Shown here one piece after another: positions 1 to 64,000 of a stretch of 64,000 bases of DNA (position 1 is its first letter; the number at the start of each line of letters is the position of its first letter). The stretch is from Ligula intestinalis (lineage: Eukaryota; Platyhelminthes; Cestoda; Diphyllobothriidea; Diphyllobothriidae). The stretch is taken from positions 7,323,839 to 7,387,838 of the forward strand of contig JAYGXS010000010.1 of assembly GCA_036362985.1 (NCBI GenBank). Direction: 5' to 3'. A model generated the notes under the pieces. The model was not told the origin of the DNA. It saw only the letters and a list, made by a program, of their open reading frames with translations, and ran no database searches. The position numbers and the translations under genes were made by a program.

Positions 1-1059
1 CGGCTTATTTAAGGGTACTAGGCGAAATTGTGTCAAAGTCGGAGTGTGTCTGGTATCAAAAAACTTTCTAGCCTATTTAGTGCGACAGAAACATGCTTTT
101 ATTTTATGCTATATGAGAACCCCAATAAAAGCAAGAAAACTATAAAACGAAAAAAACTAGTCTTAAGTTGATGAAACGCAGGTGTATTCAACTTGAACTG
201 TTTTATTTTTATTAATACGGGCCAATTTCAGTTTTAAAGACTATTTTTGTTACAATGGCTGAACTTATTTGTAGCAAAACACAGTAAAATTTTTTGACAA
301 TATTTTACTTTTCCGCATCGAAGAGGTAAGGCGAGAGTTAAAAAATGCGTATAGAATATCGCGAAAATGAAGATAAGTGACGCTCTTATTAAATTCAACG
401 CATGCGGCAAGCTACCCATTTGTATGATATAATTTTTAATTATAGATAGCGGACAGAAGATTTGCTATTTTTGTAAAATATAAGTTTATATTTGGCCTTT
501 CTGTTTTGCATTTGCTATCAGTGAACGGCGCCTCAAAGTAATCAGCTTTGATGAAGAAGACTTAAAAATAAAATGAAGGCTCTTACATTTCTAGTCAAAA
601 TTTCAAATCAAGACACTTGTCAAAATTAACAATTTTTCCGTTGACGTAACCTTGCAAAATACAAAATGCAGAGATTCGTCGGCTAAATATCTAACTTAAG
701 TGCTACTTAACGAGGTAACCTATTATAGTGTTTGCCAATCTTAAGCATTTAAATACCAAACTTGTGTTCTGGTCCTTTGCTTTGCTAGCTATCAAGATTT
801 TGTTTTTCGTAAAGTTTAGAAATGTGGCCCAGATGGCCCTATGCATATGAACTTAAATTTAAAATTTCATGGTTTTTGGTAAAGGTTCTTAGGAAATATC
901 TTAGCTCATAGGGTTTTGCTATAGACACTGGACTGAAAGTAAATTAATAAAAGAATGCTTGAAAACGTTTTACATTGTTGAACATTTGATGGAATCTGAA
1001 TCTTATTTTAATTCAACACCTGAAATATAGATCAATAAATTTTACGAAAAAAAAACGTT

Positions 1060-1180
1060 CTTTAGATATAAAGAAAGGGTTAAGCTATAATTTCACCTGA
1101 TGATTATAATTGTATTTATTGGTCTTATTTTTTCAGTAGTATCAAATGACCATGCAACGTTCATATTGAAATTTAATATG
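1060..1180 (+). repeat. Fragment of AT-rich repeat family 1
   Basis: The segment with CACCTGATGATTATAATT followed by ATTTATTGGTC resembles the matching block at about 12625-12665 in a longer copy. Only this block is recognisable, so it is probably an old, truncated copy. The similarity was judged by eye. Confidence 0.35.
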
Positions 1181-1519
1181 GTGCTTTCGTGTAAATTAAT
1201 AACACTTTTTTGATTCATTCAGTTAATTGAAGGCTGTGAAAGCCTTTTACTTAGTTCAATCATCATTTTAGTTAGGTTTATTAAAAGCAATGGCAATATG
1301 CTTTTGGAAAATTGGGAGTAGTCTCATATGGAAGAAATTTCTATGCTATTACGATAAAAGAGAACTAATCTACACCTTAATTGTGATACGGTTTTAAGCA
1401 AAAACTGGATCGATATAGCAGTACACGATGGATCAGAACTGACAATTTGCAATAACAATAATACTACTTCCAATTTTGTCAGTAGTATTAGTTTTAATAT
1501 CCATTCACGCTTGCTATTT

Positions 1520-1960
1520 ATAACGCCCTCCCACGCATAGTCTCATGCGAAGGTCTCCGCGGTCTACCTTACTTGGCTATCTGCGTACCGTGATTACCCG
1601 CTGGCGATCTTTTTAGCCAGACCTGCTGGTCTAAACAGTCACCCTGGGTTCGACCCAAAGCGGACTGTCGACGATCTGGACGGATGCCTCTGTTTTTCCA
1701 GTTCCGTGGCGGACTCTGCAATCAGCAAGGAAGAATCAGGACGTGGCTTCCACACGGTGATGATCCTGGGAACCTTTGCAATGCCCCCCTGCAGTGGGAA
1801 TTCCCTTTTTTGTCATAAATCCCACGCATTACCCCCACAAGGGCGACAGTTTTTCTCCTAAAAATCCCTGAGGAGTTTTTTGACTGTCTGCTCCTATTTT
1901 CATCCTATGACTCAGGACAATTGGCCTCGCCAACAGTCTAAGCAACAAAGTTTTGCTACC
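1520..1960. other. GC-rich island of unknown origin
   Basis: Base composition rises well above the AT-rich surroundings across this block. All six frames are interrupted by stops, and no domain is recognisable in the translations I read. It is probably a decayed mobile element or pseudogene exon. A link to a known family could not be made by eye. Confidence 0.3.
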
Positions 1961-4900
1961 ACTGCACATATCTACAAATAGGGCACTCAAAGGAATTTTT
2001 CCTACTTACCCTCAATATACTGATACTGATACTGAAAACTAGAAAGGAACTGCAAAATAACTCAAATATGTGCATAACATATCCCTTCCTGAACAGGAAA
2101 TGTTTATCCAAAATTGTTCGGATTGAAGTGAAGCCAAGTTAAGGGGACCAAATTTGCTTGCAGCAACACTGAGTGTTTGCATTTAAAAAAAATATGTTAA
2201 GTTTATCTGTAAAGATTTCTGCAATAAATGCAATAACAGAAGATTATTTGTTTAAATGATTCAATAAACCTCGAATGTCCTACAACGAAAACGAAATGTC
2301 TAGCATCTCCTCGCTTATTTAAGACACTGAAGCCAATACTGCATGTAAGTCGTGAATAAATATAGTTTTTGTATACCTAACTTTCCCGTTTGATTTATTT
2401 ACAAACGAAAAAGACAAAAGAATAATAGGTAGTTCGAAAACGGCAATGTTAATGACCAGTTTTTTGAATTTGCCAGTTGACAACTGCATGTGGAATTAAT
2501 GTACTCATGCGGAAGGTAATCCATTGTGAAGAGAAAAGAAAGTTCTTCCATCTTCAGTCATATTGAATCGTTTTTATTCAGGAAACTTAAATAAATTCTC
2601 AAAAGTCTCAAATTTAATGATGACATTACGTCGGAAAAAGTTAATATACGCAGAATTTGGTCAGCCTAATAACTTATCAAACCAATTTTTACGAGGTAAC
2701 ATTCAATGGAAAGGTTTTTATTAATCTTAGGAATAGTAGTTTCACAACTCCAGTGCGGACAAGATTGACACTCGGCAATGTGTTTTGATGTTTTGGTGCA
2801 TTTTTGTATATCAAAGCTTTACCATTTTGATTAAAACTAATGTCATAAAACACTTTATGTCAATAAATGCCCTTTCTATCTATCTTATTTTAAAGGTTTT
2901 GGTGTAAACGTCGAAAAAATTCAGAAATAATCAATGTTTCAAAGAAGACAGTGAAAACGAGGAAAATTATCACACACGTTTTGACAAAAGAAAAGTTATT
3001 ACTATATACAGAAAGTGGTTTCTTCAAGTTTTCAATTTAAAATTAATATCTAAGTTAATTATTCTAATTTATAGCTCTTTTACATCTCCAAAATCACGGT
3101 ACTATCGAGAAAGTTTAATTTTTCTTTACAAACACTTATTCATTCATTTACTTCTGATGCAGTTTATTTTTAGTTCAAAATATTTCTTAATGCATTCACC
3201 TTGGTATTCAAGTCATCATCAAACGTATACAAAGTTATGAAAATTGCATGGTCTGTGGCGAGTACTGTAGATACTTTGTACTTCTGCGGAACTTGAGAAT
3301 TCCCCTTTTATAGTTATTTTTTTTTAACACACAGTTTATATTTTTTATACTTCTCTTAAGTTACAAACTCACCTAACAATTCAAATTGATATTTCAAAGC
3401 CGATTTGCGAATCATTACAAATCCTCTGCAAATTTCTGCCTTTTTCGTAAAGTTTTGGCCGCATTTTGGCAAGTCGTATATCCTAAAACCATGCCTTACC
3501 GAAAGCTTTATTCTGAAACGTTAGCTAAAGCGAACCATTTTTCCTTTTGGGAGGTGGTGGATTTGATATATACAACACAAGTTGAAAAGGAGGCGAAAGG
3601 GGCCGGAAAATCCGTTGAAAATTGTTGTTTAGAGCACATGAAAATTAAAATCACATAGGTAATGCGTACCAGAGAGGAACGACATCACACTGCTTTTGGT
3701 ATCGTTGATATTTTCTAAAAGATACAGCGGAAAAGAAAACCTCCCTTGCAAGGTAAGTTAGCTTTTACAGGTTTCATCAATATTACATGAACGCAACTCT
3801 ATTTAAGTGCCGTAAATGACTATTTTTAGCAATAAAAATAATTGTTTGCTCAATAAAATATTCCCCTTTTCTTTTCTTATCTACACAAAAATTATCAATC
3901 TGAATTATTCATCCAGCGTAGATATATGCACGCTTCTGGCTGATTGCAGAAGTTTTGCAAACTGTTAATAAGGAAATAAAACTGCGATTGATCCTGAAAT
4001 CTACTTTCAGTTTCTGTTTTATTTCAACTCAAGATAGCGTGAAAAACACGGCGAGGTTTTTGCATTTGAAGTTTGGTCTACGACAAAATTCAACAAACCA
4101 TTGTGCTTCTTATCGAAAACCTTCAGCAAACAAGTTTTTATAAACCTTTTATGCATTTTGGATATTTGAAAGCAGAAAAAAGGGGAGAAAGAACCGAAAT
4201 AGCGTAGTTAGAATGCAAAAAATGACAAGGAGATGCTGATTCAAAATAACTGCCAGTCAGGTTTAGACAAATAGATAGAGAAACTACAGCCTTCGAAAGC
4301 ATAATAAGCTACCGGCTAAAAGAAAGTTTTATATGACCTGCTTTTTGCCCAGACAGCTAGGAGCTTCGAGCGGGGCGATCGCACATGCATATTTTGAAAA
4401 CAAACTACATTTTGTAGCTTTTAGGGCAAAAAATCATTCTTTTAAAAGGGACACTTGTTTCTAGCTGCCCGATTTCAAGTAATCAGTGTAGTAAGCAAAT
4501 GGCTAAAGAAGACCCAGATTATCCCAAAACGTGTCTGGCCTAGGTTTAAGACACGCAACACTCGCAGCTAGCAACGAAAAAAAGCAAAATTACTATTACA
4601 ACTACGCGGTTAAATGAAGGCACCGCATGGGTGCCCAAAACAGGAAAGCCCTTGATTGCCCTAACTAACAGAAACGTATGAGTGATAAACTAAGACGGTT
4701 TCTTCGTTTCTGCCAATGTGCTAATGTTTAAGATTATTTAATATTAACTGCGGTTCCATGAAAGGTACTAACTTCAGTATGCCAAATCTGGAATATTTCT
4801 AAATTTCCTTAGTATGCAGAGGACAATAGGTATGTAATTTATCGTGCGACAGCCATTGCCAGTAACTGCAAACCATTGATGACTTTATTTCTGCTTCAAA

Positions 4901-5269
4901 CGGTGATAAATTCCCCATTTGGACCCAATAAAGCAAGTGAAAAGACCGGCAATCTGTAATACTGGACTTGTAGTAATATGGATGGAAAAAAATAATTACA
5001 AAAAGTAAAGCGTATAAAAGTATAAAATGATCGAACCAAAGTTTTAAAATAACCAAACGTTTGAAGCGCGATAAATAAAAAATAAGAAAGTAAAAGGCAG
5101 AAAAAATCTGCCCGATAGTACCCATAACTTTGACACAATTGCATGCGAAAATGTGTCAAATTTTAGAAATTAATTTGAAATCTTGAAAATTAGACTTTTT
5201 CATCGCAATATTATACCCACAATAGTTTCTAAGCTAAAAAGCAACTTAAATTCGTCAAAAAGTGCAACT

Positions 5270-5392
5270 ACAATAAATGAAGAATAAAGTAAACTAAAAC
5301 CAAATTAAAGCTAATAAAACTTGAAAATAAACTAAACAAAAACATAAAAACAGAACTAAACTTAAACTTATAAAATTAAAGTGATCACAGGA
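5270..5392. repeat. A-rich low-complexity repeat (AAACTAAA-type)
   Basis: This is an imperfect run built on AAACTAAA, AACCAAATTAAA and AATAAA words. The same style of sequence occurs at 28.27-28.64 kb, so the two may derive from one expanded motif. No coding or RNA function is suggested. Confidence 0.5.
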
Positions 5393-6599
5393 GGTTAAAA
5401 AATCCGTGTGGGGACTGCACTGTTGAAGGACTTTTTCGTACTCTTTTTGTTAGAAAAATCTGCTTATTTACAGATTCCCGTTATGTCAAATAAGTGTAGT
5501 GAGCCCGAAACCCAACTGCCTCCAAAAAGACGTCAAGCGCATTTTGAAAAGTGGTTTATCAATAAGTTTGTCTCAGGAGGGCCTCAAAAATTTGAAGTGG
5601 GACGTACTAAGGCGCAACCATCGCTTGTTCTAATGATAACCATACATGCGGAAGAAAACTGTCTTGTCCTGTTGAGTTTGACAAAAGCCAGGGGCGAAGA
5701 TTCTATGTCAAAAAACCTCAGGGCTTCTCAGCACTTACGACTGGCTCCTTTAAAATACTAAGTTAATTTGCTGTAGATAAAATTAGTGTCTAATCCAACG
5801 GCTGAAAATTATTTTCTGATGATATGGTGGCACAAACTTATTTTACAGGTGAAAACCTGTTTAAATTTTAAAGTTTTAAATCTCGTTAAATCAAATAAAG
5901 GCAAAAATTCATGGTGTTTTACTTCATTCATTGGTACTGAGCATAGTTTTGGAAAATAACTGGCTGCAAACATTCGCAGGCCTGTATCACTTGCATTTAG
6001 CTTTTTTGTTTATTTTCGTTAGTGTTATTTAGATATGACAGCTAAACTTGTAAGGATCCTATGGAGCTTCTGCTGCATAATAAAGCATAAGGTATATTTT
6101 AAGGTCATATGCCATAAAATAATGTATAATATTAGCATATAAACTATAATAATATAATGCAATGGCATCATGATATATACAGAATGTCCGAAAACATGCA
6201 AACAGCTTTAAAGCAATTGTTTACTTGGCGTTTAGTATACTGATATTTTTTTTAAGAACGTAAAAATATAAAAAGTATAATTGTTTTGTTTTTTCACTGC
6301 ATTTTGTCTACAACAACAGTGGCTGAATTGACAGAAGTAACCGAACATGAATGCACCTAAATACCAAGAGAAAAGTTTCATGGTATGTATTTTTCCATCG
6401 CTTAGCTTTGCTAGCAGTGTCATGATCAAAATGGACGTCAGTTTGAGAACATTCAGTGAAAAAACAATAAAAGGATACTTGCAAATATCTGTACATTTAT
6501 GTTATAATAAAACTATGATAAAAATCAAGTTTAAATAGGAGTAAAATGTGCATAAATGTTTTTGGGACACCTAGTAAAATATAATGTTATATACTATGT

Positions 6600-7535
6600 A
6601 ACAGCCCAGGCTTGCGTATTTTGCACAGCTAGATCCACCGTATAACACAGCTTTCAGAAAATTGGTTGAATAGTTGGTCCCCCAGGGTTAAGGCAGTTTA
6701 AGTTGCTGCGAAGTTCTTGGAATTCTACCCAAAGTCCCTCAAATTAGTGCCGTTTCGAATGGAATTGGTTTTTTACTACAAAACCTGCATAAATGCTTGA
6801 AGGAGGAAAATATGCAGTTCATTCTTGTGGGATGACCTTTTGCCTTTCACGTCTCCATGCCACGCGGTATGTGCAGTATCTTTTCCACATATTTTCTCAA
6901 AATATGTTATTTTTAATTACGTGCACAAAAAATAGGCTCAGTTTCATTTGACAACAGAATCTGACACTAACTCTCAAATGTCCACATATGTGATCTTGTA
7001 TAAGAATGACAAGGGACATAACTAAAGCTCAGGACATTCAGGAACTAGCAAAAGTTCTTCTTTTCAAGCACATGTATGGTATTAAAAATAATTTGTAGAA
7101 TGCCCTTAGGAGACTTGCATTGACTGGCTTCTATTCTAAGACTGGTGAACGGGTTCATGTGAACACAGGGCTGGAATGCGAAAAATTCCCACTGTAGTGG
7201 TAGGGACATTTTGTATGCTCGATCTACAGATATGAGAAACAGACACATAACGAACAGACACGGTATGCTTACGTGCCTGTGGTTAGGTGAAATTAATTCT
7301 GAGGCATATATGTTGGTTATGGTACCATAGAACAGTGATAATGCCTGGTGACAGGGGAAGTTTAAAGTATTTGGCGTCAACTGCACCCTTCACCTTTACT
7401 ATGGGTCAAGAAGACCAGACTGGACACCACGTCGGCTGCTTTCTCCATTGCAAGCCAGAAACACTATTTAACTTATTCTTACGCAATAGTAGACTTTGCG
7501 CGGGTAACACCATACGATCTACCCTTATCTACCTT
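6600..7535 (+). repeat. Left copy of a ~0.9 kb direct repeat
   Basis: Blocks of this segment recur in the same order at about 10.74-11.63 kb. One example is the block with CATAACGAACAGACA and GTGGTTAGGTGAAATTAA at 7246-7293, matching 11427-11475. Another is TTCCGAATG-like sequence near 6752, matching 10890. The offset stays near 4.1-4.2 kb throughout, so these are direct repeats with small indels. Both copies retain a shared conceptual peptide (HITNRHG...CLWLGEIN), which suggests a decayed coding mobile element. They could be fragments of one element family or a segmental duplication; no LTR-type termini were found. Confidence 0.6.
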
Positions 7536-7539
7536 CAGT

Positions 7540-7808
7540 AGGTGCCAAGACAAACTCAAGGAGACCGAGACGGATAAGACTTTTCTTATTTCTACAACTG
7601 CTACCTATCAACACAGCAACGTGTTAGTAGTTCTGATATTGGTACTGACGCTAACATTTGTCAGAGGTGACGCTGATTACACCCAACGCTGGGGCTCACA
7701 AGGCCTTGATCTGGACAAGTGTTTGAATGTGGTTTTAGACTTTTCCGAGTAATAACAGTACGCGCCAGAATTCGTGCAACATGCCCACATATGCGAAAGA
7801 TGGGTGAT
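7540..7808. other. Unassigned GC-richer spacer before the foldback element
   Basis: This segment separates the left direct repeat from the foldback element. It is richer in G+C than the flanks, but I recognise neither a gene nor a repeat family in it. Confidence 0.3.
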
Positions 7809-7810
7809 CC

Positions 7811-8110
7811 TTCGCTAATTGGCATTGACTCAAGTTGTTATACTGATTATCGTAAAGGTTATTTTGAAGTTATTTCAGTCGTGATAGGATGCGAGCTTTT
7901 GAACAAGCTTTTTTCTGACCACTCGCAAAATTAATGTATTGTTAAAAGTAACATCGTAAATAATAAGCATTTTTATTATTGATTCAGCTGTCTGTATAAA
8001 TTAAAGTATATTTTATAGAAAACATGCATGAAAAGTTATTTATTGTACTCGTTTCGTAGAAAATCACGTCTCCATTAAAGTTTAAACTTAAAAAAGGCAT
8101 CTTTCTGTAT
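7811..8110 (+). repeat. Left arm of foldback element FB-1
   Basis: This arm begins TTCGCTAATTGGCATTGACT. It is the inverted counterpart of 9888-10191, whose reverse complement reads GCTAATCGGCATTGACTCAA near its start. Matching blocks continue through TTATTTCAGTC, TTCTGACCACT and TATATTTTAT. A second element with the same terminal sequence and order lies at 62183-62837. The structure is that of a non-autonomous foldback or MITE-like DNA transposon. No target-site duplication could be fixed with confidence. Confidence 0.65.
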
Positions 8111-8385
8111 TTAAAAAAGATTTTTAAATATGAGATTTTTTACGATTGTGAAATTTTGATTCATAGTACATCGTGTCCGTTAATTTATTAATGATTCATT
8201 TTAATGCATACAGCACGATTAGCATCTATTGCAACATTTTATGAGAAATATGTGACTTCGTCCACAAGCCGTAGACAAAAACATACTTTGAACTAAAGAA
8301 AATGAACACATTGCTCAGTTTACAAACCTTGAATTCGAATGTAGAAGTCATTAGGCTTCAAAATTATTTGGCAATTTAGAAACTT
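8110..8385 (+). repeat. Left half of FB-1 central region
   Basis: This segment includes CAGTTTACAAACCTTGAATT at 8318, matched by CAGTTTGTAAACCTTGAATT in the middle of the uninterrupted element at about 62490. It therefore belongs to the foldback centre and was separated from the right arm by the PLE insertion that follows. Confidence 0.55.
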
Positions 8386-8755
8386 TCGTTATCATTTTCA
8401 CAATCCCCAAAAGACGAGGAAGAAGAGGGCATGAGGACGTGGACTGATTTATTTTGAGACTGACGTTTTGGACACTCTCTCGGCTTCATCGTCAGAGTAA
8501 CTGGGCAGTTGTTCCTGTTCAACTGGACTGTTACAACCTTGCTTTGTGTCTGTTCTTATATTCGCGTTTGATGCACAAACTTGGACCTGCCTGATCGATA
8601 CTAATTGACCGAAATATTGATAACTGGTGAGCTCGTTTGATTTCTGCTCACGTATCGGCTGTCGCAAATCAGCACGCTAGCCGATGTGCTCATCGTCGAC
8701 TGACTAGTGTTTACACCCACCTGAGTTGATCACAACCTCATGGGCGCGGCGGTCT
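8385..8755 (-). repeat. Left inverted arm of PLE-1 (PLTR-like)
   Basis: This block is the reverse complement of 9505-9848 with scattered changes. For example, the left arm has GAGGGCATGAGGACGTGGAC and the right arm has the inverse GTCCTCATGCCCTC. Both arms carry the same conceptual peptide, seen as QVQVCASNANIRT in one and KVQVCASSADIRT in the other. Penelope-type elements are known to carry terminal repeats that can be inverted, and this pair encloses a GIY-YIG segment. Confidence 0.7.
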
Positions 8756-8974
8756 GTCTGTTTGTCACAAACACAGTTGTGTTAGAACCATCTTTTATTG
8801 CGTTCAGACACACTGCGGCAACGAAAGTGAGAAAAAAGAGGTGATTAAGTATCCGCATGCTCTATTTCAGGCCACCGGTTATCCTATGTCCTTTTTACGC
8901 AAGTTTTTTTAGAGGCCCCACCTTAAGCTGTCGAAGGGAGAAGACCCCAAGTTCTGACTCACAATCCCCTTTGT

Positions 8975-9415
8975 GAAAAATGTATCAGAGGCAGCTGCTC
9001 GAATCCTGGGACTATTCGGGATCGGTGTGGCTCATAGATCTGAATAAACCATCAGACAGCAAATCATGCAGCCCAAAGACCCACTTTCGTTGACAGAACA
9101 ATCCGGTGTGGTCTACGGCATACCATGCCAAGACTGTGACGCAAGGTATGTTGGTGAAACGGTCAGATGCCTGGGCACGAGATTGCACGAGCATCAGCAG
9201 GAAATCGACGGCAACGATACGCAGTATATGGTCTATGCCCACGTACAGCAGAAGTAACATACCTTCGCCTTTGACAAAACAAGGGTCCTTGCTCAAGCCA
9301 ATGACAATATGGCTAGACTGCTGCTGGAAAGTTGGATTTTGACTGGCACATTCAAAAATTTATAGATTTCCACCCCACCTACCAGGCGTTGCGCAAAAGG
9401 CTTTAGCCAGTTCGA
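8975..9415 (+). pseudogene. PLE-1 GIY-YIG endonuclease remnant
   Basis: The translated frame shows VVYGIPCQDC, then YVGETVRCLGTRLHEHQ. This is the GIY-YIG nuclease core with the CxxC-type pair typical of Penelope-like elements, followed by TFAFDKTRVL. GIY is represented by VYG and YIG by YVG; the catalytic-type Arg (TRLHEH) and the His region remain. In-frame stops occur before and after the core, for example after HVQQK and after TGTFKNL. It is therefore a dead copy. In intact elements this domain nicks target DNA to prime reverse transcription. Confidence 0.75.
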
Positions 9416-9504
9416 ATAAGGCCAACAAGACGGCAATATCAACTCAAGTGTGAATTAAAACCAGCCTTGGAGGTAAAAAGTGGAGAAGCCGGTCAGGCAC
9501 TTAA

Positions 9505-9848
9505 TCACCGCCGCGCCCGCGAGGTTAGGGTCAACTCAGGTGGGCAGGAACACAATTGAGTCGACAATGAGCATGTTAGCCAGCACGCTAATTTTCGACA
9601 GCCGATAAGTGTGCAAAAATCACACGAGCTTACCAGTGATCAATATTACGGTCAATCAATATCCATCAGAAAGGTCCAAGTTTGTGCGTCGAGCGCGGAT
9701 ATACGAACAGGCATAAGGCAAAGTTGCAACTACCCAGTTACTCTGACGATTGAGCCGAAAGAGTGTCCGAGACGTCAGTCTCAAAATAAATTGTTCCATG
9801 TCCTCATGCCCTCTTCTTTGTCGTCTCTGGGATATTGTAAAAATGAAA
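9505..9848 (+). repeat. Right inverted arm of PLE-1
   Basis: This arm is the inverse of 8385-8755, running from a GC-rich CCGCCGCGCCCGCGAGG end to the ATTGTAAAAATGAAATG outer end. It contains an open stretch at 9611-9865 that mirrors the frame in the left arm, so that stretch is best read as repeat rather than a gene. Confidence 0.7.
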
Positions 9849-9887
9849 TGCTATTTGAACCTTGACTCCTTACGCAAACTTTCTTAA

Positions 9888-10191
9888 GGACCGAAAAATA
9901 CCCTTTCTTTTAGTATGAATTTTAAAGAAGGCAAAATTTGCTACCAAACATGTATAATACGTTATATTTTCGTGCACGTTTCTCATAAAATATATTTGAA
10001 TTTATATAGGCAGGCAAAATAAATGATATCAACTCATACTATATATGAAGCTACGGTGTACAGTGCATGCGTTTAGTTAGTGGTCAGAATGAAGCTCGTT
10101 TAAAACCCTCTAGCCTAAAATGACTGAAATAAATTCAGAGTAGCCTACGTAATATTCAGTATTACGACTTGAGTCAATGCCGATTAGCAAA
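9888..10191 (-). repeat. Right arm of foldback element FB-1
   Basis: This is the inverse of 7811-8110. It starts with ACCGAAAAATACCC, the counterpart of ACCGAAAGATACCC at 62573 in the uninterrupted copy. It ends with GAGTCAATGCCGATTAGC. The arm identifies the right border of the foldback and shows that the PLE lies wholly inside it. Confidence 0.65.
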
Positions 10192-10199
10192 AAACTATC

Positions 10200-10735
10200 C
10201 GTGTTTCACATTGCATTTTGCTCGAAATCTGGCACTTACTGTACATATTTAGGAACAAATGTACAGTACAGCTTTCCTTGGTTTCCATTCTGTCACATCT
10301 GTTCATCAGACTGTGTCCGTTTTACCAGGTTCAGACTACAATATGCCTGTAAGAAGTACGTGCCTATACAAAAAATGCTTATTCTATTTATCATGCTTAC
10401 TAATGCCAGCATAAATTATACTATAGTACGGCCTATGTGTGCCTTTTAAAAAAGCAGCACCCAGTATGCACTCCAAATCTGTTTGAAGTAAAATAAATTC
10501 GCTTATGGGCTACATAAGCATTATTCAATAATAACAAAATCCTATTGTGCCTTTATGTCGTAAAGTTTGCCGTCTATAGACTTCATAAGGTCTTCTTTAG
10601 TATTCAACTGCAGTTTGGATTTAAAAAATGTCTACACATAGCCCCTCGATATCAACAGGGAGTGTGAATCTGGTTTTATGCTGTGCCAAGTAATTATCTT
10701 TTTGAGACTCGGAACACATCAGGCCACATGATACC
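10200..10735. other. Spacer with no recognised feature
   Basis: This is AT-rich DNA between the foldback and the right direct repeat. The open frame at 10177-10449 shows no recognisable domain and overlaps the foldback end, so I do not call it a gene. Confidence 0.4.
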
Positions 10736-10739
10736 ATTT

Positions 10740-11630
10740 GCCGTTATCAGGGTAACTTTTAACAGTATATCACTCTATCTTGAGGTTAAAATGCCATCTT
10801 CCGTAGTTGGAAATTTGCGGAGAACTAGTAAAATCAGTTCGAGTCATAAGAAAGCTCTTGGAAGTAGAACCGCATTCAATAAACTTACTGCTGTTCCGAA
10901 TGGGAAAAATTTTAAACTATGGAACAGGAATAAATTATAGAAATATAAAAAGTGAAATTTATTCTTTCTGCGGTGACCTGTTGCTTTTTACCCATCTATA
11001 CCACTTTGCACGTGTTACACCTTTCCAGACATGTTTTCCATATTTTGATGCACAAAATATGTGGATTCTAAAGTGTTGTTACCAGACATATATTCGGATA
11101 ATTTTACAAAAGAATTTGGCACTAATTTCTGGATATCCACATAACTGATCCTTTGTAAATAAGAAGATACATTTTATATGCTCTTAAAACCGTATGCGGT
11201 AGTAAAAGTTTATCATGAAGTACTCCTTTTTTCGTCTTCAAGCATTTGTATGGCAGAAAATACAGTTTCTAGACTGTCCGAGGAAAGACTTCAATTTATG
11301 GGCTTCCATTCTAGGACTTGCAAACGTATTCATGTAAAAATTGGACTGGTTTGCGAAAAATTTCCAGAGCAGTGGCACTGATAGTTCTGTATGCTCGATC
11401 TTCCACATACATGGGCAACAGACACATAACGAACAGACATGGTATTATTTCGTGTCTGTGGTTAGGTGAAATTAACCCCGGCGCGCAGATGTTGGTACAG
11501 AATGGGGTTAAGACGTGCACGAATGCTTTCTTAAAGCAACTATGAATGCTCGGTTGCGGAACAAAAAGACATTCGTCCGGTCCTTTGTTAGACCTTTGTG
11601 CGTAACGGTACCACATTGATTTATGTTCGC
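10740..11630 (+). repeat. Right copy of the ~0.9 kb direct repeat
   Basis: This is the partner of 6600-7535, in the same orientation. The best preserved block is 11380-11480, where ACACATAACGAACAGACA and GTGGTTAGGTGAAATTAA match the left copy. The conceptual + strand peptide CLWLGEINPGA is in the same register in both copies. That motif resembles the NPG-containing start of some LINE proteins, but the resemblance is too short to classify the repeat. Confidence 0.6.
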
Positions 11631-11679
11631 CAACTGTACACGTTGTGGTATTTACCTTTTAACGGTGTGTTTTGCTTTT

Positions 11680-12240
11680 TTACAGGTCGTTTTTTAGACA
11701 AAAGAAGGGGATTCGGTGCTTAGGATGATTTCCCCAATGTATGACTGGGTTAAATTCCTCTCAGGAAGATTACTATTTGTAAAATGCTTCTGGCAGGAAT
11801 GAATACACTAACTTACATTTTTGTGCACTTGTGAGTAGCGTTTTGCTATATCAGTACCCGTTTCTTTCTGAAAAAAATGATGGTAAGTGCTTTAAAGCAA
11901 AAGTACCAGCTAATATAATCCGCAATGGCACATTGCTGTATGCCTTGCCTAATATACACTTTGTGTGATTTACTTTTTATGCCTAGATTCGCTTCTCTGC
12001 AGTTCATCTTGAGAACAGGTGAAAAGGATGCGGGGCTGAGAACAATTTTCTAATATTTGCTTGAATTTAGTTTATTCCCAGGAAGATAATCATTCCTAAC
12101 TTACTTCGGATGAAGATGATTTCGGCAGAAATGAATATAATAATATAAATGTTTGGTGCACTTAATGGATGTCTTTCAGTCGTATCGGTACCCTTACCTG
12201 TCTGAAGAAATAATGGTTCTTCTTAACGAGGAAAACCCCC
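11680..12240 (+). repeat. Tandem pair of ~0.2 kb repeats
   Basis: Two diverged copies lie about 335 bases apart. Shared blocks include CAGGAAGAT (11764 and 12080), then GCAGGAATGAATA versus GCAGAAATGAATA. A TCAGTACCC versus TCGGTACCC block follows, then CTGAARAA...ATGATGG/ATAATGG. No coding potential is evident. The pair may be two insertions or a local duplication. Confidence 0.5.
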
Positions 12241-12309
12241 GAAAATGTACAGGAGATTTTTTATCAAATTAGTCTTAGGCATATTCATCCGCTTTTTTTG
12301 TTGTGGATG

Positions 12310-12750
12310 TTCATTTTTCTCGATGATGGGTTGACATACTTGGGTGATCCTAAAACCATGACGCAAACAAACGGCTGCATAAGAAAAAAATACTTAAAAC
12401 GCGTTATTTAAGTTATTTCTTTAAAGACATTTGTTATTTTTAAGGTTTTTGTAAGCACATTAACCATAATACTTATTTATGGCCAATCAAATGTAGCCAG
12501 TGAAAATCGTAAAGTGCTTATTGCCACTTCGAGCAAGTTATGAACCTGGTTGTAATCGAAATCCTTCAGTAATTATAAAGAATTATGACAGGAACAATTT
12601 TCTCTTAATATACATAAATGGTAAGTTTACAATTGCACCTGATGATAAATTTGAATTAATTGGTCTCTAACCGACATGTCTGCACGTGAGCTTACGAAAC
12701 ATATTCCTCTTGTGACATTTCAATCGGCAACATCAAGCGAGAATGCAATT
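12310..12750 (+). repeat. AT-rich repeat family 1, copy A
   Basis: This copy shares ordered blocks with 16.52-16.96, 43.86-44.43 and 47.94-48.34 kb. They include TGGGTGAT...AACCATGAC, a GGCTGCATAA-type block, a GCCAATCAAATG-type block, TTACAATTGCACC and TTTCAATCGGCA. The copies look quite diverged. No open frame is conserved across them, so the family is unclassified. Confidence 0.55.
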
Positions 12751-13039
12751 GTGTTATTTCATGGAAAGGCATCCTTTAGGAAATAAGTAATTTATTAGTA
12801 AATTTTAAACACTGGATTCCCTGTTCTTCATCAGACTTGAGAGAAATTCGCAAAAAAACAGGTAGAATTTCAAAGTGCTGATACATTTGTTTAGTCATCT
12901 GGTGTGGGCGTTAAATGGGGTAACAATTTATGTCACATCGTGATGGGCATGATTATCAGCCTCAATGGTGTAATGAATAATAAGGAACTGTAATTTGAGT
13001 CAGTGTAGGGTCACTCCGGGGTCAGTCAAGGTTATCCGG

Positions 13040-13400
13040 TGTGAACGCTAATTACGGTTTATGTTGGTCCATGTTAGTCGGCTGCAGTCTTTTCTACCTT
13101 TCTTTGAGGTGTTTGTACATGCCAGCAAACTCGCTACGCCGGTTGATGCACGAATCATCGGAGTACATGGCATCAAGAAATTATTGGCCATTTCTGGAGG
13201 AGCAAACTCCGACCATGCGTGTTTTGTCCCATGCAAAAGTATGTCCTGTGTCAAGGCAATGCATAGCCACTTCAAAAAAACAGTCATGTCCCTTCGCTTG
13301 CGATTGGTGCTTGAAGATGCGTGTGGAGACAGATCTTCCTGTTTGGCCACAACATACCGTATCACAAGCTTGACATGCAATTTTGTAGATGGCTTCTTTT
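13040..13400 (-). pseudogene. PLE-4a GIY-YIG endonuclease remnant
   Basis: Reading the minus strand gives IYKIACQACD, then CCGQTGRSVSTRIFKHQ, then CLDTGHTFAWDKTRM, then MYSDDSCINRRSEF. This is a PLE-type GIY-YIG domain with its downstream conserved tail. IYK occupies the GIY position and CGQTG the YIG region. At least one in-frame stop (before FLDAMYSDD) breaks the frame. Open frames on the + strand over the same bases are shadows of this remnant. No arms were recognised around it. Confidence 0.7.
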
Positions 13401-13439
13401 ATCGAGATAGCCGAACCTATCCTTAGAATGTACTAACTG

Positions 13440-13700
13440 AGTGCGTAAAGAAACCATCGATTTGTGCGCTACTTTTACTTACTGTTTCTGCAAATGACTT
13501 TAAAAGAGTTCAAAACGTTTCCTTCAGCATTTTGTCGTACAAAAGGACCATCTTGAAGCACTTCACAAGATCCTTTATTCAACCATTCCAGGCATTCAAT
13601 TCACGTTCAAGAAGGAGGATAACAACATATTCCCATTTCTGGATGTTCTTGTGTGGCGATATGCTGACAAAACATTTAAAAAGGTCTGCTTGCCTCGGTT
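13440..13700 (+). pseudogene. PLE-4b reverse transcriptase fragment
   Basis: The + strand frame reads RFLQHFVVVQKDHLEALHK, then STIPGIQFTFKKED, then FPFLDVLVWR. This matches the palm segment of Penelope-type reverse transcriptases from the catalytic YxDD region to the conserved FLDVL motif. The YxDD position is altered (FLQH), and a stop follows CSYHEK, so the fragment is inactive. It points the opposite way to the GIY-YIG remnant just to the left. The two are therefore either separate insertions or parts of a rearranged element. Confidence 0.65.
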
Positions 13701-13949
13701 TTGTTCATACCATGAAAAATAATGTTGCTTGATTATTTTTGGTGATCACGCATCCAGCAGAAATGAATTCGTTTTAAGTTGGTTTGGCATATTTTCTTGA
13801 TTTAAGTTGACACAAGTGTGAAAAATTCTAGGCGTTTGGCGGGAATTTAACACGCGCATCAAATAAATCCTTTGCAAGTATTTGTGGACTTCATATGAGC
13901 GAAACGTTGAGCGGGTAATATTGATCCAAGTGTGATTAAACTAATGGCG

Positions 13950-14065
13950 TGGAGCGGGCGTTTGAACCTAGCTGTAGAGCATTAGCTTCCGGCAAATGCT
14001 TTCTCTGATTTGCGGGTTCAAATCCTGCCTAACGCCTAAAGTTTTAAACACTTGGGTCAACTCAA
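13950..14065 (+). repeat. tRNA-derived SINE-like copy (family B)
   Basis: An A-box-like TAGCTGTAGAGC and a strong B box (GCGGGTTCAAATCCTGC) are present. The segment starting near 13957 can form most of an acceptor stem with CTAACGC. The D arm is poorly formed, so this is not a functional tRNA gene. Downstream, TTGGGTCAACT matches two further loci at 36.5-36.9 kb, which indicates a dispersed SINE-like family. Confidence 0.5.
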
Positions 14066-14570
14066 AAAAGAAATGAATACATCATCAGTATTTTATCTAT
14101 TTTAGGTTATGATGCTCAATAAAATGTGAAAATGCTAATATGCATGATGCCTTTTTTTATAACTCAAGATAGTGGACAGAAAAATTTTACTTTCTCGTCA
14201 CTGGAAGGGACATTTGGAGTATTAAATTCTCTAAAGGATGGATGGTGCAACCATTCTTGTGTATAGACTGTTTATGTTCAAAGACAAAATTAAGCTATGC
14301 GTGCGGATGGGGCGTGAGGGACACTTAGCATATTCACGTAAAAGACAAAAATAACAACAAATGCAGATGGCAAAAAAGTAGAGATTGCTAGTTACTGTCT
14401 CTTTTAAGACGCTAGACAAAAAAAGCATACTCTGTATCCTCTACAAAACAGTAAAACTTTAAGTGACTTAAATAGCAGAAAAGAACTAAACAACTGCCAT
14501 CTGATTGGGTAGGACTCAAAAAAATATCACCTTCTTTTAGTCCGCATGTAGGCGTATCCGTAGGTTCACG
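14066..14570. other. AT-rich stretch, nothing recognised
   Basis: Short overlapping open frames on the minus strand show no family resemblance. I see no repeat or RNA here. Confidence 0.4.
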
Positions 14571-15060
14571 GCCTTTGTGCGTGTGAGGCAAGAACAGTTG
14601 CAACACGTTCTGTCAAAATGTATCAAACACGTCCCCAAGGCTGACGGGCAGCAATGTCTCGGATCTCCGTTCCGATGTCAGCGACTACTGCTACTGTCGA
14701 CGCAAGTGACATCCATCTTCGGCCATTTGGATACATTTGAGACAGCGGGTATGGTCGCGCTGCGCCGCGCTGTCTGCGTCCAGAATTTCACGGATGATTG
14801 GAAGGGAAGTATTAACAACCTGTACCACCAACTCACGGTGCCCGTCGGTTACCACTGTGGAAGAATTTGTGAGATTGGGAGGCTATATGATGCTTCTGAG
14901 GAAGGGAGAGGGAAATGTTTAGCTCACGTTTTATCACACAGCTTGCCAGGGGACTCCATGCACAACCAACAAAAAAGTACAGTGGGTGGTTTATCTGATG
15001 ATGCTTGAAAAACGGCATTTGCGTGGGTCATTCCACAAACGCACATTTGAGGTTGTTTGT
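14570..15060. other. GC-rich ORF-bearing segment, unclassified
   Basis: Composition is markedly GC-richer than the surrounding DNA. A 143-codon open frame runs on the + strand at 14577-15008, and another + frame contains SRISRMIGREVLTT and FVRLGGYMMLLRK. I recognise no domain in any frame. It could be a decayed transposon coding block or an exon of an unknown gene. No splice-supported gene model emerges. Confidence 0.25.
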
Positions 15061-16080
15061 TTTGTTCATTTGAGGTGCAAAATGCTACTGACTACAGTAT
15101 TGCGAGTGTCGTAAGAAACTGGCCTGAGTTTTGCACTTTTGAACATTACTCGCATTACAGCGTGAACGCATTTATGAAAACTAAGGACTCATAATGAACA
15201 GCACTACAAATTATAGTATTTAGAAAAGTTTCAGGATGTTTGAAGTCTTTGGTAAGAATAGGTTATTTTTTTGCGAAAAATCTGAAGTTCCAGAGGTGTA
15301 AATAAATACCTCTGTATTAAGAGATTACATTTAATTATCTTGTTAGTTCAAAACAGAATGTTACCAACTTGTTTGTATAAGTATAACTTTTCTTTAGGCA
15401 AAATATTTTTTACAGATTATGTTTACTTCATAACTATCTATTGAATATCGTCCAGTAGAGTGTGGAATAACTTGAAACGTTTTCAGCGTCTACATTGATA
15501 AACTGATAGATTGCGCTTCTGTTCGACGTTAACATCAACACTTTGAAAAATAAGGTAGACATGAAGAGCATTTACCGAAAGAAACTGTTTTTAATGTAAG
15601 TTGTTATAGAGAAGGCCAGATTACTCATATTTATCAATGCCTACAAACAGAAACCACATTGTCGAGAATAAATAATGCGGGCAGCAAAATTCTGATATTG
15701 CTATTCTCGAGCTTGATAAAAAAAGTCCTCTGCTGACTAACCTATTTAAAAATAACTTTAATTAGCTATTTGGCTGACGAATTGCACTATTTATTAACGT
15801 TTTCATAGGTGAGTGTCACAATAAAATTGGAGACCTTATCCAATTTCTTTGAGGTACCCGAATATAAGGAATGAAAGAACTTACTTGTCTCTTTACAATT
15901 AATCTTTTTTTTGACATAAGCGGAATTATTCTACGATTTGTTCAAACATTGTGAATGCACAAAAACAGGTCATATATATGGTCATTTTTTGAAATACTTA
16001 TTATGTTATGTCTGTTTTGTTTAGAAAAAACACAAAAGCGGAATGTATAGTTTTCAAATTACGTGACGTATATTCTTAAA
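15060..16080. other. AT-rich stretch, nothing recognised
   Basis: No gene, RNA or repeat family could be identified in this kilobase. Confidence 0.4.
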
Positions 16081-17250
16081 GGCTTTGTCTACACTATTTT
16101 CGCGGTAGCATATGCGAAACTTTGCCTTTGTGCCCGTATACCGATGCGGTAAAACACAATTCCGATGAAAACGCTTTTTTTACTGCGATGTATGCAAAAA
16201 AACTACACAGCTCTGATAAACATAATTTTTAAAGCAAAAATTGCTACTCGTTTACAAAAATTAATATGATTCCTTAAATTTGGCTTCACTTCCATTTGAA
16301 AAACTTTGGACAAAATTTTCCAATTCAGTAAGGGATAAATTTTCCATTTATCCATTTCCAAATTTTGGTTTTGTCGTACCTTATAGCATAGGAAAGTTTT
16401 TTATTATTAACCAGTACACAAATACCTGACACTAAAATATATATTAAAAAGTAATTTTTCAAGAGATTATTTTGCACAAAAACCTTTTTATTTAATCTAA
16501 GACATATGGGTTCGCCAGTTTTATCATGGACGTTCATCTTTCTCGTCAATGAGTTGACATGTTTGGGTGATTCCTAAACCATGACCAAAACAGACAGCCA
16601 CATAAACGAACACGTTTACAAACTTGTTATTTATAGAAATAAATACCTTGTTTTGAAAGTTTATAGTAAACACGAAGAATGCACTCTTTATGTACGGCCA
16701 GTCGAAGATAACCAATGAAAACCCTTAAGTGTTAATCAAATTTTTATTCAAGAATGACGTCATCATCGTTGTAATGGAAATCCCAAAATAAGTACAAAAA
16801 TGTGATGGAATTAAATTTTGCTAAGTGTATGCAAAATGGCAAGTTAAGGATTCAACCTGGAAATTCTATTTGTATTTATTAGTCAAATACCGATTTTTGT
16901 GCGTGTGATCTTGCAAAATATTTTACTTGTGTGATTTTTCAATCGGTGCAATTCATTGCACCGATTGTAAAAATCTAGGTGCCTTAGTCTAACATAAATC
17001 AAGCAATGTGTAACCAGGAGAAATAAATGACAGTTCTCGTGAAACCTTGTTGGAAGGCTTACTAAAACTTTTGGTTGTTTGGGTAGGACCATATGTTAGA
17101 TTGCACCTAATGTCGAAGCATGAATACCCCAAAAATTAGGAAACAATTAGCTTCCGATGTAATTTGACTTTTTGTTGCTTTAGTCATTCAGCTTTTGCAT
17201 GAAAAGCCTAATTTTCACTTTTTCTGGATATTCTGTTTTGCTTAAAATGC
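16080..17250 (+). repeat. AT-rich repeat family 1, copy B (long)
   Basis: The first part (16.09-16.42 kb) aligns by eye with 42.82-43.19 kb. For example, TGGCTTCACTTCCAT matches TGGCTTCACTTGCAT, and TTTTCCAATTC is followed by an AAGGGATAA block in both. The second part (16.52-17.1 kb) aligns with 43.86-44.58 and 47.94-48.42 kb. This implies one repeat unit of at least 1.2 kb. On the minus strand both long copies retain a similar peptide (VKPNLRN versus VKPHLRK), hinting that the ancestor was coding. Confidence 0.6.
16933..16976. repeat. Near-perfect hairpin inside repeat copy B
   Basis: CAATCGGTGCAAT is followed after one base by its inverse ATTGCACCGATTG, with an ATTTTT/AAAAAT extension around one mismatched base. 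The other copies of the repeat have only a single half (TTTCAATCGGCA), so a local inverted duplication arose in this copy. Confidence 0.6.
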
Positions 17251-17369
17251 TGTGTTTTTAAAAAACTTACATGACTTGCCCTATTCTGAAAAAACGACTA
17301 ACTAAATAAAAGCGAACTTAGATCAATTTTGCGTCCGATTTTCGGGTAAGTGTAAATAAAAATCACCAA

Positions 17370-17720
17370 CTCGATCCCAGTGCTGCCTCTCGGATTTTCC
17401 ACCGGACACCAGCCAACATCTCTAAGGGTCTACTCCAAAGGTTGGTAATTATAGCCAGGGCAGTGGCTATCCAGCTTATATATCCGATACTGTGCTTAGA
17501 TGCTAACGTATTCACTTTCTCTTCCGCGGACGACAAAAACGCCAGGTGACGATCACATCTTGCCTAAACCTCTTTTTGCTGTCGTTCACCCTGTGCACGT
17601 GACGGTAATTTTCATTCTGCCTTCTCGAACACGACCAGCCTACCCTACGTTCCTCCAATGACCCCAACAGGCCGACATCATCATGTGGACAGTATGCGAA
17701 CGATGAGTGTTAATTATGAT
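17370..17720. other. GC-rich island of unknown origin
   Basis: This island is GC-richer than its flanks. Conceptual translations on both strands are broken and unrecognised. It is probably a degraded mobile element. Confidence 0.3.
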
Positions 17721-18579
17721 ACATTTACTAACCTTGTTATGCTCTATTCACTTCATTATCAGTGCACTTACGCAGGCCCGATTATAGACTGCTGATTTTT
17801 TTCGCTTTTTAAAGCGTCTAATTTGAGACCTTACAAAGTGTAAGTCGTTTCGATATTTAACTCCGACAGGCACCCTTTGAATAAATTACATAAATGCACC
17901 CATTGTGGACCAAGCAGGAACACGATTAAAAAGTCTGTTTGCCTTTGGACATCTTTCCATTTACCAGAACACTGATGTTACTTCGAAGTATGTTAACTCT
18001 TGTCCGTAAGTAGGAGTTCTCAGAGAGAATAGAAAAAAATTCGATTTACCTTACAAATGACGTATGGATGACTACAGACTTCAAAGTAGAATGCTTATTC
18101 AATAATTACGGAAGAATGATGCCTTTTAATTTACGACACCTTGTTTCTATGGTATGTTTTACTGCACAGACGTATTTTACCTAACGAAAGCGATATTTTT
18201 AAGTGTGAAAGCCTTTTGTTTCTGCTCAAAGAAGACATTATTAGATGCAAGCATTTCAAACAACTGAAAAATGGCCAGCACCTTTGCTTACAGTCTTTGT
18301 CAGCGATTTGGGTACCGCATCTCAAACAGAATATAGAGATTTAGGAAGAATTAAAAGATTGGATCGCTAGGAACAACACTTTTTGACATCCGTCACGGGT
18401 TTTTTATTAGAGACAGGAGCAGAAAGTGGTAGCAGAAAAGGGGTGACACAGAAATACCACCACGGCAAGAAAGGTGTGGCATCGTCTATAGGATGTGGTG
18501 TAGTTATGGACAAAACAACTATGTCGTCAAAATGGGCAGACCTTTCAAGAGGTGAGATGTCGAACACACAACAGCACTA

Positions 18580-19075
18580 CGGCGAAATGATGCAAATCCT
18601 CAAGCTGCAGTTCATTCAGCGAGATCCGTCCACACATTCAAATTTTATCACGCCAAAACTCTCGCAAGAGGTGATAATAGTGTGAGCGGAGGAGCACCTA
18701 AGTTATGGTTCACGGGTCCTTAGTCCATAAACAAATGCAATGACCTACCCAATCCATATTCCCAGCCGACGCTCAATTTGGCTAAAGCGAGTGGCCACTC
18801 GGGGAACGCAGGGGCACCGTGACGTCTTATGCCATCACATTCAATTTCACCATGCGTGATAGAAATTAAGCCCACACGCCGGTATAAATGCAAGTAACTC
18901 GCAATTATCGTAAATTATAGTTATTCAACATAATTGTCCCACAAACACTGCAACTTCCTGTGTGTGCTAAAGTTTTCTACTGAGGTCTCTGATTAAGAAT
19001 CTGCGATGGATGTCAAAATGCTAGGGGAATAAATGTATTGTCTCAGTAATCGAAGTACCTACATCCCCAATACTT
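18580..19075 (+). repeat. Dispersed repeat family 2, copy R1
   Basis: Blocks shared with other copies include TTATGGTTCACGGGTCC, AGTCCATAAACAA, CAATTTGGCTAAAGCGAGT and GGCCACTCGGGGAACGCAG. The 3' part has GCGATGGATGT, then AATAAATGTATTGTC, matching copy R6. An AATAAA close to the 3' limit suggests a retroposed transcript. The open frame at 18383-18685 shares ILKLQFIQRD with ILKLPFIRRD in copy R5, so part of the ancestor may have been coding. Confidence 0.6.
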
Positions 19076-19099
19076 GCTGGGACTTGCATGCATTGACAT

Positions 19100-20750
19100 C
19101 AGTGCACTGTGTTTTACTTACGATTAAATATACTTTTCCTGTCCACAACAGTGAGCAGAATTGCATACCTGTCCACTGCACATTTTGGTAAGGAAGTGTG
19201 TGTGTGTGGTTAAATCGATTAGAATTACGCATGCGATACAGTCAACACTGTCCATGCCCGAGAGCCACACCTTTGATATGGCTTCATTTTACAGTGGCTG
19301 TCGCTCAATTCCACAATTATGTAAACCTTGCATGAACTAGCAGCTTATGTGGACTTTGTGCCTTCATATAAGACTTGGCAGGTTGCTTTAATAAGACTTA
19401 CTGTCTATCACCAGAGTAGTCAGCGAGGGAACCTAGGTTTTCTTTAAATTTTCATCGGACTATTACCTTCCTATGGGAATGGAGTACAAGGTTAAAAAGC
19501 TTTGGATAATTTTAAATTTTTCTATCAAGCGTGTCGTGGGAACTGGAAAAAGAGGTTGGTAGGAGGAGGGTGGTTATGCGGGAGGGTTTGCTGGATGATA
19601 GCGCCCGTAAGAGCGTTCATCGAATGGACGCCTGGTTCTCACAGTAAATAAACGTTAACAGTTTTGTATCCATCCAACAGAAACGAACTTCACTCCGCTG
19701 CTTAATGCAAAGGGCTAGAAAAAATCTGCTAGGCAGACACTAACGTAGAGCTTACGAATATCAAAGACCTACTTCGAGAGAATGGGTATCCTAGCTGATT
19801 CATCGCAAAAATGGTGGAAAGAGAAATAAAGCCCATCACGCGAATTTTAGAAAAGAAAGCGCTATTTTTAAAAGTCTTCCTTTAAGGTGATGCGGCTCCT
19901 AAAAAAATTCTCTGACCAGACCATGTGACAAACTCCTCCAGCAGCATAAGTTTGTGTATTATTTTCAACCAACCGGTCCTGCATGCGAAGGTAAGGAAAA
20001 CTTGCCAGCTGAGACCACATTCCTGCTCATCTACTCATTAACCTTCTCCTGTTGTGCAGATTGTATGGGTCGCATGAGTTGACACTTATCCATGGCTAGA
20101 TAAAAGGTGAAATAAAGAGCAAAAGCAGAGCAATTATCGCCCTCATTATTGATTTCGGACATCTCGTACACCCCAATGAAGCCATCGAGGTGCATTTTAA
20201 GGTCCCACCAAACTGTAAATGTTCCTGGGTTCGTAATTGAATAGTTGGAACCGAAGGCCTCTTTGTTTATAAGCGTTTGCAATTAGAAGGCTAGCTATTA
20301 CAGTGGGAAATTCTGTGAACAAACTTAGAAGCATGCGTTTGATTACACTTGTTGTGGATTAATAGTATAGAGTGTTATAGCAGATGTGAAAAATTATTTG
20401 ACCCATTTGTGAAATATGCGGCGGCTTTGGTGTGACTCAAACTCACGTCAGCAATTTAAGGCTTTAGTGCAACCAACCTTCTGGTGGCTTGAACTTAAAA
20501 GCAACTACCGAGGGCTTCATCACACACAGAATTTCCTTAATAAATAATACAGAATTATAAAACTGAAAAGCCAGTACGATGGCAGGAAACGCCTGGAGTC
20601 ATTTACCGATTTTTGGTGCAGTCGTGGAAAAAAAACACCTTCGTCGGAGAAACTGGGAGATTACTCCGGACGCAAATGGCCGGGTATGCAGCAGCGGTGG
20701 GGAAGAAAGACGCCAACTCTTAGGTTGCAGCTCACTCTTCAGGACTCGGC
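19100..20750. other. Mostly unassigned DNA
   Basis: Short open frames only, and no recognisable domain. No repeat family could be assigned, apart from the start of family 2 copy R2 at the right edge. Confidence 0.4.
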
Positions 20751-20764
20751 CATATTTTCCAGTT

Positions 20765-21050
20765 TGAGCAGGCCGAAATCGTTACAAGAGGTGAGAACAG
20801 CGTGAGCCGCGAGGTGTTTGAGTTATGGTTCTCAGGCCCCGGTTCATCAACTGGCGCAACGAATTGGCGTTCTTTTACGGTGTACCGAGAAAATTACTGA
20901 GCAGGGAAATCAGTCACGTGGGCAGGACCGGGCGCAGCAATAACTCGGACGACTGTGGGCATAATTTTCCCGCAATTATCAAGCTCGCATCCAACAGTGC
21001 AAGGACACTGAGGCAAATAATGAGCCATCACCGCGCTAATTAAGACGTCA
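20765..21050 (+). repeat. Dispersed repeat family 2, copy R2
   Basis: This copy is closest to copy R3. Both have GTGAGCC then a GAGTTATGGTTCTCAGG or GAGTCATGGTTCTCAGG block, then CATCAAC, GCGCAAC, CACGTGGG and a GACGAC...GGGCATAA/GGGCATGA tail. R2 and R3 diverge from the other copies after the TCATGGTTC block, so they form a subgroup. Confidence 0.55.
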
Positions 21051-21349
21051 AGTGGTGGCTACGAGAACGGATAATTATTATACGCATGCGGATGACCGCT
21101 ACGAAATATTGAATCTATCGGGTGACTGCCAGGCATACTGTACCGGTAGGGACTTTTAGCAGATTTGAGAAATTCATTTAACCCTGTTCTGAGAGACCAT
21201 AGCCTCGGTAGGATACGAAGAGGAAGACTTAAATATCTCGTATGCTCCAGCCAGTTGAGCCTCACGAGTTGGGGGCTTCGCGGATCAGTTGACGAGACCA
21301 TATAACGCCTAAAGCCTTTGTGCTTCGTGCTTGTTACGGCTGTGATTAT

Positions 21350-21985
21350 GCTTTATCTAGCCAGTCTCAATGATATCACGAACGGTACCTCCCATGCGTG
21401 ACGATTGGTGGTAGCCAATCTGAAAACTCCCCCCAGTCTCTTCTCCAACGATGAAGACCGATGATAGAAGGTGCAAAATCTGCCTCCATTTCTTGACGGA
21501 CGGTGTCGAGGTGAGGATTCAATTACCCACCTCTCCGACGTTTGCATGTGGGCTGCAGCGCCAGGTCAAGAGCAACATAGGTAAGCTCGTGGGGCGGACG
21601 ACGGAGAACGTGTCCAAACCACCTCAGTCGACTTTCTTGAATGGCCTTAAATTTCCTCGTGATACGATCGCAGCGGGTGCGGACTGTATTATTTGAGATG
21701 AAGTAGCTATGCTCATGTCACAAGATGGTCTTAAGGTATTGGTGGTCAAATAACTTCAGTCTACGCTCGTCTTCAGCGCGTACAGCCCGGCGTTCAAATC
21801 CATAGAGGAGGACTGAATGGATGGATGCATGGCAAACACGCACCTTCGTAGCGAGGGAGATGTCAAGTCGGATCCACAGGCGTTTTCGCACGATTGAGAA
21901 ACCCCAGCAAGCATCATCGATATGGGAGACAATTTTGTCTTTGTTCTGTCCATTCGGTAGTAGTATCAAGTTGATTGCCATTAAT
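21350..21985 (-). mobile_element. RTE-type LINE, 3' end of reverse transcriptase ORF
   Basis: Minus-strand translation shows IVSHIDDACWGFS, then RVCHASIHSVLLYGFER, then RLKLFDHQYLKTIL. After a frame change come RLRWFGHVLRRPPHEL, HLDTVRQEMEADF and LHRWRRDW. These are the conserved C-terminal motifs of RTE-clade non-LTR retrotransposons common in flatworms (SVLLYG, WFGHVLRRP, RWR.W). At least one frameshift and in-frame stops are present, and the catalytic palm is missing. It is a 5'-truncated dead copy, which is usual for LINEs. Confidence 0.75.
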
Positions 21986-22200
21986 ACCCATGGGTGACTT
22001 CTTCTAGGCAGGGATGCAGCCCGAGAATAAATTCATCCTTCCGGAATTTATGGACAAGCCAACTGCCATAGCCATCGCATTTAGCCACGACACGGCTGGC
22101 ATGATTTCAAATCCCCTGGAGGCCGCCAAACGTGTTGGTCCTTATGGAAAGGAAGCCAAATACTAAGACACTGCGGTTGGTGTTGACTAAGGAATGACTG
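21986..22200 (+). other. Short open stretch without assignment
   Basis: A + strand frame reads ENKFILPEFMDKPTA, then SHDTAGMISNPLEA, before a stop near 22166. It has the feel of a coding remnant, but I cannot name a family. It lies immediately upstream, in transcriptional terms, of the minus-strand LINE tail. Confidence 0.2.
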
Positions 22201-22579
22201 TTCAAAAGTATTGAGTGGGAATATAAACATATCGCTATTGTCCTTTTACGTTTACAGAGTGACAGTTTTAACCAATACGTAAAGTGAAAATGAAATAAAT
22301 GTTAGTCAGACAAATCGAGAGAATATTTTTATATAAATTCTATCCAATGTCTATTATACAATGACACAAACAGCAAACGGGCACCACAGCAAAATAAAAA
22401 AAGGGCTTTTGTGACACGATTGTCAAATCTCATGTTTAGAGTAAATATCTGCCGCTAGCAGAGAGTGACCAGTAGACGCCAGCCACATAAACGTACTTGA
22501 TCCATGATCAAGACACCCAATCTAGCGTAATTGCCCTCCCTCTTCCCCTTAGTGGAAAGACTTCTATAGACGAGGCCGC

Positions 22580-22795
22580 GTTCCTCGCAAGAGGTTAACA
22601 CCACGTGAGCCACGAGCTGCTCGAGTCATGGTTCTCAGGACCCCAGTCCATCAACAAGCGCAACAATGTTGCCTTCTCATACTGCGTACTGAGGAATAAT
22701 CTGAGCAAAAGAATCAGCCACGTGGGTAGGGCCGGACCCAGCAACAGCTCTGACGACAGCGGGCATGAATATCGCACATGAATCAGACTGACCTA
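22580..22795 (+). repeat. Dispersed repeat family 2, copy R3
   Basis: This is a sister of copy R2. It is followed by ATATGACTAAGGATTTTCGA, a block that also occurs as CTATGACTAAGGATTCTATG near 28928, so a second repeat may be abutted here. Confidence 0.55.
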
Positions 22796-22834
22796 ACATT
22801 ACATATGACTAAGGATTTTCGATGGAATTCGAAA

Positions 22835-22880
22835 CGGTAATCGCATCTTCTTGTTCTTCTTGTTCCTGTTCTTCTTTTGA
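22835..22880. repeat. Polypyrimidine (CTT) microsatellite-like tract
   Basis: An imperfect CTTCTTGTT / CTTCTT run. Confidence 0.6.
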
Positions 22881-24570
22881 AATTAACACTGTTTAGCTGA
22901 TTGATAAATATATACTTCATTTTGAGAGCTCAGCAAAAATGGCTCTCTCTTCGGAGAGCAAGATATAAGGTGAGATAAAAGGCCATAAAATACTCAAAGT
23001 TTAAAGGTTTACATCATATCCACCTTTGTGCTTGAGCATTGTCTGCTTTTAACTTTGAATTTCTGTTCCTTCACTCGTGAGTTAGCGTGCTATAAATGGG
23101 AGAATAGAGTGCTAATATGCTGATAAAGAGTGAAAATTCTTTAAATTGGATGCATCGGCGCATAGTAAAGGAAGACTTCGCGGTTTCTAGTTCATAGGAG
23201 GGTAAACAACCTCAGTAAGGATGAGATCAGCAAATTACTTGATCATTGTCAAGTATTTCTGTATTATAATAGCAACTAAGAAAGCATAGGAAACGCCAGC
23301 AACTGAAATTACCATTCGGAGCATATGTACAGAAAATGACAAGGTATTTAAGGCTGAGAAAGTAACCGGAGAGCAGTCAAGAATAAGGAAGAGAATGCAG
23401 GCATATATAAAGCGCCAGATTAGGCTTTTTGAGGTGCCAGTAAACCGACCATGGCGTTACCATGACATGAGGAGATTACGGCTTTTTTTCAGGTGAGAGG
23501 CTAGAAGTCATTAAAAGGATAAATACTATTTTGAGAAATAATATGTTCTTGAGGTTCAGGACATTTAAAACAAACAATCCGAAATTTCAGTTTCATCCAC
23601 GTTAGTATTACGGCTGCGCTTGGATTGCAATTTCTGGTACGTCGATCCTTTGAGTAACAAAATTTACCGTAAAATCCATCGTCTCCAGATGGAGAAACGC
23701 CTCGGAACATATGATAACAACAGCATAACTGAAAAAAACGCACATTCTATAGAAGCCTACACTGGTGAAAAAAGTGGTTTCGACAAATATTGAAGAACTG
23801 GCTTGTGTGAGAGAGAATGAGAAGATCTAGAAAAATGCCACATTTTATCAGTGGCAGGATATTTTTCGGTGAAGCTTTCGAACTCTGGCGGACGGTGGAC
23901 CCCCGCAAGAATTCGAAAGCTCAGCCAAATAAAACTAAGATTCCGGTGATCAAAACAACTTCTTCTTACTCAAGGATCCTACCTTTTCACGGTATCAAAT
24001 AAAATGTAGGTCGCTTAAATTCACTTAAATACGCCATTGCTCATCTCAGAGGTCCACAACTTCCAGTCCGGGCAGAATTTTCATTTTCGAACAATGTTGC
24101 CAAAACTTACTGCGTTTTCATTAACTTTGTTCGGTGCATGTTTCGGTTCCTGAACGGTCTTGCTATATGCACCTCGGTCCCCACAGAGGTGTCAGCAAGA
24201 TCAATTAATTCCTCCTGCCTGCTATCTTTGGGAAAACATGTGGAACGGCGCGTTGCGCAAATCTCCTGGAAACAGTAGTTTAAATATGGCACCTCATATC
24301 CCCTTTTCTTTCAGCATTGTGTCCTTGGGAAACAGCAGTAAAAATACGAAAAATTATCTGCAAAGTGGAAAAGTCTAGTTGCATTTGTTTACCGCGACCG
24401 CTGGGAGTATGTTGTTCCGAATGTTAATCTAACAATGTAATCTGCCTCCAGAACGGTGAGTAAGACATCAGGTAAATTAAACAAAGGCGACCTGCTAACC
24501 ACTTTTCCTATTATTCACGAATTTCAAGAAACCTGCCCTTTTGGCAATCGGGTTTTTTTCTCGCAATACA
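22881..24570. other. Unassigned DNA
   Basis: No gene or repeat family recognised. All open frames are short and show no domain. Confidence 0.4.
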
Positions 24571-24579
24571 TTACAAGAG

Positions 24580-24800
24580 AACTCAATTTACGAAAATCTA
24601 CAAAAAGAAATAACTAAAATGTATGTATGCAATAAAAGCATTAATTTAAGCATATGTCACTGCCTTTCCTTTTTTCACATTCATAGGACCCTTACAACCA
24701 CCGTTTTTTTAAGAAAAAGTCCTGGGACTTAGGGTATATATGGTGCAGTACTTAAACAGCAGTTGCCAATCTAATTTCCGGTCATTGGTTGCCCTTGCGC
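24580..24800 (+). repeat. Repeat family 4, copy 1
   Basis: This copy aligns by eye with 40.14-40.29 kb. Both have TTCATA, then a short gap, then ACAACCACCGTTT or AAAACCACCGTTT, followed by GGGACTTAGGGTATATATGG or GGGACTAGGGATATATGATG. A CACTTAAA/TACTTAAA...TTGCCAAT/TTACCAAT block then follows in both. Confidence 0.5.
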
Positions 24801-25164
24801 CAACAACACGGAGAAAACACAACGCAAATAACGGTGCAGGTAAAAACATAATGCTAAGCTGTCTCGGTGTACAGATGGCTGTGAGAGTGAATGTGAGTGT
24901 TGGGAACCATAGTCAACAAGCTATCTGTCTGCAATTAGTCGATTCTCTCACCTAACATGCATTCACTTCAAAACAGCCGCCTACGTGGTCTTTCGCAAAA
25001 TTATCAACAACACTCATTCAAATATCCTGGGATTGAAATGGCTAACGTCATTACTGATCACTACATGTGTATGAAACGGTTTAGATATAGGTCACCTAGC
25101 CTGATCCATTACTTCCAGATGGTAGTTAACGGGTCTATTTGATGCGAGGGGCAAGAGTTTAACA

Positions 25165-25420
25165 CTACAACTCAGGAATCGGGCTCCTTGGCGCTGGCGT
25201 TAATCTACGCCTTGACTTCTGAGTTCCTCAAGTGGCGACTGACTTAGGCCAAATGGACCTCCAGCACGGAATGTGAATTGGGCAGGTCGTTGGGCTTCCT
25301 TAAAACCTGACTGAATTATCCTGCGGATCACATATCATGAGACTACCGGCCTCACCAAATAAGAATGTGTAGCCGGGTCTGTTCGAATGAGCCGCATCTT
25401 GAGTACTGGCTTCAGCTCTT
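25165..25420 (-). repeat. Dispersed repeat family 2, copy R4 (diverged)
   Basis: On the minus strand the order CACATTCTTATTTGGTGAGG, CAACGACCTGCCCAATTCAC, TTTGGCC and GTCGCCACTTGAGGAAC matches the family. It is clearly more eroded than copies R5 and R6. Confidence 0.45.
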
Positions 25421-25689
25421 AGTACTGCTGTCTTGTGTTCGGGGATTCGCGTCCCGATGAACATTACGATTTCCCTGACATAGTTGCTCTGTCAACCTCT
25501 ATGCCACCTCCTACACACCAGTCAAGAGACATTAGTAGAAAATGGTGGCAAAAAATGTAAAAGATGTACAGGAGTTTGTATTATTTCTATGATTCGTTCA
25601 TTATTGCAAACATAACAAGACAATAAACGTTAATTGACTTCTTGTGCGTGCACAGTTTGCTGTACGGCATGCGGTCTCTGTCTTGTTAA

Positions 25690-26040
25690 GCTTTCATCAC
25701 GCGCAACGGACATCTGACCCTCCGATGTTGGCGAAGGATAAGGCGTTGGCCTGTCCGTTCCGCATGTGGTGACTTGCTTCGGCCAAATTAAATCTCAACA
25801 CCGAATATGGATTTGACAAATCGTTGCACTTGTTTATGGATTTGGGGCCCGTGAACGAAGACTCAAGTAGAACTCGGCGCACCCAATTGTCACGTCTCAT
25901 CAAATTTGAATGTGTGGCCAGGTCCCGTCGAATGAACGGCAGCTTGAGAATCGGCATGATTTCGCTGCACTGCTGACGCTTCTTCGCTTCTGAAGGATTC
26001 TTCCAGTTTTGCCGACATATAACCTTTGCCCGCAACTGCG
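25690..26040 (-). repeat. Dispersed repeat family 2, copy R5 (open frame retained)
   Basis: The minus strand keeps an open frame of 112 codons with ILKLPFIRRDLATHSNL, then FTGPKSINKCNDLSNPYS, then FNLAEASHHMRNGQANAL. Other copies show fragments of the same peptide, so the open frame is probably a survivor of an element ORF rather than chance. I cannot place it in a known protein family. R5 lies head-to-head with R6. Confidence 0.55.
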
Positions 26041-26574
26041 CTAGATCCTGAAGATGAGTCCAGATGTTTCTTATTTTGGCAGTTAGTCGTTTGGTTTCAT
26101 TATCCGACGCCTAATGTTGGCCGCCGGCCCGTGTACGACTCCAAATAAAAGTGCTGTGGGAAGCCAGCTAACGGCGTCTGAGAGAGGAATCTTACTGTAG
26201 TTTTCATTTCAGGCACATCTAAACAATTGGGCCCCGGACGATGGTTATCTTCGCTGTTTGCAAAAACCTACTAGCCATCTTCGGTGTACAGCTTTCTGCA
26301 ACCAAGCTGTCGATATGCGTTTGGTCGGCCATGCTCAGTACACATGACGAGGTGAGGACATGCCGAACACAACTTTACATGATAAATCTTATGCTTGAAT
26401 TTCAGCAAGTACTTATTCCAAAACAGTCCGACTAAAACCTTTGTAATCCCGTGGTGGTTATTTGGACATGGTCACTGAAGTGAGCAGAAATAAAGTAGAT
26501 TATTTGCAAAGATCTGAATTTGAGTGGGAGATATACTAAACATTTGTGGGTGCCTATTTTTTAAATTGTTGCGC

Positions 26575-27075
26575 ATGGGATGAGACCAGACCACACCTTC
26601 AAATTAAATGAGGCCGAACTTCTCACAATAGGGGACAATGGGGTGAGCTGAGAAATATTTGAGTCATGGTTCAAGGGCCACTAATACATAAACAAGTGCA
26701 AAGATATGCCCAATCTCTATTTGCTGTTGCGACTCAATTTAACCAAAGCTAGTCGCCACTTGGGGAACGGAGAGGCCACCGCTGCAGGGCCAGATGGCTG
26801 AGCACTCATCACACCCGAGTGCACCGTGCGTGATGAAAGTTCAGCAGGTCAGAGCCCGCATGCCGTCCAGCAAACTATCCACGTGCAAGAAGGCAACTAA
26901 CGCTTAATTTCGTAGTATGTTTGCAGTTATGACTGTATCCTATAAATACCGCATATTACTGTACATGCATTACCCGATTCTGCTACCAATTTATGCCAAC
27001 GTTTCTGATGATGAAACCGCGATGGATGTAACAACGTCAGGCAAATAAAAGTATTGTCCCAGCGATAGAGTTGTC
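26575..27075 (+). repeat. Dispersed repeat family 2, copy R6
   Basis: Blocks GAGTCATGGTTCAAGGGCC, ACATAAACAAGTGCAAAGAT, GACTCAATTTAACCAAAGC and GTCGCCACTTGGGGAACGGA match copies R1 and R5. The tail GCGATGGATGTAACAACGTC, then AATAAAAGTATTGTCCCAG, matches the end of R1 and defines a common 3' terminus. Confidence 0.6.
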
Positions 27076-27089
27076 CTCTTCTCAGTTGC

Positions 27090-28260
27090 TTATTTGGCAC
27101 ATTTAGTTACAGTGAGGCACAAGATGCTGCTCATAGGAAAATATATAAGTTCAGACTTCGATACTGCTGGACAAAGCGGCAGAATTGACTTCATTCCGAT
27201 GTTAGCAGATATCAAAGGAATGTTCTTTATTACAAAACGCCGTGAACCACGCCTCCTCGTTTGTGCATGTTGTACAAAAAAGAACATAAATGAAATTAAA
27301 ATTTTTTTCGTTATGTTTGTCTGGCTTTTATGTAATGGATGTATGGTACAACACATAATTGTCAAGAAAGGAAGAGGTTAATCAAGGAGCGGCATTATTT
27401 TTTGCAAATCTGTTAGGATGTGTGCTATAAAAATAAGCAGAAAAATCATGAGACCATAAGATGTATACTACGCCAAAAATATAAACCCTGATCAACATTA
27501 TATGTTATATCGCGAGCTATCATAGGTTTCTTTTGTAACCCATTATTAACTTTAATACTTTTAGGGATTATCTAATTGCAAAGATTTTGGCAAACACATT
27601 GAACAAAAGAGGTATTTAAGGACATTCAAATAAAAGCACTGGAATTCTTATAATGCTAACTAGAATAAGCAGAACGATCTGAGCTGCGCCGCATTTGAAC
27701 TCTCGAAATGCGCCTTAATGAATACGATGGAAGGAATTTTCGCTGAATGCACACAAGATGGTTTGTTTAGGATTGCACCCGACAAATAAAGTAAAATAAA
27801 ATACGATTGCACAGTACTTATTGATTCAGGCTTCTAAGTTACAGACCGGCATGTTCTGCATGCCCTTAATATGAATATTTAGATGACAACTAAACGGTTA
27901 CAATTAAAATATATTGTTGCTCATGTTCTGTAAAATATATTAATATCAGTAAGGCAGTCCGGTGCAGCATTTGAAAATCCACCTACTTAAATATAAGAAG
28001 ATTGTTAAATGGGTGACGGGTATCATTGGAAAGAAAAAAACTATTTAAAAACAGATCAAACAAAGGTTAAAAAATAGAAATAATCATTTCGATAATCTAG
28101 TGTTTCCGAAAGAGTCCCATAAACAAATTTGCATTTTAGAAACTATTGAAAACTGCTAATAGTTTTGATATAAGCAAATAACTCTGAATTTTCGCGCTAA
28201 AAGTAAAGGGAAATGTAAAATGAACAAATGTGTGCCAAAATAACATCAATGAACTCAAGA
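27090..28260. other. AT-rich stretch with possible family 1 fragment
   Basis: Overlapping open frames at 27.09-27.38 kb occur on both strands and show no domain, so neither is called. Around 27760-27870, TTAGGATTGCACCCGACAAA followed by ACCGGCATGT faintly resembles repeat family 1. Confidence 0.3.
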
Positions 28261-28269
28261 AAAAGCTTT

Positions 28270-28640
28270 CTTACTAAATTTTAAGTCAACTAAGTAAAAA
28301 ATAAACTAAAATAAACCAAATTATCTTACTTTTAATCCAATATAAAACTACAAAAGTTGTAATGAACTGAAAAAGAAGCTTAATACTGAACTTAAACCCA
28401 AATAAGATAAAATAACCAAATAAAATAAAGAGTGCTCATGAAGACTTGCAAATATTTTAAATGCTAAGGCAAACACATATGGCTAATAAATATAAAGCCA
28501 AATTAATATTAAATAATAAATAAATAAACTAAAATCCAACTAAAAGGTAAACTAAAATAATAAAGCTAACTAGACTATGGATGCAATCAAAATCTAAAAC
28601 AAAACTATGAAAACAGAAAGAAACAAACAGAAATTTGACT
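28270..28640. repeat. A-rich low-complexity repeat (AAACTAAA-type)
   Basis: A long imperfect run of AAATAAACTAAAATA, AACCAAAT and related words, similar in style to 5.27-5.39 kb. Confidence 0.55.
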
Positions 28641-28747
28641 TAATTATTAATATAAGTGTACTGCAGCAGGAAAAGAAGCAACCATTGACACAAGAGTTTT
28701 ATTTTGCTGACATTTTGGATTTCATCGGGAATTCGTAATTTTGTAGT

Positions 28748-28771
28748 TCCAGGAAACTTCCTGGAACTCGC
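28748..28771. repeat. Short perfect inverted repeat
   Basis: AGTTCCAGGAA is followed after two bases by its exact inverse TTCCTGGAACT. The 11 bp arms with a 2-base centre form a near-perfect palindrome. It lies in a segment resembling one near 28.98-29.05 kb that shares GGAACTCGCATATTCGATTC or a close variant. Confidence 0.6.
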
Positions 28772-29734
28772 ATATTCGATTCTATTAGCAATATCTTTGG
28801 GCGTAATTAGACGTTAGAAAACATTTGTCATTCGAGCGTTGTCTACTTATGTGCAACTTCGACCTTCACACAAGCTTAAAATGTATCCCCTTAATCTGCG
28901 CAAATCCCAGACTTTCATACGATTACCTATGACTAAGGATTCTATGCGAAATCCGAAACATCAGGACAATACATTGCTTTCTACATTTGTCGTTCCTTCT
29001 TCTGAACTGGTTCTTTGAACTCGCACATTTGATTCTATCAATGAACTATAAACCATAAATGATCTGCTAAAAATAATTTGTCTTGCATTATAGACAATTT
29101 GCAGACCTAGTTAAGTGATATTCTCAAATAGAAATCGCATTGAATAAATTCAGTTAATTCTTTATCAGGTTGCACGTAGCCAGCAGACTCTGAGCCTTAG
29201 TAACCGTGACAAATCGCTGGCTGAATATTTTTTCGATACCGGCTTAAACCTCAGTTTTGTCCAGCTTGGTGTTATGGCCTGTTTGATAGAGGCCTGCTTA
29301 TGTGTCGAAAATACTCAATTATGTCCTTTATTATATGCCGTTGGTACAAGCCGGACAGCATGTAAAATCACAATCCGAGTGGGTATGGACGCTTTATTTT
29401 TCTTAAAGTTTATGTTATATTAATCGCTAGTATAACTAGTATAGGTCATAGCTAGTATACCTCATACTTCTGATAAAGGTGCATTTTCGACTCAACGACG
29501 GCAGGTTACCGTTCGCTCAATATAGCAATACAAAACAAATTATGTCTACTACGTTAACGAAAGACTGTAGGTAATTTTTAATAGGAATAAGCATTGAATT
29601 ATGTAAAAAATTAATACAACACGCAAGCCATCTACATGATCGGCAATGCTCTTGTTTTAAAATTGACTTAGACGTTGTCTGGCCGGAAAGAATCTTACAG
29701 GACTGTTTTCTTAAATACGTTTATAAGCAAATGA

Positions 29735-29810
29735 TGTTCAAGCCAGAAATGGTCATTTCAGTCTCCCTTCGCTTTGTTGGATCCACTTTATAATAGCATC
29801 CTTGTCACTT
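29735..29810 (+). repeat. SINE-like family A, 3' fragment
   Basis: CAAGCCAGAAATGGTCATTT followed by AGTCTCCCTTCGCTTTGTTG repeats the end of the fuller copy at 30.05-30.09 kb. Confidence 0.6.
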
Positions 29811-29874
29811 CTTGATGGTCTGGAGGGTTTGCGTTGCGAGCTTCCCATTTAATCAAAGATTAATTGCTTCTCTA

Positions 29875-30110
29875 CTAGATCGGTAGATCACATGCATGCA
29901 TCGTCTTTCCGATCGCAACCGACAAAGCAGGGAACCCGTAGACTATAGGGAGTGTCTTGAAAACTGTGACCAAAGGTCCCGGGTTAAAATCTCGGGGATG
30001 TCAACCCTCGATATTGAGTGTGACTGGCTGATGACGGCTTATATGCCAGAAATGGCCATTTCAATCTCCCTTTGCTTTGTCGGATCCGATTCATATGCGC
30101 ATGCGCTTGC
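29875..30110 (+). repeat. SINE-like family A, best + strand copy
   Basis: The head contains a B-box-like GGTCCCGGGTTAAAATCTC. It is followed by GACTGGCTGATGACGGC, then ATGCCAGAAATGGCCATTT, then CTTTGTCGGATCC. The same order occurs on the minus strand at 44.16, 54.33, 59.92 and 63.46 kb. A tRNA-like head with a conserved body is typical of a tRNA-derived SINE. The open frame at 29896-30156 lies inside it and is not a gene. Confidence 0.6.
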
Positions 30111-30159
30111 TAGTATAGTGAGATCAGCAGAGGAAAGAGGAAAAACATCAAAATAAACA

Positions 30160-33100
30160 TTGACAAACACACATTATTTAGTTTTACAGTCTTTCCTGTT
30201 ATCATGACATAAGCGTTTTTGAGAATGTCTTTTGGGCACTATTTGTTAAAGAGTGTGATTTGCTGCCATAACAAGATGTACGATGGCAAGGGAAAAATTA
30301 TGTAGAGTTTGGCGATGATAGCAGTCTCAGAGAAACATAAAAAATAAACATTTCTCAATTAAAATTGTTGTAAGGTAGCTACAGCAGTTTGCTATCCACC
30401 ATATAACCAAGAAGCAATCAAATAATTTTGGGAAAATGTCACTTACCAAAATGCTTCACCCGCGGTTGTTTGGAGATGTGCATTTGATTGTTGCGGGAGG
30501 AAACATACATTTGGCAATATGCTGTTGATTTTGTGTGATAAATCTACATAATATGTCCAGAAGGGAACAAGGATAAAACATATTGGCCGCTAAATGCAAG
30601 AGTCGGCATCACGAACAGTTGGCGATAAATGCAGTACACAGCATGCGCAAGGTTTAATACACTTCAAAAGGTGAGAGAGTATAATACGGATGCCCTACTG
30701 ACCGTTATTCAAATTGAACTGAAGTGAAAATATAGATTACATAGCGAGTATGATGGACCAAGTTATGGACAATGACACAAAAGCCAAGATGAATAGCGAG
30801 CATAGAAAATGGCGGCCAAAACAAACACATTGATTGAAGGAGACTATAAGAAAGTATACATTAGTTTCTGTCTCACCAACTCAGCAGACAGACACCAGAC
30901 GAAAGGTTTCGTCTAGGAAAGGGTCGTTTTCTTCATGCAAATTTTCAACTGTGTATTACAATTGTCAAGGCATGAAGACGATGATTAATGCGTGGGGGAA
31001 TGGCCACCATATAGGAATTTCTTGATTGTTCTTGAGATGGAACATAAGGCCTCATTCGTGTATATTTGAAACGGGGTTCCATTTCCATTTTCACCCCATG
31101 GCTGCAAGTCATTATAAATCATGTCTTAAACTGTAAGTCAGCGCCAACCGAAGCCCATTTATATGAAAACAGACAGGAAATATTTGAAAAGCTATCTTGC
31201 AGCTACGTTTTCCGCTTTTCTTAGAAAATGCTCATCAATTGCGCGTGTGCTTTAGATTTGCTTTCTTTAACAAAATGTCTCCCAAAAATAAATAATACGA
31301 TTGGTAGAGTTTTGCATGGCATAAAATATTTGTGGCTAGCAGGTTTTGCTCTGTTTTAGATCATTAATTTCGTAAAGTAAAAAGTTCCTTTCAGTCGACA
31401 TATCATCTTGTCGTCTGATCGAGCAACCTGCTGTGATCATTTTTCTTAAATCAAATGATGTGATCAGGAAAACGCAAAATGACCTCTGGGTTCCGCTCTC
31501 GACGTGGGGCCCACTCTACCGTCCCGCCGGTAACTGCATACCAGGTACCAGTCTGTTATATGCAGAATAGTCTATAATTTTGCTGTATGTCTAATCAAGA
31601 TTTTGGATGATTTCACTTTTTTCAAGCCTTTGCACTTCAAGTAATAAAAATAATGAGAAATACGAAAGTTTAAAACGTGAAATCTTTTTAAAAAATACTA
31701 TGTTCGAAAGTCCATTACCCTGCGTCAATTAATTATAACCATCGGCGTGTTCAAAGCATGACCTTTTTTGTTTCTTCAGACGTGGTTTGCCTGACTTCGG
31801 TTGTATTTGCTTGACCGAAGATTGCGGAAGGGGGTGCGTAACCTCCGTGTTTATGCAGTGTCATATTCTTAATGAGGACACTTAAGTTCCTCTGACACTT
31901 GCGACCTACATCCAGCAATATGCACGCTTCAGCAGAATTCTGTAGTCGACGGTTAAATTTGCATATTTTCTTCATTAAAAATTCTGCTTATGGTATTATT
32001 GTCTCATTGTCTAAACAAATTAATGCAGCGAGGCAGGGAAGACGGTCAGGAGGGCAGTAGCACTTCACTAAGTCTCACGTGTTTGAAAGCGTACACAAAT
32101 TGTGTTCCAAATACTCGCGATGCCTAGGATGAAATATGTTCAATTTAATTTTGCTGACGTATGAAGTGTACCTTATATACTCCAAGCTTCAGCATCCCGC
32201 CTTACGGGATCGGCGGTCACAAGGGTTTTGGTTCTAGCCACTGAAGGAATTTTGTAAACGTATAAAGTAGTCGAATTTGTTTGAATGTGTTTACCACGGC
32301 CACGGTTTGGAGCGCATTAATTGAAATAAAAAGCAAAGATCAGCGTTTAGTGAATAAAAAATATTATCAGGGTTTCACTCTGTTTTGGATGGTCAGCCTT
32401 CATACTACGAGCCTTGCCATTTTTTTACCATTTATTAGGCCTATTTAAAGTATTCCACTGTTAAGGAGTGAAATATTCACATTTTGACTGAAGTACAGCA
32501 CCGCAGCACGTATAAACCTGTTCTAAACGTTAATTGGCAAAAATAATGCATTAAGATGTTGCTATTATTTCGTTGAAGATAAAAATATTCTAAGCAAATT
32601 GTCCGTTCCAGAATGACCTGTATCTGGTCTCCACCGGAATTGGTCTGTGTACAAAGGCGTCAGGAATAATTTAGTGCAATATTGCTTTATTTGCGATGAG
32701 CAAAGACCAGTGTCTAGAACGGGTGACAGAAAAATTTACAACAGGCAACAGTATTCTAGAGACATAGACGCGACACGTTTATTGTTAAAGTAGCATATTG
32801 AGTAGGGAGCTGGAGAGGGAGAATATTTTAATGAAGCAAGCCCATTTCAGCACTGTGATTTTGATGAAATGATGTTTAAACATGTCCATACCTTATCGTG
32901 AAAACAAATATCTGGACGGCTCTGTTAGCTTGTTCTACAAAATATGGTTGTTTTTATAGCCCAGTTAATTGTCACCCTACTAAAAGGCAGAAGAAACCAA
33001 GAGAGCGGTTCTGATAAGAAGCATTTATTCTGGACAATGCAGAGACAATGGAATCCTTAGCTTCTCCAATACAGCCTATTTATGAGGCTCTGGCCTTCTA

Positions 33101-34690
33101 GAATACTCCTGGCCCAATAGCATGGACCACTGTTCAGGTCTGCAGTGGATCAATTGTTTGTCTCGTTATGTGAGCGGTCATTACGTATTCCTTCAAATCG
33201 ATAATTCTCCACGCTCTGTAATTAGTCGTCGAGTGTGCACGCTAATCGATAATTCCTCACGCTATATGAACGGTCATCAGCGTTTGCCAATTGCCAGCGC
33301 GTATGACGACAAGCCGTAGACTTTGAGTGCAAGGCCGCTAGCGTCCATTCAAATTACTGCACGCTTCAAATAATCCTTTGTTTTCCTTTTTCAGAATCTT
33401 AAAAAGTTCTAAAACATTTTCTTCGAAAAGTTATAAATGGGCAGATGTAACTTTTTCGACACTTGCAGGACTTTCCCAGCACCATATTGTTTCACAATTA
33501 ACCAGGTTATTCTTGTTTCAAAGTCGTTTGTCTATGTGTTTTTATTTTTGTAAACATACGGGACCGGTGTTATTAGGAGTTGTTTGGTGGATAGGCAGTG
33601 AAACAAAATAGTACAATCAAGTGTCAAGTCGTAAAATGTGTTTGAATATATCAACCACAGCCACTACATAGCCACAAATTAGAGCACGTAAATCAAAAAA
33701 AGTATATTCAACAATGTTTAATGCATTAGACGTACTTCCATAAAAAACACGCGTTAATTTGTGACAAGTGAGGAACCCGTGCAATTAATAGCTAAATGCA
33801 TCTCTGGGTTTTAAAATTATACTCTATCGTTTCAGTATTCAAGCGTTATTCTGCATCACGTCGTCAATGCCGCAGAGAGTAAAACGAATGTGGTCTACCA
33901 CAATATAATTACTTTGACAACTTTACTTTACGGCCTATCCTAATTATCCACCACTAACATCCTCAGTACTACCGGTTCCGTAATACATAATGCTCAAACT
34001 TGTTCTAAATGAGGTCCACTGCTATAAAGATGTTTGCCCGCGTACTATGACAAATCTAGCCACCTTTACAAATGCGTAATGATAAGTCGGATGGTATCCG
34101 AAATGTAGCAATGTGTGGTTATGGCAGGTCAAAAGGATGGAAAAGTCTGGTAGCATAATTATAGTGAATGGCAACGGATATTTAGTGAACAATAAAATCA
34201 TAGATCATTGTGCCCAGGATACTGTTTTATCACGATCTCCGCATGCACCGTAGTGGACGTTATCTCAACAATGTTTCCGTGAAATAAATAGTTAACACTA
34301 GTTGATAACTCTTCATTTATTCGAAGGTAAGCTCCAGTATGTTAAAGCTGCCAAGGAATTTAAAATTTCGGTGTCATTCATGCGTGAGTATACGTGTCTA
34401 CCTTTGCTGACTCCGTATATCAGAAAAGCCTTAATATCGTATTTCTACAATATGATGCACAATTAATGGTTTTTCTCAATCTCTTTTCTTATATAAAGAT
34501 CATCGGACTGTGTAGTGCATTAAGGGAAGCAAAACAGTCAGGCAATTGAGGGTACTGAACGCCTTCCTTATAGACTCCTCTCAAAATTTCTCAAATGCTA
34601 CTGAGGCTGCCACTGCTAAGTTAACCGCGAGCGTATTCACAATAACTGTCAAAACACTTTCATTATAACCCGTAAAGTGCCGCACAATAC
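30160..34690. other. Large unassigned AT-rich region
   Basis: No gene recognised across about 4.5 kb. A short internal duplication occurs at 33.16-33.28 kb, where CGTTATGTGAGCGGTCAT and CGCTATATGAACGGTCAT sit beside two ATCGATAATTC blocks. Other open frames are short and without domains. Confidence 0.4.
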
Positions 34691-35475
34691 ACTCATTTTT
34701 TTGTTCCTTCCTTGTCCACGTATCCCCTCAGTTCTTTATTTTCGGTGTCCGAGTTAAAAGCATAATCTCCTACGGCACCCACTGTGTCCGGATCACTGTC
34801 GTCATTATCCAAGTCAGTAGTGTTGCTGTTACTTGGCAATTTACCAAGGTTTCCGACATTTGTGGAACCCCGGACCACAGTCGAGACTGATACCGTAATC
34901 CAGGTATCTACGATCCTTTGGCAGATAGTAGCGTAAATCACCCAGCGCTGATGAGTGCGTGTCTACATTTATCCTCACTGCTCTCAGTTTAACTGCTCAC
35001 AGCTTAACGTTGAATTACCTGTAGTCACGAATATCTTGGAGCTGGAGTGTCCTTTGGTTGATCCGTCCAAAATGCCAACAAGCTCCGAATAAGTTTGCTT
35101 CACTCGGTATTTGAGCACCTGCGTGACATGGGTGCGCATGGAATTGCGAATGACTACCGACGAAGACTTGTGGAATAAACCATCCGGTCTCGACAAGTTA
35201 ATTTCTCTTATTCAGTCGCCCATATTTTCCTCGTCCAGTAAGCTCTTCAAAATAGCTGTAACAATAAAACCGACCAGAAATTGCTTTTTTGGCAAACTCT
35301 TCGTCTCGTAAATTACCATGTGAAAAGTTTCTGATCATTGGACTGTCAATTGAAAACTTTGGTGAACGATGAAGTTCTCTTTCCTCTGTGTTGCATATGG
35401 ACACCATTGTGGTCCTTGTTTTTCCTGCAGTGCTATAAACGGGGATATTAAATTTGAAGGGGATCTCATCCATGA
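34690..35475 (-). pseudogene. pogo/CENP-B-like DDE transposase remnant
   Basis: Three minus-strand frames carry successive pieces of a pogo/Tigger-type transposase (DDE superfamily 1, related to CENP-B and Jerky). First comes MDEIPFKFNIP, then VSICNTEERE, matching the region around the first catalytic Asp. Next is RPDGLFHKSS, VVIRNSMRTHVTQ, then a LVGILDGSTKG stretch, matching the second catalytic block. There the expected Asp of the D-S-F/M-R-x-H motif is replaced by R/N-type residues. Finally an ICQRIVDTWITVS segment precedes an acidic tail (DLDNDDSDPD), as in these proteins. Frameshifts and stops separate the pieces, so the gene is dead. The DNA-binding N-terminus was not found. Confidence 0.65.
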
Positions 35476-35539
35476 TGGTGATGCACTATGACCGAATCAT
35501 CTTTTGAGTGATCTTGTTTTTAAGGTATGCGTGAAAAGT

Positions 35540-35725
35540 GGCCAGCTCTTTTCATAATCTTTTGGGAGTTGCCACGAAACGGTTGTTTGTACATATGAAT
35601 GGAGAGATTATGCCTTTTTACAAAACGATACCACCAAACCTTGAGTTTAAAGACCGCGTCGTTCGTATATCTCCTGACGGCTGCCATTCTGGGGTTCATA
35701 CGAACGTGATAATATTATCGTGAAG
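35540..35725 (+). pseudogene. Inverted middle piece of the pogo-like transposase
   Basis: The + strand frame reads NGEIMPFYKTIPPNLEF, then RVVRISPDG. This resembles the KTIP...F...VVRV..KGW segment that normally lies between the first and second catalytic blocks of pogo-type transposases. That segment is missing from the minus-strand remnant next to it. An internal inversion after insertion is the simplest reading. The match is short and was judged by eye. Confidence 0.45.
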
Positions 35726-35729
35726 CACA

Positions 35730-36545
35730 GTTATTATAACTCACCTGAGCTCCTGTCTTCAAGGAAGCACAGTGGTGTGTTTTACACAAAATCGCTTCTC
35801 AATAAGTAACCAAAATTAATCGATATATAAAGCACTCCTCCGCAAAGAAAAGTTTGAGAAAAATCAAGGCTTTTAAGTATACCTCGTTGTTTAGAAGATA
35901 CTGTCTAAATATTTGCAGGTTAGACTATGAATAAAACCGGAACCGTGAGCAAGTCAAATCATAACATTTGCACTGTAATTTATTTAGTGAGCTCACGTTG
36001 CATATTTGCATATAACTCTCACTTATATTTAAGTACTTTGATTTGATTTTCTCTAATTATTGAGTTCCGTAGAGATGCCATTGAAATAAAAAAATAAAAT
36101 ATAAGCTTCAAAGTCAACAGTGGCTTTAAAAATTGTTTTTCATTTTGCTACATAGCCTCTTACTAAATTAACTGTAAATACGTGATGTATTTCAATAATG
36201 TGTACCTAGCGTACACAAATGAGAACCAACGCTAAAGCTCACTGGCCAAATTAAGTAGCGAAATTGTCTTGAGAGTCCTTCAAGAACTTTTCTTATTTCA
36301 CATATTAAATCATTCAAATAACAGCTTCAGCAATGAAATGGGTTGCCTCATCATTAACGAGGGAAGGTACAATGGTTCTGATAATCGAAGCCACTTTGAT
36401 GTGAAATCCATGTACACAATCGCGAAAAAAGGGGAACCGCCCACATTGCCAAGCATCATCCCTAAGTGTGATTAGACCTAGATTACTTTAATATTATCTG
36501 CGGAAGAATGCAAGACCCATTATTAACGGTTATCTTCAGTTGACC
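35730..36545. other. AT-rich stretch, nothing recognised
   Basis: The 68-codon open frame at 36269-36475 shows no domain. No repeat family was assigned. Confidence 0.35.
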
Positions 36546-36549
36546 AAAT

Positions 36550-36665
36550 CGTAAAAAATTCGTGACCTCGATGAGAGTCAAACCCACACAGAGCGAGGGA
36601 GGGGACTTTTTGTGCAGCTTAGGTTCTACCACTCAGCTACAAGGCTCTTTGTGAGCCGTGAATTT
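36550..36665 (-). repeat. tRNA-derived SINE-like copy (family B)
   Basis: The minus strand carries a classical A box (TAGCTGAGTGGTAGAACC) and a B-box-like TGGGTTTGACTC. TTGGTCAACT follows, as at 14.05 kb. The anticodon region is expanded, so it is not a working tRNA. Confidence 0.55.
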
Positions 36666-36811
36666 CAGCATAATTAGATCGATTTTAGTTGCCCAGCTTA
36701 TGGTTCGTATAGAATCTACCATAACAAAACAGCAAGCCGACTGTTCAGGCAGGATTTCCTAAGCAATCATTTAGAATTCACCAAAATGACTACTAGGCAC
36801 ACTTTAATTTT

Positions 36812-36872
36812 TAGGAGGGTTCGACTCCCGCTGATGCCACGAACGTCTCTGAGTTGGGTCAACTAAATTAGG
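36812..36872 (+). repeat. SINE-like family B, truncated copy
   Basis: A T-arm-like GAGGGTTCGACTCCCGC is followed by GAGTTGGGTCAACT, the shared family B tail. The A box is missing. Confidence 0.45.
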
Positions 36873-36879
36873 AAAATCT

Positions 36880-38150
36880 TTCAAATCCACCTAACAATGT
36901 GTCTGCTGTCACCAGTATGAAGTACATTGCTCCATTGCTGTTCTTGCTAAAAAATGCTGCCACCTACCATGGTAGGATTGATTTGGACTGTTTTGCGGGC
37001 CCGAAATAGTTCGGTGAAAGGAGGCATTCTGTTGGTTTAAAATGAAATTGAACATTTAAATTTGTACAAGCATATACAAGAAAGATATAATCTATCAAAG
37101 ATTATCTTATTTGCTTCTCCACAATCAATATGTTTTGTTCTTCAAAGGCTGTGCACATTTTGCCATGCTAGCCCTGCTTCACATAATTCCGAGAGATCTG
37201 TCTCCGTCTAATACAATAACATGGCGAAGAACAATTCTAAACGCATCGAGAAGAAGATGAGTCGACCGCTGAAACAATACGTTTATTCACCTGGCATTTC
37301 GAGATCCGTCGCGGATTCGCCATCAAGGCTTTAGTCGAAGATAACTGGTTTGAGCAGGGCATTTTGCATCCTGCTAATGATAATCCAAACCAGATTTATT
37401 GGCTCTGCTGAACGGATAAGACTCAACAAAAGATGTTAGTAAAAGGATGGCATCGACTTAAATGGTTGCTTTAACAAAAACAAAACTTTTTTGTGATGTT
37501 TAATCCTTCCAAAAAAGCTATGGCACGCTCAAACGAATTTATCTAATATCATTAGAATGTCAATTGTATTTAATCAAATACCACTCGCTTTGAAATATCC
37601 GTTAGTGCCAAACATGACCCATTATTCGGTTTCTTCCTAATTCAGAACTCCTAATATAATCTTATTATACCTCAAGTCTTTCTGATCTAAACTTTTAACG
37701 CTACCCGCAAGCGATCAGTGTTATTCATTTGCGGGTCCTTTTTCTCCACATGCGATGGTTAAATTATTGGATTTTCAAAGAAAAAAAACTCTCATTTTAT
37801 GCTATAACAGTTTCAAAGATTTACGGTAAACCAAACCAAAATGCAATTCTGCGCTTTTTCTTTAATTTTGGCGACAACGGACGTAATGAATCCGTTTAAC
37901 ACCAAAAGACGTGCTTAAAATAGGGGGCCACAATGGATAAGTTGTCAAAATGTATGTCAACAGAATAGATTAAATTTATGTTCAACAAATCTGTCTCATA
38001 CATTTTAATTGTTATGAACCTTTTGCAACGGTAATCGTCGCAGCATTTGTGGCAGTTTAAAATAATGGCCAAAAAGTCTGTTTTGTTCCGGTGTTTCGCT
38101 TATCAACAACAATCAAGCAAAACAGGCGTCCACTGCTGAGCAAGTTAAAA
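36880..38150. other. Unassigned AT-rich region
   Basis: No gene was recognised. A frame near 37.28-37.40 kb reads RGFAIKALVEDNWFEQG, which looks protein-like, but I cannot assign it to a family and the open stretch is short. Confidence 0.3.
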
Positions 38151-38204
38151 TAAGGCTACCAGTAAAGTCTTCAGTATCCCGAAGGAAATAGAAGGTTCGC
38201 GATC

Positions 38205-38520
38205 CAGGTAATTGTATGGCTTTTCGAACACCAGATCAATTGATTTATTGTTCTGAGCTTTCAAACTCTTACCGTAGTCCATTCTCAGAGATGAGAAAGC
38301 AACGAAAAAAAGAGGGTAATTATAGTGGCCATAGACCAATCAACTGTCAGAAATCACGAGGTTTTCAAAAGGTTAGATGCAGCAATCGCAAAAGGATGAA
38401 GGAAGAGAGTAATTAGCTGTCGGTGGGGTCGGGGGGGGAATTATATTGGCGTACGCTAATAAGCTGTCAGTGGAGGTGGGTGTCATGAACAGCAATTAGT
38501 GTGCCGCCTTATCACCCAAA
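38205..38520 (+). repeat. Left inverted arm of PLE-2
   Basis: This arm is the inverse of 39128-39445, and the two are well conserved. Shared blocks include ACCAGATCAATTGATT, CAGAGATGAGAAAGCA, CCAATCAACTGT and TGGCGTACGC. Both arms encode the peptide CSELSNSYRSPFSEMRKQ or a close variant. Two similar units, TAGCTGTCGGTGGGG and AAGCTGTCAGTGGAGG, lie in tandem within the arm. Confidence 0.75.
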
Positions 38521-38594
38521 TTCCTTTATCAAAAAAAAGCAAAAGCTGAGTGAACAGATGACGGCCCAGACAAAATCAATCCGAAGTCTGGAGG

Positions 38595-39152
38595 GTCATT
38601 CCCTACATAAAAGGGGTTTTTGAAGCAGTCTCATGACTGTTACAACCTGCTGGCGTAGGCAAAGCCCATCGACCTAAAGCGACAATACGCCGCCAGGTGA
38701 TGCAACCTAAAGGCAGACTGCCTCCTACAGAAAAATCGGCAGTCGTCTACAAGAAAATTTGCCAGGAGGATGACTGCAATTATGTTGGAGAAACAGGCCG
38801 CAAATAGCAGACCCGCCTACACGAGCACAAACGAGCGGCCCAGAGACTGGACCCAAACTCGCAACTGGCAGCACACATCGCAGAGACTGGCCATAACTGC
38901 GATATTCGAGGAGTGGCTATCGTAGGCCGAGGAACCTCAAAAGCCGAAAGGCTGACGCTCGAGGCGTGGTACTCAGATGCCAAATCGGTCAACAGGCATC
39001 TAGACCTGCTAGCGGCCTACAAAGTGTTGCACCATTGTAAGGGAAAAAGGCGTAACGAAGCCAAACAAAAGGCAAGAATGGCAAATGAAGAGGATCCCAT
39101 GAATAACTGGCTAAGGGAGAAAGCATGGTCACCAGGACCCTCTAACGGGTGA
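38595..39152 (+). pseudogene. PLE-2 linker and GIY-YIG endonuclease, nearly complete
   Basis: One frame runs from VIPYIKGVFEA through KATIRRQVMQPKG and VVYKKICQ to DCNYVGETGRK. It continues with TRLHEHKRAAQRLDPNS, HIAETGHNC and SKAERLTLEAWYSD, and ends at a TGA at 39150-39152. It therefore covers the reverse transcriptase C-terminal linker, the GIY-YIG core (VVYKK / YVGETG), the Arg helix, and the downstream WYSD...NRH tail. Only two in-frame stops interrupt it: a TGA near 38634 and a TAG after GETGRK. It is the best-preserved endonuclease in the window but is not functional as read. The protein would nick DNA for target-primed insertion. Confidence 0.8.
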
Positions 39153-39445
39153 CAATGTGCCACACTAATTGTTGTTTATGACCCCACCTCCACTGATAAC
39201 TTATTTGCGTACGCCACTATAATTGCCCCCCAACCCCACTGACAGATAGTTACTCTCTTCCCCATCTTTTTTCGATTGCTGCTTCTAACCCCTTGAAAAC
39301 CTTCCGATTTTTAACAGTTGATTGGCCTATAGCCACTTTAATTGCCCCCTTTTTTGGCTGCTTTCTCATCTCTGAAAATGGGCTGCTGTAAGAGTTCGAA
39401 AGCTCAGACCAATCAATCAATTGATCTGGTTCTCTAAAAACCTTC
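39128..39445 (-). repeat. Right inverted arm of PLE-2
   Basis: This is the inverse of 38205-38520. The minus-strand open frame at 39250-39495 is the mirror of the frame in the left arm and is best regarded as repeat. Confidence 0.75.
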
Positions 39446-39779
39446 TTCCTCGTCCAGTCTTCAATATTTTTCTGCTGCAGAGTGAGGACCTGCAATTTCC
39501 GATGGAACTATGCATCAAACATAAACGTTCATACTATCATGATGCAAGGAAGCAATGATTTGCGAAAAAAGTCTCAGTCGGATTTTTTTTATTCATTTTT
39601 ATCGTGCTGCAGCCTTAATGAGGACCATGGTGAAGTTTTTTTAATTTTTTTTTCAAATATTCAAAGGCTTTTCGTCTATTTATATTGTAAGAGTCATTGC
39701 ACGTTGTGTATATAAGTTCCGCACTTATAACTGCAACCTTGGAATCATCTGCCCATACACGAAACCCGAAAATAACAAT

Positions 39780-39905
39780 TAAAGCAAGGGTTTTTTACAT
39801 AGTGCACCTTACATTCCGCTAGACCCCGTATATTTTTTTCTACGGAAAACGTGGTTATAGGGGTTTTGGGGTTCGAGAATTAGAACAGGCAATGCATGGA
39901 ATTTA
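39780..39905 (+). repeat. Repeat family 3, copy 1
   Basis: The core GTGGTTATAGGGGTTTTGG, preceded by a GTGCACC...CCC block, recurs at 55.61-55.70 kb (+) and as its inverse near 56.06-56.15 kb. Confidence 0.5.
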
Positions 39906-39984
39906 TATAAGGAAGTTTGATGTGGTAAAATGTAGTTGTCTTTGTTGCACACGACTGTAAGCATGTACAATAAAGGTGTGCGCG

Positions 39985-40690
39985 GTGCCTCGTCACGCGG
40001 CGACGCCAGCTTAGGATTATTAAAATGTACCAGCGTTCAAAAGTGGACAGTTTGTCAATTATTCTCCTTGTGTCCTGGGATAATTTCAGTCTACTATATC
40101 ATTATCCGACTGCAACTGCATAAGTGGGCTTTTCATAAGGAAAAAAATGCATATAGCAATTTTTTTAACTGTTCTAGTGCCTATCATATTTCTTTATTCA
40201 TAAAACACCTAAAACCACCGTTTCGCTAGTACAAGGGACTAGGGATATATGATGTGCAACACTTAAAGTACTGTTACCAATATCGGCTTAAATCTAAAAA
40301 CAGCATAGCCACTAACTATTGCCTTAGCGTAGCTGAGAGCATGATACCTTCCCAGACTGTCGCTTTGCTTCCAACTGAGGTAAAGTGAACAGCATCTGCC
40401 GGCGAAGTTGCAAGAAACGCACGCATTCCATCTCCCTACGCTGTACATTGTAATTTTTTTTGTTATTTTGTTTCATTATAAAGGACCAACATAAAAATCA
40501 AGCGAAAATGGCGACGCGAGATTAGGATTATTAAAATGTACCAACGTCCAATATTTAGAAAACTATAAAAATTATTTTATTGCGTAGTGAGAAAGAATTC
40601 AGTCTATTATATCATTATCTGACAAAAACTGACCGAAAGCACTGCATTAGAGGTTTTGTCATTAGAAAATCTCTATATCTTTAAGGAATA
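39985..40690 (+). repeat. Tandem-like pair around TTATTAAAATGTACCA
   Basis: Two copies lie about 515 bases apart. They share GGCGACGC, then TTAGGATTATTAAAATGTAC, then TTCAGTCTACTATATCATTA or a close variant. The interval between them contains repeat family 4 copy 2. Confidence 0.55.
40135..40295 (+). repeat. Repeat family 4, copy 2
   Basis: This is the counterpart of 24.58-24.80 kb, with AAAACCACCGTTTCG, then GGGACTAGGGATATATGATG, then TTACCAATATCGG. Confidence 0.5.
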
Positions 40691-40699
40691 CCTGGAAAA

Positions 40700-42800
40700 G
40701 GTAAGTTTGAGTCCTCAAATCCCTCATAATCGACGTTTATTTGCCAGATTACCAGGTTTCATTGCGCTCTACAAAATCAAACCCTTAAGTTATATTCTTT
40801 TTTTCTATTCAGTTTCTTGTATTCCGCTCGCTAACACTGGGGGCAACTGATAAAAAGATACGGTGGAGGTTCTTTAAGGGTTCACTGTAGGACCAGCGAC
40901 CCATATTTAGCAACACGGTAAATGCCACCATTAAGTCTTCTGGCGTTAAATGCGTAAATATCGCGGTGCTCAAGTAAATAAAAAATTAAAACGTTTGACT
41001 TAACGGAGAGATGATTTCCAGAATGCAGTTCCGAAGGAGGCTATGCAATCGCGAAAACAGGATGTTAATTGGTTTAAGTTTCGCACCCAAGCCTTAATTC
41101 ATCATCAAAGACAACCGTTCGAAAACGCTGATAGTTATAGTACGCAAGAGGATGCCTGCTACGAACCATGAATACTGTACAATCTGTGCATGTTTCACTG
41201 CTATCTGTGCATGGCTCAGACTATCCTACCATTATCTATGACAAAGAATTTTCAACAGAATCCAAAAAGTCAGGAAGATAAAACTCCTGTTCTAGTGATC
41301 GCATCTTCATCTTTCGTCGAAAAAGGGTCTCTGAGAAGAATAGTAAACGCCAAACCAAAAACTTTTTTTCCAGCGAAAGCATATTTTTCTTCTGAAATAA
41401 CAAGCTTTTATATATTAGAGTCAATTCAACAGATTGTCGGCTCTTGTACTCATGCTAATTGGACTCTTTGAATGGAGATGATCTTACTGTCATCACATAG
41501 TTGCGAAGTAGTTGCACTTTTTGCTGCTATGCTTATTTGAGGTGACGTAAAAGACCATGTGATTTGAAATTCGCTTTGAAAAACTCAAAATTTCACTATT
41601 ATTTTCGTGCGATGCGTCTTAAAACAGGCCTGTCGCCTCAGGTAATATCACCATGGCAAATGACTGCGAAACGACAAAATACGCTACTTGTGCATTTTGC
41701 TTAACACTACTTCGTTGTGCGCTATTATAATACAAGTGTAAATCACATGAAGTTGTTGCCCTTTCTCTTTCTTATTCAGGGCGCATGTTTTCGAATCTAA
41801 AAAAATCCTCGCTTTGGGTACAAGACATTAGGGAAGTGTGAAAATCAAAAATAGAAACGGAATGCCTATTTCTGGAATGTGCTACATAGTCCGACCGTGG
41901 CGTTTTTTAATGACAAAGTGAGCTAGTCTGTCTGACTGAAAATTATGGCCTTCAGTGTCTAGAAAGTTTTACACGGCGCCTCCGCCACGGTAGTGTAGGT
42001 GCAAATGTCGACATTTATGAGCTCAGTAAATTAAAAAAAGCATAGCAGACGTCTGCTTGTTAAAGGGTTTTTATTAAAGTAATACAGACAACTCCATAAA
42101 CCTGAGGGGGCATGGGTTATAAACATTAAGCTTAACATGTTTCGCTTTTAGGCAGACTATCGGCACCACAAAACGTTTAAAATGTGTGGCGTTTGGAGCA
42201 AATTGCGCTAATATATACAGCATGGTGAATACTGCATGCTAAATGCCTTAGGTAGTAAAAGTTTGATCATAACTCGCAGAAAAGCGTGCAGGGATTTACA
42301 AAATTTTCGAAATAATTATGAGCAGCATTAGGCATATTCAATATTTATAAGCAATATAAGAATAACTTAGTGTTTGTTAAGAAAAAGAAAAATTACCCGA
42401 TAATGTCCCAGGTCCGGTGACGTAAAAATTAGCTATAAATTAGGACAATAAATGAGATGTAAAATGAAAAATGAAAATAAACTTTTTTTTCAAAATATTT
42501 TTTACATAAAAACATTGGATAACTATTTATTGAATGTCGTTTAATAAATACTGGCTTAATTTCCATCGTTCTTTTTTGTCTTCATATGTTGATTGAATTG
42601 GATTGGAAATGTAAGAAGTTACTTCTTCTTTAAAGCGGATTATTTTCCACATAAGGAAATAATTTCCGTGACCTGCTTTAAGCTTGCTAAGGCAAAAAGA
42701 CTGGCCATATATATTACAATGTTTTTGAAATGCGGACAATTTTTCTTAATTAATAGCGCAAAATTGGAGCGAACAGTAAACAAAAAAGTATAATTCTACA
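40700..42800. other. Unassigned AT-rich region
   Basis: No gene recognised. The open frames at 40656-40850 and 41190-41471 lack domains and supporting splice sites. Confidence 0.4.
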
Positions 42801-42814
42801 TGACTTACCTTCTA

Positions 42815-44800
42815 AATAGCTTTATTAACATTTCGTTTGCGGTTGCATATGCGGTCATAGTACCCATTTGCAGAGGTGGGTGGCGTTGCGAATCAAAATC
42901 CGATGAAAGGGTTTTTATAACTGGCGTTTTTGAAAAAAAACACTTCACATGTTCGTTGAGCATAATTTTTAGAACTTCTATTGTTGCTCGTTTCTGAAAA
43001 TAAATGCGCTTCCTTAAATGTGGCTTCACTTGCATCTTTCAAAATATCAGACCATATTTTCCAATTCGGAAAGGGATAATTTTTCCACTTCCTTGTACTT
43101 TTTCTTGAATTTTTCCATATCACGATGCACATTAACAAAAAATTTGGTTCTGTTGTATGTTTTATCATAGGAACTTTCTTCGATATAAACTTACTCATGA
43201 TTTAGCCAAAATCAGTGCCCGTTTCGCTCGATATTTTTGACGAAGAGTGTATTATTCCAAACTTAAGCCCTAATAATTACTAAATCCACCTAGTTGACCA
43301 AAATAATCGGTCCAAATATATGCTTAACCACCAAGTTAAATTTTATCATTCAAATTGCATGCAGGATTCGCCGTATTCTATACATATATTGTTTTAAATT
43401 CTCTAGTAAATCAAGTTAATAAGCAGCAGTGCAACTGATAGATTAAATCACATTTAAAACTGTAAAACCTACCATAAATTTCGTTTGCAAGGATTGTGCA
43501 TACTGCACATTCGGCTGCAGATTAAAAAAATTGAAAAAGAAAGCTCAAACATTCTCTGAGCCATTGCTACATCTTGACATGGATAAGTCTGTCAAAAATG
43601 TACTATTCATGCTCTTCAGTAGACAGTATGTGTAATGAAATGTTAAGATCAAAATGCTCACGGGAGGTTTAGGTCGTTTGAGGTTTGTTATTTTGCTTAT
43701 TGAGTTGACTTGCGGCGCAAAATCTGGTTATTAGAATCGTTCAGTTCAAATCGCATATTGGGACAAACAGGGGTGGAATGGGGCCAAATAAAAGGCCTGT
43801 TGATATCCATGGTATGTTTTACGCTATAAAGCGCATACTATTTCGCGAGTTTTGTCGTAGACTTTCATTTTTTCGTGGCAATGAGTTAATTCATGTAGTT
43901 AATATTCTATAACCAAAACCCAAACAGACAGCTGTATAAAAGAGAATGTTTAATAACTTCTTGCTTGGGTGAATTATTTTAATAACTACCTTATTTTGAA
44001 GGCCTTTGACAAACACGCAGATTATGATCCTTCATTATGGCCAATTGGCTGTAACCAGTAGAAAGCGTAGTGTGAATCACCACATCGAAAGCGATTGAAC
44101 TTTCACCCTAATCAAAATCCTAAAAATATACGTTTTTTATAACAGTGTTCCGGCAGACACACTTGGCGTACTGTGATAAAGCTATTTCGGGCTATTGGCC
44201 CTCATCAGCCACGGGCAGCCAACTGTAGTGTAGGAAATGAAGTTGCCGCCGCACCCGAGTTTTGAACTAACGCCTCGCCAGTCAGGGGCAGACGGATAGA
44301 TATCACTCGTAATGTACAAAAAATGGTACGTTTATGATTGCACCTTCCAATTCCTTTTACGTTGATTAGTCAGTGATGGGCATTTCCTTATGACATCTGA
44401 CGAAGTATCCTACACCTTGACGTCCCAATCGGCAAAACCATGCGAAAATTGGTCTGCTTTTGTTCCACGTAAATCCCGCAATATATAAACTCAAGGAACA
44501 AATGAGAATACTTGTGAAAACTTGTTGGAAAACATATTCAACCTTCAGGCTGTGCGGTTGCAGCCATGCATTGCATTGCATCTCAAAATTTAATAAGATG
44601 ATTACTTTCTAACTAATTCTACGTTTGCTGTTTTATCGACTTGGATTTTTTACAAACAGCCTTATCCTATATTTAAAACATTAGTTTACATAGCACGCCC
44701 GTTTTTCACTTTTTCTGAAATTTGCCTTCTTGCAAATAGGCTGGTATTTCTAAACAATTTAATATGAAGATCAACCATTGCTTCACTGATGCAAGGCTTT
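42815..44800 (+). repeat. AT-rich repeat family 1, copy C (interrupted by a SINE)
   Basis: The 42.82-43.19 kb part matches copy B at 16.09-16.42 kb, and the 43.86-44.58 kb part matches copies A, B and D. Between 44.16 and 44.31 kb the alignment is broken by a family A SINE-like sequence. Minus-strand open frames at 42805-43035 and 42893-43198 lie inside the repeat and have no known domain. Confidence 0.6.
44160..44315 (-). repeat. SINE-like family A copy inside repeat family 1 copy C
   Basis: It contains CTATTTCGGGCTATTGGCCC, then TCATCAGCCA, and an inverse B-box-like CCCGAGTTTTGAACTAAC. It therefore lies on the minus strand. The flanking repeat resumes at AATGTACAAAAAATGGTACG, which corresponds to AAATGGTAAGTTTACAATTG in copy A. 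Confidence 0.6.
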
Positions 44801-44809
44801 GGGGATGGC

Positions 44810-46940
44810 AGCTTTGACTTAGTTTGCGTAAGAGAGAGTTTCTTGCAAAAGTCCTTAGATCTCATGAGTTAGAACACCTACTGCATACTGTCTCTTAAAG
44901 CATCTGCATGCGATTACATTAATTCGTTTGTATAAGAATTCAACTTGCGGGAGGGTGCATATTAGAAAGCTTAAAATAGCAGTTTTTTAGCCGATGTTGT
45001 AATATTTCCAACGTAAAGTTTTATATCAGGACTGAAAAACTATTTGGAAAAGGTCTCAGTCAAGAATTCAATGAATTACTTATAATAGTTTAAAGTCAAG
45101 AAAAAGAAAAGATAAGCACGTTAATTAGCGCATGCGCGCTGTTTATGATAAGGGGTAAGATTATCTTAAATCTGTTAAATAAATTGTGCAGTTTGCTGTA
45201 AGTTTGCTAGGCGAATGTGTAGGTCAGCCGCAATTTAAAAGCAAAGAGTCAATGCGATAGAATCTTTTAAAATGGGTAAACCCACAGTTGCAGATAATAT
45301 CTGGAACAAATAATGATAAGCCATCAGAAGTCAATGATCCTTTGGCTTCATGTCTGAGCTTCGGACAAAAATAAACTGCTTTAGACCTGTGCTGCACACA
45401 CCGACTTCCGGTTTTTTGAAGGCAAAACGCAACTGCCCGCTCATCGTCCCGTAATAAGGAGAGATCGTCGCCTGTTAAATCCCGTGCAAATGATGCCTGC
45501 GATGTTCATTCTCTTCGGTCTTAACCACAGCCCAGATTTTTGTTACTGTGCGGTTCCTCCACGCAGGTGCAAATGTAAAAATTAAGACGCAGTGCAAAAT
45601 GCGGATGCCCAGTTTAAGCTACTGGAAAATATTTCACTGCAGTAGAATTGAAACTAGACTGCCAACTTCATGAAACGCAAAGATACGAGGCAGCTTATGT
45701 TGTACAGCAGATTGGCCTGAGCCGCAGAATATTGCTTACTATAAGAGTATTCAGATTAGTAAAATGAAGAAAAAGTTGGTTTTAAAATAATGCAAATCCA
45801 AAGCCTCTGCCCTTACAAACGCTGAATAGCAAAATGTGCAGCTGCGGTGTGCTGTACTATACAAGGGCATTACTAAAATTTAAAAATAGTAGACTGTTTT
45901 TTTGAAAAGAACGGCAAAATTAGTTGTACCTGTATAAAAATAATGTTAATGGGAGAAGCGAAAATCGCACTGTATGCGGAAAAAGAGAACAAAAGCCAGC
46001 TAAGAAGATATTTTGAAAGTCAGATACGCTTTTTTACCATAAAACTTAGCGACCTAACTTGCCTAGCCGTCGTTTTTTTCCACAGTGAACGACCGTAGAC
46101 AAGCAAATGCCTGAGCGGCCACGACATGCCGCAGTTTTTCTTTTTTACTCCCTACAAAAAAGGTATAGAATTGACATCTGCCTCCAGTTTAGTCTAGGCG
46201 AAAAGGGAAAATTTAATCGGAATGGTGGAAATTTATCAGTTTACGCAACACCTCAGTTTTTATTTTATACCACGTTGTTGCAGAGTTGAGATCCTAAAAC
46301 GCACCCTAAACGCTAACAAATATACCGAATTATTATTCTTGGAATCCTGATTTCCCTTCTTATACGCATGCATTACACTTGCAAAGTTTTCCTGCAAGAA
46401 AGGTGACAAGAAAATGTACGATAAGCGAAAGTCTTACGAGGTAGCACTTAGCCTTACTACACTGATGCCCAAGAATGAAGATGTTTCCAAAGTCTGTCCA
46501 AATTGTATTTGCTATGTAAACAACTCAAGGATATGAGATAACAACTCTTTATGATCAAATCATGCTTCGTGCGTTAATTTCAAATGCCCATTACAGAATT
46601 CAGAAATTCTAAGTTGCTGAGGGACAATACATGTATTTTTGCCGAAGCAAACTTACTTCATATGTTTCTGAATCGCTGAACGAGACAAGAATTCATGCTT
46701 CCGACACTAAATGATAGAAGAACAGAAAAGTTCTAGCTAAGAAATGGATGTATATTACCAAACGATCTTTCACAAGCAAGAATTACTGAAAATTATCAAG
46801 CCCACCTCAATTATCTACCAAAACATTTTTCAAAAAATACTTGCCTCATTGAGTTCGCGCGTCGATGCATGAGACAATAGAAATACAAAGTAAAAGAACT
46901 AGATTTTCGTGATTAGGCGCAGAATCCAAGAAATTGGTGA
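44810..46940. other. Unassigned region with a small GC-richer block
   Basis: A GC-richer block lies at about 45.37-45.56 kb. Its minus strand reads RDLTGDDLSLLRDDERA in one open stretch, without a family match. The remainder is AT-rich and featureless. Confidence 0.35.
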
Positions 46941-46949
46941 ACACTTTCA

Positions 46950-47395
46950 TGTTTTAAAAACGTGTCCGAGCACGTTGAAAGACGCCTGAGGAAGCATCAA
47001 ATGTCAGTGGCACACAAGTCAGCGAATACTCTGCGAAATCAACTTGTACAAACTGAGGACAGGGTTGGATATTTAGACAGAAACGAAGTCATTTACAGGA
47101 TCCCTTGTGGCGGCTGCAATGCAGTTTATTGTGGACAGACAGGACAATTGACTATCACACGCTTACGCGAACATTAACGAGCAGTTAAGTGGTGATATTA
47201 ATTTTCCTAAGTCACTATGCAAAAAATAGAAACTGGACACCAATTTGCATTGGCCGAAACTTGTATTGCTGGACCTTGCCTATGCAAGAATTGTCGTGCG
47301 TCTTTAAAAGCCATCAACTACGACGACTCATGCATGAAGAGGCACCTTTAATTGGATGCGATATACACCATCCTCAGGGGAAGATATAAAAGGAG
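46950..47395 (+). pseudogene. PLE-3 GIY-YIG endonuclease remnant
   Basis: The + strand reads SANTLRNQLVQTEDRVG, then EVIYRIPCGGCNAVYCGQTG, then TRLREH. After a stop and frame damage come IETGHQFALAET and a weak tail with DDSCMKRHL. The IY / YCG core with the CxxC pair is that of a Penelope-like endonuclease. The Arg helix is followed at once by a stop at about 47174, and the continuation lies in shifted frames, so the copy is dead. No inverted arms were found around it. Confidence 0.7.
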
Positions 47396-47434
47396 ACAGC
47401 ATACCAAGACCAGCAAAAGCAAAACCAGCTGTCA

Positions 47435-47590
47435 TTGACCGCACGATTAAATGTGGCTGACAATTAGTTCCCAACTGACCGTATAATTACATGCGGATAA
47501 CAACTATTTTGTTCATTACCGACCACATAATAACATGTGGATGACTAGTACTCTGACCAACTATATAATCTTGTGTTAGCCATCATTCGA
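47435..47590. repeat. Minisatellite of ~40 bp units after PLE-3
   Basis: Imperfect units contain GACCGCACGATTAAATGTGG, GACCGTATAATTACATGCGG and GACCACATAATAACATGTGG. A weaker fourth unit (ACTATATAATCTTGTGTTAG) follows. The array starts directly behind the PLE-3 coding remnant, so it may be the variable 3' tail of that element. Confidence 0.6.
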
Positions 47591-47939
47591 AATAACTGTT
47601 TCGTACAAACCTCATTCGTCTGATGGCGACCTGATTAGACAGCGTTGAGAATTCAAACAATAAACTAACATTTCCCAAAAGACTTCTGCTACCGAATAAC
47701 GATAAGTGTTCCAGTATACACAGACATACACTGTCTTTTAGGTTTAGGAGAATGTTAATCCCTTATTTTCAGGGATGTTAAAAAGTGGCAAGACTTCTCA
47801 ATTTTTCCGTAGACCTAGTCTTCAGAAATGGTTATGTACGCGGGCATTCCGCGTCAAAATAACTAAAAAACCGCCCTTTCAAGAAGCAATTTGTTGTAGA
47901 ATGTGTTTTTATATATCTTAGGCACATCCGTTTGCAGCT

Positions 47940-48750
47940 AAAGCTGTGGACATTCGTTTTTATTGGCAACATCTTAAAATTATTGAATGATTCTGAAACC
48001 ATGACCCAAGCATGCAGCTGCATAAAAAATGAAGAACAACTCACTGTTTCGGTAAAATGTTTCACGTAAAATAGAATCGTTATTCATGGACCATTGAGTG
48101 AAACTATTGCAAACCGTAAATTGTTCACCACTATTTAGCGAATGATCTTACAAGCGTCGATATGGAACACCACAAATACAAAGGATTATAATTTAAGATA
48201 ATTACGCACTACAAAAAATACTACGTTTACAATTGCACTCAACAGTATCATTTTAACCTTTAAGTTATTGTTCAGTAGGCCCACATGTGGGCATGCAAAA
48301 TATCTTACCTTGTCATTTTTTCATCGGCACTATCCAGCTAAAGTCTGATTACGGTAGTCCAAATTACTCCAAATAATTTATAAAAGAAAGAAATGACTCG
48401 CGATACTCGTCAGCTCATGCAGGAATACAGACTCAAAATTTTGGCTGCTTCATAATGTCAGTACCCCACACCACATTTTAAATCAAAATCATTATTTACC
48501 AAAAGCGTAGAAGGGGACTTTTTCAGATCAAATTCAAGTTGTGATGCCTTATTTCCCCTTTTTTCCTGAAAAGTATACATCTACGCTTTAAAATTAAGTT
48601 AACTTGGCATCTCCGATTTTTCTTTTTCTAAATTTTCCGCCTTTCAAAGAAAACTATTATTTCTAGCCAACGTTGTTGTACTTGTAAATATCCCTCAAAT
48701 TCATTAGTTAAGACAGGTGCTGTACCATGTTTCAGAAATATTGCCCTTTT
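47940..48750 (+). repeat. AT-rich repeat family 1, copy D
   Basis: Blocks ACCATGACCCAAGCA, GCAGCTGCATAAAAAA, TTACAATTGCACTCAACAG and TTTTCATCGGCACTATCC match copies A-C in order. The alignment then fades through a TTTCTTTTTCTAAATTTTCC block. Confidence 0.55.
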
Positions 48751-48759
48751 GCACACTGA

Positions 48760-51700
48760 AAGTATGCACCCAAAGAAACACGCAATCAAATTCACTTACT
48801 TCTTCCGCTGAGGCTGCACTATGCACCACGAATATACGAATTGACGGAAACTGGCTAATTAGTATCAAATGTCCATAAAAACATCACGTTCGAAATATAA
48901 AAAAACAATATGGCTGCCATTTGCAAAGCAACTAAATTTTAACACTAAAACTTGCAAAGTAATTTGGTCAGTATCCATGCCGTTGACTGAGAAGTCAACC
49001 AATTTTCTTTTCCACCCTCTGAGAACAGTGACACATTTGAATATGGACGGCGAAATTTCTGAATTTTAACTAGCTGTACAAAGTTTAACCTACATAATGT
49101 TCCAAATGTCCGATGTACTCCATCGTTTTGCTATAATTTACTTTGCGCAAACTAGTCCAATTTGTATATTATATCCATATGGGTGTAGTGTCCAGTAAAA
49201 ATCGTGCATAAGGTTTGGTGAAAATTAAATCACCAACCAATTAGGTTGCGAAATACAGAAAATGTATTGCTGAATATTTAATTTTTAAGAACTAATCTAG
49301 CTTTGAGAAACTGCAAGCAATTTCGAGTCACTCTGTAAATAAACTAACCCTGTCTGTGAATGTCGCCACTTTTCTCGTATGCCCAACATGCACGAAAGAG
49401 ATAATGTTGGCTGGCGTTGGTTACGCGAGCTCTCTTTCACATATATGGCTATCAGTCGTATCGAAGGTTTTCTGAAAGCCTGCACGTTCAAAGACTTGAA
49501 CAAACACAATAAGCTGTGAACAAACAAACAAACCTGTGCACTTTGAACAGATTCACTAGGTCTTATTATGCCTAGAACGGCAGGATTCCATATCAGTTAA
49601 CTATTGTCTAGACTGCTACTATGCTCGGTGCCAAAATTAACTGTAGTGTGAACGAATGTCAGACAAAAAATGTATGGCGTAGTTATTAAACAAACTGGAT
49701 ATAAAATGGAAATGGAGACCAAATCAGTCGAATATTAACCATCAAAACGCTAAAAACGCACAAAGTTTATGCATATTGATAAGAAAATGTGCTTGTATAG
49801 AGGCGTTCTCTTGAGCCAACATAAGGAGTTGCGATTAATCAGCCAATTAAGAAATTAAAATGGCCTAACACCCGCAAATTGAATTTTCGTTTATCTACCA
49901 TAAAATTCGCCTGTAGCCTCAAAAAGTTTTTTAACAAACCTTGTTAAGGTAGATGTTCAGTAGGTCGTAAGTTTCTCTTTTTAGAAGGCAGAATTTGACA
50001 CCCTCGAGAGTCTATGATTTGCTTGAGCGTGGCCATGTTTTGCCAAAACACTTAAGAATAAAAATGTAAAATATGTTGAAGAGAATATCATGTATTCTTT
50101 TAAACTGTTCTTCGATTTCGCGGAAAGGAACCTTTCGAGGGTGGCTGATTTTACTTTGCTTATTATATTTCTCTGGTATTTATTCGATCTTGGGAGTCAT
50201 TAACGAACATTTTACCTAAAGTCTGTTTAAAACACATCTTATACGTCCTAAAAATTAGCTAAGTTTTAATTCCTTCGGAAATCATTGCAGGACTTTGAAC
50301 ATTAAACATTAGAACGAAGCTTTCTAGCCTCCATCTTAAGGTAGTTATAAGTAGACATGATTAAATCCGTCATATGATACAGAGTAGCCACGTAATATTT
50401 TCAATGACATAAAAATATCGAATTGTCCACCTCATGCGCTGCATATTTAAGGTGCAGGACACGTCAGGGGACCCCCTGGTTTTTCAAAATATGTCGGCGC
50501 AAAATATTTAAATTAAAAGCAGCTGGGCATTTCGGTTGTACCTATGTCGTTTTTACAGTAGTTCATTCTATATTTGTGTAAAAATGACTGCCTCTTGTTT
50601 GGGAATCTGTAAACATTTCGCAGTTATTCCACAAAAGCGAATGCTTTGAGTTCAATTAGCTAGCAACGTATCTGGAACCCAGACGAAACACTTTATTCCA
50701 AGCGTTATACTTCACGTCCCGAGGAAAGTAGAAGATTGACATGACGTTCTTGTCAAACACAAAGTTAAATGTTTTGCTTGTCGTCATTAGATTGTGAAAG
50801 TAGAAGTCAATGTGCACACTTCTCTGAATTTTAGTTGGTTTTTATGTTGAAGTATTATTAAAAAAATCTATCGCTATAAGGATTTTCAGAAACCTCTGCC
50901 TTAAAAATTATAAAATAACATGTGAGTATGTTTCTATGGTTTATTTTTACAAAAAAGAGCAACTACTGGAGTTGAATTTCCATTTCGTAGTTCTTCAATC
51001 ATGAGCAATTTATGTTACAGCATTAGAAATTATATATCAGTGGAAGGTGTGGAATTTCAGTGACTTGTAACCACCATCAAGACAAGATGCTCACTACATG
51101 TAGTCATAGTTTTAATTCCTGCATATATTATTCTCAGGACTCGCTATACGCCCTAAGGGGTGCAATGCAAAATTGGACGGTATTAGCTACTGACAGAGTG
51201 AAAAACTTAGCACTAATGGGTGTCACAATGCAGTGTCTAGTGTTACTTCGGCGTTCAGCTGAATTTCAGCACAAACTCCTTCCCGAATTTCCTTATTATC
51301 AACCACAAGGATAGGCTTTTGTCAGCAGATGATTGAAGAATAAGTATTAATCAAGACACATCTGCTCCAGATATCACAGTTGACACGTTTAAAGTAATAA
51401 TTGCACTAATAATCCTCCCCATTTAAGTGGCGTCTAAGTTATCTTCTTTGCAGTTTAATCTTCTTGAAACTTTCTATTTCTAAACACGAAATAGTTGACT
51501 TGGGATGTTCAGGTGGACGGCTGATGTCAAATACATTTACGTGCCCCAATGAAACGTAATCCACTCTGGACAAAGTAATATTACTAACAATATAACAAAT
51601 TCTAAATTGAAGTCAGCTTAAAACTGCTGGCCGATAAAGTAACCGATAAGTCTCTATTGAAAACAGAAACTAAAAAGCATCCGTCCATAAACTATGTTGC

Positions 51701-52380
51701 GTGTTTCTTTACCATCTTGTAAGCTAACTGCTATGCGAAAGGGGAGCATAATTCTGGATATATTTTTGGTCAAATTAATAACGCATAGACGAAGTCAGTG
51801 CAGCAGTATATTTGTTTTATTTCATTTGAAATGTTTCTGTCTGATGTCCACATTTTTTCTGGGTAAGTTCTGGGCCAAGTGCTGTTTGATTATTTTGCGG
51901 GATTCAACAAAAAACTATTCTTTTAAACGTTCTCTGTCAAAGTTGGGTGCTATCGAGGAGCCGAAGGAATTTTCTGTCGAAGGAAGGTCCTTTTAGAAAT
52001 TACTTCCTAAAATACATACAGCGAGGGTGTCATGCAACTGCAGTTTATCAGTGCATTTTTACTTAAGGCATGGATATCAGGTAGGTTCAAATACAAACGC
52101 GTTTAATGCCAACTTCTTGTTATTCACTCAGTGCTTTTATTTCTATTCCATTTTGCCATTTTTCTGACAAAATACTTGGCTGTATTAGTTCCTGCCTTCT
52201 TGTCAAAAAGGCTCTATGATTGGGGTTCCCACTTACCACATCTTCTCCCTGTTTACGGGGGTTAAGAGCTGCATCCTGTCAACCTATGACATTCTTCCCT
52301 CAACGCCAGGGAGTTTTACTCGATGTGATTGGTGCAGCTGCTATAGCCAAATGGCTGTCTGAATTTGAGGTTCAGACACG
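48760..52380. other. Unassigned region upstream of the follistatin-like gene
   Basis: No coding exon was recognised in 3.6 kb. Open frames at 51060-51314 and 51694-51996 show no domain. Enhancers for the downstream gene could lie here but cannot be seen from sequence alone. Confidence 0.4.
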
Positions 52381-52381
52381 G

Positions 52382-52389
52382 TATAAAAA
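52382..52389 (+). promoter_or_regulatory. TATA box of the follistatin-like gene
   Basis: TATAAAAA lies 82 bases before the first ATG of the signal-peptide exon. A start of transcription about 30 bases downstream would leave a short 5' leader. This is a sequence inference with no transcript support. Confidence 0.45.
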
Positions 52390-52463
52390 CCCATAATCAA
52401 AAACCCGACACCACACGACAGTAGAAATCAGACAGAGTAACAGACGTTCTTTGAGTGCACGCT

Positions 52464-52668
52464 ATGTCCACAACATCGTCGAACGCAGTACATTTGATAA
52501 ATACTGTCTCCACGCATGCGCAGGCGTTGGAGAATATGTACCACGAAAACACTAAGCAGTGCCAAAGCTGCCCACGACGAAGAAGACCCGGGAACCGTCT
52601 GGAAAACCTGCTGTTTGGATTGTCGCCGATTCTTCTTCTGATAGGGAACATGATGGGGATTTGTGAAG
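52464..52668 (+). CDS. Exon 1: signal peptide of follistatin-like protein
   Basis: From the ATG at 52464 the exon encodes 68 codons plus one base. A basic stretch (PRRRRPGNR) is followed by a hydrophobic core (LLFGLSPILLLIG), then NMMGICEG. This looks like a signal peptide with an unusually long N-region. A second ATG at 52536 would start the protein 24 residues later and give a more ordinary leader, so the true start is uncertain. The exon ends in phase 1 before GTATGC, and the first intron is only 93 bases. In vertebrate follistatin the signal peptide also has its own exon, ending in the same phase. Confidence 0.65.
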
Positions 52669-55600
52669 GTATGCAAAAGCTGACCGACCTGTATTTGTAT
52701 TATTTTAGTTTTTGTTGTCATCTTGTTGATCTACAGACCTATGTATCTTCTTCCTTCTAAGGTGGCAGTTGTTTCAGACTGCGTCTACCATCTGGCATAT
52801 GTCACAGACTGATTAGCCAAAATGATGTCTCGCGTGAGGAATGCTGTGATCTCGGGGGTTTCTTCATGTCCGAGTGGATAACCGAAGAGCAGTATGTCCG
52901 TGATATGCTGCTCGGCAGGGAGGGTATAACGGGATGCGAATATGCCTGCTCCGACCGTGAGTTAACCCCAGCATGGCAAAGTTTCAACCTGTACTTATTT
53001 TAATGCAATTTCGAAAATTATCGAACATTACCCGGCTCCACGATGGCCCCATGCATGTTTTAATTTATCAAATGTTGAAGCTGAGTTCATTGGTATCTCG
53101 AGAATTTTTCTAAAGTCATTATTTGCAGTTCACATAAATACACTAAGGCGTGCAGATAAAGTTGAACATGAGCTTTTTCTCCTAGCGTTAGAAGATGTCA
53201 TACCTGCGTTAAATCCTACATTGCATGGTTAAGGCATTTTTACGTTGTCGATTTGAATTTAGTATGTGCATTTGAGTGCTGTTTCCTCGATATTTTAAGA
53301 TGCATACAAAATGTATTAAGTTAATGAGCACACAAGTTAGCAACGGCATTCTATTCTCTTGGTTAAAACGCCACGTTGCATCCATTGTAGGTCACATATG
53401 ATTGGTCGCTTAAATAATCTCCTGATAAACACAGCTCTGCCATAAGCCGTAAAACAGGTACAGCTTTTGCGCATTAATGTGGTTATGGCAGATAAGTAAC
53501 TGGGTTTCTTGTAGGTAGTATTGATCATCCAACAAACTTCTAGTTAATTCAACACACAGCATTTTATTCTCTTCGTAATTCTGAAAGGAACCTACGAAAC
53601 CTGTAAAAACATCACATGCGACGATGGGTACAAATGCACTATCCAAGGGCATCGAGCAGTCTGTGAATGTTCCACCGAATGCACGGCTCTGGAATACTTG
53701 GACGGTCCAGTGTGCACAACGGACTTAAGAAGATTTAGAAACCGCTGCGATTTTATTCGTGAACGATGCAGAAATCAGAATCAAATGCTTGAAGAGGCCG
53801 TCTGCCCGCCGGATAACAGCGTCTGTTGGCCAGCGAGACGTTACAATACCCCTGAGAGCAATTTCGCCTACGCTGGAATGAGGGACGTCGAACTGGGTCA
53901 AGAATCGGGAAGAAATTTAGTAAGTACTCGTCTGTATGTCGTCTGTATTTGAAAAAATGTATAATGCTATAGGCTTAAGGCCAGAAATAGTGTTTTTGTG
54001 TGTTTATTTGCCATGACTTCAGCAGGTTCCTTATGTGTAAGCAAGAAAACAGTCCTAGATTGGCAATTAACTCTTCAAAATTAGTCGGTCATTTAGAAAT
54101 GTCCAAAACCCTCAAGTGTTGTGTAAAAAACTTGTGTCCGGGTGCACAACTCAGTCATTGAAATGCCAAACAGTTGGTAATCTCCTATGTCGAATTTTTT
54201 TGCATATGTTAATACAGGTTCACTGATAGCTAACGGAACTCATTCGTCCCGCCCGGGCTTGTGTCCTTTCTCGAGCAGCCGCATAGTGGCAAGTTGTCTA
54301 GGCAGATATTATTGTCAACGAAGAGAAGGGTGACTGGAGTGAACATTTCTGACTTATGAGCCATCGTCAGCCAGTCAGTGCCAACCAAATGTTCTGTTCA
54401 ACACAAAACTTGGTCTCCCAACCTTTTCGATCAAATGTCTAACGTTCTCACCATTGAGCTGCGGGCTCGTCGGCTTAGTTCGGGAAACATTAACACTCCT
54501 TGGCGAACTTTTACGGGACGCTTATGTTCTTGGTTTGATAAACGGTCGACACGGCGACCTTCCCCCACCAACGGCATAAAAATCAATTAAGTCTTTATTC
54601 AGTAAAACGAATTACTTAAGTCAGCCTGAGAAAAAAACGCCTGGTCATACTAAAAGTCGTAATTTAAGACCTGCAAACCCACCACTGCAATAGATAATGA
54701 TTGGCATTTTTAGTGACAGAGCTACAACTTTATTGTAGACTTGCATAGTATTGTGTGATAGGAAGCCATTTTTGATGATAATGAAACAAATCCTGGTTGA
54801 TCTAGCGAATGGATATAGTAAGCTCGTGAAAGGAAACGTAATAAGGAAATCCTGGAGCTAACTATTTGCGTTCTCGTCCATTGTTGAGAGCCCATTTATG
54901 GCTCTTCACTGGGGCATATTAAAATTGGTCTCAGGTTGTCTAGTCGGCCATGATTTCAAGTTCAATCTATGTTTTTGTCGGCGAGGACTTTGCAGTTACC
55001 TTCATTCTCCTAACGTTTAGTCCAATTTCTGAAAATAAAGGCGAAAATTCGCTCAATTTTTGGACTGTGACAAGATAACTTGCTTGCCATATTTGTAGTG
55101 ATTTTTAACTATCTGCTTAGTCAGCTATTGCAGCTGTATTCTTGCAATGTTTTAGAAGGTCTGCTCGAGGTCTCAAGTCTGTCTCATTCGGCTGTTCAGT
55201 GGAGAGGCAGGCTGTGAAGAGCCAAACTGGCTGGGACCAACACGCACTACATTTGGTCTTTCTGACCTCGATTTTGGTAGCCCCACAGAAGACCTCTCTG
55301 AGTGCACTAACGGCCAATTCGGGGTGCCTCTCTGTGCCACCAATAATCAGACCTACAGGAACCAGTGCGAACTCAGAAAGGCCAGCATACGACGTGGTAT
55401 GGAAATCCGAATAGCCTATCTGGGGGCTTGCAAAGGTAAGTACGGTACTTCTGCTAACAGAAATAAATATGTCGTAGTAGTCCTCATGGTCAGGTGGTTA
55501 CTCAAAGGCGCTGATGTATTTGCAAGTAGTTCCTCGCCTTTACTGAAAAAAAAACGTCCTATCAAAGTAAAAAATGGCCAAACATTGCATTTTGGCAGTA

Positions 55601-58600
55601 GTAATTTGAGTAGTGCACCCAATATACGTTTAGTTCAAGCAATTTGCCCCATAGAAACGGTGGTTATAGGGTTTTATGGGTGACGAATAGGGATAAACAG
55701 TTGAATATATTCGAAAACTGCAAAATATGTCTTGAGTTTACTGTTTATAGAAAGGTTGATGATTTATGTCTGTATATTTTCCTAATTTGTGTTAAAATAA
55801 AACATATTACCGGAAAGCCCGATTATAAAAATGCACGTTTTTGGAAATTCCTGAAAGAATGGGAATGGCGGTTAGGAGGGCGTCTACGTCAACTTACCTG
55901 AGGTCAAACGTCCAGTTCTGGAGTTGCATTTGTATATTTTGCGGCGCTTATGCCGCGCATACTTTCGACTTGCATGGCGAACACCTTAATCCCAACGTCT
56001 GCTGGAAACAAATTTAAACTCCAGGCTTCTTACAAATTTCGTTTGCTGCCTATTCTATTACCACCCACAAAACCCCTATAACTATCCTTTCCTTAGGACA
56101 TCATGTTGGGACAAGGTCTATATGAGGTGCATTAATTGAACCTACCTTATCCTAAAAATTAACGTGGGTTACATTTGGGAATAGACCATGCTTGAAGTAG
56201 AAAATAAACATTTACAACACTGATCAGGGCGTACCTTTACGGGGAATTTGGATCTTTTCTACTAAAATGCACTACTTTTTATTTTATCTTCACCATTCGG
56301 AAAAGATAATGAGTGTATACTTAAGGGTTAAATCGTCAAGTTCTAGTCTCAGTGGAAGCAAGTCGTGTCTAAATTCAGGAAGCCTGAGCTGAAATTAATT
56401 ACCGACCTTTCTCTTTGCCTCCTAGATGGAGTAATCAGGCAGTCATGTTTGAATTATTCTCATGGCGTGAAATCATAATAAGCATGGAAATTTTTAACTG
56501 GTATCTTAAAAGCAATTTGCAGAGGCTGAGGCAGTCAGTATGTTAGCGACGAAAGGTCATTTTTTATGGTCCACTTGTTCTTGGTTGCTCAAGATGATTG
56601 TGATTAGCAATGCATTCACAATTGTTCCCCGCCGTACTGAGATGTCTGTGGCAGAAATACACTTTATTGGGACTGACAGGTTCGTTTACACTGGCAATAA
56701 ATGCCAAAATTGATTTAACAAGCGTACAAATATTCGCAAAAAGATGATTTATGTTTCGTTAGCTTCAAGTTATTAAACAAAGGCACCGGATAAACCGTCT
56801 CCCTTTTTTAAAATGGCTTTTTTTTATTTTCAGAGCTTAAGTGAATAAATTGGACATATGTGAAGAAACAAGTATTAGTCTTTCTTAGTTCACGAAAAAT
56901 AAAAATAGGTTCGACGGGAAAATAGACGTTTGACAGGTGTGGCGAAAATCAGGTCAAGTGCGCCCATGTAGCGACAGTCTCGCCGCAATTCGCTGGCCGG
57001 CCGGCTCGCTCATTTTCCCCCGTAACCCAGTTGGCGACAGCTGCCGATCTCGACCTCTTTTCCAACCCCCCCAATTCCGAACGTCTGGTTCTGGTGAAAG
57101 TGGTTTGCATTATGAACATCACGGAGGCAATAGCATGCTTCGCATGCGGGTTCACAGCACTATTGCATATTTGCGTGTTTACTAGGATCTCGCCACGCAA
57201 ATTTTCCGACAGCAATTATTAAAACACCCCGAGAACTAGTTACACTAGCACCCTTCGAACAACAGAAAAGCGAACAGGCTCCTCTCGTATCCTATATGAA
57301 TGTGCCCGATTGCAGTTCCTTTCAGCAAAAAAAAATCATAATAATCCGATAGGTTGGAATTTGTGTAGTAGGATCGCAGACACAAATGATTTGGAAGGCC
57401 GTTTGGTCTTTGAGATACTTCGAAGTAGCGTTTGCTGTCAGGTCTTCTTTTATTTGAATCATTTGTTTCCCGTTACAAAATTCAGACACAACAGGACTTT
57501 TTAAATTCCATGAGTTTCGTGACAGCTTCCTATCGATGCCTGAGTTTGGTAAAGGGTGGAGTTGATTTTTCGCAGAGTTGCATGGCATACCAGCAACGAT
57601 CATGGTTCATTGTTACCCATAATAAGTGAACGACACTGCACTTAGTTACTGCATACGAAGGAAAAGAGGCAAGGAAAGCAAACGAAAATCACATGGGGCT
57701 CAGTTACCAGGATAATTGGAGGTCAAAGGGTTCGATCTGGTCCTGCTTGAATAATTATTGGAAAAGCTGTTTTGATGTCGATAGAATAACTGCTGTCTAG
57801 CACATGCTTAGTAATTGAAGACCGTGATACTCTACCTTCTTGCTTCAAAATCCGGTCAGGCAAGTGAACAGCGGCCCTGGCTGCCAGTTGCTTCTGCGTA
57901 CGTCCCAACGTACTTGCATCCTTTTCCCGTTCTACTGGAAAGCTTTCAGTAGGACTCACGATGACGAATTTTGCTGCGTTGTTGGTCCTTTCTGTGGAAC
58001 AGCGCAACCGTCGCTTGATTGTATTCGAAATTTCATCACCTTTAATGTGTAAGCATATAATGAGGAGAATTTTTAGAACTGACGGTTCTATAAATGCTTG
58101 CTGCAGATAATTGCTGTTCCTCTGAATAAAACGTGCAGGATAGGCACAGTTAAGTAGGTCTATCTTCATGTGGTGAAGCTCTGCAGGCACGGCCTCACTG
58201 AAGCATATGTTCCTTGCCAGTTTCCACCGAATTGACACAAAATTCATCAAATGTAGGTACTGCCTTATCCACGAATTATCATGGACGACCGAAATCCCTG
58301 TTAAACCATCTTCCTCTCGAAACATGAGGGCGTCCAGTAAGGATAGCTTGTTAAGCTGCTCTTCAATTTTTGCATGTACGCTATTCATAAAATTGCGGAT
58401 GTCATCGACCTCTTCCTCAGAATCAACAATAGTGAATATGAATGTAATGTAATATAATTTTGTCATATTAAGTCTAGATGACGCCGTTTCGTTGACATGA
58501 CCCATGTCAACATTCGTGAATGTGAGCCTTAGTGGACTGTCCCTTGCGACTCCATCCATTTGTCTGAAGAGTTGCCCATTAAATATAAGTTGAACATTTT

Positions 58601-59305
58601 TAATACAGATTAACAGCACATGACACAGTATTTCAGCCGAAAGATGGGTTTCAGACGTCTGTGCACCAACAATGTCTATTTTTTCGTCTAGCCGCAAACT
58701 TCTTCATTCTAATTCGACGTCGAGGGAAACAACAAATGCATCTGTCATGTTTTGTTGCTTAATGTCCCCAATTGACTGAAGTGTCATTTGAAGTGTAAAT
58801 GGAGCACAGTCCTCGAATGCGCTTTGCTTTTTTTATAAGCCATTGTACTAATCTATGTTGAGATGCAATAGACATGGAGGGAATTGGTCGCAGAATTATG
58901 TCTTGTTTACCTTCGTCCTAAAACCATTGTGAATTCTTTACTGCCAATTTTTTGCAGCCTCGACAACTTGTGAGAATATTCGTTGCCAGAGCAAAGACAT
59001 GGACTGCATGTACCACCACAAAACTCGCCAACCTGTTTGCATGGACTGCCAAAGTAGTCCACCCAATTGCAATCCTATCATCTCCTCGCACCTGAGTACT
59101 CGGGCGTCCTTTCAATTATCACAACTCACCCAGCGGATGACGCAAGTATTCGGGGATCCCCGTTGGCATGGCAACGTAGTGACAAATGACTGGCCTCTCG
59201 TCTGCGGTAGCAATAGGCAGACCTTTCCCAATACCTGTTTCCTGCACGTCTACAGTTGCTTGACGCGCAAGTACATTGATATGGTCTCTGTGGGATCCTG
59301 CTCGG
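52464..59305 (+). CDS. Follistatin-like secreted TGF-beta antagonist (spliced, 3' part beyond window)
   Basis: Five exons join in phase: 52464-52668, 52762-52956, 53588-53919, 55156-55435 and 58958-59305. Together they give about 453 codons. They encode a signal peptide, a follistatin N-terminal (TB) domain and three follistatin modules, each made of a small EGF-like part plus a Kazal domain. This is the vertebrate follistatin order. Follistatins are extracellular and bind activin/BMP-type ligands to block receptor access; flatworms have such ligands. Introns carry typical GT/AG ends. The open 3' end (phase 1) shows the gene continues, possibly at 63932. The protein is already longer than vertebrate follistatin (about 344 residues) because of insertions, notably in module 3. 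Confidence 0.85.
52762..52956 (+). CDS. Exon 2: follistatin N-terminal (TB) domain
   Basis: Translation begins GGSCFRLRLPSGICHRLI, then DVSREECCDLGG, then GREGITGCEYACSDR. The six-cysteine pattern C, C, CC, C, C and the EECC motif are those of the follistatin N-terminal (TGF-beta-binding-like) domain, which contacts the ligand. Acceptor TTCCTTCTAAG and donor GTGAGT are good, and both borders are phase 1. The exon is a single complete domain, as in vertebrates. Confidence 0.85.
53588..53919 (+). CDS. Exon 3: follistatin module 1
   Basis: After the split Arg codon the exon reads TYETCKNITCDDGYKCTI, then AVCECSTECTALEYL, then GPVCTTDLRRFRNRCDFI. This is the EGF-like plus Kazal layout of a follistatin module, with ten cysteines up to EEAVC. 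A potential N-glycosylation site (NIT) lies in the first part. A C-terminal extension (from PPDNSVCWPARRYN to SGRNL) goes beyond the usual module. The exon ends in phase 0 before GTAAGT, unlike the phase 1 borders elsewhere. Confidence 0.85.
53920..55155 (+). other. Intron 3, with a SINE-like insertion
   Basis: The intron has donor GTAAGT and acceptor TGTTTTAG, both in phase 0. It holds a family A SINE-like copy at 54.32-54.50 kb in antisense orientation. The open frame at 54378-54590 lies in that repeat. Confidence 0.7.
54325..54500 (-). repeat. SINE-like family A copy in intron 3
   Basis: The + strand shows CATTTCTGACTTATGAGCC, then ATCGTCAGCCAGTC, and a tRNA-like head ending GAGCTGCGGGCTCGTCGGC. 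On the minus strand this gives an A-box-like GCTCAATGGTGAGAACG. The order matches the copies at 29.9 and 59.9 kb. Confidence 0.6.
55156..55435 (+). CDS. Exon 4: follistatin module 2 (diverged)
   Basis: The exon starts KVCSRSQVCLIRLFSGEAG and ends with a clear Kazal half: VPLCATNNQTYRNQCELRKA, then a short link, then IRIAYLGACKG. The TYRNQCELRKA and AYLGAC motifs fit vertebrate module 2. The Cys usually following LRKA is replaced (RKASIRRG), and only seven cysteines are present, so one should be unpaired. The EGF-like half is also poorly kept and has a spacer rich in S, D and E. Donor GTAAGT leaves phase 1. Confidence 0.8.
55605..55700 (+). repeat. Repeat family 3, copy 2
   Basis: GTGCACCCAATATACG, then GAAACGGTGGTTATAGGG, then TTTTATGGGTGACGAAT align with copy 1 at 39.8 kb. 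Confidence 0.5.
56055..56155 (-). repeat. Repeat family 3, copy 3 (inverted)
   Basis: The + strand CCACAAAACCCCTATAACTA is the inverse of the family core. It lies about 400 bases from copy 2, so the two could pair as a large hairpin in the pre-mRNA of intron 4. Confidence 0.5.
56930..57225. other. GC-rich block in intron 4
   Basis: This is a GC-rich island with open frames on both strands (56937-57185 and 57031-57222 on +, 56949-57215 on -). No domain is recognised in any of them. The splice phases of exons 4 and 5 already agree without it, so it is unlikely to be a constitutive exon. Confidence 0.3.
57723..58880 (-). mobile_element. PLE-5, Penelope-like reverse transcriptase remnant (antisense in intron 4)
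   Basis: A 324-codon minus-strand frame (58697-57723) reads KIDIVGAQTSE, then NVQLIFNGQLFRQMDGVA, then FTIVDSEEEVDD. It continues through RFIQRNSNYLQQAF, ICLHIKGDEISNTIKRRLR and ERTNNAAKFVIV. This spans the palm and thumb of a Penelope-type reverse transcriptase. Upstream in another frame, DAFVVSLDVE marks the motif A region before a stop. The YxDD catalytic site is altered (LYYITFIFT replaces it). The frame then passes into LGRTQKQLAARAAVHLP and ITKHVLDSSYSIDIKTAF. That is the second half of a GIY-YIG domain, joined across a deletion that removed the GIY half. The element is inactive despite the long open frame. Confidence 0.75.
58958..59305 (+). CDS. Exon 5: follistatin module 3
   Basis: The exon reads CENIRCQSKDMDCMYHHKTR, then PVCMDCQSSPPNCNP. 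After an insert of about 45 residues it continues WPLVCGSNRQTFPNTCFLHV, YSCLTRKYIDMVSVGSCS. Ten cysteines and the VCGSN...F.N.C......C Kazal signature fit a follistatin module. The insert between the EGF-like and Kazal parts is unusual. Acceptor TTTTTTGCAG and donor GTTAGT are both phase 1. The minus-strand frames over this exon are shadows. Confidence 0.85.
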
Positions 59306-59904
59306 GTTAGTTTGCATCGTACTTCGTGCTTTGCTCTTATCAATATTTTCAATGAAACTGCATACTTTGAGATGCTGCGCAAGTTATTGCAAGAGAAAGA
59401 TAGATAGCGAGAGATGGAGAAAAATGCTTTATTTTTAAGGCAATTTTCCAAGTTTTTCTAGTAAAAAATGGCTCCATTCATGGAGGTCAACAGAAATGAT
59501 AATAAAATAGTCAAAATTTAAAAGTTTACATTAAATTTACATCGGCTATAGAAACAGGTCAGATTTCGACCGCGGAAGATCCGTTGTTTCACACTTGAGG
59601 TAGCATGCTAGAAATGGAAGTATATATTGCTGATACGCCTATGTACGGCAAGAAATAAAACGTAAGTGTCGGCGCATATAACGGGGAGATTTCGCAACCA
59701 CATATATATCAAGAAAATTATTGCGGAAATAAGTAGGTGCATGCCATGGAGGAAAATGGAAAGGCCATGACTTCTAAGGGCCATACCCTATATTTTACTG
59801 AAAATTTGACCAACGGAATAGCCGAACTTTTCGTTGTTGCATCATGCAGCAGCAGAAACCTCGACAAAATCCGTGTCTCAGTTTAACATCATTTCTTTTA
59901 TGAT

Positions 59905-60085
59905 AAGATGGATCCAACAAAGACTACGGAGACCAGAATGGCTATTTCCGGCTTATGAGCCGTTATCAGCCAGTCATACCCAATTTCAAGGGTTTGAACC
60001 CTCAAGATTCGAACTCGGGACCTTCAATAATTGAGCAAAATATTCTACCTCGGAATCATGGGCTCGTTGTTTTGTCGGTTTTGAT
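59905..60085 (-). repeat. SINE-like family A, best minus-strand copy
   Basis: The + strand has GGATCCAACAAAGACTACGG, GGCTATTTCCGGCTTATGAG, TTATCAGCCAGTC, and AAGATTCGAACTCGGGACC. The last is the inverse of a strong B box (GGTCCCGAGTTCGAATCTT). A GGCTCGTTGTTTTGTC end closes the tRNA-like head. The open frame at 59834-60034 is repeat. Confidence 0.65.
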
Positions 60086-60302
60086 CGTGAATATGATGGA
60101 ACTGAGATGTTCATTCGATCTGTCTGGTTAGGGCAGATACTTGTCCCAAAAGTGCTTTGAGTTACATCAGGTTGTCAGATGCACTGTATGATATATTTGA
60201 GGTTGATAAGCTATAGACTGACATCCCTCAAGTAACAGCCTGAAGGCACTTCCTGGGCAATTATATGCCCTAACCAGATAGGTCTGATGAACACTACAGT
60301 TC

Positions 60303-60330
60303 CATATATATATATATATCTATATATATT
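60303..60330. repeat. AT dinucleotide microsatellite
   Basis: An ATATATATATATATAT run followed by CTATATATAT. Confidence 0.75.
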
Positions 60331-60370
60331 GCTAATAGAAACGAAGATGCGCGTCCCCGGACATGGAGGA

Positions 60371-60590
60371 GAGGATGTGGTAATCTTGGGAACCATTAAT
60401 GTATCGTCCTGACGTTTCAACAGCGTGCAGGCTTTTGTCCTCTGCATTGGAAAGAACCATATTGACTATAACTTCCAATACCTTTAAGCACTGTGAGGCA
60501 CAAAACAATAAGCACCTCTAATTTCGGAAGCCTGTACGCTTTTGAAACGTCAGGACGATAAAAAAATGGTTCCCGAGATCACCTCATCTT
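60371..60590. repeat. Inverted repeat with ~64 bp arms
   Basis: The arms at 60371-60434 and 60528-60590 are inverse copies. TGGGAACCATTAATGTATCG faces CGATAAAAAAATGGTTCCC, and TCGTCCTGACGTTTCAACAG faces TTGAAACGTCAGGACGA. The spacer is about 93 bases. A small foldback or MITE remnant is likely. Confidence 0.65.
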
Positions 60591-61164
60591 CTTATCGATA
60601 TATATCGATCAAAATATATGCTTTTAAACTGTGGCAGCTCTTACTCATTTACTTGAAAATCGTTTTATACTCTGGTGTTCGCAACAAAAACGTATGCAGG
60701 TAGCTGCGTGAATATGTAATCCTCATAGGCGACCAGTTCTGATTCAAAAGTAGTGCTGACAATGGAGAAACAGACTAGGATTGCGATCGTGTGTACTATT
60801 AACAGTCATTGGTTGACCATATGCACAAAAATTGGTGTGTTTTTTGCCTAAATAAATCATTTAGGCTCCATTGCTTCAGGAAAGCAGCAGATTGGTCTGC
60901 GCCTTATCCAGTTTAGCAAGGACAGAGAAAGAACTATTGTTAAACTCATTGAGATTGGATTTGGTGAAGTGCTTACAACCCAATTCAACGGAACTGCACG
61001 TAAAGGACTATGTTTCTCATTTTGACTCCCGCATGTGTGATCCCAAGGAGAAGGAGCATATTCCTTTTTGATGCAGACGTATCCAAGGATTTCCGAATTG
61101 GCCGTTCCCGGTTAATATAGTACGAAGTGCGAAGGATACTTAAATAGGACGATTAAGATGTGTT

Positions 61165-61235
61165 TGACATTGTAACTTACCATGCTAACAGACAAGGTAC
61201 TTGCTGAAAGACCCAGGCACGTGTTTCGCCGTTCT
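61165..61235 (+). repeat. Fragment related to the FB-3 centre
   Basis: ACTTACCATGCTAACAGAC, then AAGGTACTTGCTG, then GGCACGTGTTTCGCC resembles the centre of FB-3 on either strand (ACTTACCATACTAACAGAC and ACACGTGTCTGGGCC). It is probably a partial second copy next to the full element. Confidence 0.5.
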
Positions 61236-61330
61236 TCTGCCACTACTTGACACAGCTGCTGGGGGTTTGGCCCATCAGTGGGTCCCCTGCTTTTCCTATC
61301 TGCTTTCTGGTTGATATACCGGTTTAAAAA

Positions 61331-61771
61331 GTTCAGGTTTTTAATCTCCAGATAAATTAATTTCTGCTCGCTGTATATATCAGTATATATAAGTTCTATA
61401 GGCATAAACCGAAATTGTAAGTGCATCTTTGCATTGAAACCCGTCAACCCAAACGAACTACGCACCTACTGCTGCAGGAAGTCTTGAGTAGTATACATTG
61501 ACGTTGTTACTTACCATACTAACAGACTAACAGCGGCAAAATACTGGCAAAACACGTGTCTGGGCCAATTAGCAAGTACCTAGTATGGTAAGATACAACG
61601 TCAATTTATACTACTTAAGACTTCCTGTGGTAGAAGGTGAATATTTCGTTGGGGTTGACTGGTTTCAATGCAAATATACACTTACAATTTCGGTCTACGC
61701 CTATAGACCTTATATAAAGTGATATATACCGCGATCAGAAATTAATGTCTCTGGAGATTAAAAACGTGAAC
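61331..61771. repeat. Foldback element FB-3
   Basis: Arms of about 190 bases at 61331-61520 and 61582-61771 are inverse copies. TTTTTAATCTCCAGA at the left mirrors TCTGGAGATTAAAAA at the right. AACCGAAATTGTAAGTGC mirrors an ATACACTTACAATTTCGGT block, and GGAAGTCTTGAGTAGTATAC mirrors TACTACTTAAGACTTCC. The 61-base centre has CACGTGTCTGGGCC. The structure is MITE-like. It lies within intron 5 and could form a long RNA hairpin. Confidence 0.75.
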
Positions 61772-62182
61772 GATGTGTTTGTTTGTAAACGTTAGGAAAA
61801 TAAACATTATAGTTCCAGAGCACACATTTTCATCTAGTGGGAGAAAGGTGGATGGCGAATCCGCAAAACAGTGATATACTCATCCGACCCCTCGAAATCT
61901 CACGTGAGGTCATCGGTATGTAAATGTTGCATGACTCACTACACATGGAGCACAGACGGGAGCTTAAAACCTGACACCCGTTTTGCTCACCTTAAAAGCG
62001 AACCAACATGCTGCTTTAACGATGAATCATCCAAAATTTGCATGCAGCAGACTGTACGTTGGTCAGTTGTGAATATGATACAGTAAGCCCACTTGAGCTG
62101 AAAGAGTCCACCTAACAACTGCATATAGAGTACGGCCTTAGGTTAGTGTAACATGCATATATATGCCAATTGTTTTTACTTA

Positions 62183-62837
62183 TTCGCTGATCGGCATTGA
62201 ATTATGTTGTAATACTGATTATCTTGTAGTATTTTCTGAAGTCGTTTCCTAACCGATCGAATGCCGGGTTTTTAACTTGTTTTATTTAAAACGTTTTTAA
62301 TTATATGCTTCTTTATGATTGTGAGTCGCTCATATATATAATGCATCACATACATCAATTTATATATGCTGCTTATAAGATGAACAACATGTTTCACATC
62401 CATTGCATTTTTTTGAGAACTGTATGACTTCCTTCTCAAAAACGTATGCAAATACATAATTTTACTTAAACAGGGTGTACACAGTGCGCAGTTTGTAAAC
62501 CTTGAATTCCTGTGTAGCAGTCACTGGTTCTTAAAATTATTCGGAAAGTTAGAAATATTTGTAAAACCGAAAGATACCCTTCTTTAAATATTATGTTTAA
62601 ATAAACATTTTTTCGCAAAAGCTTTCCATATATATATATGTAAATATACAAAGGCAGTCGAAATCCAGAATATCAATGCATACTACTCAAGTAACCACAG
62701 TTTTCATTAACCGAGGTTTTGTTAGTTGTCACAAAGAAGCTCGTTAAAAAGCCGGCGTCCGATCGTGACTGAAACTTTATTCAGAAAAGACTACACGTTA
62801 ATCAGTATTGCAAACTTACTCAATGCCGTGTAGCGAT
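62183..62837. repeat. Foldback element FB-2 (uninterrupted relative of FB-1)
   Basis: The left end TTCGCTGATCGGCATTGA and the right end CAATGCCGTGTAGCGA are inverse. The arms (about 62183-62480 and 62570-62837) surround a centre with CAGTTTGTAAACCTTGAATT. The termini, arm blocks and centre are homologous to FB-1 at 7811-10191. At about 655 bases it shows the size of the element before the PLE insertion. The central part includes AT microsatellite-like tracts. Confidence 0.65.
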
Positions 62838-63440
62838 AGACTATCAATATTTCGCATATTTTGGCATATAACACGAATTTTACGCAGAACTGTAGACTTC
62901 AGAAGCAAGTGTCAAATGCTTTTCTTAGAAGGACATTGCCCAAATAGGGGGCCCAGTTTTTCGATGCAATGACTAACCAATTTATTCAGTTCTATTTAAT
63001 GAATTTTATTGGCTAAAACTGGGGAAAAGTTCCAAACTTTGACCGGTTTTTGCATGCATTTCCGAAGAATGCATAACCTTGATGTGCTGACTGCGGACTT
63101 GATTGAATCAGAATACCTAAGCCTGAATGCCCACCTACCAAAAGTCATTAGTCCATGAACTGGTGACATTCGTCTAGCGAAACTCAACCAAGACCAAAAT
63201 GCTAGCTGTCGCTGAACGAAGAAATAAAATTGCCATGGTAGCCGCTTACTCGCAAGTGTCAGGCTTTCGACCGAAATAAATCAGCAGTGGCCTGCAAATT
63301 TTCTATATTTCTTGACAATGGGCTCAAGTGGATGCTTTAAAAACCAAAGAAATATGCAACTGATCCTATTAATCACCTAACCAACTTCTCCTTTAATTAA
63401 GTTTCATAGCCGGCCCAATTGTTCGTGGACTTCGAAGTGA
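62838..63440. other. AT-rich stretch, nothing recognised
   Basis: No exon, repeat family or RNA recognised. The minus-strand open frame at 62996-63187 has no domain. Confidence 0.35.
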
Positions 63441-63454
63441 ATACATACATAGAG

Positions 63455-63740
63455 GGGAACTGATAAAGACAATGGATGCCGGAATGGCAAGTTCGGACCT
63501 ACAAGTCGCCATCAGACAGACATATACATGAAATATATATATAAATATACATGATACTAGGTTGCCGCTCAATGATCGGTTTTGGAACTCACTTGACCCG
63601 TCGTGCCTTAGGGTTCGGTTTCGAGCTCCACCAGCGGCCGCTCAACGGCTAACATATAATCGGTGGCATACATTTCAGAAAATGTCAAGAAAGCCTGGTG
63701 TGTCCTTTTCTGGCCTTGTAGCCATCATCAGCCAGCCATT
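63455..63740 (-). repeat. SINE-like family A, rearranged copy or pair
   Basis: TGGATGCCGGAATGGC, then CAAGTCGCCATCAGACAGAC, is one body motif, followed by an ATATATATAAATATA tract. A tRNA-like part with GGTTCGGTTTCGAGCTCC follows. A second body motif (TTTCTGGCCTTGTAGCC, then ATCATCAGCCAGCC) lies at 63.70-63.74 kb. Two nested or adjacent insertions are likely. The open frame at 63562-63867 lies over it. Confidence 0.5.
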
Positions 63741-63931
63741 TCTTGCCCCAGGTATGGAAAATTTTCACAAAACCACCAATGCAAAAAACCTGTCATTTTT
63801 CCGTTCTGATGCAATGCAACGCGTCTCATTCAATTTGTTTTTACCTTTTCTCTCACCTTCAGGATAAAAGTCTCCAGCAGGTGTGCTTCGCGCATGCCTT
63901 GTACATAGTCTTCATTAATTGAGTTCGGCAG

Positions 63932-64000
63932 GGGATGTCTTCGATCCAAAGTGCGTCTTTGTCCTCAAGTCCTGCCTGCACGCACGTTTAACGCCATCTC
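63932..64000 (+). CDS. Possible exon 6 of the follistatin-like gene (partial Kazal)
   Basis: After an acceptor GAGTTCGGCAG the sequence reads GDVFDPKCVFVLKSCLHARL and runs off the window. The FDPKC, six residues, then C spacing equals that of exon 5 (FPNTC, six residues, C), so it fits the second half of a Kazal domain. The phase (two bases completing a codon) suits the phase 1 donor of exon 5. The upstream half of this Kazal domain was not found, and the pyrimidine tract is weak. Confidence 0.4.

Follow-up and report, generated by a model that had tools for sequence, protein, structure and literature searches.

Introduction

Penelope-like elements (PLEs) with a GIY-YIG endonuclease also have a telomerase-like reverse transcriptase, direct or inverted pLTRs, an optional tail of ∼30 bp, and a short target duplication. 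A hammerhead ribozyme motif is frequent in PLE pLTRs but not defining. The GIY-YIG fold itself is shared with some structure-selective nucleases. Drosophila Foldback elements have very long inverted repeats with arms of short tandem repeats, and are flanked by 9-bp duplications. Long-TIR Tc1/mariner-type MITEs, in turn, are recognized by a TA duplication and CAGTA-type ends, and depend on the transposase of a relative for their movement.

The Penelope elements Pen2a and Pen2 of Adineta vaga have pLTRs in inverted orientation, one of them with an optional 31-bp tail, and duplications of 8-10 bp (PMC3846280). Insertion of a PLE into a different mobile element is also reported; in one instance, a target relative of 76% identity was used to infer the empty site, and that insertion had no duplication (PMC3846280). 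For Poseidon from Anolis carolinensis (PAc), the purified protein cleaves and extends both strands in vitro and prefers A/T-rich DNA, a published preference of PLE proteins (PMC11167929). In the same source, two adjacent RNA start sites of reverse transcription bound the tail, and the start site used in vitro does not differ by strand. Because the start site is equal between strands, an element with one tailed and one untailed end is not predicted by the PAc data (PMC11167929).

Here we describe a PLE that lies within an inverted-repeat element of the cestode Ligula intestinalis. In common with Pen2a and Pen2, it has inverted pLTRs, a one-sided tail, a target duplication and a location inside another mobile element. 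In contrast to those cases, the PLE here entered an inverted-repeat DNA transposon flanked by TA, and its target duplication measures 12 bp. The locus bears on PLE target choice and on how inverted PLE ends are built.

A PLE interrupts one of two foldback copies

The window (the whole stretch analyzed, 64,000 nt of contig JAYGXS010000010.1, positions 7323839-7387838, assembly GCA_036362985.1) holds two copies of a foldback (FB) element, one of them interrupted by a PLE. The relevant features are as follows; consensus positions refer to the FB family consensus described below.

7756-10241: FB-1 as a whole, made up of 7756-8391 plus 9876-10241 and interrupted by PLE-1
7756-8391 (+): left part of FB-1, comprising the left arm (consensus 1-374), the loop and the start of the right arm to 637; blastn to the consensus, 82% over 7756-8386, and junction alignment
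9876-10241 (+): right part of FB-1, the right arm, consensus 626-995; blastn to the consensus, 80%
8392-9875 (+): PLE-1, a 5'-truncated Penelope-like element of 1484 bp, absent from FB-2 and, at the same place, from 40 scored FB copies; bracketed by a 12-bp duplication
8392-8753 (-): left inverted pLTR of PLE-1, tail-less, 77% to the reverse complement of 9507-9846
9048-9362 (+): GIY-YIG endonuclease end of the PLE protein, a remnant with stops; PF01541, and tblastn to other PLE remnants of the window
9507-9846 (+): right pLTR of PLE-1, 77% inverted match to 8392-8753
9847-9875 (+): tail of PLE-1, 29 bp, at the right end only; aligned by eye and with MAFFT to the tails of other copies
8380-8391 (+): target duplication, left copy, AAACTTTCGTTA
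9876-9887 (+): target duplication, right copy, AAACTTTCTTAA
62128-62892 (+): FB-2, a PLE-free relative with its left arm partly deleted; blastn core 62143-62879, outer ends read from the sequence
62553-62564 (+): unfilled target site in FB-2, AAATATTTGTAA, present once; alignment

The insert has two traits of PLEs, namely inverted pLTRs (77%) with a 29-bp tail at one end and a short target duplication. Over 9048-9254, the endonuclease remnant scores 17.8 bits (E 0.0042) against PF01541, short of the curated Pfam threshold of 22.6. PLE-1 is 5'-truncated, and it yielded no reverse transcriptase. The hammerhead, a motif easily lost in old copies, was absent from the Rfam results for 7700-10320 (three matches, E up to 10). 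Relatives of PLE-1 are present in the genome (40 scored of 2312 first-look candidates).

A first-pass annotation of this DNA had proposed that FB-1, and not FB-2, holds a PLE and that the arms of the two copies match. Both proposals held. PLE-1 occupies 1484 bp of FB-1 alone of the two, and blastn of FB-1 against FB-2 gave three main pieces, with E between 1e-21 and 1e-16, plus two short matches (E 1e-8 and 2e-6). Genome matches likewise place both copies in one family (best 40 of 4300 first-look candidates scored; 644-Mb assembly). The arms first outlined for FB-1 are real, and the element extends beyond them to the limits given above. The alignment of FB-1 with FB-2 that had been suggested yielded the exact junctions and the target duplication. 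As for the claim that FB-2 is the empty version, the target site does occur there just once, yet FB-2 is imperfect as a reference because ∼200 bp of its left arm are missing (consensus 150-358). It is thus a PLE-free relative rather than, on sequence, a clean empty reference.

A direct repeat of 75% identity flanks FB-1, at 7063-7317 and 11237-11496, ∼4.2 kb apart. Near FB-2, a 441-bp palindrome (81% self-complementary) lies at 61331-61771; in the blastn comparison within the window it did not match FB-2.

The foldback family

We derived a majority consensus from 20 rows: 18 of 30 loci, FB-1 minus its PLE, and FB-2. The 12 loci left outside were partial, rearranged or redundant, and include L001, which is FB-2 itself. 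The consensus has a 995-bp core, with arms at 1-374 and 622-995 and a loop of 247 bp at 375-621. The arms, each a TIR of 374 bp, are 99.5% identical to one another. Column conservation is 0.72-0.73 in the outermost 20 columns and drops to 0.39-0.40 immediately outside. TA is found at both flanks in 16 of the 20 aligned copies, indicative of a TA target duplication; FB-1 has TA on the right (10242-10243), while its left TA position reads AA.

Based on the TIRs, the TA and the ends, we call the family a putative long-TIR Tc1/mariner-type MITE. It shares with such MITEs the TA duplication, CAGTA-type ends and no coding sequence noticed in FB, but differs in that its 374-bp TIRs make up three quarters of the element. 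The very long inverted repeats, able to fold back, are reminiscent of Drosophila Foldback elements, whereas the duplication is TA rather than 9 bp. Tandem repeats numbered none in 7700-10300 (FB-1) and one 20-bp pair in 62100-62920 (FB-2). The TA duplication and the near-absence of tandem repeats do not fit a Drosophila-type Foldback element. A terminal subfamily is also apparent, with the outermost 77 bp deviating (CAGTAGATTCCCTATCTCATG...) in L013, L014, L022, L027 and L029.

Insertion site and relative ages

In the FB consensus the target, AAACTTTTTTAA, is present in single copy at 626-637. This site falls in the right arm (622-995), 4-15 bp inside it and beside the loop, and therefore not in the foldback centre, where the first-pass annotation had placed the PLE; insertion at the loop centre is ruled out. 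The 12-bp copies on either side of PLE-1 have diverged and are identical at 10/12 positions, a match with a chance of ∼6e-5 for one fixed pair of 12-mers in one fixed register. Both have C at the eighth base, found in no other row of the 20-row alignment; in L015 and L016, a C lies one base beyond the eighth position. Duplications at other PLEs match at 11/12 (PLE-2), 12/12 (L065 and L066) and 11/11 (L033) positions. Windows of 12 nt with at least 11 A/T account for 7.5% of the FB consensus, and this kind includes the sites in FB-1 and in L023. The L066 site (ACTGATTATCGT) is 8/12 A/T, with no extreme A/T run.

Nesting and sequence divergence agree that the foldback came first and the PLE second, the order given in the first-pass annotation. 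The arms of PLE-1 differ from each other by a K2P distance of 0.206 (95% 0.157-0.263), or ∼0.10 per arm. FB-1 differs from the consensus, which includes FB-1, by 0.22 (0.189-0.253), and its own two arms differ by 0.366. Because ∼0.10 per PLE-1 arm compares with 0.22 for FB-1 to consensus, the foldback would be roughly twice as old as the PLE.

Under the opposite arrangement, the PLE arms would belong to the foldback family, an alternative named in the first-pass annotation, and FB-2 would have lost its insert. We found no point in support of it. PLE-1 is seen at consensus 626-637 in 0/40 scored FB copies (best 40 of 4300), the 20-row alignment is closed at the site in every row but FB-1, and the 12-bp duplication brackets PLE-1. 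As far as the 40 scored copies go, the PLE arms are ruled out as a foldback component, and we give the idea virtually no credence. Very probably, FB-1 was a decayed copy into which a PLE later inserted, at the inner edge of the right arm, by target-primed reverse transcription. The nested insertion is ordinary in kind, and it is real and well resolved.

Most of the PLEs compared have one tailed end

A second PLE in the window, PLE-2, has its tail at the opposite end from PLE-1 and was used for comparison.

38178-39455 (+): PLE-2, inverted pLTRs, tail at the left end
38166-38177 and 39456-39467: PLE-2 duplication, 12 bp, 11/12 identical, AGTCTTCAGTAT and AGTCTTCAATAT

In total, 13 PLEs bounded by inverted pLTRs were compared, with tails scored by eye on printed junctions. 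Twelve have a tail at exactly one end (PLE-1, PLE-2, L033, L015, L029, L053, L057, L064, L065, L066, L074 and L075), one has a tail at neither end (L026), and none has a tail at both. If ends were independent, this would be expected with P 0.0016. The duplication is clear in 9/13 of these PLEs, the exceptions being L053, L064, L074 and L075. L032 has the same shape but lacked a recognizable duplication, and was excluded for that reason.

These insertions resemble the PAc case in their A/T-rich target; in PAc, a tail lying between two start sites and cleavage and extension of both strands have been seen in vitro. Yet 12/13 insertions here are tailed at exactly one end, whereas the PAc start site is strand-independent (PMC11167929).

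A course of events that would account for the locus can be outlined. FB-1, a TA-flanked long-TIR transposon copy, would have been decaying in the genome before the PLE arrived. A Penelope-like ribonucleoprotein would then have cut the inner edge of the right arm, in an A/T run and with a 12-bp stagger, and insertion would have proceeded by target-primed reverse transcription. Both cut strands may have primed reverse transcription from the 3' region of the PLE RNA, in which case the two genomic junctions would both be the PLE 3' end, facing opposite ways. Initiation at the outer site would have given one of them its tail, and initiation at the inner site would have left the other without. Finally, the two first-strand cDNAs would have been joined internally. 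Our confidence is evenly balanced on the joint occurrence of two-strand priming, outer and inner start sites giving tailed and untailed ends, and internal joining of cDNAs. Taken together with the literature, the one-tailed pattern is most simply read as two-strand priming with one start site per end. The joining of two antisense cDNAs should leave palindromes, and these are seen only weakly: the inner junction of PLE-1 has 7-bp arms, and 27 of 1500 random places reach at least 7, while PLE-2 has 3-4 bp. If the one-tailed rule holds, it would constrain the order of strand priming.

Some copies consist of little beyond two inverted PLE pLTRs (L015 204-589, L026 234-716, L032 2089-2569 and L029 253-813). 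PLEs therefore themselves create foldback-like sequences in the genome. In L064 (G000:C9:21007607-21010141), two long PLE bodies face each other and may represent a single insertion whose two arms are both long.

PLEs in other foldback copies

With 2312 first-look PLE candidates and 4300 FB candidates, the genome is able to test both over-use of FB hairpins and the one-tailed rule. For the PLE side, 38 copies of the PLE-1 family were drawn from the 40 scored of 2312 candidates (28 with 1.5-kb flanks and 10 with 600-bp right flanks). FB-1 was set aside, and the sample was unselected for FB save for 12 FB bases at the query ends. L051 and L062, with flanks that match at 97%, go back to a single insertion that was duplicated, and were counted once; a further scored row, taken as the second arm of L064, was not counted. 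Four of the 38 copies have FB on both sides.

L053: in an old FB (63-66%), consensus 191-288 and 282-445
L066: consensus 9-100 and 87 onward, with a perfect 12-bp duplication
L068: consensus 7-39 and 801-989, the FB middle missing
L078: consensus 971-795 and 780-12; next to the PLE lie 567 bp of DNA of another kind

L072 has FB-like DNA (58%) near its PLE but not flush with it, and was not counted as lying in FB.

Elsewhere in 29 loci, FB-like DNA makes up 1059 to 1279 of ∼86,925 bases, a rough estimate of 1.2% without and 1.5% with two FB-like pieces in L068. Thus 0.46-0.56 of the 38 copies would be expected in FB, and four were observed (P 0.001-0.002). At a share of 3%, as suggested by some other stretches (the window itself has 2.7%), P rises to 0.027 for four copies and to 0.105 for three. 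As a control, copies of one abundant LINE-like family were scored over ∼200 bp of right flank each, and FB was found in 0/39 (39 of 40 scored copies, the window's own excluded and duplicates not removed). The difference between 4/38 and 0/39 is not significant (Fisher one-sided, 0.054), nor is that between 3/38 and 0/39 when the same right-flank test is applied to both (0.115). The flank of L086 may miss the true junction, because the match stops 116 bases before the end of the pLTR; without this copy the count is 4/37, and Fisher against the LINE gives 0.051. Judged from these sequence counts, a modest enrichment of the PLE-1 family in this FB family, on a small sample, is likely.

The survey of other foldback copies proposed in the first-pass annotation turned up PLEs from the FB side as well. 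Two of the 40 scored FB copies (best 40 of 4300) hold other PLE pieces, both at positions other than that of PLE-1. L033 contains a 589-bp PLE with a perfect 11-bp duplication (ATAAATTTAAA, consensus 242-252), and L023 contains 113 bp of a PLE 3' end at consensus ∼365-368, with no clear duplication. Eight of the 40 copies, each with a missing arm, were examined with extended sequence. When PLEs of several kinds were counted by density, 3 of 30 events lay inside FB compared with 5.2 expected (p 0.47). This count leans against interrupted FBs because its FB copies are the 40 best, unbroken, matches; events were merged according to the distance between them, and a 26-base match within the insert of L038 was not counted as inside. 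Further inserts were also seen: nine of at least 200 bp in eight of the 40 copies (L005, L007, L010, L021, L035, L038, L039 with two, and L040). The L007 insert is by eye a LINE 3' end and the L010 insert a small inverted-repeat element; the L038 insert is less certain. The labels LINE, RTE-like and pogo-like given to these inserts are by-eye readings of translations or ends.

The first-pass annotation suggested that hairpin-forming DNA is a preferred PLE target, and one could imagine that the GIY-YIG endonuclease cuts the stem of an extruded FB hairpin. The family-level excess of 4/38 over 0.46-0.56 speaks for such a preference, as do three further PLEs, of various kinds, that lie in FB elements (those of FB-1, L033 and L023). 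Moreover, all six resolved insertion points (consensus 87-98, 242-252, 282-288, ∼365-368, 626-637 and 780-795) fall in the arms and none in the loop (0.18 by chance); the arm side of these points is ambiguous by symmetry, and L068 is not among them. The insertion points of FB-1 and L023 mirror each other, both at the end of the stem that faces the loop. Yet the points are spread along the arms, and the other four are not at the tip, so a clean hairpin-tip preference is rejected. At the empty sites of PLE-2, L057, L065 and L075, no inverted repeat was found within 600 bp; none was found at that of L064, where 62 bp of left flank were examined, and at L074 a palindrome lies 168 bp from the empty site. 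This test is weak because, at L053 and L066, it also missed the FB arms on the two sides of the insertion point. Also weighing against hairpin targeting are the roughness of the FB share, with the higher P values at 3%, both comparisons with the 39 LINE flanks, and the density count. Among the open-licence papers listed by literature searches, none was seen to deal with a PLE preference for foldback or hairpin DNA. We consider hairpin targeting unlikely, and a hairpin cause is at most putative, since the family-level counts do not separate hairpin shape from A/T-rich sequence.

Another idea is that FB is a generic landing site, A/T-rich and harmless, struck by many mobile elements according to their activity and age. 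The nine other inserts of at least 200 bp in eight of the 40 FB loci, besides the PLEs in L033 and L023, speak for this idea. The LINE-like family, with FB in 0/39 right flanks versus 3/38 for the PLE, fits it less well, though this difference is not significant. We regard the generic landing site as a serious possibility, slightly short of probable. FB was probably chosen more for its A/T-rich stretches, and because insertions there are tolerated, than because a folded hairpin was recognized. A joint account can also be drawn up, in which the PLE family seeks FB arms (7 to 9 times their rough share, from 4/38) through folded or easily melted DNA and the GIY-YIG endonuclease, and two-strand priming uses each start site once to leave one tailed end. 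This we find more doubtful still than hairpin targeting on its own.

Other features

Besides the remnant in FB-1, eight more GIY-YIG or C-terminal PLE remnants occur in the window, at 13256-13451, 18454-18708, 20565-20828, 22569-22631, 25984-26115, 26592-26669, 38682-38885 and 47028-47189. PLEs, of more than one kind, are abundant in this genome. Among FB inserts, that represented by L042 and L039 (G000:C1:109857027-109858433) is 1.4 kb long, ends in short inverted repeats of its own and contains an open frame of 224 codons; the insert looks pogo-like by eye, which Pfam did not confirm. A protein search with the window frame at 57723-58700 gave no match at E 0.001. Frames with Kazal-type domains (Pfam) are present at 53548-53952 and 58933-59310, and are perhaps exons of one gene.
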